Both the position numbers and the translations under genes were made by a program. 64,000 nt of DNA, from the NCBI GenBank assembly GCA_015227615.1, contig JAALGZ010000035.1, positions 327,462 to 391,461 of the forward strand. Reading direction: 5' to 3'. This document shows, in pieces, positions 1 to 64,000 of the stretch (position 1 is its first letter; the number at the start of each line of letters is the position of its first letter). This stretch comes from Labyrinthula sp. Ha. Taxonomy: Eukaryota > Sar > Bigyra > Labyrinthulida > Labyrinthulaceae. The notes under the pieces are model-generated. The model made no database searches. It saw only the letters and a program-made list of their open reading frames with translations, and had not been told where the DNA came from.

Positions 1-110
1 GTCCTTTTTTTCTCCGAGCGTTGATATTCTGTCAATGCCAGACTGTGTTTTTTTCTCTCTGTATTCTTGTTCTATATTCAAAATACAAGTAAACAGTTCG
101 TTTTTGTATC

Positions 111-146
111 ATGAATGATTTGTTCGTTGAAAATTTTAATGAATAA
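111..146 (+). other. upstream ORF overlapping the IFT74 start
   Basis: A 12-codon frame (ATG at 111, TAA at 144-146) begins 4 bases before the ATG at 115 and spans the ATG at 139, in a different frame from IFT74. A scanning ribosome would meet it first, so it could lower IFT74 translation. It could equally lie outside the real mRNA, because the transcription start is unknown. Confidence 0.3.
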
Positions 147-1731
147 ATTCCGGCCTCCTAGTGCACGAGGAAAAAGCTCGCTTGGAAGTCAAGACACCTC
201 TTCATCAAGAGGAGAGCTTCAATCATCGTTCAGACCTGTAACGCAGCAAGGTTTATCAGGTGCTGGGTATAGACCCCAAACCGGAGTGAGACATGTTCAT
301 GATGTGCAATTTTATATAAGCCAGATAAACAAGAAGTGCCAAGACATCGAAGAGGAGAAATCAAGATTGGTAGAAATGACAAGAAGAATGAAAGAAAAGG
401 TAGCTCAAAAGGAAAAGGAGGAGGAAAGGAACATGAAGCTGAAAGAAGAAGTTGAAATGCTGCGCGAGGAACTTGCTGACTATAACCTTGCATTGGATAA
501 GTATCAAGATGGGTTTGAGGCAAAAAAACTTCAGAATATTTCTAAAGACCTAGAAGAAAAAAATAAGGAACTTGAAGCTAGAGTTGATGAAAACTTTATT
601 CTGCAACAAGAGAAGGAAAGTGAGTTGAGAGAAAGAGCGAACACTTTAAAGGAACTAAACAAGAAGGTGGAAGAAAGGCTCGATAACTTTGGGAGTCATC
701 AGAAAGAAAAGTTCTTAAGTCTTAAAAGGAAAACTGAAAATCTAAAGCAGGAGTTAAAAGAAAAAGAAGAAGAAACCAAGGAGATGAAGGATGAGTTGAA
801 GGAAAAGGAGAGGCAAATTTTTGAAGACAAGAATCTTCACAGATACAAAGAGCTTGAGGGTGAACTTGAAATAAAAGAAAAGCAATACAATCAACTTCAG
901 GAAGAGTTTGAAGTTGTTAAAGTTGATGACACTATGATAAAGAGCTTTGTTTTGGATAAAATAAAGCAAAAGAACATTGAAATCAAGATTCTCCAAAAGG
1001 GTACGGAAGAACAAGAGTTGTGAAAAAAGGAGCTTAAGTTAGAACTTGAGAAAATGAGAACTGAAAACTTTGAAGAGAAGCATGACACAGACTTTGTACT
1101 AGAAGAGAAAGAAGTTGAGATTGATCGCTTTCTATCTAAGTACCCAGCAAAACGCGAAGAACTAGAAAATAAAATAAAACATGCTGAAAACAGGATCTGC
1201 GCTTACTTAGAACACCTAGCGGATGAAGAAGTAAGAAAGGTAAAAGGGAAACAACAGTTGACCAAGAATGAGTTAACTTCAGCTATTTACGGTTTGAAGG
1301 TTGAAATTCAGAAAATGGATTCTATGAAGCCTAGGATAAGGGAAGAAAAGGAAAAACTTGAAGCAAAGGTAGTCTTGATAAAAAAAGACTTGGAGGTTTA
1401 TGAGGACATTGGGAGGCTAAAGGAAGCTGAGGTCACACTTGTGGATGAGCTGAAGAGAAGAAAGGAAAGAAAGAAGCAAGAATATAAAATACAAGAAATG
1501 GAACTTGCTAAGTTGGAGCAGAGGGTAAAAGATACCGAGAAACAGCTTAAAAAGAGTAGATTTTATTCACAGCTCATCGACCTTGAAAAAAAAATTAAAA
1601 GAGTGGAAATGAACAACCATAAAATGGAAAATAATATCAAAGAGCAGTCCCGCAAGCAAGATTATGAAGAGTTGAAAAAGGAGTGCTTCATCTTGGTTTC
1701 AAAGTTAAATCATTTGAATAAGCAACTCTAA
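139..1731 (+). CDS. IFT74: intraflagellar transport protein 74 (IFT-B core), with one in-frame TGA
   Basis: IFT74 pairs with IFT81 in the IFT-B core that carries tubulin and other cargo along cilia. Seen here: a basic, Pro/Ser/Arg-rich N-terminus, the family motif RPVTQQGLSG, then almost continuous coiled coil including ELADYNLALDK, and the C-terminal block YSQLIDLEKKIKRVE followed by QDYEELKKE, both typical of IFT74. The ATG at 139 (MNKFRPPSARG) is preferred because family-like sequence starts there; the in-frame ATG at 115 would add eight residues. The frame is broken only by TGA at 1021-1023 and continues in the same frame to TAA at 1729-1731, about 530 codons, slightly short for the family (~600 residues). 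By memory-based comparison with animal IFT74, the two halves are nearly colinear across the TGA, so little or nothing seems missing. The TGA may be readthrough, recoding, an allele or a sequencing error. The gene implies a ciliated cell. Confidence 0.85.
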
Positions 1732-1734
1732 CTC

Positions 1735-2762
1735 CTAATTATCTTGAAATATTGAAACTAATTTTTTGATGAACAACTTTATTTTACCGTCCAAAATATC
1801 AATTTCTTCTTCTACTTGCAAGATGTCAATAAAAGGTGAATCACCAGAAACAAAAAGTTGATTCTTGACGTTACTAATGTTGAGGGAAAGTGTTTCTTTG
1901 AAGGACAAAGCAGGGATACCTTGTATTTCAATCTGTTTCCCTTTTCTATCTAAAAAGCAAACTGTATTTTCATTACTCCTAGAATAACCACCATAAACCA
2001 GAAGATTATAAAAATTACTTTTTTTATTTTGAAAACTATTTATTTGGGTTATTTCAAAAAAGTTCTTGTCTTCAAATTCAAACGCTTCAATCAAAGAATT
2101 TCCACTTAGGATAAAACAAGAGACAAACCCTGTATTTTTATCTTTACCCCTTCCACAAACATAGAAAAATTTGTCAAAAATTTTGCAATCTAGAATTGTT
2201 TTATTTTGTAATTCAGCTTCACATATTTTTTCTTTTGTTCTTGCATTAAATAATTGCACTGCTCCTTTTTGAGAGGCGCAAAATAAATGTTCTTCATCGA
2301 GAGAAAGATATGACACAGAATATTTAGTATCTAAAAATAATATTTTTTCAGTTTCTATATCTACTAGGTAAACGCCACTTTCACTGCCAACAAAAACATT
2401 AAAATTCTGATTGGAAACACAGATTGTTTTTGCAAGTACTATTTCACTTATTTTTTTCCTTGTTTTAATATCAAAAACTTCTAATCCTCTTGAGCCGCCT
2501 AAAATATTTTTTTTGCAAAATATTAACCAATAATAAGTTTATCTTTAGTAAAACAAGCGCTCGTAACGTCTTGTTGGTTCATCTTGATTCCATGCACTTC
2601 TTTCACCACATTGTTTTCTGATATTTCGTCGAAAAGGGTATGTAAATTCACCTATATAAAATAAAACATGAAATTTACTCGCGATACATGGTCAATACTT
2701 AAAAGTGTGTTGATTTTTGGATTGAGTATGCATTTGTTTATTCGGGATGAGTTTAATCTCAT
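1735..2762 (-). CDS. WD40-like beta-propeller protein, function unknown, 2-3 exons
   Basis: Reading from 2762 down, the exons are 2762-2679, 2651-2528 and 2498-1735 (stop TAG at 1737-1735), joined by introns of 27 and 29 nt. The product (~323 residues) shows repeated propeller-type strands: KLIIGGSRGLEVFDIKTRK, NVFVGSESGVYLVDIETEK, HLFCASQKGAVQLFNARTK and FFYVCGRG. The alternation of a small-residue turn with V-x-L-x-D/N-x-x-T-x-K is characteristic of WD40 blades even though the terminal WD dipeptides are degenerate. The 29-nt intron is well supported because it joins two blade halves in frame. The first exon is less certain: the start could be the ATG at 2762, one at 2813 (same frame), or the one at 2582 within exon 2. 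The gene converges on IFT74 with 3 bp between stops. I cannot assign a specific family; a ciliary role would be guesswork. Confidence 0.6.
2499..2527 (-). other. 29-nt spliceosomal intron in the WD40-like gene
   Basis: GT at the 5' end (minus strand GTTAATATTT), TTTTAG at the 3' end and AT-rich in between. Without removal, the downstream frame meets a stop at 2539-2541; removal restores LIIGGSRGLEVFD across the junction (phase 1). Confidence 0.75.
2652..2678 (-). other. possible 27-nt intron at the 5' end of the WD40-like gene
   Basis: Minus-strand GTAAATTT...TATATAG directly upstream of the exon that starts at 2651. An in-frame TAG inside it (2654-2652) blocks the reading frame unless spliced. 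Another GT 9 nt upstream would give a 36-nt intron in the same frame. The upstream exon has no recognisable motif, so this is weaker than the other introns. Confidence 0.4.
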
Positions 2763-2873
2763 TTTTTTGAAGATAGTCTCGTATCTAGAGTAATGCAACC
2801 TTGCTTTAGTCATTGGACTTAATGGAATCGTTTCAAACCAATAAAAGGGTAGATATCTACGAAACCTATTATA

Positions 2874-5800
2874 CTAGAAGTAATAAAAGATACAACAATA
2901 TTTTATATAAATACATATTTTGCATTTTCCCTTTAAATAAACTTTTTTTCATAATTTTGACGTATTTGAGCTAATTTATATCCCCATCTGGGTAAATGCT
3001 ACCCCAGTCTTTGTACTCAGAGGTTCATTGAATTCCGAAACAACCTTGGAGAGGTTATTGTTTGCTCTAATGGTTTGAATGTGTTATATAAGATTTAAAC
3101 TTCAATTTTTAATTTTCTACACAAATGAATGAAATGGCCTAGAGTTAAATAGTTGAAAGTATTTACTGCGGACAAATCAGTTCTGAGATATTACATAAAA
3201 TAAATTAAGAAAGGTAAGCTCCATAATAAATCTAAGAAAAATATTTTTAGATAGAAATAAGCCTTGTTGATTCTTGAAATTGTGATCTATCGAATTGTTG
3301 GCATATAATCACGGTAAGTTCTTTCATTATTGGAACAGGATACTTCATCGGCATGAGGAAAATCTCTCTGTAATGACCTTATTTATTTATAGTTTCTTGC
3401 TATATAATTTTTGCTTCCAATGGTGAGGATATTCCTTTTATATTTTGGTTCATTAGCTCTAGTTAACAGATTACGTCTATACTGCTACTTGCTACTATGA
3501 ACGATCACTCCCCAGATGTTCCTTTCTGGCTACACAGTCTCTATAATGACGTATTTTTTTGTTCCACTTTTATCCTATTCTATTTTGGCGCACTTGATAC
3601 AGAATCATACAACCCCGATCTAGCATATTCTTGACCATCATTTACACCATGTTATTCTGTTTTCATCGACCAGAAGCAATCAACAAAACAAAATTATAAC
3701 ATCAATATTGAAGGAAAACTTCAAGCTATTTACCGTAATTGCCAAGATGAAGTATTTAGATATCAATAAACCAAACCAAATTATTACATGTGCTATGGGG
3801 ATATGAATAAGTTAGTTTCTAACTGCTATAGGAAGTTGCTCTTGTTAATTTTCTCTGAATCCCTATCTAAACTTCAGCCTCCAGATTTGGTTTAATAAAG
3901 TTTCCATTTCTACCATCTAATCGACGATTTCAACCGGGAAAACAAGTTATTTCTACTAAGATTTGCGGGCTAATACACTATTTTGGCCAAAAAGAGTTTT
4001 TCTTTTTATTGCTACTGATATTAGGAACGGTTTGATATAGAAGAGCTAGTAGAAACCTATCATGCGTATTATGGGGAGGGTTTTAAGTTTCAGTATGATT
4101 AACTAGGAAAATACGCTACTAAATGTTCTTAAAAGAGATCGATGAAAAAGAATCTGAGGTTATCACAGAATGGGTGAGACTTTCTAAAGTTGATATGCAT
4201 AGGAAAATAAGATCATTCAATGTGTAAGACGTTTCGAATAATAGCTTAAAATACATTCTTCGTTCCTGCATTGCCGCAAACATATAGCTTGTTACCTTTC
4301 TGATTTCTAGGAAACTCGTGCCCAGTATTTTATGTTATTAATCTTCTCTTAATCACTGGTGGGTATGAGCTAATAGTTAAAAATTTTACATTGCAAGTAA
4401 GTAAGTTTACCAGTATAGCTCGGGTACTATGTACTAGGCAATAGAACTCTGATATGTATCTATACGTTGTGAAGATGGAAGACAATACAGTCTTTTTCTT
4501 TCATTTATTACATATCGTGCTTGTTCGAGCCATCGGTATCAACTTGATTTCTCCGTCAGGTATTTGTTGCTTTCTTGTTTATAGAATTGTCTTAATGATT
4601 GTGTCTGTTGTTGCTTTTTTTGTGCTACCAAATAAATTAACCCCAAATATATATTCAAGGTTTTCTAGTAGATTCAAGTCTAACAGTACTAAAATCCAAG
4701 ATAAAAATATTTCATATATTATTTTCTAGTTTTAAATTCTTTAGACCTTTGGCATCTATATGTACAGATACTATATGAGAAGTCCGATATGCTGAGTATG
4801 CATGCATGAACTGAGTTCCTCTTTTGCAGTCTTCAAAGTTAGATTATTATAAGACACTTTCTTACTCGGTAACAAATTAATTCCCAAACAACTTCCTTTG
4901 ACTGTATAATATTGATAAATTTGATCTCATTTATTTATAATCTTGTGATAGGGAAATCATCTACCTTATCATTGACATAGACAAATCCTGTAGCCATGTG
5001 TTTTCCTCTTATGGATAAGACAAATAGAATCAGAAAATATTAGTATTAACCCAAGGATATTTCTTGCCTTCATTTGAATTATTTAAGGCTCTAAGATTCA
5101 TCGTACAATATAATCGATGTGTAAGGTCAACATAGCCAGATTCTATGAATCTCGATGACAACTTCAATAAGTAAAGTCATTTTATTACTAACTTTTGGAG
5201 ACATGTTAACTATTGTATGTGCGGATTTGGATAGTCATATAGTAACCTTAATCAAAAATAGAAACAGACCACTATAAATTATTTAACTCTTGTGAATAAT
5301 TTAGTCATGAATGTCAAAAAATTTTCTAAAACCAGTAACTAAAAAACAGAATTCCTTTCATTTTGTACATATCTTAGATTTATCCAGTAGCAATTTTGTA
5401 TCCTCAACCGAGCAGTCTCTTCAAAAGAATGAATCTCGTACCGGTAAATTCTTTCTTCAAGTAGGTAACCATGGTACTGATAAAAAAAAATCTGAGGAAA
5501 TCTAGAGAGTTGTAATGAAGAGATGATGATATTTGTGTTTCGGGGTTGTATCACCTATTTTTCTTATGGATCATAAAAACATTAGGTGGCAAGAAATCTC
5601 AAACTACATTTGATTTAGTTGTTGAAAGTTAGAAAAATCAAATTTTAGTATTGACAGCTGGTTCTCAAATGCAGACATGTTTCACATCATTCTTATTTTC
5701 ATTATTCTACATATTTTCGAGTTTTTCATTAGTTTCTAACTAGTTTCCGCACTTATAAAAACGTTGGATAAAAAAATAAGTTATATCTTTCATTATATAC

Positions 5801-8800
5801 TACTACATATATAATTATCAAGTTTCTTGAATCTATTGACCTTTAGTTCAATTCATGAACTGTATTTTCTTACATTCTCGAAGTTTTTATTTCATACGGA
5901 GGTATCAATTTTTAAATATACTTGTCTTGAAAACGAATGACTCTTTGGTATTGAATATTTACCTTGGAATGTTCTTTCTAATTCTAAATTTTATTCTAAT
6001 TACTGTAGTAGTAGGATAGCTGTGACAATTCTAAATAGTATACATTTTATTAATTTTTTCACGAATGTAGATTCTTATTATGGAACTATCACCCAGAGTT
6101 TTTTGAGTATATCCTAAGATGAAATATTTTTATATATCATGTTTTAATTCAGTTTGGAATCACTTATGAGAAGCATCGCAGCGACTATTTTTTCTGCTAT
6201 TCTTGCTAAATTACATGAAATTCGTCTATTTAGTAGATTAATAAGTTGTAAATGAAACTTTCAATGCATAAGGAAACTTTTATAGTAGATATATTTCCCT
6301 TACGTCCCGTATTACTCTCTGTTAAGAATTTTTTGTTCAAAATGACTTTAGCGTAGGTGGGCATTTTTTGTATTTTGTTGCTTGATCATTTTTTCAAACC
6401 GAAAGTTAAGCAAATTTTAAAAGTAGCGATGAGTGGTAACATGTGCATAATTTTGCTTCATCTTCAAAAACTTTTAGTTTCATGAGTTACTTTGCATCTT
6501 AAGAATTTTTTTTTTGCTCTAGCATACAAGATTATCAAGAGATTTTTTAGATTTTCATTCGCATTTTATTTACATGGAACCATTTTGCTATAATTTAAAA
6601 ATTGATATATAATGGTTAGAGAATATTTGTTCAAAGTATTTTGTGCTTAATTTTTTATTTGTTTTCCTGAATAAAAATGGCTTTATTCTTGCCTTTATTT
6701 ACCTATTCGTGTCAATTTCTGTATTGAACATGTATATATAACAAAAAAAATATATTTTCCCCTTCATTTGAGTTTATTTTAGAACATAAAGAATTGTATT
6801 CAGCAGTTAAGGTGCATTCATAGCTCGTACTGTTTTAATTTTTGTACTGAAATTTTATTTGTTTTAAGCGCAGAGCTACCTGTAGAAAATACTTGATAAT
6901 GGGATAATTGCATCTTTGCTAAATTCTGCTTAAAGGAAAATACTAAATAATGGATTTCAAGTTAAAACATTGGAGCTAGTTAAATCAATATAAACAAAAT
7001 TGAATAATTTAATTACATCGGAATTCGAAAAAAAATCCTTACAATGATAGTAACCCAAAGTGAACAAAGTATACGAGCACTTCCATGAAAGTTACTTTTT
7101 CTATAGATTAAGGGCACCAAGACATAGTACCGCTCGTATTCAGCTACAAGTCATTACCTTTTCAGGACAGTTTTAAGAAAATTCTTTTGGTCCTTAACCG
7201 TATTTGCTATTATTAGCATTTTAAATATTGTTTATTGTTATTTTCAGGCTCACTGTTAGTTTCCAATTCTTAGGTCTGTTTTCTGCTTGTTGATAAGCTT
7301 GTCAAATGAATTCCAAATACAGATGTAGCTTTAGCGTTTAAACTATATGTCTTTCAACCGATATCGTTTAAAAAATCAGAGCAAAAAATAATAAATAACA
7401 TTTATAAGGAACAATATAATTCTAAAGGTTAATCAAAGTGAAAAAATAATAGTTACAAGGCTTGATATTATATATTTGAAATACTGAGATCGCTATTACG
7501 CATGGAGTTACATCATATCATCAAACCATAGTGATTGGGTTTGTAGTTTTAAGTAAAACAGAATAAATATTCTTAACATTTTTCTCAGCTTAGGATGAAA
7601 TCGCTAAGTAAGATTATGTATTTGAAGAAAAAAATATCTTAGACCTAGGTTGTTATCCATATATTACTCCCCAAAGTCTCGCTTCCATTAACCACAGCTT
7701 GTCGCGTTTTTCTGACAAATGTTGTGATGAGAGGTTATTAATATATATATATGTTGCAACAATTTGGATGGTTATGTCTTATTAATTCATCGATCAAATT
7801 TTTGTATTTAAAAATGTTGCGGAGAGTCTCGACTGGAGACCCATTCTGAAAGAAAGTTCACCGGGAAAATATATATTCTTGGTATGAGCCTTACATCATG
7901 ACTTTCTGTGGTAAACTAAATATTTCGAGCTCTTACATTACTCTAGAAAATACAGGGGCACCAAAATCTTCATTTTGAGTATTGCAACAATGAAAGTTTG
8001 CTATCATGTTGCAGGTAGTTACTTCTTATCACCTATTTAGTTCTTGTAGTGGTAAATTTCGCTATAATTACATTTTTAATTATTATTTGTATTCACTTAA
8101 TAATCTTGTATTGGCAACATTCCAATAGGACCGGGTCCTTGGTTATAGTTAAATTCTTTTAGATTAGTCTCCAGTATCCTCTATTTGAATGAACATTAAA
8201 AATCCACCATATATATAACATATGTTTTCTTTTATCTGGGGGTAGAGTCTTTTATTTATGAATAGATGCCTGTTATAAAGTATTACCTTATTTTCAATTT
8301 TTATTGGCTTGTCCCAAAGAGCAGATAACTAGAACATGGCGCCTTTGACTCGTTTTAAGCACTGTGAACTCTTGTTACAGGAATTAACTACTTTATCCAA
8401 ACATTAATTTTAACCGCCGTGATGGTGTCATTTAAAGCGAGCGGAGGAAATGAGCATAGCGAACAGCACTTTTCGCTTCTAAGTGATGTTATGGTTCATT
8501 GCAAGAAAAATTGACTAGCTCCAAATTTCTACCCTCTATTGATAAATAATAATAATTATACACAGAATAGAGTAATCTGCTAGATGATTTTCATTGCAAC
8601 ATCAGTGACTAGGAAATTGAAGTAGTGTTAGTACCCATGAGTCTAAAGCTAATCACAAATTGAAATAGAGAGATTAGTTCCAATATCATGCACAATTTCC
8701 AGTAGTTCTAATTAATATTTTATAAGATTATGTTATCAAAGGCTAATTTGTACCATTTTAAAATAGCTCAGTGCTGTTATCAGGAAACATCATCTAGCAC

Positions 8801-10465
8801 CGTGGGTGCATTCTTAATTATTTGTGCATATTGCAATATTATATTTTTTTATTTTCACTGATAATATAAGTTATAAAGAGTGTACGAATAGGAAAATAAT
8901 AGATTTCTAGAGATCTCGAGATACCCATGGACATCGTTCGTACCGATGCATTATGCTAGATCAGAATCCATAGCTTAAACTTTGACCTGATGTTATCCAC
9001 CATTTTAAAAAGAGTGTGATGTGGTGTTAGCTTAAAAAAAGAAATCATATTGGAAATCGAAAGTTATTTTGATTGATAATTCAATCGTCTTTAAAACTCA
9101 CTCAATAATAAAGGTGTAAATTGAATTACCTACACTAAACATTGATTCAGTTCTATATTCTTCTTCAAGGAAGATAAAGTTATTGAAGCATTCTTCAAGG
9201 ATTGATTCCATGCTTGCAGCTATGAGTCAGGTAAGAAAAATTGTGGATTCATTTCCATGAGTAGCAAGAATACTGGGAAATTCATGAAAACCCTGAAACC
9301 AAGAATCATTACTCCAGATAGGTTCCTAATAGAAAAGTACACTAAAGTCTGAGACTGGTACTTTACGGTTGCAGGTTTGGCTCTATCTCCATGTTTCTCC
9401 ACGTTACTGTACCTAGTCCAACCCAGTTCTTTCCCTCAACTTCAGCCATATCTAATCTCTTAAAATCAGACACTGACAAGAATCTAGTTTTTCTTGAATT
9501 GTTTGTCAAAGCTCTTGTCGCAAGAGTCAGCAATGTGTCAAACCTCTCATATCGCACACAATCTAGTAGAACCAGCACCCAAAGCTTTATTCTTATACGA
9601 AGAAGGCAAAAGTGGCTTAAGAGTGTCTCCCTTTTTAATATTCCTAATCTATATAATGAGGCAGAGTTTACAGATATAAGACTGACTAAGTTCTAGGGTT
9701 TTATTCATGACGTATTTTACATGAAGTTGAAAAGACGAGAGATGTCAGAAATACTATTGAAGAAGAAGGTTTGCAATAGTGCGTTTTGAAAAAATGTTTA
9801 TAGAGCATTATTTAGGGATGGACTGATTATTGGATAGTGATGACTGATTTGTGATGTCTTAAGTTTAACTTATAAAGTTTATTCCATACATGGGAATACG
9901 TAAAATGAATATGTTGTAAAGCAGCATAAAGTTACGAGGCTCATATTTTATGAAAATTTTGATGACACCACATTGCTGTTTTTCAGTGGGGTTAAACTCT
10001 CTTCGAGATATTTTTGCAAGAGCAACTCTATGAACTTCTCGTTCATTTTTTTCTTACTTACCATGTACCAAGTTCTGAGTGCTGTTATCTCACTGTGCGA
10101 GACATTATAACTATGCCAACATAAATTTAGAGTTCTTGTGACATCATTGGTTCTTGTAGTTTAATTCCATAATTGAACCTTCCCTGAAGTCAACTTTTAG
10201 TTGTTCTACTCCTGCAATATGTTTAAATAGGTTTAAAATCTTAAACCTACTACGAAAATTCTAGTGTTGTCTTATCATAAAAAGGTTTGATAATTTAAAC
10301 AAGGAACCAAGTTTGATGCATACGATATCTATATTCCTGCTTCATTTCTCATTGTAACTACTATTGCCAATTACTATGCAGTGTAAATACTTCGGAACAA
10401 AATCTTGCAAACATGAATAAAAACATCAGGTGAAAATTTAAGAAATTATTACAACTAGACGCAAA
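2874..10465. other. gene desert, AT-rich
   Basis: About 7.6 kb without a credible gene. The reading frames present are short (under about 100 codons), lack domain motifs and have the composition of the surrounding noncoding DNA. The only segment with a hint of past coding function is 9,199-9,700 (see that entry). No tRNA, rRNA or transposon ends were recognised. Confidence 0.6.
9199..9700 (-). pseudogene. possible relic of a retroelement gag region
   Basis: On the minus strand near 9,570-9,520 one frame reads a Cys, two residues, a TGA, then a His and a Cys spaced almost as in a CX2CX4HX4C zinc knuckle of Gag proteins, with stop codons where conserved residues would be. The segment is less AT-rich than its surroundings and has overlapping open frames on both strands. 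This is weak: spacing is one residue short and no flanking protease or repeats were found. Confidence 0.2.
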
Positions 10466-12466
10466 TTAGTCAACTTCTTCAACACTTGGTCCACCAGCAC
10501 CGCCTTGAGGTGGAGCTCCTCCTGGTGCACCTCCAGGGAAGCCACCTGGCATTCCCCCAGGCATACCTCCCGGCATTCCACCTGGCATACCTCCAGGCAT
10601 TCCGCCTGCTCCACCACCAGCTTTCTGATATGCTGCCATCATAATTGGGTTTGCAACACCTTCGACTTCTTTTTGTTTTTCTTCGTAGATTTCTTTATTC
10701 TCTTCTTGATGCTCATCCAGCCATTTCAATGTGTCATCAATTTTCTCCTCAAGCTTCTTCTTATCGTCTTCAGGAATATGTGGCTTTAACTTCTCTTCAT
10801 TAAGACTGTTCTTCATACTGAAGCAATAGTTCTCCAAACCATTCTTAGCTTCAATCTTTTCCTTGATTTTTTCATCATCAGCTTTAAATTTCTCAGCTTC
10901 TGCAACCATTCTTTCAACATCTTCCTTAGAGAGCCTTCCTTTATCGTTGGTAATAGTAATCTTGTTCTCCTTTCCAGTACTCTTTTCAACTGCTGAAACA
11001 TTCAAAATACCGTTAGCATCAATATCGTAACACACTTCAATTTGTGGAACTCCTCTAGGCATAGGTGGAATACCATCAAGTTGAAACTTACCTAGCAAGT
11101 TGTTGTCTTTTGTCATTGAACGCTCTCCTTCAAACACTTGAATCAATACCCCAGGTTGGTTGTCAGCGTAGGTTGAGAATGTTTGTGTCTTTTTCGCAGG
11201 AATAGTTGTGTTTCTCGCAATAAGTGTAGTCATAACACCACCAGCAGTTTCAAGTCCAAGACTCAAAGGAGTTACATCAAGCAGCAACAGATCATTCAAC
11301 TTAGCAGAATCGCCTCCAGTGGTTAAAATTGCAGCTTGTACTGTGGCTCCATATGCTACAGCTTCATCTGGATTAATGTTCTTGCACGGGTCTTTGCCAT
11401 TGAAAAAGTCCTTAAGCATTTCCTGTACTTTAGGGATACGAGTGGACCCACCGACTAATACCACTTCGTGAACTTCTCCCTTGGACATCTTAGCATCTCT
11501 CAATACCTTTTCTACTGGCTCCATACAAGCTCTGAAGAAATGCATATTAAGGTCTTCAAATCTTGCTCTCGTAATCTGAGAGGTAAAATCAACACCTTCG
11601 AAAAGACCATCAATCTCAATGTAGGCTTGGTGTGAGGAGGACAAAGTTCTTTTTGCTCTTTCACATGCAGTTCTTAGTCTTCTTTTCGATCTTTCGTTTG
11701 AGCTCATATCCTTCTTGAACTTCCTCTTGAACTCCTTCATAAAGTAATCAACCAGAGTGTTGTCAAAATCTTCCCCACCTAAGTGAGTATCTCCAGCTGT
11801 AGCTTTAACTTCGAAAATACCTTCTTCAATTGTCAATAAAGACACATCAAAGGTTCCTCCACCCAAGTCAAAGATCAACACGTTTCTCTCTCCTTCCTTC
11901 TTATCAAGACCGTAAGCGATAGCAGCAGCTGTAGGTTCGTTGATAATTCTCAGAACATTAAGTCCAGCAATTACTCCAGCGTCTTTAGTTGCTTGTCTCT
12001 GGCTATCATTAAAATAAGCAGGTACTGTAACCACTGCGTTCTTAACTTCTTGTCCAAGGAAAGCCTCCGCAGTTCCTTTCATTTTTGTTAGAACCATAGA
12101 TGAAACTTCCTCAGCAGCAAATGTTTTGCTCTCTCCCTTGTAATCAACCTGAATCATAGGTTTGTCATTAGCTCCAGCAACCACTTTGAACGGAAAGTGT
12201 TTGATATCAGATTGAACAGCAGGATCACTAAATTTTCTTCCAATAAGTCTCTTAGCATCAAACACAGTGTTAAATGGGTTCATAGACACCTGAGATTTGG
12301 CAGCATCCCCAATTAATCTCTCAGTTTCCGTAAAAGCAACATAAGAAGGAGTAGTTCTATTTCCTTGGTCGTTTGCAATGATTTCTACTTGGTCGTTTTG
12401 CCAGCATCCCACGCATGAATAAGTTGTACCTAAGTCGATACCAATTCCAATTCCTTCAACTGACAT
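10466..12466 (-). CDS. HSP70: cytosolic heat shock protein 70
   Basis: ATP-dependent chaperone that folds new and stress-damaged proteins with J-domain and exchange-factor partners. The 666-residue intronless product is of normal length. The nucleotide-binding domain begins at IDLGTTYS (residues 10-17), followed by the second signature [13 protein letters not shown] and the third, [12 protein letters not shown]. The substrate-binding domain includes [18 protein letters not shown]. The tail carries five GGMP units and ends in EEVD, the motif bound by TPR co-chaperones and diagnostic of the cytosolic/nuclear form rather than the ER or organelle forms. The start ATG at 12466 gives the usual short lead into the first signature. 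Stop is TAA. Heat-shock elements and an AT-rich TATA-like element lie upstream (12,547-12,686), consistent with stress induction. It is the only gene here without a convergent partner. Confidence 0.98.
10547..10606 (-). repeat. 12-bp tandem repeat encoding five GGMP units in HSP70
   Basis: Five consecutive 12-bp units encode GGMP, followed by related GGFP and GGAP. The units differ at third positions, so they are not recent slippage products. GGMP tails are usual in cytosolic HSP70 of plants and protists. Confidence 0.9.
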
Positions 12467-12546
12467 AATTCGCTTTTTTTGAATAAATTTGTTTTTTTTT
12501 CTCTAAATGGTTGTTTTTGTTTTGTTTTGATATCTTTTCTAACATT

Positions 12547-12554
12547 TTCTAGAA
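12547..12554. promoter_or_regulatory. partial heat-shock element upstream of HSP70
   Basis: TTCTAGAA, two inverted nGAAn units with the correct 2-bp spacing, about 80 bp upstream of the HSP70 ATG. Two units alone are weak; its place near HSP70 gives it weight. Confidence 0.45.
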
Positions 12555-12592
12555 CAATTAAGTATTTGGGCCATTTGGCCTCATTATATAAT

Positions 12593-12601
12593 ATTGAGAT
12601 T
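12593..12601 (-). promoter_or_regulatory. TATA-like element of HSP70
   Basis: An AT run containing TATATAAT on the minus strand, ~130 bp upstream of the HSP70 ATG and between the two heat-shock elements. In AT-rich DNA such runs occur by chance, so position is the main support. Confidence 0.35.
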
Positions 12602-12631
12602 TGTGCCAATTGCGGCGAAACATTGCGAAAT

Positions 12632-12647
12632 CGCAATTCGTGTCATC
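12632..12647. promoter_or_regulatory. perfect 16-bp palindrome in the HSP70 promoter
   Basis: ATTGCGAAATCGCAAT: 7-bp arms around AA, lying between the TATA-like element and the distal heat-shock element. Related words (ATTGCGG, GCGAAAC) occur just beside it. It could be a binding site for a dimeric regulator. Confidence 0.4.
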
Positions 12648-12673
12648 AATAGTGCGGTATTGGATTCGTACTG

Positions 12674-12686
12674 GAACTTTCCAGAA
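12674..12686. promoter_or_regulatory. canonical three-unit heat-shock element
   Basis: GAACTTTCCAGAA matches GAAnnTTCnnGAA exactly, the minimal site for a heat-shock factor trimer. It lies ~208 bp upstream of the HSP70 ATG. Both sequence and location support it strongly. Confidence 0.8.
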
Positions 12687-12699
12687 AGCCAATTAGAAT

Positions 12700-15600
12700 A
12701 GATATAATATTTTCTATATGCATGAAAAATTAATGTTTAATTCTCTCAACAGATGATGCTGTTTGGCTTTTAGCGTATACTCTAAAGGGATCAGCGCTAT
12801 CGAATTTCCTTCGATAGTTGAAAGTAGTTAAACGAAGACCAACCAAAAAAACTAGAATCACATAATATAACTGAAATATGCTGTTCTTTTCCAAGCTTAA
12901 GAAAGATTTGTTTGTTCTTGATAGAATGGTAATATATCCCTGTGTAACTAGATACTCCTGAGGTACTTCTTTCGTCCGAAGGTACCCAAGTTTAAACATA
13001 GCTGAACTCTACGTTGTTCAAGCGTAGGATACCTCCAGAGAAAACTTTTAGCCACAGCTTGTGAGTTATGAACAAGAAAAGATACAAGTTTATGCTTAAA
13101 ACTGGATCTAAAGAGTAGAAAAGTTTCAAACTGGAGAAAACATAAAAAGTTTAGCTCATTTAGATAATTCTTGACTACCAACTAACATAATATGAACTCA
13201 ATTTCCTTCTAATCACGTTGTAGTTTAGGCCAATAGCTCCCACATTAAAAAAATGTGTTCAATAGGAATGAGTTAAATTTACCACTATCGAAGGTCCAAA
13301 TTTTGCCTGTCACTTTAGCATCCACTCATCAGATGGAAACTATTGAGTGTAACTTTGTAGGAGTATTACTTCTGGATAATGCTGTGATATGCATATGTAT
13401 TTTAAAAGCATTACATAGTATGAAGTCAACATACGCTCATTTTAAGATAAAAATGTAGAGTAAACAAGATTAGATAATACTCAACCTTGGTTAATTTATT
13501 GTATAAGGAAAATCACCTCATTAGTATTTTGTTTTTGCGAAGTATAAATATCTATCTTGGGAAACAGTTTTAAGAAACATGTTAACATTTAATCCCCTAA
13601 TTTTTAGGCACTTTCTGAGTAGCAAATGTTTGTGATTTCTAATGCAGCAAAATTCCCAACAAAAAAATATGAAAGGTAATGATAATGTTTGATAGCTTAA
13701 GTTTATAGCTCAGAAAGCTTAGTTTCAAATAAATATTAATACTTGGTCAAACTACAACAAGGTGAATTCCATTAGTGTCTGAAGGTTTTAACTTAATTAA
13801 GTTTTTAAAAAGCCTCCGTCGCGTCTCATCCTAAACTAAGAAGAAGCTTAGCTGATGCATAGTGATAGGAGCTAGATCACCCAAAGCAGCACTAAGAATG
13901 AAATACTCAACCAAGGCATAAACGGATAGCAAATCTGCTAATTATAGTTGATCAATACCCTAAACCATACTTCGCCACAAGGTTTAATCAAAAATGTCTT
14001 TTTGTAATGAAATTCTGTAACACTTTTTTTGTGAGCATTCATATACACACCTGTATGATATTTAAGCCTGGGTGCTGCACTACTGAGCCAAGCATATCCT
14101 TGAAATCCATTTACTAAGACACCAACCAAGGCTCAAACTAGAATTCTGCATAACCCATCATATTCTTCATGCAATTTAACAAGCTATTGTCCCAAGCACT
14201 CGCACCTTGTCATACTTTTTTCATTATTTCAACAAGTTTATGAATTGCAAGAACCTAAGAATTCGGCTCATATGCAATAAAGTCTCCATATCAGCAGAAT
14301 TTAATATATCTTTCAATGAAATGATAAAAAACGTATACTAAAGACTTCATTCAAGTGCTAAAATATGTTGATAGTTAATCTGAAGGATCCAAATTGTCTT
14401 GTACAATCACGGAACTATTGGAAGAACACTTCTAGCTTGTTGTTCTATCGTGCGTTCTTCACCGTGTTTCAATGCTTAATGGCAATAAAACTTTGTTTGA
14501 ATAACCTTCTATATTATTGTCATCATGGAAAAGTATGATCAACTTTTCTGTTGTAAATCTTCAACTTTGATCGCACTACAAGAAACTACATTCTAAACGT
14601 CTTATAGCTTCTGTGTATGCATACCCCCGATAGCACTTTCCGTGAAAATTACTTGGGTTTTAACCTGCAAAGATGGCATCCTAAAATCATTTCAATCTCC
14701 TGAAAGGTTTTGTCCTAGTTTTCCTTAGAAACTGACAAGAATTCTTTCTTAAAACTGATTTGACTAGAACAAGTTTCAGTACATTGTATTTGATTTTAGT
14801 TGATTCTAGAAAATATCTTCTTTCCGTATAGAGTTGATTTTATATAAGTAAACCCACAACAATTGATAATAGAAGATAGCGAAAAATGATAAGAAATTTA
14901 CTGACTAGTGGTGATTTTAATTATTAAGCTTACTCTTTCTGTTGGTGTAATATTTTGAGGGCTATTAATCTCTTACTTATATACCTCTGAACACAGCATA
15001 ATGTACATATATGTTTTTCGTTACATAATAGTTTTTAACTTGACTCGAAACAACAAGAGTTGACGTTCCTCCATTAATGTTTGTAATGAAAATGGAGTCT
15101 TTAGCCCCGAATCAATTTCACAACAGAGGGATTCTGAATCTGCAAAACTATAATTCATGGATGCGAAACAGGAATACTTACATGCAGACAAATACATATG
15201 AAGCTGTAAACTCGCTATAGTTGCCGCATTGATCACCAGTTCTTACATTAATACTAGTAATTACAATTACTATCCTAGAATTGTCGCTAGAAATTGGAAA
15301 CAACTTATGTCAACTGTAACATCATACTTGGTAAAACAGAACTATAGATTCTTGATAAATATTAATGTGCTTTTCTTATTAATAAATTTAATTGTTACTC
15401 CAAATATCCTATGACATATGATGCAGGCCATCTTTATACCTACGGTTTCTAGTGTTTAAAACACTAATGTGTATTTTATACATCGATGCTTAGTTTAAGA
15501 AACAATTAATCATGACTGCTTAGAGTTTCAAATTAACTAATATATCTCATGCAACTAGTAATAATGCATAAAAAATTTCCGCCGTTTTCCTGTAGAGGGG

Positions 15601-18600
15601 TAAACAAACGGGATTCTCCATGGTTATTAATCGAATCTTCTCAAAATTTTTTGTTGTTGTAGATTTAAAACCTACTAGAAGATGTTGTACATAAAATTTC
15701 ATCAAGAAAAAACGATCGGATTTCTTGAATCAAATTAAATTGATTTGTCTGATCTTAAATGAAAAAATAAGGATTAATTCCCCAGAATTATATAACCACC
15801 TTCAACTTAGATTTCAAATGGATGCTCTAAGAGAGAACAGTGTTGCTTATCTTCTTGTCAACTTTCATCCTCGATACTTGTTATGTTTCATAAGGATGTA
15901 TTCCCCAATTGAAGTGAAAACAAAATCTGGATTGATGCTTAGGGCATATACTCTAAGTTTTAGCGAAAACAATGACCAGAAAGGGAATAAATCTAATAAA
16001 ACCAAGCCAAACCTCTATGTCACTTGATGTTTTGAATGAAGTTCAGATTTGATAGCTAAATATTTCAGAAATTATACTGGTTAGAATTGCCTAATATCTC
16101 AATAAGTAGGTGACATGGTCCTTTTATGTTTGATATATTTTGGAAACAAAAATACACAAGATCATTCAATATACTTTCGACCGCATAATTTTTTGGAGCT
16201 TAATATTACAATAAGATAAACACTTTTTATCGTTTTTATAGGGCTTTCCTGCATAGCGTCCACATATATCGTAGTTTGTCATCAATAGAAGTATCTTTTT
16301 GCAAACTAGTTCTGATTTATGGGGGTGTATGTCTTAGGAAAAGATTTTATTTTATTCATGTCTATATGGTTTCTATCGTAACCTAAAATGGAGTAAGTGT
16401 TGACTAAGTTTTGGATAAACTTGATTTTTTTGCATGATCTCGGGAGTTATTAAGAATCCAAGAAACAAGAAATCAGAATATATATACTGAAAATATCTAA
16501 ATAGTATGTTAATTTCGTCAAAAAATTAACCCTTAGCTACAGCAACATGACTAAGCTGAGAAGAAATATGGGTTTAGAGTATGTTATATTTATGATTTGT
16601 TCGCATTCAGAAAAGAAAAGCTCTCATCTTATGGTATCAGTAGGTAAAAAGGGGGAGCAATTATTGTTGAGTAGGGACTGTTTAAACTTTTTATAACTAA
16701 TATTTCGTATAAATTATTACCTTATCAGCAAAAATCAAAAAACAATAAGAAGAAATGAACTTAGGCATTTTCTTTATGCTATGATCCATACCCAAGTCAC
16801 AGAATTGAGGCAGTGCTTGGTCGCTCCTCAAAGAATACATACAATATATGTTAGCGAAAACCAGACATTAATGTAATCCCATTTTATTTGAACATGTAAC
16901 TTTTCAAACAGAAATCTAAACCCTTAGAAGATGGTACTGAAAAGTTTTCAGCAATGGAAAAATATCAATTTTGTTACAAATACAAATGAATGATGTAAAA
17001 CTTAAGTGGCTACATCAACCAACTGGAGTAGATTTATACATACTTAAGATTTGTGAAATATATGATTACTACTTTTTAAAACAACAGCTCTGGAAGAGGA
17101 GATAATTTAGAATATAATAGAACTTTAATTACATCGATTACAATGCAATATTAATTCTTAGGAGTTATAACGCATTCATATCTTCTTTTAGTAAATAGCA
17201 ATCGAGGAACTTTTCCTGGGAAAATTGGTTCAAATACATTTAAGATTGTTTTTACTTTCTGATTTGAGTTATTATAGAGAATAGTGAATATCAAAGTAAC
17301 ATGGCTACCTTAACCCGATATGTAATAATAGGAATGCACTGTGCTCCGCGGACGAATATTTTAGAGTTTTAAAAGCTATTGGTGAGTTAAGCGATCCCAT
17401 AATACCATATATAAAAGCTTGAGATTTTTAATGATTTTCCTCAGGAAGCTTTTACTGAAAGCTCATCAATAAAAAACTTATTTTTTCAGTATGATCCTCA
17501 GTAAGCATTTTTGCCGATTGATGATTCATGCACCGAGATTATTAATTAGGATAAACCTCTAAGGAAAACCGAAATAATAATATTGGTTTCCTATTATATA
17601 ACTAAGAATCTTGAGGTTTTTAGCATATAACTCTTTATACAATATTAAATGACAGTAAATAGAATAAAATTATGATCATGAATACTAAAGTCCAACCAGG
17701 TTTGTGTGAAGGTAAAACTAGTTTCTTTAATATTGTCTTACCCATAGAAAACGTGCGAAGCTATAAATATAAGTTCCAATATTTTTAATATCACGAGAAA
17801 ACTGAGCATAGACTATTACATAGAGTTTACTACGTTCTTTACTGTTACTCTTGTAACAGAAGTTGGAATTCAGCAAATGTCAGAAAACATTTTAAAAGAA
17901 GTGGAACACAAGGGATTAATCCATTCTTAAATATAATTCTTGAAAACTACAACTGTAAGTGCAATAATTAATGGCTACATCTAAAATTTTAAAACCAGAA
18001 TAATAAAATAGTAGCGAATACCGCAAATGAAGCATCCACGGAAGAAATTTTTATTGGAAGGAAATTTGTGCAAAGACCGTATTGGAAAACAAGGTTAGTA
18101 GATTCGGGAAGTAAAATATATTGAAAAGGTCCATTCGGTAATCTCAATTTTATTATGTTTTAGCTATAATATTGAATACATCTGTAATCCGTGCCGCGGT
18201 CTGCATTCTATACAAAATCCGGTCAAATTATAAGCTCTATCATAAATGGAAATAGTGATTACACTACCAGAACCTTTAATATTACTTCCCATCGCAGAAT
18301 TGCCTCCAGAATTCTCATAGATAAATATTTTTTCATTAAGTCGCTCCTTTCAGAGAAAAATTTTCAAAAATGAAGGTTCCCCGCACATTACTGTAAATCT
18401 TTGCTCATAGTTTCCAGAACTGGAAATATGAAATTATTATGCTTGGTAATTCTATAATTTTGTTTGCTGCCATTATGAAAAACTAACGAAGACCTATATA
18501 ACCAACTGAAAATCAAAAAAAGACAGTAGCGGATGAGATGGAGAATATGTGTGTTCAAAAAAATGAGGAAACTTGCATATATCCTAGTTAAATTTGCCTG

Positions 18601-20846
18601 TAACATTTATAAATATTGAATTATATTTAGAAAAAAAGATGTTCTAACTGTTATTGAAAGAAATTTAGGCTTGGAGCTCTTAATATATTGGTATGAAAAA
18701 TGCGTTTCAGAAAGATTTTTTTCTAGGAAATCCTGGTAGTCTAATGCAATTGCTTCAAGAAGAAAAAAATACTCATCAACACTAGAAAACCTATCAGGAC
18801 ATTTTATTCGATGAATTTAAGACCGATGATGCACTCGTATGGAATGGTTCAGTTTGATTGGACATAGATGAGATTAAGAAAAGTTAACAGTGACCTAACT
18901 TTAATTCCATTTATTTTATATTTTTTTTAGCTACATTGAATAATTTTACAAACTTTACCTCTAGTTAAGCATGATAGATCGAAGATCGATTGAACCAGTT
19001 CTTCTGTAGGATGTAATTAAGTGCTAACATGATTCTAATCCTCGAGGTCGCCCACCCAAATCCACAAACGAGAAAAATGGTATGAAAACAAATTTTATTC
19101 TGAAATTTCAAAATCTTATATGTAAGCAATACAATCAAATCAGTAATGAGTTTTTCAAATTTATTGAATTAGGATACCTAGTTTCTAATTTATTTTTAAG
19201 GAATGAATGCGAAGTGTGAAGATCTTCATTTGTATTACGCTATAGGAGAAATCTAGCATACGAACGAAGAGTTCCATATAGAACCAAAGAAAAGTGAAAA
19301 GTAGACTTCAATAACGCTCGGTCATAATATAATCTAATTTCCTGTAACCAAGAAGATGCTAAGTTTCAGTATTCTTATTTACATAGGTTCTTAAATCAGG
19401 TCAAGACTACAAGTTCTGGGTTTACCGGATCTCACCTTTACACAGTATTACATCCAATCTTATAACAGACCAAACTCTTATAGTAACCGCGTAGGTTACA
19501 TAAATTTCAACAAACTTTTACTTTAAATACAGCACGAGCGTATTAGGGGATTATTTGATGAGTCAAGTCTGGTAACCGGATATTTAGCTATTCTTGAGAG
19601 GGATTTTGCAACTGGTTGTCACACAGCCATTAATGTAGAATTACAATAACGAGGAAGACAAATTCTTAGTAGTATTTAGCCTCATGTGTCTGCTCTAGGT
19701 TTTCTATAGTTATAACACATTAAATTCTCTCTGAATACAGGAAGGGAACGATTCTTGGTCAACATCCCCATATACGCGGCAAAGGTTATCTACATGCTAG
19801 TTTATCCTAGGCCACTTTCTCCGCTTGGATGAGCAAATTTCCCAAAAAAATAAGAACAAACCTATTAACATTAAAATCAGTATACTAAGTGAAATGATAA
19901 CGCGAAAGGGGAGAGTTAACAGTTCGATTATATCAGGTAACAGTTAACGAATATGTAATCCATAGGAATCTGGAAAAAGCGAATCATAAAACATTTTGGA
20001 GCCATGTGTCACATTTAGTTTAAAAAAATGTCTCATCTTACATGTTACTTCATACAAGAGCAATCAACAGTGCAATCCTACTAAGATAAAAATATAATCA
20101 GTACTCAACTCATAACCAATAGCAGGAAAAAAAAGCTCGTGTAAGCGGGAGGCGCGAGCATTTCAGGAGAAACCTAGCTTTATACCCTAGCCGAATGAAA
20201 AAATGTATAACCCATAGAAGTGATTTGGGAAATTACCTTTGCAAATAAAAAATATTCAGCAGCAATAACCATAATCTATGCTAGAACAAACTCTATGAAT
20301 TCCTAGGTTATCTGCTTTAAGTACGGATAAATATCTTGATAAATCCAAGTTCATGTTCACTTCATGAAACTTGTGCTATGATTCCTTTACTTGAATAATA
20401 CATATTCCAACTTTTGGACCATAATTCATATTTAACATAAAAGGGAAAGTACTTGCACATGCTCAAGCTAAACTATATCTGCTTGAATCTTAGCACTTTG
20501 TCCTTCAAATTATTGATTTTCTATATTTTTTCCTCTGAAAATCAGACAGATAATGCACTTCTTCTTCTTTATACGCTTGGAATAACATGTAGTAAGGCTT
20601 TCATCGGCACTTGTGTCATAGATAATGTGCATAAGATCGATTTACCTTCTTGCTCACTTTCTTTCTCTTCTTGTAGTAACGGATGTTCTTACTGGGAGTC
20701 CATTTGATAATTTTGACTTGTTTTACTTTTACTTTTCTCCCAATTGATGATTTTTAAGGTACATGGTTCATAAGTCGAAATGACCAATCAGAAAAAAATG
20801 GCCTTAAACAAACTGGCCTGTAAGAAATTCATTCACCAAACACAAC
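12700..20846. other. gene desert, AT-rich
   Basis: About 8.1 kb with no frame that I can support as a gene: the open frames are about 100 codons or fewer, without motifs, and none is continued by plausible splicing. No transposon ends, tandem arrays or RNA genes were recognised. Confidence 0.6.
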
Positions 20847-20912
20847 ATGCTCCAATTACAACGCGACATTACCGTAGAAACAGAATTCGTAATTCTAAAG
20901 AAAATAAGCGTT

Positions 20913-22543
20913 ATGGAAGCATATGATTACGATTCGGATCAGGAGAGTCAGGCTCAACTCCCAGGGCGCAAATCCGCGCCAAAATGCGATGAATGTGGCT
21001 CAAAGAATATAACTAACCATCATCTCATGGGTTTAATATGCTCTTCGTGTGGAAATGTCTTGGATGATTCTCTCATCTCTAACGCAATGACTTTTTCAAA
21101 GAATGCGGACGGCTCCTCAGCTATGAATGGACACCTAGTAAGCCACTATTCACACGCACCTATTAACAAAGAAGGTGAAAATATTCCACTAACCACAAGT
21201 TACAGAGAAATGACCCTAATCAAAGGAAAAAGGGATCTCCAAACCCTTGCACAAGACGTCAATTTGGGTTCCAAATCTGCTGATCTTGTTGAAAAAGCAT
21301 TTAAGTTATATAGTTTTGCAGTTCTTCGCATGTTTCTTAGAGGAAGAAATAAAAGGCACGTACAAGCATCATGTTTGTACATTGTTTGCAGGAAGAATAA
21401 GATACCAAGATTTATGCTAGATTTTTGCGTAGTTCTTAGAATTAGTCCGTTTAAGTTTCACACAGTTTACACAGCTTTGCGAAATCTTCTAGAAATAAAA
21501 ATTCCTCCGATTAAGTTATCTCTATATGTCGAGAAATACATTACGGAAATGAACTTCGCTCAAGCCGATCCTTCTAAAAGTTTTATCTTGTTTTTCTCTT
21601 ATTTTTAGCTGTTGGAAATAAAAAAGATGAGCAGTTTTCAAAGCAGATCGTGAAAGGAAATGTGGAGATGAAGATTGCAAAAACTGCTAAGAAGATATTG
21701 AAAGTACTTCAGGGGAATTGGATGAGTGAAGGAAGGAAACCCCAGGCCTTAATTGGAACTGCTATCTTGCAAGCTGGAAGAATACATGGATTTTCTGTGG
21801 AGGAAGAACAGGTGATGGAGACTTTCAAGGTTTCAAGAGGTACATTACATGCAAGAATGAAAGAGTTTCAAGATTCGGATGCTGCCAAGTTGACTGTGAA
21901 ACAGTTCATGCAAGGTGAAGTTGAAAATAGTGCCTTGCCACCTGCATTAAAGGAGAAAATTGATATAAGAGAAAAAGAAGATCCAGAGTATTTTAGGCAG
22001 ATTGAGAATGATTTGAAGTTTGGCATGGAAAAGGTTAAAGGTCTAAATATAACTTCAATTGAGGATGTAGATGCAGATGATGAAGAGTCAGAGGAAATTG
22101 CCTTGCATCTTGGAGATGATGTAGAGGTTCTCATTAACGGGGATGTCGATGATGGGCTTGCTGAAGTTGATGTCGATGAAGAAGATGAAGATGAGGATCA
22201 AGAACTTGATAATATCTTACTAGATGAAGAAGAAGCGAAGACAAAGACTGCCGTATGGGATAGCTTGCATAAGAATTACTATGAGCAGCAAGAAAAGGCA
22301 AGAAAGTTGAGAGAAGAGCAAGGTGCCGCTGTTCAGCATCGGAGCAGCAAGTTGAGGAAACTTGATTTATCTGATTATAATTTTGATGACGTGGAAACTG
22401 AGAGGATGCGGTCTAAGAAGAGTGACTTCTTAGATGAGGCAAGACGTGCAACAAAAAAGTTGGGAACTTTGTTTGATGCTGGAAAACAGAGTGATTTGGA
22501 TAAACTAGAGAGGTTACTCACAGTGCCACTAGAGAATATGTAG
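20913..22543 (+). CDS. BRF1: transcription factor IIIB subunit BRF1 (TFIIB-related), 2 exons
   Basis: BRF1 joins TBP and BDP1 to form TFIIIB, which recruits RNA polymerase III to tRNA and 5S genes. Exons 20913-21579 and 21609-22543 are joined by a 29-nt intron (phase 1) to give 533 residues. A TFIIB-type zinc ribbon is formed by Cys25, Cys28, Cys43 and Cys46. Two cyclin-type repeats follow: VEKAFKLYSFAVLR...QASCLYIVCR, and after the intron KILKVLQGNWMSEGRKPQAL with IGTAILQAGRIHG. After an acidic Glu/Asp stretch comes the Brf1-specific TBP-binding motif, LDNILLDEEEAKTKTAVWDS. This block distinguishes it from TFIIB. The start at 20913 (MEAYDYDSDQE) is preferred; an in-frame ATG at 20847 would add 22 residues. 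Stop TAG. The gene converges on the Claspin-like gene, whose stop lies ~207 bp away. Confidence 0.93.
21580..21608 (+). other. 29-nt spliceosomal intron in BRF1
   Basis: GTTTTATCTT at the 5' end and a pyrimidine-rich tract ending TTTTTAG. The unspliced frame ends in TAG at the acceptor itself; removal joins QADPSK to TVGNKKDEQFSKQ inside the second cyclin repeat. Confidence 0.9.
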
Positions 22544-22750
22544 CAGCCATCTGATATTTTATTTGCTTTTTCTGTAGCTCTGCCATTATTATTATGTCTC
22601 CAAGATAAATCCTTTGGATTTAAAATTAATTCTATCATTTGCGTTGGCTTCTTACACAGTGTCATTTCCCAGTGTGGAAATGGCTCTGGATTTTGATTAT
22701 CTATTTTTGACACTGCGGCTCCAAAAAGTACGAGCACTCGAAGAAAATAC

Positions 22751-24903
22751 TTACATATTAAGAACGGAGAGCAACCTCGCCGAATTCTTGACTCTTGAAC
22801 GGAGCTGGTCCTCTTCCTTTCTCCGTAGTTTCTTGTAGTCTCGCTTATATCTCTGATCTACTTCATCATCAGAGTTCTCTTGAAAAGAAACCTGTTCAGC
22901 CTCAAAAACATATCCTTTAGACTGTTGGATACCACAAAGTTCCAGAGGTTTATCCTCTACCGTGGAACTATTAAACTGAGCAAACCGTTTATCAATGGAG
23001 AACACCCTTTTATTTATGTTACCTTGGGATATTTTCTTTGCCATTTGAAAAGTTTCAGTTTCTGCTATGAAATCTTCGCTGGATTCCAGCACAGGTCTTC
23101 GTTTCTCCCAATCAAGTTTTGTTGCTTTGGAAAATTCTAGAAAATCTTGTTGCTCCTTTATTTCTTTTTCTATTTCTTCCAACTTCTGTCTTTCTTCCTC
23201 ATTATCTACAATAGTTTCATCATTCAATATTCTTTCCTTTCTGCTTTCGTCCAACCTTTGATATCTCATTTTCTTAGCTAACTCAACTTCTTCATCACTG
23301 GATTCCGAATCAGAAATATCATCTAAGAAGCCGACGGTTCCACTGCTCTGTCTTATCTTTCTCCTTCGCCGAGATAAGATCTTTCCATTTTTCAAATCTG
23401 ATGAGAGACGTGCGAGACCTTCAAGCTCGTCCTTGGCAACTTGCTGCAGATGAAAGTTCTTGTTACTCTCAATTTGATCTTCTTTCTCATTAACTTCATC
23501 GACAATACCCTCTAAATCCTTGTTTCTCACCTTTTCAGCCCATAGATCTGTCTCCGTTGCTTCATTTTCTCCGCTCTTTTGTTTGCCTAAACCATAGTTA
23601 CCAATATCACCTTCTTCGTCTTCATCATCCTCATTCTCCGAAGCCTCTTCTTCAAAGATTCCGTTCTTCTTTCGCTTTAACATATCTTTTGCAATTTTAT
23701 TTTCTTGTTGAACTAATTGCCTAAATTTGTTATTTGCCTGGTTCACTTCTTCATCTTCGTCTTCACTCACCTCTTCAGAATCGATTGAGCTTTCTGCAAT
23801 TGATTCATTGTCCGATGCATGCTTCTCACTTTCAATGTCACCTTGTAAACTTTCATTAAAACTTTCATCCTCTCTTACTATTTCCTCAGCCTTATCCAGT
23901 GTATCCGTAATCAGCGTTGGTTCAGCCATGACTCTCTCTCTCTGTGTATGAATTATGTCATTAAACAACAAAGCTCTCATTTTATCCCTTGCACTGTTTT
24001 TTTTCCGAGATGCAGAGGGAAAAGCTCTTTGCTCTTTAGGTTTTTTCTTTTTTTTTTCTATATTCCCGAAAAGCGATTCTGCTTTTTTCGCAACATCTAA
24101 GCGTTTCTGCCTATACGTTAAAAAGATATAAAATAAACATTTTCTTCTTCCTCCGAGCAATTCTTTTTTTTTCAAGCTTCAACAGACGCTCCTGTTCTTT
24201 TCTTATTTCTTCTTCTTCGGCATCAGAATCATTACTGTTTGCTTCTTTAGTTTTCTCTATAATTATATTAGACTCTTGCAACAGATCTTCTGTACCTAAG
24301 ACAGCATCTATCCCAACACACCCAAAAGAATTTGAATAGTGATACTGAGGATAGCTCTTGCGTATAAAAGAGTCAAATCTTTCAGCCAAAGTAAAAGAAT
24401 CATCAATGTTAACTTCAGGCAACCCTGGCCAGGCAGTGTTGCAGACTTTTTTTATATATGACTTCATCTTCGGGTTAAACTTGACAAGATTCTTCAAGCT
24501 TTGCGGGCTACTAGACTCATGAAACGAGCTGCTTGTTAGTATTTTTCTTACTTTTAGTAAAAGCGATTTATTTATCTTCGTATCCAGGTTTCTATATGGA
24601 AAGAAGAAAGTTTTCCGGTCCTACAGATTAGAGAATCAACAAATATACCTCTTTGTCTAGCACAAAAAGAAAACACCAAAATGGTAACTTAGATAGCTCA
24701 TTTCCTGTCGGTTCTTCTACAGAGCACGTGTTGATATTATCATAGTTAATTTCTAGTGCTTCTTTTTGCAATGAAGGCGTTTCCTTCTCATTCTCCAAGG
24801 CTTGCTCATTTTGCTTTATTTCACGCATCTGTTTATCTCTATTTCTAACGGTTTTCAAATGGCTGATTAGGACATATCTTACTTTGTCTCTAAAACGATA
24901 CAT
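22751..24903 (-). CDS. MRC1: Claspin/Mrc1-like replication checkpoint mediator, 3 exons
   Basis: Exons 24903-24649, 24620-24139 and 24110-22751 are joined by two 28-nt introns, giving an exact multiple of three and ~698 residues. The protein is highly charged and probably largely disordered. The strongest clue, at about residues 395-540, is the order found in the MRC1-like domain: an acidic start (IFEEEASENEDDEDEEGD), a YGLG motif, a DE-rich stretch, QVAKDELEGLARLSSDL, a basic run SRRRRKIRQ, then FLDDISDSESSDEE. Claspin/Mrc1 travels with the replisome and transmits stalled-fork signals to the checkpoint kinase; several acidic Ser-rich clusters could be phosphorylated, which is inference. The ATG at 24903 is the best start seen, but a further 5' exon is possible because known homologues are usually longer. 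Stop TAA. Convergent with BRF1. Confidence 0.6.
24111..24138 (-). other. 28-nt spliceosomal intron 2 of the Claspin-like gene
   Basis: Minus strand GTTTATTTT...ACGTATAG with a TTAAC branch-like word. Removal joins ARRKKK to MQKRLDVAKK (phase 2) and unites two long overlapping frames. Confidence 0.85.
24621..24648 (-). other. 28-nt spliceosomal intron 1 of the Claspin-like gene
   Basis: Minus strand GTATATTTG...CTAATCTGTAG, including a CTAAT branch-point consensus. The unspliced frame stops at TAA within the intron; removal joins VLDKE to DRKTFFFPYRN (phase 0) and continues to the next exon with no stop. Confidence 0.8.
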
Positions 24904-24918
24904 AAACGAATAATACAA

Positions 24919-26762
24919 ACAATAGCTCAGATGTAAGTGTTGGGCGTAGACAACTAGAACAAAAACAAAAAGCGTTAGCTTGGTAAGAATCTAGCTGAGT
25001 TTCTACTTGAAAGGGTACCAAGATGATATGAGCCATCGGAAACAAAGCTTCGAACTAAACTCTGCCTATATCCGTAGTCTTATAAACAACCGTTCACTGA
25101 ATAACCAAAATCTTGTAAGGATAGACAGAAGAAAGGTTATAGTCAACTGGTACTCAAGCAAAATTCTAAAATTGCGTGCGTAGTAAAGCCCCATGTGAGA
25201 GTTGAGTTCCTGCATCCTGAAGAAAAGAGCTGGAAAGATGCAAAAAGTATATTCCCGTTTGTTTCATAAGGACCAAGAACCGAAAATGTGATACAAACTG
25301 CAAGAAAAGAGGAATAAAAATCATTAAACTCATCTTCAGAAATAACACAGATGCTTCAAAACCAAACGAATCGAGCTTAAGAAATTAGATTGTATTCTAT
25401 CATAGCAGCTGACAACCACGGAACAAAACCCAACCTGCCTAGTCTAACCATAACATTCAAACCATAGCATAATACAGCAACAAGGGCAGCATTAAAAGCA
25501 ACATCAATGTATTAGATGCAAAGCCATGTAGATTAATTGATATATGGGACATGCAGTAACGACAGCATAAATTACGAGAACTCTAGGTCACAGTGTAAAT
25601 TCATCTTCTTTTATCACTCTTTGTTACTTTTTTGCCTTCTAATTTCTCTGACCAACGAATTTTCAGGACCACCTGTTAGCTCAATGAATCTTAAATAGAG
25701 TTAGGTAGTATAGTATTCTGAGCACGGTAGTTTGATCTAGGTAATTGGTTTGGTGAAACTTATCAACATTTATTTGATAGTTATTCTGGTTCTAGTAACC
25801 AAGAAGAGAATTGTGGTTTCTATTCGTATCATGTTATCCCGACTTTTTTCTGATGATAAATAGATTATGAATAATCAAAAAAAGAAGCATTTTCAATATA
25901 AACGAACCTTGATAAGAAAAATGTAGACAAGATATTAACTAATATATTATTAATATAGCAAATATGGTCCCTACCTAAAGGCATGCTGACATTGCTCACG
26001 TTAAATTATTGCTTTTCACCTTTTCAGATGAACACCTGCTCTCATAGCATTAGAGTTGTTGACAAAATCGAAACACTTAAATATTTGTCCCTTTATTACT
26101 TAGGGATTAAGACTTTGATTTGAAGGAAGAAATTATGCCAAAAAGTCAGACCATTGTATAGGTTAAACGTTTAGTCGTTTTTCATTTTTCAGTGACTATT
26201 TCATTTACTATGGAGTTGTATTTTCTGGTAGCTAGCATCATCAGGTGTATTTAATTAAAAGCAGCAATGTAGAAAGCATTAATAAATAAGTTAAACATCT
26301 TTAATTAAATTTATTGAGCGAGGATTCTAGTTCTTTGCATTGAAATTTTGCTTGCTATCTTTCCATTTTCTTGAACTTGGTCTTGCCTATTACTTTACAG
26401 TGTTTGGATACTTGGCTAAACGAAAATAGCCAACCTAAAATCACTAAAAATTTAAGAAACATAGTCTTGTTATATTTCATAGATTCTATTAGTATTTTTT
26501 CTCCATTTAATTCCAAACGTTCCTAACGATCGGACTGATTAATCACACTCGTGGCCCACTAGGGTTAGTTAAGCAACTGTTCCTAAAATTATAATAGTCT
26601 CCTTCTTATTTGTAATTATTTTTATTAAGAAATAATTTATAAAATCCTAGTTTTAACCCAGCTGCTGTTAATCCCTTGTTTTGGTATTGTTAGTTCCATA
26701 TTATTCTATCTTCCCAAATTTTTGGTACAGATTTTTTTCCCAATAGTGCATTACTGGGATAT
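24919..26762. other. intergenic, no gene seen
   Basis: About 1.8 kb between the 5' ends of the Claspin-like gene and BUD13, the shortest divergent intergenic region here. It presumably holds both promoters. No motif stands out. Confidence 0.5.
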
Positions 26763-26780
26763 GTGAATTCAGCACGTTTT

Positions 26781-27488
26781 ATGAAAAAGGCAAAACTCTT
26801 GGAGAAATATAAAGGTGAGGTAAAGTCAAAGAAGAGGAAGAGAAATAAAATTATAATTGTTGCTAAGGAGGACTATAAGATAATCAACGAAAAATCTCAG
26901 GATGAATTTTCAGCCCTTTCTAAGCATGAAAAGCAGCAGTTGGCGGAAAAGTTAAGAACCGAAGAAGAAAAACACGAAAACATTGACGACAACCTGGAGC
27001 TTAAACAAAAAATTCAAAAAGTAAAGGAACTTAGGGAAAAACGAAAGAAGCTAGAGGAAGATGCCGAACATAAACTTTTAATTTCATTCAACAAGGGTGA
27101 GGCTGATGTGAAAAGACAAGTTGAGAAAGCAGAATCAGAAGAAAGAATTAAGCGATCAAAGTTTTCACAAAATGCAGATGATAAGCAACTAAATGAACAA
27201 CAGAAAAATAAAATTCGATCTGGGGATCCAATGGCTCATTTGTTGGCAAAGAAGACAAGGTCTAAGAAAAAAAAGAAGAAGAAAAAGAAGTCTGGAGAGC
27301 GAGATATTCTGATCAAAAAGGTTTACTGTGGTCCCCCAGCACCATCAAACAGGTTTGGAATTAAACCAGGGTATCGATGGGATGGTGTTGATCGAAGTAA
27401 TGGTTTTGAGCACAGATATTTACAAAAACAGAATTCTATTGAAGCAAAGAAGTTGGAAATCCACAGACAAGAACACGCGCATTACTAA
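26781..27488 (+). CDS. BUD13: pre-mRNA splicing factor BUD13/CWC26
   Basis: BUD13 is the scaffold of the RES complex (with Snu17/IST3 and PML1), which binds the activated spliceosome and helps splice weak or short introns. The ~235-residue product is lysine-rich and charged throughout. The N-terminal KLLEKYKG followed by a basic KKRKRNK stretch resembles the family's N-terminus. The diagnostic C-terminal block starts near residue 184: GPPAPSNRFGIKPGYRW, then DGVDRSNGFE, preceded by a nine-lysine run. The start ATG at 26781 is the first in-frame ATG, but the frame stays open upstream, so a short 5' exon cannot be excluded. It is short, near yeast rather than animal length. Stop TAA; it converges on the next gene with 37 bp between stops. 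Confidence 0.92.
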   Translation: MKKAKLLEKYKGEVKSKKRKRNKIIIVAKEDYKIINEKSQDEFSALSKHEKQQLAEKLRTEEEKHENIDDNLELKQKIQKVKELREKRKKLEEDAEHKLLISFNKGEADVKRQVEKAESEERIKRSKFSQNADDKQLNEQQKNKIRSGDPMAHLLAKKTRSKKKKKKKKKSGERDILIKKVYCGPPAPSNRFGIKPGYRWDGVDRSNGFEHRYLQKQNSIEAKKLEIHRQEHAHY

Positions 27489-27525
27489 CAATGAAAACTT
27501 TAATACTTTATAACATATAAACTTT

Positions 27526-28503
27526 CTAATATCTTGTAAACTTTCCACCTAGAGAAATAAATTCATTGACCCAAACTAATATTCTTTGCGCTGGATACAA
27601 TCCAGAGCGCTGAATCATCTGCACAGCTTCCCATTTGTTTTTACATTTAGCTTCAAGAATTAACTTAAATACACCAAAAACTTCCCTTACCTTTTGCTCT
27701 GCAACAAAAGCAGCTTGCTCTAAATTCTGCGCTGTTAATGACTTATACTTAATACCTGAAACAAATAGACCAGTTTCTGAAGTTGACAAATCATCAGGTT
27801 GAAGGTCAGGGTTTGGAAAGTAGTCATCAAAGACAGATAAAGTGTGGAAAAATGAGTTTGCAGCATTCCATAGTGAGGAGAACTGCAGAAAATCGTAAGA
27901 AGGAAAAGTGTAGAATATTGTAGTTGCTGGCGTGGTATTTTCTCTTGTTTGAGAGATTGAGTGAAGCTGCTGAAGTTTCGAAGTTCTTTCCTTTTCCAAA
28001 TCAATCAGCTTTTTTTCTTCCATATCTTTTGGGAATAAGAGTTCATACTCCGTCATTTTTGCCATATGGTGTGACAAGCGCTTTAATTGTTGTTGCATGA
28101 AAGAAAACTCTTCGGAAGTGACTGTCTCCGTGGCAACTGACATTTCAATTGAAAATCCAGTAACTCCAGTTATTCTTCTCGGTGGCTGAACGGGAGTACG
28201 CTGCTGCTTGAGCTTATCATACTCACTCTGTGGGGTGTCCAAGTTAAAAGATGTTGGAAAATCTTGTGAATTTTGCTGCGGAGCAAACATATTTAGACTT
28301 TGTCTTTGGCGAGAGGCTTCGATACTTTCGTAGATTTTCCTTGGTATTTTCTTTCGTTGTTTTTCCTCTGTATTTCTTTTTCGCTTTGATTTTAAACGTT
28401 CACTCTTCCGAAGATTTTGTGCTTCACCTGTACTTTCCTTTTGTTCTCTCATGAAAAATATCCTCTTACGCGTTGTAGCTGTGTTTCCAAACCAGTGTTT
28501 CAT
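27526..28503 (-). CDS. unrecognised 325-residue protein
   Basis: A single long frame from ATG at 28503 to TAG, clearly coding by length, composition and its place facing BUD13. I do not recognise the family. The N-terminal ~70 residues are strongly basic (RKSERLKSKRKRN and KKIPRKIYES), like a nuclear localisation region. A Gln/Pro-rich segment and the tract PPRRITGVTGFSIEM follow. The middle (about 130-190) is predicted helical and charged (FMQQQLKRLSHHMAKM). The C-terminal ~120 residues look globular, with aromatic-rich YTFPSYDFLQFSSLWNA and a final amphipathic helix-rich part. No membrane span or signal peptide is seen. A nuclear protein is a reasonable inference; nothing more specific is justified. 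Confidence 0.7.
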   Translation of the reverse strand: MKHWFGNTATTRKRIFFMREQKESTGEAQNLRKSERLKSKRKRNTEEKQRKKIPRKIYESIEASRQRQSLNMFAPQQNSQDFPTSFNLDTPQSEYDKLKQQRTPVQPPRRITGVTGFSIEMSVATETVTSEEFSFMQQQLKRLSHHMAKMTEYELLFPKDMEEKKLIDLEKERTSKLQQLHSISQTRENTTPATTIFYTFPSYDFLQFSSLWNAANSFFHTLSVFDDYFPNPDLQPDDLSTSETGLFVSGIKYKSLTAQNLEQAAFVAEQKVREVFGVFKLILEAKCKNKWEAVQMIQRSGLYPAQRILVWVNEFISLGGKFTRY

Positions 28504-28508
28504 TTCAC

Positions 28509-28537
28509 CTGTGAGAAAGTGATTAGTGAACTTTTAC
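28509..28537 (-). other. candidate 29-nt intron in the 5' leader of the unrecognised gene
   Basis: Minus strand GTAAAAGTTC...CTAATCACTTTCTCACAG: donor, CTAAT branch-like word, pyrimidine tract and CAG acceptor in 29 nt, the same length class as the proven coding introns. The upstream sequence is not open in the gene's frame, so it would be a 5'-UTR intron ending six bases before the ATG. Confidence 0.45.
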
Positions 28538-29399
28538 AGTAATATTACTACCATGTAGATTACTTTTTGTTCTTTTATGCGATGTTCCTTTGTGGTTTCG
28601 TTTCAAAGTAGGGTATTTCTAGGTTCTAGGGTATTATTGCGTCAGTTTTTTCATCGTCTGCCAGGACTAATTTTCTTCACAAATTTTTTACTGCCTACTT
28701 AACGGCTAGTTCGTTATCTCGGACATCGGGATCATTGATTGGCTTTATTAAATAAGAGATCCATGTTTGAAATCTCTATCAACACAATTTTTTTCTTTGC
28801 CTAACTGGTAAGGTTATTTTTTAAGTACTTTCAAACCAAGATTTTAAAAGTATCCTTACAGGAAGAATACCATATTGTTGATAATGCTCTTGAATAGGTG
28901 TCCCATCGACAATTATATCAACCGAGACAGTCTCACAGTTTGGTTTCCGAGAATCCCTTGAACTAAATATCTCGGGAGAGCCAAACTAGGAAAGCAATTA
29001 GCTCAAGCAAGACAAGTGATTCTTGAAAATCTCGGGTATTTTTGGTATTCTGTTTTCAATTATTGTCTCATGAAAGAATCGAGCCAAAGAGAGGATTCTT
29101 GACTCTTAAGTGAGACGAGACAAAGATTTGAATATACCTGAGACACTAGCTTTCTCGAGAAGACAAATGTATATCCCTATCCATTGCAAGAATACACAGG
29201 AGTGTGGGATCTCGGTTTGGCCGACGTGCTGGTTAGGGCATATATAGCTGAAGTTAACCTAACTTGAGTTCTTTAATAAATGTCTGCTTGTTCTTTTACT
29301 ATTATGCTTAACTTACCTAAAACTTAGAAGACCACCCAGGTTATTTCCCCGTTTTCTGGTGTGCTCCCTTTGGAAGAGTAGTCCTCGTTATTGCTAGAA

Positions 29400-29443
29400 A
29401 ACGGTAACAAATGAAAAAAAAAAACATTAATGATGTTACCGTT
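29400..29443. repeat. inverted repeat, 10-bp arms, 24-nt loop
   Basis: AACGGTAACA at 29,400-29,409 and its exact reverse complement TGTTACCGTT at 29,434-29,443, with an A-rich loop. One further A-T pair closes the outside. A second inverted pair, CGTTTTCT / AGAAAACG, overlaps its left side. It could be a transcript hairpin or an element end. Confidence 0.6.
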
Positions 29444-30337
29444 TATTAGCTCTAATGTTACTCTTGATTATTATATTCTGATAAAATTTTCACACCCGAT
29501 AGACTTATCTTATTCCTTTCTTGAAGAATTCATATCTCGAAAAATCTATTAAGCTGTGCAAGTTTATTGAGATATTGTCTTAAAATAAGGTTAACCACAC
29601 AGGAAATATACCTTTCGAAGTTTTTTTTTGCCCTGGAAGTTATATCTTCGTAGTAAACCACATTCTAAAAATATACAGTATAAAAAGCGTGAAAATGTTG
29701 CGCACGTATCGAGAAAATGCATATAATCAAAACCAAGAACGTTCCATATTTTCGTGTTAATTTTGTTTCGAGGAACCTAGAACATATGCTTTTAAAGCTA
29801 TTTCAATTTGCTGCGAAACCATGGGTACAAATCGATTTTAAGGCAAGCTAACCCAGGTAAACAAAGATGTTATGATTCAAGAAAATTACAAAAAAATTAG
29901 AAGATTCATATATGAGGTTCAACGAAAGATATATATCTCTACAAAAACTTCATCGTTTTAAATCAAATAAAAACCGATGCTATTCTTGATTTTCCTTTTT
30001 AAGATAGAATATTTTTATTATTATTGTATATATATTTGTCTGTAGTAAAACTTACCATTTATATACTTTGGAAATACATTCTAAATTCAAATCATAATTC
30101 TGCCTTTTTTGAATTTGAGGTATTTCACAAAAGTACCGGTTAATATAAAATGAAAAGAGTAGAAAAGTTTCTTACAATGTTTTAAACTCAAGAATTTAAA
30201 AAGGAGTTGCTAAATGTTTTTTCTGAGATATTATTTCGATAGCTGATGCAACGATGTACTTTGAAGTTGTGCAAATTATAGAAAGCTTATTTCTCAGCGA
30301 CTTTATTGAGCTATACAAATTAATATACAGTTATTCA

Positions 30338-30424
30338 AAGATTTTTCTTATATCTTTCTAGCCTCGTAAGATAACATAAGATTTTTCTTATATCTTTCTA
30401 GCCTCGTAAGATAAAATAAGATTT
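30338..30424. repeat. 40-bp tandem duplication
   Basis: Two adjacent 40-bp units, beginning with AAGATTTTTCTTATATC and containing TAGCCTCGTAAGATAA, differ by one base near the end, and a third unit begins before the match is lost. This is recent local duplication in noncoding DNA. Confidence 0.9.
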
Positions 30425-33400
30425 GAAATAACTAAATTCTATAACCAGATGCCACTAAAATGTAGCTACTCCGTTTTATATTGACTAGGAAGAATGAATC
30501 AAAAGGTTACAACACCTCTGTAAACTGTCAAGGTCAACTCTTAGATTCAAGTTAGGCCTAGTAGTAAACAATAGTGTTTTATTCTATTTGTTATTACAGG
30601 GCGTTGCAAACATTATCCACAATCTTTTCAAAAATGCAGTATAATAGCCATATAATCAACAATACCTTTTCAACTGTTCTACAAAGTTCAAAACATATTT
30701 AAAACTAAATATAGCACTTAATCACATAAAAATTGAGAGGATCAATTAATAGCAAGTATAAAAAACCACGATTACTGAGAATACCGCGTATAGTATTTCT
30801 TAGTTATTGTGACCAAATCTTCCTCAAATATAATATTGCCACCCACAATATGTTTCATATTAAAAAGACCTTTCCAACCATATATTTTGTCAAGTTATTT
30901 GATATGAATGAGTACTTTAAACCCTAAAAAAGGCTAATTTTAAGGATCCTTTTCACTAAGTTTACAGATCTCTAAAAAAACATACATTCAAACGTAAAAT
31001 AATGAACAATAACTCTATAGATGATCTGACTCCTGTCATACCCTAGAGACTCATCATACCTAGCTTCTGAAACCATTTCTCAGGATGTTTCTTCTCTAGT
31101 AAACCGTAACTGAACTAAACTTCATTCAGAAAAGCCAAATGTTGAAAATCTGCACATCTGAAAATACGAAATCACTCAGTTTTGCTATGATCCCCTAAAT
31201 TCTTATACTAGGGAATCCCAACCACTAAAAAATACAACCTTCAACCTTTAATTCTATGTTTTAGGATATTTTTAGTATTTTTTTAAAGAAAAGTCGATAT
31301 TGGGCTAAAATGCTGTTTTTCTTAACTTCAAGCTGTGTAATAACTCGAGAAATACTTGTCTAGAGCCTGAACAGACCTCACCAGTCGAAAGAACGGGTGA
31401 ATTTAGACCTAGAAATAATTTTGTTTGAGAATTGGAATATTCTGTATAGACTTCCTAACAATTTATCCTATTTCCAAGATCTCAGAAACTCTGAAAAAGG
31501 ATACACTTAAATGTCAAATATTCCTGAATGGGTGATACCAAGTGATGAAACATTATTGCCAATGGCTGCAAAATGTAGGTATTGATGATTTGATTTTTTT
31601 CAGGCTTGAAAACAAGAAACTTTAAGAAATTCACTACTAATCACAGCTATAGATACTTAACTTAAGCTCTATTGATCGCGACATGAATTATAACATCGTA
31701 AAAACTAGGTTTCTACTGGGCGAAATGGTAAGAACCGTAACCATATCGTTATATAGTACGATTTTGTAATTAATAAAAAAGTGAGACATGTTAAACTTGA
31801 AGTGTCCATTGCTCGCAACTAAATAACTCTCTGTTATATTATTACAAATTCCAGTATGAAAACAGTTCTCTTAGAATTTAGGCCTAATATAAAGTTGGTT
31901 ATTTCCAATGAATCGCTGAAAACATTATCCTTAAGACATAAAAGGGTATTCGTTCTTATGCTAGTCATAAACTTATAATAGATGGGTTATTCCAACGTAT
32001 TTAAGGATAATAAGCCATATTTTTGTTTTCAGGAGTTAGGAAGCCTAAAAACGAATTTTAAATATATATTCACCATTATATATTACAATATAAAATTTCT
32101 TTGCTACTAATAGCATTATTTCCGTGCAACAATTATAATAAGAAGTTGAAAGAACGTTGCTTTTTTCAGTTAATTTATTCATGTAGGATCTGTATCCTGT
32201 AATTTTGTGCACACCCTCAAGGTTTTAGCAACAATGACTCTACTTACAGTGAGTTTTAGCATACAAATTGTAGAATTACAAGAATCTTACGATTCTCTTA
32301 GGAAGAATTTTAGTCTATAATATATTTTACGGTAGTATTCTCCGTATTGTAAACTTCTTAGAAATTATTCTGGAAAATTAATTTAGGAGAAAAACAATTT
32401 GGTATTACCATATTCGAGGTATTCTGAAGAAAAGATAGGGAGAGACATTACTAATGTAGAGAAATGAACAATAAAAAATGGTCAATTGCTCATCTCAATA
32501 GTTCTATCATTTTTCAAATCGTTGAAATTACAAGAGTATTTAATTTTTCATCTGAAGTTCAATCTTCTACAATTTAATCCAACCCCACTCTCTTGAATGA
32601 GGGCCAAACCTGATAAACTCTTTGTTCCCATTCAATTGAAATTTCATTCTTGTAACTACCTCATTATCAAATTTGAGCATTAGCAAAATATTGTTACCAA
32701 AAAAACTTAAACCAGCTTAAGTAAAAGTCACTAGAATTTCGCCATGTTGGATACTGTAACAGTTGTTTCCAGTATTTCTGGTTTCGCGATAAATCCAAAA
32801 ATTATTAACAAGCCCTTGGTTGACAACTCTAGCCTTGATATAACAATATATCTTAACCTCCAAATATTTCTCATTTTGAATAAACTCATTTACTTGATTA
32901 AATACAGGATTATCTATTTATTATTGAAATCTCATCCTATTATAGTAAACACCTTATCCTATGGGTTCTTCTTTAGATATGAAATATGTATCTTGAGGAC
33001 GTTTATACTTCATGTCGAATCATCGTAGATCACCTTCATCTTTTTTTTGGATCGGTTGCTTTAAAGCAATAACCCATAGGTTAGATAGAGTTATCCCCAT
33101 TTAATCCAGATCTAAATATCAGAGAAACACAAATAATCTTTTTTTGGATAATTTAGGCAAAATTTTGAAGCAATATGTCAGCTAGAGCAAGCCAATAAAC
33201 TTTGCACCCTGTATGGGATCATAAATCTCTGATTTGGCATATTAGGTGCTCACAAATAAACAAGAAACCTTATGGATCCACAGTTGTGGCATAAGTTGAG
33301 TATAATTATAAGTTTGAAAAGGCGGCGACTGAAGAAGGACATCGTCTAAATTAATTCATTAGAATTTCATGCAGTTTGTCAAATACTTAAAAATAATCCT

Positions 33401-35599
33401 TCTCTCTAAGTTCTCTCATCATATTCTAAGTCTCCTCAAAAGGAAATGAACAACATTATTATGTTGAAAAATTCCTCTTTCTGATAACTCAGGTTGGTTC
33501 TTAACTAAGAGATACATCTAATAAGTTGCAGACAAAGAACACTTCGTTTTAAATAACTTTCTCAAATACCTTCATCAGCATTTTATGGCAAAAAAATAGC
33601 TTTATATCCATATCTAAAATTCTTTCTACCAGAGATGTATAAGTATTTTCTTTCAAATGTATTTAAGATTCTACTCTTAGTAAACTTGGGATATATACTG
33701 AGAATATAATACGTGATGTAAAGACCAGTGTTCTTATACACCTCAGTCAAAAAGAATAAGTTCAAAAATGTGCATTATACTTGTACATGTTAGTGGGATA
33801 AAACTGTTTAAACTTTTCTATTTTTTTTACTCAAATAAAATTCTAAGAACTGGACTGAGTTTCTAATGAATACAATATATTAGTTTCCAATAGACATTAG
33901 ATAAAGCTGTACCACTTAAGCTTTGTCTCTGAAGAAAGATGTGTCCATACCCTGAACATTATTTTTGAGTTAATATATATAAGATTGAAAGGTACAAATA
34001 CCTTACGGAAAGTAACGATGAATCAAGGTGAATAATAATAGAAATACCCAGAAAAGCAAAAGCTATATTAAAGAGGGACTTCAGCTATATTTAATATCTG
34101 TTCTTCTTCTATTTTTAGAACCTAAATAAGCTTTACTTTTCCATAGGAAAGATAGTGGTAAACAAACTTTAAAAATGTTACGTCGAATTGAATTATTGAG
34201 CTCTTTAAGTCGGAATTGTTTCACACATAAAACAATAAAATGAATAACCATATCTAAGTATACGAGAACGAATAAAGGTTGATCAATATATTATGTTATT
34301 GTAATAATAAGTATTTTTACCTGTACTCCCATATATCATCCATAGAGAAGAAGATACGAGAGTTATATCGGAAATCCAAACCACTGAGGCATCAAGATGT
34401 CATGTCACAAGATTTTGTCACATGGGATGGTGGGATTCAAATAGGGTAGACGCAGGGTTTGCTACCGGATCGTGTTTCACGATATGTAGCGACAAATTCG
34501 CAAAAAACGTACGCTTTTTAGCACCATTGGGTAAAATTAAAGCTCTAATATTACATTGAAGTAAGGGAATGTTAGCGGAAACATGATATCAGTATAGCTA
34601 ACGTTACATTCCAATATTTTTCGGGAAATCCCCCAGACTTTAATATTTCTCTTCGTACATGAGATCAAGAAAAATTTGATTTTATAATCTGCAGTACAAT
34701 GCTCCGCTTCTTTTGAGTGGTTGAAGACCAAATTGGACACATGTCCAAGATTCATGCGTTGGAAAAAACCAAAAAGACTAACAAAGATAAAAGCATCAGG
34801 GATGAGATTAAATTATTAGCAAAGTATAAAATAAGCAAGATTTCATCAAGTGAATCCAATTGTGTCAAACTAGTATTATTACCTCCATCAATATGTTTTA
34901 AACCTTCATATAATTTGTTGTTTGTCAAACTGACCAAATACAAAGAACATCCAATTATTTCATACTGGATAACAGAGGTCAAAAGCTTGGTGAAACAATT
35001 ATAATCTTAAAAAAGTTAAAAGACAGCATATTGATAGTGTTAGTTGTACATTCAATGTCAATGTTGAGTTCCATCGCACATTTTCTAAATATATTTGCAG
35101 ATTAGCAGAAAAAACACGAAGTATATGCCTTTAATTTTAAAATTAAGCTTAGAACACCAGGAGGCCTTTATTGACGATTAATATGGGCTCGTTGAAACAT
35201 TGTATTTTTTGGGGCTTCAGTTAGTGCTGTTGTTTTAGTACTTCAAGAAATACTTCGTTGAATTTATTTTGAGGAAACTTGTTATAATAGTCATGAAAAA
35301 AGCTAGAAAATGGAAAGTTATTTGAAGATACCGATATGAGTATGTTGGTGAAGTGTGGAACAATTTATCACAGGAGAGGAGGAGCATTTGGATTATATTT
35401 TGACAAAGCAATAGCAATAAATATATCGTACAAGGCCCAGTATTTTAAGAGCATCAAAAAACAGAATTGGCATAAATCTACAAAGACCCCATTCAGATAA
35501 ATACAATACATGGTCTTTAAAAGTATAAATTGTTGTCGATTTTTCCTATTGGCATAGAATTTTTCTTACACAATGTTTATTTTAGCTGAACTCCTATGG

Positions 35600-36840
35600 A
35601 AACACAGCTTTTTCAATATGATATGCGGTCTTAAGGATCTTGGGCTATCTGGCTCTTTTTAGTTATGAGTGGTGAAATTCCAGCTTTGGTTAAAGCTGCA
35701 ACAGAGCTAAAAGCTACCCACGCTCGATGTATTAAGAAGCTTGTAAAATAAATGGGATTTTCTTCAAAGTGGTTTTAAAACGAAGAACTTATGTGCTTTA
35801 AGATCAACCTATAGAATGGTTTTTTCACTGCTGGTCTACAGAAGAAACTCTTCAAGTACTTCTTTGAAATGAGATAGATAACCAACAACAGGAACATCCG
35901 CTTAACCACCTACATAGTTTAATAAAAGGAGAGAACACTATGATGAATCCTACACCAACAGAGTATTCACGCTTTCTCATAGATCAAGTGAAGTAATTGA
36001 TTCGTTTCTTTCAATGTTGAAAGTGAGAGAGATATTAAGGAAAACGCCGATGAAAAAAGCTGGATAAACTTCTCCGATATCATCATCAAACCCTGAAAAG
36101 GTATCAGCATGAAATCAAATCCAAAATAAAGAAACTCATTAGGAGTATAACATACACGTCTAAAAAAACAAAGGCTCTAATAATATTGGAGCTAAAAAAG
36201 TTCTTAGATTCTAAATAGCTTTTGATCAAAAAAAAAAACGTGAAGTACGTAATTGAGCAAACCATGAAGGGGAATTATTTTGATTTTCATCTTCAAGTTA
36301 GTGGACTGGATGAGGATCCGTTTGGAACATGTACTCGCTTCTTCTGGGTCGACTTGAACTTGCCTAGAAACCACTATGCTCGCATTTGTGATTATCAAGA
36401 GTGAAAATATATATTGCCCAGACAACTCTTCTTACTAGATGGGATTTTCATTGTCGTCCGCTATATATCCCAGTTCTAAAAGGATTGTGGAGAATAGAAA
36501 CTCCAGTCACATAGACACTACAGATTAGGGTGAAGATCATATCTCTTATTATGCTAAGAGCACCAATGAAACCATCAGCCAAATATTCTCTGCAAAATTC
36601 TATGCACATGGAACTATACACAGAAGCAAACAGGTGTTACGAAGAATAAAAGAAAAACTTTCACGACTGTGGTGAAGGCATGTGATTCTTTCAGAAATAA
36701 TCCAGATAACTGTTTTCATATGATGACCCACCCTTACCATAGGATTCATCAGCAAGTTTGAATTCGCCTCAAAAAGAAAAACCGAGTGGAAATCCAGATG
36801 AATGAAGGCCAAAAAGTAGGTTTGACTTAATTTCAATGCA
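35600..36840 (+). pseudogene. coding-like relic, origin unclear
   Basis: Fragments read like protein in scattered frames, for example SGEIPALVKAATELK near 35,660 and LDEDPFGTCTRFFWVD followed by LNLPRNHYARICDY near 36,300-36,400, but stops and frame changes intervene. It is less AT-rich than the flanks. A decayed transposase is possible; I could not match a family. Confidence 0.25.
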
Positions 36841-38052
36841 AATATCTATTTTTTTTGTACTTGTACCATCGATGTTCAGTACTAAAAACCTCTGATCACT
36901 AGTCCTATTGAATTGCCCATATGTACCCATTCAAGGCTAATATCCAGTATTAGGGTTTTTACGAAACAACGAGAAACCTAGACTGCATGGTGGCATCAAA
37001 CTGAGTCCAATATAAAGACCAACGCCAAACCTCTTGTGAAATGAAACAATATTTTATTTGGGAAACCAGTGCACTTGAAAAAGAATATAAGTCCCCGCCC
37101 CCCATCCAATTTATAAGTGAAACTCTCCTCTCAATTTAATATAGAACCCAAACCCCATCCGAAATATAGATAAAATTCCTATTTCAGTGTAAAGCAAATT
37201 TCATAATCTCACCCATAATAGAAATGATATTCTTCTTACAACGCAATATTGGATCCAAAACCTAATTCAATGGTAATATGTGAAAAACACAACAGTTATT
37301 TGGCATCCAAACTGAAAGAACAGAAAAATATGATCCCTATGACCATCTACCACTTAGAAAACCATTATATACCTGTATGATCCATTTTCAATAACAAAAC
37401 CCAATCCTTATTATCCATCCGAAAATTATCCCCTGTTCGTACTTTGCACATGTACCCATTCGCAATCTAAGCTATGTTTCTGGTAAAATGGTGGATGAAC
37501 TCAAGGTGCACCTCGCTTTGAGCTGTTAACATGTACTCCTTTGACTCAATAAAATTCCAATGACATAACTTCATTTCACTCCTTTCAAACAAAACACTAT
37601 TGGTGGAGAAAATACCATACGACTCCCAGTTTAGCACTCTGCTTCCTTTTTAGAGCAAGTTGTAAGAGAATAAGACAACTTGCCTTTTATATGTTTTGGT
37701 CCAATACTTTTTCTTCACTTGTTATTGTATTTTATCAGAATTTCAGTTTCAAAAATATTTTGGGCAAAATTTTCTTCAATAATCGGATGCTCTGTCAAGA
37801 GAAGCAGTTCACAGGTTATATCTGTGTCTGCTGTTTTATGTTCCTTCTCGCATCCCGTTTCGATATATGAACATCCCTCCTTGGTTCATGTGATGCTCCT
37901 CCAAACTTCGTTCTGAGTCCAAGCTTAAATATGAAAAAGTCTTGAAGCATCTTTCATGAACCTTGAATACATCTGTTTCTATTGTTCTCAATTATTTTTT
38001 TTGACTTCTCATTTATCGGCATCTGTTAAAATAAGTTAGTTTGGGCGAATAA

Positions 38053-38123
38053 GATTTTTTGACTCTGGAGTCAGATACTCCAAATTCTCATTGGCCGAAT
38101 TTTCAATTGCCCAAAATTTTTTT
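38053..38123. repeat. left terminal inverted repeat of the MULE
   Basis: About 71 bp, imperfectly complementary to 41,060-41,130. It includes GACTCTGGAGTC, a near-palindrome that is perfect in the right end (GACTCCGGAGTC). Confidence 0.85.
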
Positions 38124-38447
38124 TCAAAAAAAACAAACCAACAAAATAAAGATTGAAAACATGAAATCACGAGATCATGATAGTAAAAGACATCAAAGAA
38201 CAAAGTTAAGAGCAAGAAAAGAGGATATTTTCAAAGATGGAACACGATTGAAAAAGAATAAACCAAATTTTGGAAAAAATAAACAATAATTTAAAAAAAA
38301 TGAAGAAAAGTTTACAAGAGGTATATAAATTCAAAAAGATGGAGTGCAGGAAGTGATGTAGTAAGGGATAAAGGTATATTCTTTTGTTAATACATAGGTG
38401 CTCAGAGGGGGAAGAATTATTTTAACACCAGCAACTAATCAGGGACC

Positions 38448-38850
38448 AAGATTTTATATTTAAAAACAAAATTTTAAAGATTTTATATTCAAAAGGAAAA
38501 TGTTCAAGATGTTATATTTAAAAGAAAAAACCTTCAGGATTTATATTTTAAAACAAAAAAGGTTCAAGATTTTATATTCTAAAAGAAACAAGTTCAGGAT
38601 TTTATATTGAAAAGAAAAATGTTCAGGATTTTATATTTCAAAAAAAAAGGAACGGGTTCAAGGATTTTATATTTCAAAAAAAAGGAACGGGTTCAAGGAT
38701 TTATATCTCAAAAAAAAGGGAGAGGGGGTTGGGTTCAAGGATTTATATTTTCAAGAATAAAGTTTAAGAGTTCAAGTTCAAGTTCAAGTTCAACGATTTA
38801 TATTTAGAAACAATAAACTGAAGTCCAAGGGCAAGTTCAAGGATACTTTT
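38448..38850. repeat. degenerate tandem repeat inside the MULE, period ~35 bp
   Basis: About ten units of the form GTTCAAGGATTTTATATT followed by an A/G-rich stretch. The middle units near 38,640-38,700 are nearly identical and contain AAAAGGAACGG; outer units are more diverged. A short GTTCAA hexamer run near 38,770 shows local slippage. It lies in the subterminal region of the transposon. Confidence 0.85.
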
Positions 38851-39027
38851 CTCACTCATCTATGAGAAGAGTGGTCTGAGAGAAGTCAAGAGGCGAAGCG
38901 ACGTTTTCTTCATTCCCCTCCCTTCTTTTGACCCTCTTCTTTGACGACTTAAACATAATCCCGCTTTCCTGGCATATCTAATACAAATCCCCAAAGTCTC
39001 CATCCGGAGTTTCCACTAACGCTTCGG

Positions 39028-40824
39028 TCATCTTGGGAACTGCGGGTAGCTTCTTTTCCAGCCCTCGTTGCTGCTTTTCACCTCTTCACAGAGTGCTTTG
39101 CATGCAGTGAGGAGCTTGGAATATTTAGCTTCCGGCTTTCTTGGGATGTGAGCTGCGTTCACAGGTGGAACTCTCACCTTTAACTCAATACACCCACGTG
39201 GGCCATCGACTTCTCGCCCCATCTCTCTTAGTGCCTGCTTGAACAGAGAATGCTCCTGGTACCTCCACCTCGCTGGAAGATGATCTATGTCCATGTATTG
39301 GATCCTTTTACGATCACAATACCGTGCATAGTGACGACATGGAAAACGAAGATTTTTCCAGGTTTCACAAGTACATGATTGAAGTTTTACCCCTTCCCTT
39401 TCAACAACCTCGAACACATGCTTCATCCTTATTCTCATGTTTGAATCACTGACAATGGACTTTCTTGAACTCAACTCTTCAACAATCCAGCACGCTCCAA
39501 TCAACTTCAACTCTTTTGTGAACATTTCATCAGCTTCCTTTGAAAAATCTTTATCCTCCCTAATCAAAAACCTTAATTTTTTTCAAAGTTGTCTCCATGT
39601 ACTTATCCACATTATTCTCGTGGTAAGTCACAACCTCATCAAGGGTCCAGGTTTTAAGAGTACTTTTTAAAGAACCATTCCATTTGATGGCTGAGTGAAA
39701 TGATTCAACCCTCTGAGTAGCGCTGTGAGAGAACGTTATAAGTTTTCTCGTCATTTCCAAACACACTTTGTTTTTTTTCCTTAATTTTTTTTAGGGCAAC
39801 TTGCTGTGGTTCTTCAGGATATTCAATCAACATATTTTCAATAAGCTGATCAAGATTTTTCTCTTCTGAAAAGATTCCAGTGAGAACATCGCCCAAGCTG
39901 CTTGTAAATTTTCTTTTTTCATCCCTTTTAGGCCAGATGTTGATGAGTTCATGGTCGCAGGAAAGTGTTTCCTGCAAAGAACGTGAGGCGCCCCCACTTT
40001 CTCAACAGCTGCTTCCAGTGCTTTACTCCCATCGGTCATGATGACTTTCGCATCCTGAAGACCCAGAAGTTTCAGCCCTTTCACAACATCTTTACTGGAC
40101 TCGCTTTCCATCATTGAGCACCCGAAATTTATTGTTTTACGGAAGCAATCGATCCCGCAAGGGAACATTGCCACCAATCGATATCTGCTCATTCCATGGG
40201 TAGTATCCACTTGGATACTATCCCCGTATATTTTTTTAAATTTATTTTGTAGGTCTTCTTGAAAGCTGACTTCATTTAGAATAGCTTTGCCTTCCTTGGG
40301 ATAATCCCTAGTCAGATCAAAATTTTCTCCACGTTCTAGACATCTTTTTCCGCACGTAATTAACTTTTTAATATTATTATCTTCGCTAGCGTCAACGCCT
40401 TCTTTAGCTTTTTTCATAATTCTTTTTACTAGTGTTTTGTCAAACAATGTGCCTGGAAAATTGCGATGTAGAGCGACATCTGCCGCTGCAATTCCACTGT
40501 CGGCAACTCCTAGGTGTTTAATCATTTTTAATTCTTTAGTTGTAAGCTGTTGTACGTATTTTTTATCTTTCCTAGTGCTTTTACCTCATGATTGCAGTGA
40601 TTCTCGTTAATAACGACGAAAATGTACTTAGAAGTTTCAAGATTAAGCTTAATGTTAACTTCAAACGAGCAATTTTTGTCTGAACTACACTTAATTTTAC
40701 ATCTCTTAAGTCTTTTGCAGTTCCAACCCCACTTAGCAAAGCTGATTGCCTCGTCAAAGTAGTGAGAAGCACGAATTTTCCACTTAAACCGACCACTGGC
40801 AACTCTACTGATCACTTCCAGCAT
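39028..40824 (-). pseudogene. MULE transposase, frameshifted
   Basis: Read 40824 to 39028, pieces in different frames cover a whole transposase. The N-terminal piece has a Cys/His zinc-finger pattern (CKIKCSSDKNCSF ... HCNH). The catalytic region has IQVDTTHG and IMTDGSKALEAA, the two expected Asp positions, then LCRKHF. TQRVESFHSAIK follows, and the C-terminal piece has a SWIM zinc finger (CTC ... FPCRH). The frame changes near 40,550, 39,970, 39,770 and 39,570, most at or beside homopolymer runs, so it is decayed or affected by indel errors. It ends in TGA at 39,028-39,030, with a TAG four codons later. Confidence 0.85.
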
Positions 40825-40976
40825 TTCTTCTGAAGTAGAATACGTTGCTGCAGTCCATGTTCCCAGTATTTCTGATTGACTTTGTTGTTCAGGGTCTAGA
40901 ACCTCTGGTTGGAGGCTCGTCCCTTTGGTTTCGTCTTTTTACATAGTTTTTGTTCGTAATTTTGTTTTCAAATTTG

Positions 40977-41073
40977 CCCAAAATATTTTTGTCTGCCCTC
41001 TTTAAATTTTCTCTCACTCACAAATTCTACGCATCGATTATTCAGACGAAGTATGATGACAAAAAATTTTGGG
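40977..41073. repeat. hairpin-forming inverted repeat at the right MULE end
   Basis: CCCAAAATATTTTTGTC at 40,977-40,993 is nearly the reverse complement of GACAAAAAATTTTGGG at 41,058-41,073, the inner part of the right terminal repeat. So the inner end motif occurs twice in opposite orientations here, and only once at the left end. Confidence 0.6.
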
Positions 41074-41130
41074 AAATCGATCTGACCAATGAAATCGCGA
41101 GGAGTATCTGACTCCGGAGTCAAAAAATCC
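41060..41130. repeat. right terminal inverted repeat of the MULE
   Basis: Reverse complement matches 38,053-38,123 with about a quarter of positions changed. It contains the perfect 12-bp palindrome GACTCCGGAGTC at 41,111-41,122. Confidence 0.85.
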
Positions 41131-41150
41131 GAGCCCCTAATGGATTGCCG

Positions 41151-41167
41151 CGTGTAAATTACACGCA
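41151..41167. repeat. perfect 17-bp palindrome beside the MULE end
   Basis: GCGTGTAAATTACACGC: 8-bp arms around one A, 20 bp outside the right end of the transposon. No counterpart is seen outside the left end. The following kilobase up to 42,190 holds no other feature. Confidence 0.7.
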
Positions 41168-42125
41168 TGTAAAAAAAACAATACCCATTATGAAGAAATG
41201 AACAATCAAAATCAATTTTGTTAAGAAAATGTTTAGTTTAAGTTTTTCAGTATGAATATGGCCCTATCTATGTTTTTCTACACAAATTGTTTAAAGCTAA
41301 ATGAACGGAAGTACAGAGTAAAAATTTGTTAGACCTCATGAAAGCACTTTTTATTGATATTTCCTGATATTGCGTTTTACGTGTCGACAAAAACTAACTA
41401 CACGTCCGCGGATAAGGTTCTCAGGTCTTAAAGTATCTGTCTTGGATTTTAAAAATATAACTCTTTGGTTTTCCTTTTTTTCTTTTTTATTCTTTCTTCA
41501 ACAACAATTATTAACGATTAACTAACTTCTCAAAAACTGTTCTGAGTATGGTAATATGTCATATTTCAGAATATTTCCAATACCGAGTTATGCTATATCA
41601 ATAGGTAAACATACTACAGCTTCACTACAAATCCCTCTTATACTATTACACCTCAATCGTGACTAACGATATCTCATTTCAAATTTATATCACCAAATGT
41701 CACAAAATGCAAATTCATAGCATAAAAACATCAGTGAATAAACCACCCTTACATCTCATCACGGGCGAATATTATCACACAATACGAAAGAGAAAAGACT
41801 GCAAATTAGGTTCCCAATTTGCCCAAATCACCTATAACTTCTACAAAACACCTCAAATTAAACCAAAAACCACATAATATCTTCATATTCCCTTCGTAAG
41901 TCAAGAATACACAGAAATTTCACACCTATATCAACATCCGATTCATTTCTGACCACAATTTACCTTTCAACAATACAAAAAGCATAAAAAAACAACAAGA
42001 AACAGAGCTTGAACATATTCCATAACAAAACCAAAAAGCTGAACATATCTCACGACACTACACTGATCTATTAACACTTTTCTTCCAAATGCCGTACCCA
42101 ATATACAACAAATATATATCTACTG

Positions 42126-42162
42126 CCTGACTCAATAAAAACCAAACCTAAATCAAGTCAGG
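42126..42162 (+). other. inverted repeat in the 5' leader of propeller gene 1
   Basis: CCTGACT (42,126-42,132) and AGTCAGG (42,156-42,162) are exact complements around a 23-nt loop, ending 28 nt before the ATG at 42,191. It could fold in the mRNA leader or be a dimer-binding DNA site; short arms make chance possible. Confidence 0.35.
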
Positions 42163-42190
42163 CTTGCACCAGGGACGAAACCATCAGGCA

Positions 42191-44080
42191 ATGAAAGTAG
42201 CTCAGTGTATATTTGCTCTAGCAGTGTATATTTTCTCGTCAACTGAAGCACGGAAAAGTCTTATGGGTGAAAAGGGTCAACTTCTTATGGCTACAAAAAC
42301 TGAGTTTTGGACACAAAAGACCCAAGCTGGAGAACTTCCAATGCCAGGGCTTTCTGCTTCCTTCAACCCGCAAACCTGCAACAATACAGATGATATTGAT
42401 GGAGTAGTAGTTATTAATGAAGAAGTATTTCCTTGCAAGAATGTAGATTTTATCTCATTCCTTCCAATAAAGGATTTGTTTATTGATGAGCAAAATGGCA
42501 CAACCTCAGGTTCTGATATGTGGGGATGGGAAGATACAAGAACTGGTCAAGAGTATGCTCTGTTGACTGTCGATAATGGGACTTGGTTCATTGATACAAC
42601 TAATCCTGTTCATCCAGTGAAAGTAGCTTTCGGGAAAAATCTTGCGACCCAATCTCGGTGGGGTGATGTCAAAGTGTATAAGGATGTAGCTTATGTAGTG
42701 AGAGATAGAAATACGGATACTAAATTTGATGATCATTATGGAGTTGAAATCTGGAATCTTACTCGCTTAAGAGATATTCCGGAGGAAAAATTTCCTGTTG
42801 AAATGAAACCAGATACTGTTCACTCAGGACATGGAGCAGCTCATAATATTGCTGTAAATACAGAAACAGGATATGCGTATTCTATTGGAAGTGATAAATG
42901 TAGAGCTGGTGCATATATTCTCAACTTAGAACCAGATCCACTAAATCCTGTGTTTGTAGGTTGTGTTGATGATGATGGATATACTCATGATGCTCAAATT
43001 GTACTTTATGATGGACCTGATGAAAGATTTATTGGAAAAGAAATACTTTTTGCATATAATGAAGATACTTTGACTATTTATGATGTTTCTGATAAACAAA
43101 ATATAAAGAGGATATCTAGAACAGGATATCCAAATGCAGAATATACGCATCAAGGTTGGCTTACAGGTGATATGAGATGGATTTTCTTGAATGATGAACT
43201 TGATGAACAGGAAGGAGTTGTCAATACCACAACTACATATCTTGTAGATGTTTCTGATTTAAGAAAACCTGTTCTTGGAGCAAATTACACACACAGAGAT
43301 GTATCAATTGACCATAATTTGTATGACTGGGGTGCAATCCATGCTAAGGGATGGGGTGGATCACCACCTTATGAAGAAGGAAACTATTCTTTTCCACCAA
43401 TTAGTAACAGATTTATGTATTTATCCAACTACGCTGCTGGGATTAGAATATTGGATATTCAAGGTATACCAAAAGTTTCAGAAGCAGGTTTTTTTGACAT
43501 TGCTCCAGACAAAGCTGGAAATGAATTTGTAGGAACTTGGAGTAATTATTTGCATCCAAGTGGAAATTTAGCTGTTTCATCAATTGAAAGAGGATTATTT
43601 ATACTTAAGCCAAGAGATGAAATAATGTATACTGAATTAGTGGAAACAAGTTCTCCAACAATTGTTCCAACTGCACCGACTTCACTAACTGTTACACCTG
43701 CTCCAACAGAACTTCCTACTACTTCGCCTACTGCTTGTGTAGATAGCTTGCTAGAGTTATATGATACCCCTGAAGAAGGGTCATCATGTGCAGATATGTT
43801 AGAATACTGTAATTTGGACCCTGGTATGAAAGATATGTGTGAAGCTACCTGTGGATTTTGTACTGCTATTGCTGATACACCTGAAAGTAAAGAAGATACT
43901 CTAACTAGGGACAAGGCGTCCAATTTTGGGATTATAACTTTCCTTGGTATTATTGTTTTAGTCTATGTAAAGTATTTATATTTTTCCTGTAGTGGTTATG
44001 AGGAGACACAAGATGTTCTGATGGAAGACAATAAACATCCTGGGCTAGCTAGAGTTCTTGTTACTGATGGAAAAGCATAA
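42191..44080 (+). CDS. secreted/membrane LVIVD beta-propeller protein with ShK-like domain (gene 1)
   Basis: Intronless, 629 residues. The start at 42191 is chosen because it begins a signal peptide (MKVAQCIFALAVYIFSS); an ATG 27 nt upstream would place charged residues before it. Residues ~50-480 form a choice-of-anchor-B/LVIVD propeller: GWEDTRTGQEYALL, DTVHSGHGAAHNIAV, GYTHDAQIVLYDGPDERF, THQGWLTGDMRW and DELDEQEG. A Pro/Thr-rich linker (SPTIVPTAPTSL) and a six-Cys ShK-like module (C-x16-C-x6-C-x9-C-x3-C-x2-C) follow, then one membrane helix (FGIITFLGIIVLVYVKYLYF) and a short cytoplasmic tail. This predicts a cell-surface type I protein; its ligand or role is unknown. ShK modules are common disulphide domains and do not make this a toxin. 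It is a diverged paralogue of genes 2 and 3 and converges on gene 2, 405 bp between stops. Confidence 0.88.
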   Translation: MKVAQCIFALAVYIFSSTEARKSLMGEKGQLLMATKTEFWTQKTQAGELPMPGLSASFNPQTCNNTDDIDGVVVINEEVFPCKNVDFISFLPIKDLFIDEQNGTTSGSDMWGWEDTRTGQEYALLTVDNGTWFIDTTNPVHPVKVAFGKNLATQSRWGDVKVYKDVAYVVRDRNTDTKFDDHYGVEIWNLTRLRDIPEEKFPVEMKPDTVHSGHGAAHNIAVNTETGYAYSIGSDKCRAGAYILNLEPDPLNPVFVGCVDDDGYTHDAQIVLYDGPDERFIGKEILFAYNEDTLTIYDVSDKQNIKRISRTGYPNAEYTHQGWLTGDMRWIFLNDELDEQEGVVNTTTTYLVDVSDLRKPVLGANYTHRDVSIDHNLYDWGAIHAKGWGGSPPYEEGNYSFPPISNRFMYLSNYAAGIRILDIQGIPKVSEAGFFDIAPDKAGNEFVGTWSNYLHPSGNLAVSSIERGLFILKPRDEIMYTELVETSSPTIVPTAPTSLTVTPAPTELPTTSPTACVDSLLELYDTPEEGSSCADMLEYCNLDPGMKDMCEATCGFCTAIADTPESKEDTLTRDKASNFGIITFLGIIVLVYVKYLYFSCSGYEETQDVLMEDNKHPGLARVLVTDGKA

Positions 44081-44485
44081 AGGTCACTATTATTGAATAG
44101 CTTAAGGGATTAAGTTGCTTATATATAAGTTTTTAGTTTCATTCATTAGTAAGAATGATTAACAGCTTTATTTTCATGATACTTGATTCATGTCTTATAA
44201 GTACTTCTCTTATTGTAAGAGTTTGGTAACTAGAATAGTTTACATGATCTAAATAAACTTAGCAAGTGTGAAAACAAAATATATACTGATACAATAAGAA
44301 AACAAGTGGCGATAAGCTTTAGTTGCTAGACTAGAGTGGTCTCAATTGATATTTGTCTGCTGAACTCCTTCGTAATATCAATGAGACAAGAATCTAAATG
44401 AAACAGGCCCATAAAACCTATATTTTAATGGAAAGAAAAAGGAATCATATATAATAAATTTATTTATTGAATCAATAACTATTAG

Positions 44486-46483
44486 TTAAATTAGTACTTG
44501 ATGCTCTGCAAGTAACGGTTTTGCTTGTTTTTTCTCTGCTCTTGTTAGGTTTTTTTCAGAATGCAAGTCATTAGAAGAAGGGATCATCATTTTTAAAGTA
44601 AACAACAGTACAACTACTGAAAGAATAACAATTACCAAAACCAAGGAATCATTCACTGTTGAGTACTCCTCGTCATTCGGTGAGGATTCAGTAGTAGAAC
44701 CTGTTGGTGGGTTTGTTGGTAAACTTATTGGCGAACCTGTCGGTAAGTTTGTTGGTGAACTTATTGGTGAACCTGTTGGTTTATTCGTAAGTATCCCTGC
44801 ATTTGGATCACAAAGATTACAAGTAACAGGACACATTTCCTGAACCGAAATATATTTACAAGAAGCTATCATATCTGGGCATTCTAAGTCTTCTCCAGTT
44901 GTAGTACTTGCAAAACCAGTTGGAAAAACATCCTTACAAACAAAACCAGTAGTAGTTGGCATATAAGTTGGAGACGGTGGAATAGTTGGTGGAGTTGGTA
45001 CAGTAGGAACAATTGTTGGGGACCTTGTTTCCACTAATTCAGTATACAATATTTTGTCTCTTGGTCTAAGTATAAATAATCCTCTTTCAATTGAAGAAAC
45101 AGCTAAATTTCCACTTGGATGCATATAATTACTCCAGGTTCCTTCAAAATTAGTCCCATCAACATCTGGAGCAACATCAAAAAAACCAGCCTCTGAAACT
45201 ACAGGCATACCTTGAATATCCAATATTCTAATTCCAGCTGCGTAGTTAGATAAATACATAAATCTATTACTGATTGGAGGATATAAAGATTTTCCTTCCT
45301 CATAGGGTGGTGATCCACCCCATCCTTTTTCATGGATTGCACCCCAATTATACAAATTATGATCTATGGAAATATCTCTGTGTACAAATTCTCCTTTAAA
45401 AATAGGATTTCTCAAATCAGTTACGTCTACAAGGTATGTAGTTGTTGTTGGTACAACTTGAAGTATCTCATCAAGTTCATCATTCAAGAAAACCCATCTC
45501 ATATCAGCCGTCAACCAACCTTGATGAACATAGTTTGCATTTGAGTATGTTGTTTTGGATATTGTTTCAATGTTTTGCTTATCAGTAACATCTAAAATTA
45601 CAAAATGATCTTCATAAAACCCCAGAAAAATTTCTCTTCCTGTAAATCTCTCATCAGGTCCATCATAAACTACAATTTGAGCATCATGAGTATATCCTTG
45701 TTCTTCAAAACAAGCCTCTGAAACTGGATTAAGTGCATCGGGTTCCAAATTAAGAATATATGGACCACCTTTACATTTATTACTTCCCAATGAATATGCA
45801 TATCCTGTTTCTGTATTCATAGCAATATTATGAGCCGCTCCATGTCCTGAATGAATAGTATCTGGCTCTATCTCTAAAGGATAATCTTCTTTTGGAATAT
45901 CTCTCAAACGAGTAAGATCAAACACTTCAACTCCATGTCTTTCGTCAAACTCTGTCTCTTCAGTTCTGTCTCTTACAAGATACGCAACATCCTTGTAAAC
46001 CTTTACATCAGCCCAATTATCTTGAGATGCAGCATTTGGTCCATATGCGACTGTTATTGGATTAGAAGGATCAGTTGTATCAATAAACCAAATGCCATTG
46101 TTTACTGTAAATAAGGTGTATTCCTGACCAGTTACTGTATCTTCCCATCCCCAAATATCAGAGGATGAAGTGGTTCCGTTCTGCTGATCAATAAACAGAT
46201 CTGTCAGAGGGATAAAAGACATAAAATCAACATCTCTGCAAGCAAATTCTTCCCCATTAATAACCAAAACTCCATCAATATCTCCGGTATTGTTACAAGT
46301 TTGTGGGGTGAAGGATGAGGCGAGATTTGGTCTTGGAAGTTCTCCGGCTGCTACTTTTTCTTTCCAAAAATTGAGCTTTTTGTCCATCAGCATTAGACCA
46401 TTTTTACTCATAAGGCTGTTTCTTCCCTCAATCGATAGCCAAGAAGTTGCTAATAGGATACTTAAGTTAAAAACTGTTTTCAT
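44486..46483 (-). CDS. secreted/membrane LVIVD beta-propeller protein with ShK-like domain (gene 2)
   Basis: Intronless, 665 residues from the ATG at 46483, which begins a signal peptide (MKTVFNLSILLATSWLS). The frame is open for 48 more codons upstream, but that leader would bury the signal, so the internal start is preferred. The propeller has the family motifs (GWEDTVTGQEYTLF, SGHGAAHNIAMN, YTHDAQIVVYDGPDERF, VHQGWLTADMRW). A Pro/Thr linker, a six-Cys ShK-like module ending CPVTCNLC, a 12-residue PT repeat, one membrane helix (LVLVIVILSVVVLLF) and a Lys-rich tail follow. From the N-terminus to about residue 400 it is identical to gene 3 except one residue (Thr versus Ile in WFIDT-DPSNP); after YPPISNRFMYLSNY it diverges. 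Stop TAA. Confidence 0.88.
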   Translation of the reverse strand: MKTVFNLSILLATSWLSIEGRNSLMSKNGLMLMDKKLNFWKEKVAAGELPRPNLASSFTPQTCNNTGDIDGVLVINGEEFACRDVDFMSFIPLTDLFIDQQNGTTSSSDIWGWEDTVTGQEYTLFTVNNGIWFIDTTDPSNPITVAYGPNAASQDNWADVKVYKDVAYLVRDRTEETEFDERHGVEVFDLTRLRDIPKEDYPLEIEPDTIHSGHGAAHNIAMNTETGYAYSLGSNKCKGGPYILNLEPDALNPVSEACFEEQGYTHDAQIVVYDGPDERFTGREIFLGFYEDHFVILDVTDKQNIETISKTTYSNANYVHQGWLTADMRWVFLNDELDEILQVVPTTTTYLVDVTDLRNPIFKGEFVHRDISIDHNLYNWGAIHEKGWGGSPPYEEGKSLYPPISNRFMYLSNYAAGIRILDIQGMPVVSEAGFFDVAPDVDGTNFEGTWSNYMHPSGNLAVSSIERGLFILRPRDKILYTELVETRSPTIVPTVPTPPTIPPSPTYMPTTTGFVCKDVFPTGFASTTTGEDLECPDMIASCKYISVQEMCPVTCNLCDPNAGILTNKPTGSPISSPTNLPTGSPISLPTNPPTGSTTESSPNDEEYSTVNDSLVLVIVILSVVVLLFTLKMMIPSSNDLHSEKNLTRAEKKQAKPLLAEHQVLI
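44696..44779 (-). repeat. 36-bp tandem repeat encoding a Pro-Thr-Ser spacer in gene 2
   Basis: Two and a third units of 12 residues (PTGSPISSPTNL type) lie between the ShK-like module and the membrane helix. The DNA units are almost identical, indicating recent expansion. Gene 3 has only a short unrepeated PT stretch here and gene 1 none, so spacer length varies between paralogues. Confidence 0.85.
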
Positions 46484-49400
46484 TTGATTTTGCTTTATTA
46501 TATAGTGGAATATTGTTTTGTTTTTCTGATATCCAAGATAAAACAAAGAGTAAAGGTCATTTTTGAACTGAGGTACGGGAATTGAAAGATTTTCGTAATA
46601 ATTCAAAGGATATAAATGGAAGACCAAATCATCAGTGTCAAATTCATTTATTCTTCTTGTACTGTTAAAAATACCAGTAATCTACTGTAAGATTTCTGGA
46701 ATATAAATTTTGGGTTCTCAAAACACAAATATATTGTAATAGCACTATTATGGTTATTACTGGAATATCTTCGAATTAGTGTAAAGAAATCCTTATAATA
46801 AAATAACTTGGGCAATATAATATTGAGCCCATTTCATGATTATTGTCCTTGTATTTATTTGACTGACGAGGACTAGGCCCTGATATTTTATCTTCAGCAA
46901 AAAGCTTGACGAATGGAAATATATTCTTTATTATACTAGTGTTAATATAACAAGTACTCTAATAAAACATAAGAACCTTTTAATATAACCATATATTGTA
47001 ATAAAAAACTTAATACTGTATTGTATTCTAAATCAAGTAATACTTGGAGTATTTTTTGAATATTCAATTGGCTCTGAGGAGAACTTGGAAGTAAAAGTAC
47101 GTATGATTCAGTGTATATAGTTCTAGGAAAGGGGAAAATTTAGCAACACAACCTTCCCCATCTCAATAACCTTTCACGCTAATTCACATAGCTCTCAAAC
47201 ACATGAAAACAGTTGTTTCCTGCAAATAGTCTAAACTCATTTCTGATGGGGCACATGTTCTCAGGTATTTCTGTGGTTTGTTCTGTACGGATTATTACTA
47301 GAGCGATAAAAACAGTATAATATCAATCACAGAGTTCTTAGACCCTAAAAAGATACTCCTCATAAAATATATTGATATATTTTTGGCATGTGGTAGCTAA
47401 TAACATAACTCTGAGCCGTTAACATATATTCAAGACATTGATATGGTAATTTAGAGCATAGATAGAAGGACACTAAGACTCTTGTAGGGCCAACTATAGA
47501 AGTGGTATAGTATTAGGGTGACTGAATTATTTTTTCTTCAATTTTCTATAACTCTATGTATTAATCCTACTCACAAAAAAATATGAAACAGTAAACTATA
47601 TTAATCATTCAATTTTTTTTCTAGGGTTTTTTACTGCTTGAAAACCAAGTACCATACCTTGTAAATCTAGGCCTTGTTTCTAGTAGCAGTTTAAATATAG
47701 TTCCAAAGTAGCTATATACAATGGAGTTGATAACAATGTTCGAATCAGTACAATAACAGCTAAAAAAGATCTATACAAATCTTGTTTCAACTGTTTGTGT
47801 TGGGCTTTATTGGGATTTCCAATCATAATACTTGGAACACTTAAAATGTCAAGGATTGAAACCAGGAAGTTGTTCTCAATCTGTAGCTTCCGGACTACGA
47901 GTACCCTCTGTAAGATTTAACTATGTTGTTTTTATCCTTAATACTAAAGTGGAACTTGGTTTGTACGGCACTGTTGTTCCTTATCTCTGTATAGATAGTT
48001 TTTTTCCTTAATTAAAATAAAATGGTTAAGAACTGTGAAACTTCTAGCCTTGACACTTCAAGAATCTAATTCTAGCAATTGCACGGTTTGACCTATTCGT
48101 GAAAGAATTTTGTTCGTATAATTTGTAGGATTTAATTTGTAAATTTTCATCGATTTCGGATGCCTCTAATTAATTCATGATTTTGATTGTATTGTGATTT
48201 CCATATAATAATGTTGATTGGATTGATATGGTACTATGTTTCTGAGACCACGATGAATAGAAAGTGTTTGGTTTCGTTTAGTAGCTTATTGTGTCTTCAG
48301 ATTTAGAAAACGCCCCTTTCATTATATAACCCATATTTATTCTTGTGTACTGCAAGTCGTACATAAGAATACAGCTATTAGTTTTCCATAGCTTCTTTAA
48401 GTTTATTATGAATAGTCTATGGAAGAATTTTTGCAACAGGTACTTTCAATCCAAAGCCGAGTTCCATCTGCACCATCTCTTGCTCTACATAGGAACAAAA
48501 TATATTTTCTTTCTTTCAACAATATTCCACACTGCATAGCGCCAATCCATGTGTTTTGTTCATTATCAATGACTTAAAGTATATTGTCAGAATCTTGAAT
48601 TTCTCTGGGGTTCCGATCATCTCTTTTTATTCTACCTCATCAATTTAGCTTATTTCTTGTGCAAATTCTCTGATTGAAGACTTCTTTACATATCTGAACA
48701 CCTACCCTATTACAATAAAATTAATAGATTATTACTTAAACAATGTTGCTAGGTTGATGCTCTTACTTCATAATGAGTACGTAGAATACTCAATTTTTCA
48801 TAATGCATTAAATAAGATAAGACCCATTTATTTCCTAAACCATCCCCATTTAATACTATATTATTCTTACGGAGTTCCTATTGTTTCAGGTCGTACACTT
48901 GTAATTTGTTCAAGCTTCCATTATTTTGGATATTAATCCAAAATCAAATATTAGTTTTCTTTGAGTTTACAATCTCTTCTTTCCTATCATCTCACTGTAT
49001 ACATATTCATTACGTTAGGTGTTTTCATATTTTGATTTCTATTGAGAAGCAAAGTATTGGTTCTTGATACTTCCGTAAATCCAGTTTGAGAAACATAGAT
49101 GTCTTTAATAGTTCTTGCAATAAGGCCAATTTATATGTATGATCAAATGAACTGGTTATTCCTAAGAACTTGTCACACGTTGCATTTTTCCAGAACAGTT
49201 GGACCAGCAGACTTGTAAGCCTACAGGAATAATGCTTAGAGACAATTATAGATTACAGGATTAAGCTTTTAGAAAGATGTACTAATACTAGGTAAGATGG
49301 ATACTGCATCAATAGAAAAAATCACTTTGTTCAACTACATGGTTAAACAAATTGAGCAGGGATTTATCGCACCTAGAGGTAGCAGTTATGCTCAGTATCA

Positions 49401-50564
49401 TATCGTGGCAAAGCAAATTTTTCTCCAATGAATCAACAAAACCAAACTCAAAGCAGAACTAATACTCTTTTGTGGATGTTGCTTAACGCCAGCCTATTGT
49501 ATCAAACCAGATATAATACCTTGGTTTCAGTTTAAGCGAAAGTGATTTTTTATTCTGTGACTTTTGGTTACGTTAGAATTTGCATTCATTTTCTTACTAA
49601 TTTTCACATATCCTGTGTATGTACTTGCTATATTGATGCTTTAAGTAATTATATTTGCGTACTTTTTCCAGAGTCCCTGAAATTTTGGAATCTTAGCATC
49701 AATATCGTTAAATTTTCTGGCTCACAACTACTGAGACCCACATTTCAAACTTTCTAAATATTGCTCAGCTACAGAGGCAAAAAACTAACCATCTAATTTT
49801 ATCAATATTGGAACATATGTCCGTTGTCAGCTGTACTGTTATACTTAGTATCTACAATTATTTACAGCAAAAAAACATTTTTCCTGGAAGATCCGTATAA
49901 CATCTGCCAAATTAAAATTGGAATCACATTTACCTGAGCCAGATCTATCTGTTCTATAATATTCTTTGACAAAAATTGAATTAAACATGCTTTTGTCGAT
50001 TTGGCATCTTATCATTTTATTTAATATGGCATGAATAACGAATCAAGCATCATTATTGGAATCTAAAGCTAGAAAAGAAAACTGAAAACTTTCTATTACG
50101 TATCAGGAGTATTAAGAATTCTTATCAAACTCTGTTCCAAGATGCTGTTTTTAATAAATCCTAAAAACTTAGCAAATTGGATTAGTAGGAGCTAGTACTT
50201 ATTCCGCAAACTATTGTAATAGCTTTATTTCTTAGAGCGTCTACCTAAATACCTCAAAATATACATGTAGTTTACTTAAGGTCCAAAGAAAACTAAAAAC
50301 TAAGTAGAGGAACCATTTTTTCTCTGAGAAGCGTATTGAATAAAAAGTAACATAATAATGATCACATAGACATTTCATTGGTTCGTAATAGTTAGTAAGA
50401 GAAAGAATACCCTGTCGATTTAAATCCAGGTAAATAAAGTGTAATAAATCCCAATATCTGCTCATTCAGTGTGTTGTAGTAATCTAACAAAGCAAAATGT
50501 TAGTACTACCATACTAGGCTTTTTCTTGTTTCTGACTGGATTAGCACTCGTGATAAAGAAACTA
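46484..50564. other. noncoding region upstream of propeller gene 2
   Basis: About 4.1 kb with no supported gene. It lies wholly within the duplicated unit, and the copy at 58,866-62,951 is also without a gene. The ~1.3 kb nearest the gene is virtually identical in both copies and should contain the promoter. Confidence 0.6.
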
Positions 50565-50698
50565 TGAAATTACTCAATTAGATAGGTTCCTACCTGTCAT
50601 AACAACTGTTGGAGGCATAATTCTAGCCCTGAACAGTTCGATTCGGTTAGCGTATTTTATATATGAATTATGAGAAGAAGCTTTCCGAAAAAAAAACA
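50565..50698 (+). repeat. 5' terminal direct repeat (LTR or its 3' part) of the copia element
   Basis: TGAAATT...AAAACA, ~134 bp, matching 55,172-55,305 at roughly two-thirds of positions, with shared GATAGGTTCCTA, GGAGGCAT/AGAGGCAT and CTTTCCGAAAAA. The begin/end TG..CA is as expected for LTRs. Confidence 0.55.
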
Positions 50699-51199
50699 GA
50701 TTAAGATCCTAAGTACAAGAAATCATATTCGAGAGTAAGCTCTGCCCAGCAGAATCAGAGAAACCACATCCATATCGAAAAACATACTTTAGGAGTGCAA
50801 ATATCTTGGGGATTTTCTCTACCCCTATAAAAGGTCTAGACAACCGAATCAAATTTTGACTATAAGCTTGATGGATCGTGCACTTAGACTTTGGAAACTT
50901 GTGTTAAATGGTGATACATTCGATTGAATAGCACAGTTTAAAGTACACTTTGAATATTTTGGATACTGTAGCGACCTTAGTAAGAGAAGTTCGTTTTATG
51001 TTCTTGATGGAACTGTGGAGAACCCTGTATAATTGATAAGAGCTAGATGCAGAAGAGACTTACTTTCAAGTCTAGTGCTGGACCTCGTGGTAGTGGTAAG
51101 AAATTTTATTAGTACGTATGATGTTTTTCCTGGCATTAAGAGAATGTTTGTTAGATCAGTTTCAAATTGAAAATATAAGCTAAGACAAGAAATTATTCA

Positions 51200-51593
51200 T
51201 ATGACCATTGAGAAGGACTATTCCCGTTTCATGACGAGTTATCAAGCGTTGGTTGCAGAATTGAATTCTTTAGACAATGTGATGAACTGGAAGAACATTT
51301 TCCTTAATTTCTTAGAAAGTTTGTGAAGTACCTTATCGGTGATACCCTATTCTCTTAAGAACAATGCAGAGTTTTTAAAAGAAGCCAAATTATTTTGGGG
51401 CACTACTTTTGATGTAGTGTTGGATTATCTCATATTTTATGGTCTTTATCAGCCTAGTGGAAAAAAATACTCTGCTCAAGAGAAAACTGGGATGAATAAC
51501 TGCGAAACTATCACTAACAACAAGAAAATAAAAGGTCTTAGGTCAAATATTTTGGTCTCAGGAAAAAAGGTGTTACTGCTACAAATATCTTGA
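51200..51593 (+). pseudogene. copia Gag fragment
   Basis: Reads TIEKDYSRFMTSYQALVAEL, then NFLESL, a stop, then a second piece from 51,339. The pattern of a helix followed by a short leucine-rich L-x-x-L-P-like turn fits the Gag (UBN2-type) domain of copia elements. Copy B has the same stop. Confidence 0.55.
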
Positions 51594-52712
51594 AAACATC
51601 GAAAAGAAAGAAGAAGGATCTATAGAAACATACAAGCAGACATACGGAGAAAAGGCTTGGATATGTGCAGCAAAGCAGAATAGAATCACATAAGCTTCAC
51701 TCTGGACTCCTGGTCTATACAACACGTATGCAGTGAGCTTTACCTCTTCTCTAATAAGATTAAGATCCTGGAGAAGCAGATATCTACGACAAGCGATGAG
51801 ACAAGTACAAATTACCCTGGTGATGTTAAACTTAGGTTAGAAAATGAAAAAAAAATATCTCTTTCAGGAGTACAGCATTGGCCTATATCACCTATGCTAC
51901 TTTATGCTGCTACTCCGACACAAAAGGTGTGGGCGTAGTACTTTGAAAGATATTTCAAGGATAGTTTCAAAAGGTGAAATTTTCTATGTAGAAAGAAGAT
52001 GAAGAGATGGATTTTATATAGTACATTTTTTGAAAGAAAAAATAATTGTTCCTATTGAAGCTTGGCATAACCGCTTTAACTATTGTAGTAAAGAACATCT
52101 TGTGCAAACTTCCTGAATGTTCATGAAAAAGGACGAACCATTCAAACTCAAAAAAATCTGCGATAGATGTATGAAGAGAAATTTGAATCATGCAACCCCT
52201 CCCCCAATAAAGTGGTAAGATTCGTTCAGAAATTAAATTCCTGGAACTCTAAGTTGTAGACGCAGTGGGCCCTCATGGCATGTCAATTAACCATAGGATT
52301 TGGGTGTTGGTAGTTACTTAATCTAAATCGCAATTTCAATAGAGCTTTCAGTTTGTAAGGAAGACCGTGGTACCAGGCTTGATGATTTCACACATTATTT
52401 ATATCGAGGAATCCTTTCCACTTCAGGTTCCGAATACGAGGTCAGATAATAGATCAAAACTTTGCCACTAAGCTTTTGATGGATTCTAAAAGAAGAAAGG
52501 TATCAAGTACCAAGTTATAATCTAATTTAAGCGAGAGTGAAATTATTGAATACATAGCTCTAATAAGATTTCACTGAAAAGCAAGAGAATTTAGATTAAG
52601 GAAGCTGGCGTTACTAGAAGTTCTTAGCCATTCGCAATGAGATATACGACTCATGAGTACAGCTTTCCAAAGCTATTGAAGAACGATACTTCTTCATAAC
52701 AACTTTTTTTCG

Positions 52713-52931
52713 GTGTTCAAACCACCCGTTGAAAAAAATCTAAATTTTTGGAGTAGCAGTGTTTGCTCATATTCATTGAAAATTAGACAGAGACTAGATG
52801 ACATCATGAAAAGGGCACTGTTCTTTGGCCACGGGAAAAACTTTGATGGCTGTTTCGTTAGAGACGCCAAGAGGAGTAGAATTCTTGTTACAAGAAGTTT
52901 ATTTGTGATGAAGAAAATTTTTGAATTCTAA
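52713..52931 (+). pseudogene. copia integrase C-terminal fragment
   Basis: FWSSSVCSYSLKIRQRLDD, then ALFFGHGKNFDGCFVRDAK and SRILVTRSLFV correspond to the conserved stretch after the integrase core of copia polyproteins (F-G-C-x-x-Y ... K-L-D ... F-x-G-Y ... Y-R-x-x-D ... R-D-V-x-F). Confidence 0.65.
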
Positions 52932-53780
52932 AAGTACGTTTCTTGGTGCAAGGAGAGAGAAGGAAGAAGGTGTTAATGATTTTTTGCTCCAAAAACTACT
53001 TTTGGTGGAAAAAAAACCTCAGATGATTGATTGAGTGAGTTTTGCGCAGAAACATATTCACAAAGATCACAGGCTCCCGCTGTTACTAGTTCTGTACAAG
53101 ATATGACGGTACTTCATGACGCATCTGCTGAAAGTTGATATGATGATGTTGTGTCAGAACATCTTTCAGAAAAGGATGAAGTAGTTAAAATTAGCGAAGA
53201 AACAGTCTCCAGTAGACTTGGATTAAGTATTAAAGTTCCATAACGATTCAAATACTCGATAAACGTGCTTGGACATGGTACTCAGTTCGAAACTTCACAA
53301 GCATTATTGATATTTTTAATAGTAGTTTCTGAAGCTAAGCTGAAAGATAATATGAAAAAAGTTACAAGCTCTACAAAGCGTACCTGGTAGCAAAAGTTGA
53401 ATAAGAAAAATCTAACTAAGATGAAACAGGTAATCTGGAAGAGAATGAAGAGCTAAGAGCCTTTTCAAAAAAAGGTAAATGTAAATCACACCTTTCAAAA
53501 AAAATACTTACAAAAAAGGTAGAAAACATCTCTCAAGCTGTGAAACTTAATATTAGATTGGCAACCGGAATGGGACTTTAATTTGATCAATCAGGAAATT
53601 GTTGCAGTCCATCAGCTGGTGCTATACAATTTCGCCTTTTGCTTACTTAGTAAAAGTTTGGCTGGTATTTAAAACAAGGCGGCTATTCCAATATAGACTT
53701 GAATTTCAGAATGGACGAACCAGCTTATTTATTGCTTCCAAATAGTCATCCAAAAAAAACCTAAGTCTAATGACCTTATT

Positions 53781-54482
53781 TATGAATGTTGGGCTAGTTT
53801 GTATGGCTTGGCTGTTGCTGGCCAGGTTTGGTACTGGAAATTTGTTGAAGTTGTTAAAGAGTTTGATTTGAAACCATTAACCAGATGTCCTTCATTATTT
53901 TCATGTGAGAAGGATGGTGCAAAATTGTGGTTAGTACTTTACGTTGATGATTTCTTGATAGGATCAAAGGATTTACATTTGATGACCCCTTGTGAGGATT
54001 TCTTGTTGGAAAAATTTAAAGTGAGATGTACTCGTGCGGTTAAAAAAATTGTTGGACTTCAACTAGATCGTGGAAGTTTAAGAGTTGCGATACATCAGAA
54101 TGAGAAAATTCATGACATGGGTACGAGATACAGGACCACAAAATTTCCAAGCAAGCCAATGATTAAAAATTTTAAGTGGAATGAAAATTCTGTAGCCTTA
54201 GATAACATCAAACCGCTTCAGAAGCTGTTTGGTGAGCTAAATCACCTTAGTACGATGTCAAGACCTGACATTAATTGCTCAGTTAACAGAATTGCTAGAA
54301 GACTTCATGGTGGCACTAAAGAGGCGTACAGAAGAGCAAAGCCAATTCTTGCCTACCTTTTTGATACAAGCAACTTTGTTTTAGCCATGAAAAGTTTCTC
54401 TGGTATTTCGAAGTTGGAACTTTATTGTTATGATAGTTTTGCTGATGATAAACTTGAGAAAATCAGCAATGGAGGTTTTTAA
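53781..54482 (+). pseudogene. copia reverse transcriptase fragment
   Basis: Starts near CWASLYGLAVAGQVWYWKF, contains the RT active site LYVDDFLIGS, and the later MSRPDINCSVNRIARRLHGG block. The frame is open to TAA at 54,480-54,482. Upstream RT sequence is separated by a frame change in an A-run near 53,755, and the RNase H part follows in another frame. Confidence 0.85.
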
Positions 54483-54499
54483 TCTTTCTAAATGGCGGG

Positions 54500-54830
54500 T
54501 TGGTTCATTGGAAATCTAGAAAAATCAAGATAGTTTATACATCAACGACGCAAAGTGAGTGTCTGTCATTGTATAGTAGCGTAATGGATGTTCTATTTGT
54601 TGCAAGGTTACTTTATTATTTCTTGGGAATAATTGCGTGGCCGATTCAACTTTACGTTAACAATCAAGCAGTTCTTAATGTTGTTGAATATGCGGCTCCA
54701 GGTGAAATCAATTGACGCATGGTAGGAAGGTACTACGCTCCTCAATAGCGGGTTAATAAAGGGTTACTAGAACTTGATTATGCGGCTTCAAATCGAGCTT
54801 ATAAGGTATTATGACGAAGTTAAGTGGGGA
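54500..54830 (+). pseudogene. copia RNase H fragment
   Basis: VHWKSRKIKIVYTSTTQSEC corresponds to the S-W-K-S-K-x-Q ... S-S-T-E-A-E-Y motif, followed by LYVNNQAVLN (usual D-N-Q). The open frame stops at TGA 54,713-54,715, but family-like sequence (RMVGRYYAPQ, LLELDYA) continues in frame past it and past a TAG. Confidence 0.75.
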
Positions 54831-54865
54831 ATTGGTTCCTATGACCAACCAACTTCTTCATCCAC

Positions 54866-55305
54866 GGGGGAACGTTAGAAATTGACACAAGTGTTAATTT
54901 TATGATTCACCTTATTTTTTGTGCATATTTTGGGTATTTTCTGAGGTGACCCAGTTGGGTACTTCAGTTATTTCTTGTGGAAAACTCTGTTTTAGATGTC
55001 GTTATTGTTTCTTAGTTTGTGTTTCCTCCTACCCGATCGCTATTTCGCCATATAGTTTGGGCAGAACTTCTTTCTTGCCATAATGTGAAATCCCTGTTTC
55101 TATAGAAATTTCGAGCTGATACAGGTACTTGAATAACTTCTACAGGTATCTGTGATTGCAATTGGGGTTCTTGAAACTGGTTATTCTGTTTGATAGGTTC
55201 CTAGCTGTGAATAAATCTGGCAGAGGCATCATTTTACCAGTGAACAACTCGATTTGAGTTTCGTGTTTTAACTATTAATTGTGAGAGGGAACTTTCCGAA
55301 AAACA
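54866..55305 (+). repeat. polypurine tract and 3' LTR of the copia element
   Basis: GGGGGAA at 54,866-54,872 is a plausible polypurine primer site, directly followed by CGTTAGAAATTGACAC, like a TGTTAG LTR start with one change. The region ends at ...CCGAAAAACA (55,305). Only its last ~134 bp (55,172-55,305) matches the 5' repeat, so the 5' LTR may be truncated or the LTR may really be ~134 bp. Confidence 0.5.
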
Positions 55306-56942
55306 TCCATAAAGGTAAAAAGAAAGCCAAATGATCAATAGAAAGAGAGTATATTTTAAAAAATTAGTTGTGAACCACCGGGTTATGTAAAGAATATAAA
55401 ATTATAACATTTTATTAATTCTAAAATAAGAAAAGATTAAGAAGTAACAGAAAGAGTTCTTACAAAAATTGTTCTTTTCGTGTTTAATACTTCAATTATT
55501 TTCAGATTACACGTTGAAGATTGTCAACCAAGTTCTATCCAAGTTGCACTATAAGGCGTTATACATATCTTGTTGCGGTCATTTCTTGTTGGCTAGGATG
55601 TTGACAAGATATCATGTGGTTAAAGGGGTTTTCAGTGAACTCGATCGTAAATAGCTACACCACCTAATTAATATCTATGTTATATACACTCTACGTTCTA
55701 TTTGTATAAAATTACGAGAGGCATGATTTTCTTGTCGCATTCATCCATCTAGCCACCCCACTCATGCAACAGTTACTCTTAGTGAAGTACTCGTAGTGGC
55801 AGTTTTTACCAGCGGGTATAGAGCTAGCGAAGTTAAAGTGACGAATGATACATATGCCTGGAGAATTTGAATGAAAAAAAAAGGTTTGGCTCCTGTATAA
55901 TACTTTGGAAGCAAAGTGAAGAACTCTACCTCAACAAAGGTTAAGTCATAGTTCTTGGTAATAAAATGTATGAAAGCCTTATAGAATCAAACCCAAGATG
56001 AATTTTTTTGATTCAATAATATCAAATTTAGCTCTAACTCACTTATACTAGTCTTGCGAGGATGCTCTGATTCTTTTTTATGTTTCTTTGTGACTCTTAT
56101 TTTTTCCAGTACTACTTTCTATTATTTTGATTTACTTCTTTCTTGGTATTATCCATTGACTAGATCTTAAGTTTCCTCCCAACTTTCTTGTACAAAGGGA
56201 TATTCTCCTGGAAGACTACTTACTACACTAAATTTAAACTAACTATGCACCTACTATAAGCATCAAACTGCACATAATTGCGAAAGTGGTTCCACAAGTT
56301 AAATTAGTATCATTTATTTTTGTCTAGTTACATATTTTCTGTTCAATTATCTGTCAGTGTCAAATTGATCGCAAATGTACTGATTTACATAAACACTCCT
56401 TATAATTATAACTACCATCCACTTTTCTAATCATTTAGAAATTTCATAGCCAAACGAAATGATTGATAAGAAAACATTTGTACATGTGATGTCTTTGGTT
56501 CCAAAATTTACTTAGTTCAACCAGCTTTTCCTTTGTACTAGAGTGTACAATAGATTCATATGACAGAGATAACATGAATTAATGCTACTATTGTTAGTCA
56601 CACTAGTTTTAATAGCTATAACCTCATTGGCGTGACTCAGTAATTACTTCTCAAGTCTTTTGTCGTTCCTTTTGACCACACTTACTTTCGGGCTTTACCA
56701 TTCTACATATGAATTTTCTTTTCCTATTATTAATACTGGCATTGTGTACAAAATCTTAGAGATCCAGTTCCTTAGAATGAGTTTTAAAAGCTTTCGTATA
56801 TTTTATTAAGAAACTGCTTGTTCATAGACAACATTAGAAAACATATCTTAAGGGCAGGGTCTTTAAATTGTTTTCTCTTAGAACAATGAAATTAAACAAT
56901 ATATATCTTATTACTTCAATATTAAAACTCTATTCAAATTTA
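55306..56942. other. intergenic, no gene seen
   Basis: About 1.6 kb between the copia element and the 3' end of propeller gene 3. This is outside the visible duplication. No supported feature. Confidence 0.5.
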
Positions 56943-58865
56943 TTAAATTTGACCAGCAACAAGCTCACTAGCAAGTTGGGTTTCTTTAGACTCTTTTTTC
57001 ATTATTACTCCTGCCTCATTCTTAGGAGTGTGGGTCCACAGATTTTTTATTCCTAAGACAAGAATAATAACCAAGAGAACAACAATCGTTAATTGCAACA
57101 CATTGTTCACAGAAATTTCAAACTCTTCATCCTCCGAGGTTATAATGGGATCTTTACTGGGAATACCTGTAGGTGCCAGTGTTGGAGGGGTACACAATCC
57201 ACATGTAACAGGACAAGCTTCCTGTACAAGATCATAGCTACAATCATTTTGAAGATCAACACACTCTGCATCTTCCATGGTAGCCGTAGATTTTAGTCCA
57301 GTAGGTACAGCATCTTCACAAACGATTGGCGCTGCAGTTGGAAGTAAAGTAGGGGGTGGAGTAATCGTAGGTGGAGTTGGAGCTGTAGGAACAATTACAG
57401 GCGACTCAGTTTCCACGAATTCACTGTATAATATTTTATCTCTTGGTTTGACCATAAATAAACCTCTTTCGATAGAGGAAATAGCTATATTTCCACTTGG
57501 ATGCATATAGTTACTCCAAGTACCTTCAAAAGCATTTGGTTCTACATCTGGATTAACATCAAAGAAACCTGCTTCTGATATTTCTGGTATTCCTTGTATG
57601 TCCAAAATTCTTAATCCAGCAACATAGTTAGATAAATACATGAACCTATTGCTGATTGGTGGATATAAAGATTTTCCTTCCTCATAGGGTGGTGATCCAC
57701 CCCATCCTTTTTCATGGATTGCACCCCAATTATACAAATTATGATCTATGGAAATATCTCTGTGTACAAATTCTCCTTTAAAAATAGGATTTCTCAAATC
57801 AGTTACGTCTACAAGGTATGTAGTTGTTGTTGGTACAACTTGAAGTATCTCATCAAGTTCATCATTCAAGAAAACCCATCTCATATCAGCCGTCAACCAA
57901 CCTTGATGAACATAGTTTGCATTTGAGTATGTTGTTTTGGATATTGTTTCAATGTTTTGCTTATCAGTAACATCTAAAATTACAAAATGATCTTCATAAA
58001 ACCCCAGAAAAATTTCTCTTCCTGTAAATCTCTCATCAGGTCCATCATAAACTACAATTTGAGCATCATGAGTATATCCTTGTTCTTCAAAACAAGCCTC
58101 TGAAACTGGATTAAGTGCATCGGGTTCCAAATTAAGAATATATGGACCACCTTTACATTTATTACTTCCCAATGAATATGCATATCCTGTTTCTGTATTC
58201 ATAGCAATATTATGAGCCGCTCCATGTCCTGAATGAATAGTATCTGGCTCTATCTCTAAAGGATAATCTTCTTTTGGAATATCTCTCAAACGAGTAAGAT
58301 CAAACACTTCAACTCCATGTCTTTCGTCAAACTCTGTCTCTTCAGTTCTGTCTCTTACAAGATACGCAACATCCTTGTAAACCTTTACATCAGCCCAATT
58401 ATCTTGAGATGCAGCATTTGGTCCATATGCGACTGTTATTGGATTAGAAGGATCAATTGTATCAATAAACCAAATGCCATTGTTTACTGTAAATAAGGTG
58501 TATTCCTGACCAGTTACTGTATCTTCCCATCCCCAAATATCAGAGGATGAAGTGGTTCCGTTCTGCTGATCAATAAACAGATCTGTCAGAGGGATAAAAG
58601 ACATAAAATCAACATCTCTGCAAGCAAATTCTTCCCCATTAATAACCAAAACTCCATCAATATCTCCGGTATTGTTACAAGTTTGTGGGGTGAAGGATGA
58701 GGCGAGATTTGGTCTTGGAAGTTCTCCGGCTGCTACTTTTTCTTTCCAAAAATTGAGCTTTTTGTCCATCAGCATTAGACCATTTTTACTCATAAGGCTG
58801 TTTCTTCCCTCAATCGATAGCCAAGAAGTTGCTAATAGGATACTTAAGTTAAAAACTGTTTTCAT
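56943..58865 (-). CDS. secreted/membrane LVIVD beta-propeller protein with ShK-like domain (gene 3)
   Basis: Intronless, 640 residues from the ATG at 58865 (same signal peptide as gene 2; the frame is again open for 48 codons upstream). The N-terminal ~400 residues match gene 2 with one substitution. After YPPISNRFMYLSNY it changes (V-A-G-L-R-I-L-D-I-Q-G-I-P-E-I-S versus A-A-G-I-R-I-L-D-I-Q-G-M-P-V-V-S), and continues with a different Pro/Thr linker (TAPTPPTITPPPTLLPT), a six-Cys ShK-like module ending CPVTCGLC, a short PT stretch without the 36-bp repeat, a membrane helix (LTIVVLLVIILVLGI) and a different tail. The switch is abrupt at DNA level near 57,660. It is therefore a chimera of a duplicated 5' part and an older, diverged 3' part, or the product of conversion. 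Stop TAA. Confidence 0.88.
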   Translation of the reverse strand: MKTVFNLSILLATSWLSIEGRNSLMSKNGLMLMDKKLNFWKEKVAAGELPRPNLASSFTPQTCNNTGDIDGVLVINGEEFACRDVDFMSFIPLTDLFIDQQNGTTSSSDIWGWEDTVTGQEYTLFTVNNGIWFIDTIDPSNPITVAYGPNAASQDNWADVKVYKDVAYLVRDRTEETEFDERHGVEVFDLTRLRDIPKEDYPLEIEPDTIHSGHGAAHNIAMNTETGYAYSLGSNKCKGGPYILNLEPDALNPVSEACFEEQGYTHDAQIVVYDGPDERFTGREIFLGFYEDHFVILDVTDKQNIETISKTTYSNANYVHQGWLTADMRWVFLNDELDEILQVVPTTTTYLVDVTDLRNPIFKGEFVHRDISIDHNLYNWGAIHEKGWGGSPPYEEGKSLYPPISNRFMYLSNYVAGLRILDIQGIPEISEAGFFDVNPDVEPNAFEGTWSNYMHPSGNIAISSIERGLFMVKPRDKILYSEFVETESPVIVPTAPTPPTITPPPTLLPTAAPIVCEDAVPTGLKSTATMEDAECVDLQNDCSYDLVQEACPVTCGLCTPPTLAPTGIPSKDPIITSEDEEFEISVNNVLQLTIVVLLVIILVLGIKNLWTHTPKNEAGVIMKKESKETQLASELVAGQI

Positions 58866-61800
58866 TTGATTTTGCTTTATTATATAGTGGAATATTGTTT
58901 TGTTTTTCTGATATCCAAGATAAAACAAAGAGTAAAGGTCATTTTTGAACTGAGGTACGGGAATTGAAAGATTTTCGTAATAATTCAAAGGATATAAATG
59001 GAAGACCAAATCATCAGTGTCAAATTCATTTATTCTTCTTGTACTGTTAAAAATACCAGTAATCTACTGTAAGATTTCTGGAATATAAATTTTGGGTTCT
59101 CAAAACACAAATATATTGTAATAGCACTATTATGGTTATTACTGGAATATCTTCGAATTAGTGTAAAGAAATCCTTATAATAAAATAACTTGGGCAATAT
59201 AATATTGAGCCCATTTCATGATTATTGTCCTTGTATTTATTTGACTGACGAGGACTAGGCCCTGATATTTTATCTTCAGCAAAAAGCTTGACGAATGGAA
59301 ATATATTCTTTATTATACTAGTGTTAATATAACAAGTACTCTAATAAAACATAAGAACCTTTTAATATAACCATATATTGTAATAAAAAACTTAATACTG
59401 TATTGTATTCTAAATCAAGTAATACTTGGAGTATTTTTTGAATATTCAATTGGCTCTGAGGAGAACTTGGAAGTAAAAGTACGTATGATTCAGTGTATAT
59501 AGTTCTAGGAAAGGGGAAAATTTAGCAACACAACCTTCCCCATCTCAATAACCTTTCACGCTAATTCACATAGCTCTCAAACACATGAAAACAGTTGTTT
59601 CCTGCAAATAGTCTAAACTCATTTCTGATGGGGCACATGTTCTCAGGTATTTCTGTGGTTTGTTCTGTACGGATTATTACTAGAGCGATAAAAACAGTAT
59701 AATATCAATCACAGAGTTCTTAGACCCTAAAAAGATACTCCTCATAAAATATATTGATATATTTTTGGCATGTGGTAGCTAATAACATAACTCTGAGCCG
59801 TTAACATATATTCAAGACATTGATATGGTAATTTAGAGCATAGATAGAAGGACACTAAGACTCTTGTAGGGCCAACTATAGAAGTGGTATAGTATTAGGG
59901 TGACTGAATTATTTTTTCTTCAATTTTCTATAACTCTATGTATTAATCCTACTCACAAAAAAATATGAAACAGTAAACTATATTAATCATTCAATTTTTT
60001 TTTTAGGGTTTTTTACTGCTTGAAAACCAAGTACCATACCTTGTAAATCTAGGCCTTGTTTCTAGTAGCAGTTTAAATATAGTTCCAAAGTAGCTATATA
60101 CAATGGAGCTGATAACAATGTTCGAATCAGTACAATAACAGCTAAAAAAGATCTATACAAACCTTTTAGCAACTATTCGTGCCGGACTTTATTGGGATTT
60201 TCGATCATAACAATTGGAACACTTAAAATGTCAAGGATTGAAACCAGGAAGTTGTTCTCAATCTGTAGCTTCCGGACTACGAGTACCCTCTGTAAGATTT
60301 AACTATGTTGTTTTTATCCTTAATACTAAAGTGGAACTTGGTTTGTACGGCACTGTTGTTCCTTATCTCTGTATAGATAGTTTTTTTCCTTAATTAAAAT
60401 AAAATGGTTAAGAACTGTGAAACTTCTAGCCTTGACACTTCAAGAATCTTATTCTAGCAATTGCTGGGTTTGACCTATTCGCGAAAAAATTTTGTTCGCA
60501 TAATTTGTAGGATTTAAAATTTAAATTTTCCTCGATTTTAGATGCATCTAATTAATTCATGATTTTGATTGTATTGTGATTTCCATATCATAATGTTGAT
60601 TGCATTGGTATGGGGCTGTGCTTCTGATACCATGGTGAGTACAAAGTGTTTGATTTCATTTAATAACTTGTTTCTACTACAGATTTAGAAAACGCAGATT
60701 TCATCAGCTTTCCCCATATTTATTTTAGTGTACTACCAGCAGTATTTAAGAATACAGCTATTTTTCTTTCTTCAGCTAATCCAAATTTACTATACATATA
60801 CTATGAAAGAATTCTTGTAGCAAATATTTTAAATCCAAAGTCGAATTCTATCTGCACCAGTTCTTGCTCTACATAGGGGAAAAATATATTTTCTATCTTT
60901 CTACCGTATTCTACACTGTATAGCATCGATCCATGTGTTTTGTACATTATCAATGACTTACAGTATATTGTTAGAATCTTGAATTTCTCTGGGATTCTGA
61001 TCATCCCATTTTATTCTACCTCATCTATTTATCTTATTTCTTGTCCAAATTTTCTGATTGAAAATTTCTTTACATATCTGAACACTCAAGCTGTTACAAT
61101 AAAATTAATAGATTAATATTCAAACAATGTTCTTAGGTTGATGTTCTTACTTCATAATGAGTACGTAGAATACTCAATTTTTCATAATGCATTAAATAAG
61201 ATAAGACCCATTTATTTCCTAAACCATCCCCATTTAATACTATATTATTCTTACGGAGTTCCTATTGTTTCAGGTCGTACACTTGTAATTTGTTCAAGCT
61301 TCCATTATTTTGGATATTAATCCAAAATCAAATATTAGTTTTCTTTGAGTTTACAAACTCTTCTTTCATATCTTCTCACTGTATATATATATATTCATTA
61401 CGTTAGATATTTTCTTACTCTGATTTCTATTGAGAGTCAAACTGTTGGTTTTTGATACTTCCGTAAATATAGTTTAAGAAACCTCGATGTCTTTAATTGT
61501 TCTTGCAATAAGGCCAATATATATATATGATCGAATAAACTGGTTATTCCTAAGAACCTGTCAAGGTTCGGACTTTTCCAGAATAGTTAGTCCGGTAGAG
61601 TTGTAAATCAACAGGACTAATGTTTAGAAACAATTCTCCGTTACAGGATTATGCTCTTAGAAGGATGTACTAATTTTAGGGTAAGATGGATACTGTATAC
61701 ATAGAAAAATCATTTGGTTCAACTACACAGTTCAGAAAATTTAGCAGGGATTTATCACACCCAGAGGTAGCAGTTATACCCGGTATCATACAGGTGCAAA

Positions 61801-63966
61801 GGAAAACTTTCTCCAATGAATCAACAAAACCAAACTCAAAGGAGAACTAATATTCTCTTGTGGATGCCGCTTAACGCTAACCTATTGTATCAAACCAGAC
61901 ACAATACCTTGGTTTTAGTTTAACTGAAAGTGATTTTTTTTCAGTAACTCTTGGTTATGTTAGAATTTGCATTCATCTTCTTACTAATTTTCACATATCA
62001 TGTGTATGTACTTGATATATTGATACTTTAAGTATTGATATTTGTGTACTTTTTCCATGGTCCCCGAAATTTCGGTATCTTATCATTAATATCGTTAAGT
62101 TTTCTGGCTCACAACTACTGAGACCCACATTTAAACTTAACAAGTATTTTTTTACCTACAGAGGCAAAAAACTAACCATCTAATTTTATCAATATTGGAA
62201 CATATGTCCGTTGTCAGCTGTACTGTTATACTTAGTATCTACAATTATTTACAGCAAGAAAACATTTTTCCTGGAAGATCCGTATAACATCTGCCAAATT
62301 AAAATTGGAATCACATTTACCTGAGCCAGATCTATCTGTTCTATAATATTCTTTGACAAAAATTGAATTAAACATGCTTTTGTCGATTTGGCATCTTATC
62401 ATTTTATTTAATATGGCATGAATAACGAATCAAGCATCATTATTGGAATCTAAAGCTAGAAAAGAAAACTGAAAACTTTCTATTACGTATCAGGAGTATT
62501 AAGAATTCTTATCAAACTCTGTTCCAAGATGCTGTTTTTAATAAATCCTAAAAACTTAGCAAATTGGATTAGTAGGAGCTAGTACTTATTCCGCAAACTA
62601 TTGTAATAGCTTTATTTCTTAGAGCGTCTACCTAAATACCTCAAAATATACATGTAGTTTACTTAAGGTCCAAAGAAAACTAAAAACTAAGTAGAGGAAC
62701 CATTTTTTCTCTGAGAAGCGTATTGAATAAAAAGTAACATAATAATGATCACATAGACATTTCATTGGTTCGTAATAGTTAGTAAGAGAAAGAATACCCT
62801 GTCGATTTAAATCCAGGTAAATAAAGTGTAATAAATCCCAATATCTGCTCATTCAGTGTGTTGTAGTAATCTAACAAAGCAAAATGTTAGTACTACCATA
62901 CTAGGCTTTTTCTTGTTTCTGACTGGATTAGCACTCGTGATAAAGAAACTATGAAATTACTCAATTAGATAGGTTCCTACCTGTCATAACAACTGTTGGA
63001 GGCATAATTCTAGCCCTGAACAGTTCGATTCGGTTAGCGTATTTTATATATGAATTATGAGAAGAAGCTTTCCGAAAAAAAAACAGATTAAGATCCTAAG
63101 TACAAGAAATCATATTCGAGAGTAAGCTCTGCCCAGCAGAATCAGAGAAACCACATCCATATCGAAAAACATACTTTAGGAGTGCAAATATCTTGGGGAT
63201 TTTCTCTACCCCTATAAAAGGTCTAGACAACCGAATCAAATTTTGACTATAAGCTTGATGGATCGTGCACTTAGACTTTGGAAACTTGTGTTAAATGGTG
63301 ATACATTCGATTGAATAGCACAGTTTAAAGTACACTTTGAATATTTTGGATACTGTAGCGACCTTAGTAAGAGAAGTTCGTTTTATGTTCTTGATGGAAC
63401 TGTGGAGAACCCTGTATAATTGATAAGAGCTAGATGCAGAAGAGACTTACTTTCAAGTCTAGTGCTGGACCTCGTGGTAGTGGTAAGAAATTTTATTAGT
63501 ACGTATGATGTTTTCCTGGCATTAAGAGAATGTTTGTTAGATCAGTTTCAAATTGAAAATATAAGCTAAGACAAGAAATTATTCATATGACCATTGAGAA
63601 GGACTATTCCCGTTTCATGACGAGTTATCAAGCGTTGGTTGCAGAATTGAATTCTTTAGACAATGTGATGAACTGGAAGAACATTTTCCTTAATTTCTTA
63701 GAAAGTTTGTGAAGTACCTTATCGGTGATACCCTATTCTCTTAAGAACAATGCAGAGTTTTTAAAAGAAGCCAAATTATTTTGGGGCACTACTTTTGATG
63801 TAGTGTTGGATTATCTCATATTTTATGGTCTTTATCAGCCTAGTGGAAAAAAATACTCTGCTCAAGAGAAAACTGGGATGAATAACTGCGAAACTATCAC
63901 TAACAACAAGAAAATAAAAGGTCTTAGGTCAAATATTTTGGTCTCAGGAAAAAAGGTGTTACTGTT
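57661..63966. repeat. segmental duplication, copy B
   Basis: Direct copy of 45,279-51,580. The last aligned bases before divergence are near 63,966, after which the two copies differ by several changes in ~40 bp up to the window end. Copy B has a slightly longer AT microsatellite near 61,382 and one T fewer near 63,512. Confidence 0.95.
58866..62951. other. noncoding region upstream of propeller gene 3 (copy B)
   Basis: Counterpart of 46,484-50,564, without a supported gene. Identity with copy A alternates between near-perfect and diverged blocks. Confidence 0.6.
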
Positions 63967-64000
63967 ACAAATGTCTTTGAAAACAGCGTAAAGAAAGAAG
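62952..64000 (+). mobile_element. 5' end of the copia element in copy B, cut by the window end
   Basis: LTR-like repeat at ~62,952-63,085 and the Gag fragment from ~63,585, nearly identical to 50,565-51,613 including its stop codon. The rest of the element, if present, lies beyond the window. Confidence 0.75.

Follow-up and report, generated by a model that had tools for sequence, protein, structure and literature searches.

How can two copies of one stretch of DNA, spaced 12.4 kb apart, be practically identical over long blocks and differ at up to nearly a quarter of their positions in others? The question was raised by a sequence-only reading of the window, that is, the whole 64,000-nucleotide stretch analysed here (contig C83, positions 327,462-391,461, from a genome assembly of 50.84 Mb in 153 contigs). 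That reading described a segmental duplication with a mosaic of near-identical and diverged blocks, and offered three origins for it: tracts of gene conversion, unequal exchange that occurred repeatedly, or an assembly that joined haplotypes. Here, the duplication is placed in its genomic setting, its blocks are delimited across all copies, and the possible origins are weighed.

Gene content and layout of the array

Each unit of the repeat contains one gene of the choice-of-anchor-B family (TIGR04312) and a spacer with a decayed Ty1/copia element. Gene A (44,486-46,483, minus strand) encodes 665 residues and matches the family model with an E-value of 1.3e-105 (353.7 bits), and gene B (56,943-58,865, minus strand), a hybrid, encodes 640 residues (E 9.4e-105, 350.8 bits). 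A further member, g0 (42,191-44,080, plus strand; 629 residues; E 2.3e-104, 349.6 bits), adjoins the array in opposite orientation and is 75-78% identical to genes A and B at the DNA level. The curated cut-off of the model is 100 bits, and the NCBIfam scan covered g0, A and B. A search of the assembly with the protein of gene A found four places of more than 85% identity, two of them on C83 and two on contig C64 (3,839-5,704 and 16,231-18,111). The array therefore has at least four gene copies, A and B on C83 and C and D on C64, all in one orientation and with a spacing of about 12.4 kb.

The predicted proteins A to D have 665, 640, 640 and 645 residues. In all four, a hydrophobic segment lies close to the C-terminus (within residues 588-632 when all copies are considered, 614-632 in gene A), and the N-terminus is weakly hydrophobic. 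A cysteine stretch resembles ShK, with a score below the Pfam cut-off. The array genes probably encode cell-surface proteins. No literature was found on 'choice-of-anchor B'. Protein matches include proteins of the labyrinthulomycete Aplanochytrium and of EukProt; among the five EukProt matches that were checked, P0004, P0005 and P0008 equal the D, C90 and C113 proteins of this genome, P0009 equals g0, and P0007 is the end of the reading frame at 247 kb on C83. The EukProt annotation score of the D protein (AED 1.00) suggests that no transcript backs this gene model. An Rfam scan of the 64-kb window gave no match.

The last base of the window (64,000) is also the end of C83, and copy B of the unit (57,298-64,000) is truncated there. 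Contig C64 starts within the same 12.4-kb repeat: its positions 15-10,693 align to window positions 53,320-64,000 at 94.9%, and its positions 3,993-18,588 align to 44,916-59,486 at 93.4%, with homology ending at C64:18,588. Where this homology ends, the four copies do not differ at any position over 46,808-47,104, and D then enters other sequence. A contig break thus falls inside the array, between C83 and C64, and four contigs (C83, C64, C91 and C87) each end within sequence of the array's copia family. Because the array is interrupted in both C83 and C64, the number of genes given here is a minimum. In the simplest layout C64 would directly follow C83; the assembly would then lack about 1.7 kb of copia sequence between them, and B and C would be 12,388 bp apart. 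However, B and C could also be allelic instead of neighbours, the genes on C83 and C64 then representing two haplotypes.

Outside the units, no second near-identical place was found in the assembly for a piece of the right flank (1,201 bp) or of the left flank (1,251 bp); the latter has a single further match, of 282 bp at 78%, on C83. An older second array at C83:234-249 kb, with two related genes 12.3 kb apart, was considered and set aside, since its genes match but its spacer does not.

Block structure of the genes, the spacer and the copia element

Copies A (44,916-51,578) and B (57,298-63,964) lie at an offset of 12,382-12,387; of their 6,660 aligned bases 339 are mismatched, and the alignment has 7 gap events. 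On exact alignment the divergence is uneven, as had been claimed: 336 of the 339 mismatches lie in four sharp blocks of 13-24%, and the other three in blocks of 0-0.1%. From left to right, the 3' coding part (44,921-45,278) is diverged at 86 of 358 positions (24%), with A as the odd copy against B, C and D. It is followed by a block of identity (45,279-47,726, partner 57,661-60,108; 2 mismatches in 2,448) that spans the 5' two thirds of the gene and the upstream region. A diverged patch at 47,727-47,831 (14 of 105), where B stands against A and C, which are alike, leads into a block without mismatch (47,832-48,067; 0 of 236), in which C differs at 7 sites. Two diverged stretches of spacer, 48,068-48,760 (115 of 693) and 48,973-49,768 (121 of 794), enclose an identical island of 212 bp (48,761-48,972, partner 61,145-61,356), from which C differs at 1 site. 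The last block of identity (49,769-51,578, partner 62,156-63,964; 1 mismatch in 1,809 and one 1-base indel) extends into the dead copia element, which makes up 1,008 bp of it.

The 12.4-kb duplication and its alternating blocks were thus recovered with coordinates within a few bases of those first described, and the island, previously placed at 48,762-48,970, proved to be an exact run of 212 bp. The limits of the copies had to be redrawn: alignable homology begins about 360 bp further left (44,916 and 57,298), in sequence that is 24% diverged, and the right limit of copy B is set by the end of C83 at base 64,000, not by the end of the repeat. The longest mismatch-free gaps between A and B are 1,707, 1,547 and 796 bases. 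Random placement of the mismatches (5,000 simulations) gave a longest gap of 126 on average and of 286 at most, so that the mosaic stands as an observation. For the island, the probability of a 212-bp identical run at the local divergence of 13.3% is about 7e-14 per start position.

Extending the alignment to C and D reveals which copy is odd in each block. In the gene zone to the left of 45,279, B, C and D show 0-1 mismatches per 100 bp among themselves, and A is 24% different from all three over 44,921-45,278; the 3' part of gene A (below 45,279, residue 402 onward) is a different, old sequence type. Further to the right, C alone is odd at 45,507-45,552, A and B differ from C and D at 45,578-45,941, and A, B and C agree over 46,198-46,807, where 42 sites set D apart. 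In the four-way alignment, genes B and C are hybrids, with a D-type 3' side, an A-type 5' side and different switch points. Crossing-over between misaligned right and left genes yields such a combination and fits the make-up of both.

In the spacer the odd copy is, in order, B, C, A, B, A, B and C (the last block at only 1.9%), and within the diverged stretch 48,068-49,768 it alternates A, B, A, B. Only two states are present at 456 of the 458 variable sites. Along the 168 variable sites of the gene zone the odd copy switches 13 times, where shuffled sites gave a mean of 108 and a minimum of 91; along the 290 of the spacer it switches 23 times (shuffled mean 158, minimum 134). None of 2,000 shuffles was as low in either case. 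With three or four copies to compare, nearly all variable sites in gene and spacer single out one copy, so that the case there is one of clustered divergence and not of incompatible sites. C and D, both within C64, are mosaic without reference to C83.

The gene blocks also differ in age. Between types, dS is about 1.19 at 44,560-45,278, 0.15-0.20 at 45,507-45,941 and 0.46 at 46,198-46,500 (dN 0.34, 0.04-0.05 and 0.06, respectively), values that indicate unequal ages for adjoining blocks. All diverged gene blocks keep an open frame in the four copies. Over 44,921-45,278, A differs from g0 at 64 of 358 positions against 93 of 358 for B, C and D, and the A type is the closer to g0; the two types of 3' part are about equally distant from four other family members. 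Polarised with three family outgroups, changes number 37 and 35 on the two sides at 44,921-45,278 and 10 and 12 at 45,578-45,941; at 46,198-46,500 the A side has 11 and the D side 16 (13 private and 3 in common with g0). Since both types have changed to a similar extent, one-sided hypermutation is not the cause there, and the gene blocks are two old types set side by side, not one freshly mutated copy. The spacer blocks cannot be polarised, because a 1.4-kb piece of them (48,100-49,500) is found at three places in the assembly, corresponding to A, B and C, and has no relative outside the array.

The decayed copia-like element of the first spacer lies at 50,571-55,306 on the plus strand, its partner in copy B starts at about 62,957 and is cut by the contig end. 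As in Ty1/copia LTR retrotransposons, an RVT_2 domain is present (E 9.1e-12, in the longest ORF of the spacer, 53,703-54,482), but the element is decayed, and the repeats at its two ends can be aligned over only 123 bp, with 73% identity. Relatives are found on C91, C70, C139, C87, C134 and C144, and a 434-bp end of the element matches both ends of the C139 copy. Over 50,571-51,578, 1,008 bp of this dead sequence are without mismatch between A and B, and the same stretch is about 25% different from other copies. Identity in a dead element is not the result of constraint, and selection on the identical blocks is rejected on that ground.

The interior of the element is itself a patchwork. At its ends, A and C have about 20 changes per 100 in common with respect to other copies. 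Between about 52,400 and 54,800 such changes persist in most bins of A (8-36 per 100) and are few in C (1-7), and at 53,700-54,500 A itself is low (1-8 per 100). This reads as an old copia element, parts of which were overwritten by younger sequence. Informative sites conflict along the element: they join A with C at 50,609-52,369, A with K1, the copia copy at the end of contig C91, at 53,989-54,136 and 54,532-54,650, and A, C and K1 together at 54,873-55,290. K1 has the 3' flank of the array up to 55,945, and is A-like in the two short stretches and then C-like. The pattern switches 172 times over 575 sites (shuffled mean 348, minimum 319 of 2,000). The incompatible informative sites come from the copia part alone, where one of the partners (K1) lies at a contig end.

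Proposed history and rival explanations

Among the three origins first offered, gene conversion and unequal exchange fit best when taken together, and joined haplotypes are disfavoured. We consider it likely, from the sequence patterns, that the locus, with its units of about 12.4 kb and its four or more genes, records recurrent non-allelic recombination, both by unequal crossing-over and by gene conversion. This interpretation is supported by the hybrid genes B and C, by the odd copy changing among A, B and C, and by the conflicting informative sites of the copia element. Working back from what is directly observed, namely four gene copies, their block structure, the two hybrids and the copia patchwork, we infer that there would first have been two old tandem paralogues, one on the left carrying the A-type 3' end and one on the right carrying the D-type 5' end, that became homogenised in mid-gene. 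Intragenic unequal crossing-over may then have added units with a D-type 3' side and an A-type 5' side, B and C having different switch points. Later gene-conversion tracts of some 0.1 to 2.5 kb would have overwritten parts of genes and spacers, leaving identical tracts between old diverged ones, and the copia part may also have recombined with copies at other places in the genome.

The principal alternative is an artefact, in which units or haplotypes were joined during assembly, or polishing copied A into B at the contig end. Long stretches of B are indeed exactly like A, C83 ends in copy B, C64 begins in the same repeat unit, and C91 and C87 end in the same element. In several blocks (44,921-45,278; 48,476-49,137), however, B sides with C and D against A, and C, on the other contig, has blocks of identity to A with different limits. 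C and D are mosaic inside a single contig, and the copia interior of C was not copied from another assembled element, its best match outside the array being at 90%. Pieces of both flanks are single-place at near identity, and no N occurs among the 323,688 bases examined. Finally, the only likely allelic pair that was compared (C85/C22) differs at 4 of 4,719 bp, a much smaller difference than the 13-24% seen where the units diverge. An artefact is accordingly unlikely.

Reciprocal unequal crossing-over between diverged units or haplotypes, without gene conversion, would account for the expected D-left, A-right form of genes B and C. It is very improbable as the sole process, since each of the short patches (48,761-48,972; C at 45,507-45,552; A with K1 at 54,532-54,650) would need two close exchanges. 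The absence of any exchange, with identity kept by selection or divergence raised by local hypermutation, can be given almost no credence. In its favour, the diverged blocks have few gaps (7 gap events against 339 mismatches) and the spacer blocks cannot be polarised. Against it, identity extends over the dead transposon and over synonymous sites adjoining blocks with dS of 0.15-1.19, three gene blocks have changes in both of their sequence types, C is near other copies in the middle of the copia element despite the changes common to A and C at its ends, and RIP-like hypermutation was rejected on a mixed substitution spectrum with no excess of C-to-T or G-to-A.

The array might also serve as a diversifier of a surface-protein family, by swapping C-terminal parts (the end of the predicted propeller, the linker, the ShK-like cysteine stretch, the membrane segment and the tail) and 5' regions among neighbouring units with all four frames kept open, so that new combinations of anchor and ectodomain continue to arise, perhaps under selection for variety. 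We regard this as a doubtful extension.

Comparison with known systems

The mechanism proposed has been described before, and this locus adds a clear further case. As a natural trace of unequal exchange and conversion in a protist it is well resolved: four gene copies can be compared, the switch points are placed within a few bases, two of the genes are hybrids, and the dead transposon provides an internal neutral control. Should the switch points vary among strains, the locus would be a handy gauge of the rate of non-allelic conversion in Labyrinthulomycetes. Little was found in the literature that links this group to gene conversion; going by its title and the start of its abstract, the paper that mentions both deals with another topic.

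Hybrids produced by unequal crossing-over are classically represented by Lepore globin and the colour opsins, in which the 3' part of one neighbour is joined to the 5' part of the other and the spacer is duplicated. In the present array there are two such hybrids, B and C, with different switch points. The name 'choice-of-anchor' refers to C-terminal anchors that differ within the family, whereas here the tandem copies themselves have two types of C-terminal part.

Mosaics of divergence have been reported in other eukaryotes. In the GOT1 paralogues of Tigriopus californicus, high and low divergence alternate and new gene combinations occur, which that report attributes to gene conversion (PMC3728101). 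The array described here has a similar mosaic, but consists of at least four tandem 12.4-kb units with a spacer and a dead retroelement, seen in one assembly. Tandem gene arrays of Trypanosoma brucei, according to another study, contain regions with inconsistent affinities, homogenisation and divergence coexisting in one locus (PMC1855330); the present case, described from one genome, differs in that this genome is stramenopile-like, in its 12.4-kb spacing and in the transposon in its spacer. As for tract length, experimental means of about 200-500 bp are given for yeast (PMC3924818). The 212-bp island is of that size, whereas the 1.8- and 2.4-kb blocks of identity are longer and may represent several tracts or products of crossing-over.

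Divergence within the array and copia copies elsewhere

Between the repeat copies A (window 44,916-51,578) and B (57,298-63,964), the diverged blocks are very poor in insertions and deletions, with 7 gap events against 339 mismatches in the alignment of the two copies, a gap count below what one would expect for old noncoding DNA. Three copia copies on other contigs (C91:305995-310680, C91:319245-324586 and C87:330115-333557) are only 0.1-0.2% apart in the part of them that aligns with window positions 51,731-53,700, and this small difference points to a family that was recently active or recently converted. Contigs C87 and C91 each terminate inside these near-identical copies. The copy at the end of C91 (K1, L019; C91:319245-324586) continues past the element into approximately 640 bp of array spacer, to window position 55,945, and is a mix of A-like stretches and stretches resembling C, a further gene copy on C64.

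A possible haplotype pair

Contig C22 (22,188 bp) is 99.9% identical to C85:332645-337363, with 4 mismatches in the 4,719 bp compared, and is likely to be an alternative haplotype contig. Judged from this likely pair, heterozygosity may be low.

Sequences around the array and related genes

To the left of the array lie ordinary single genes encoding HSP70 (10466-12466), a TFIIB/BRF1-like protein, in two frames (20847-22543), and Bud13 (26763-27488). They are followed by a 3.1-kb element (38045-41136), of which more than 30 near-full copies, 82-91% identical, lie at other genomic sites. One of its open reading frames (39,827-40,525, minus strand) contains a MULE transposase domain (E 1e-6). Within each of several other copies, one end matches the other in inverted orientation over about 70 bp; a search of the window copy for inverted repeats of at least 30 bp found none. 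Further choice-of-anchor-B genes, some with many stops, are located near the array (C83:234710-236355, C83:247046-248824 and C64:140242-142099), the family being grouped in clusters on C83 and C64.
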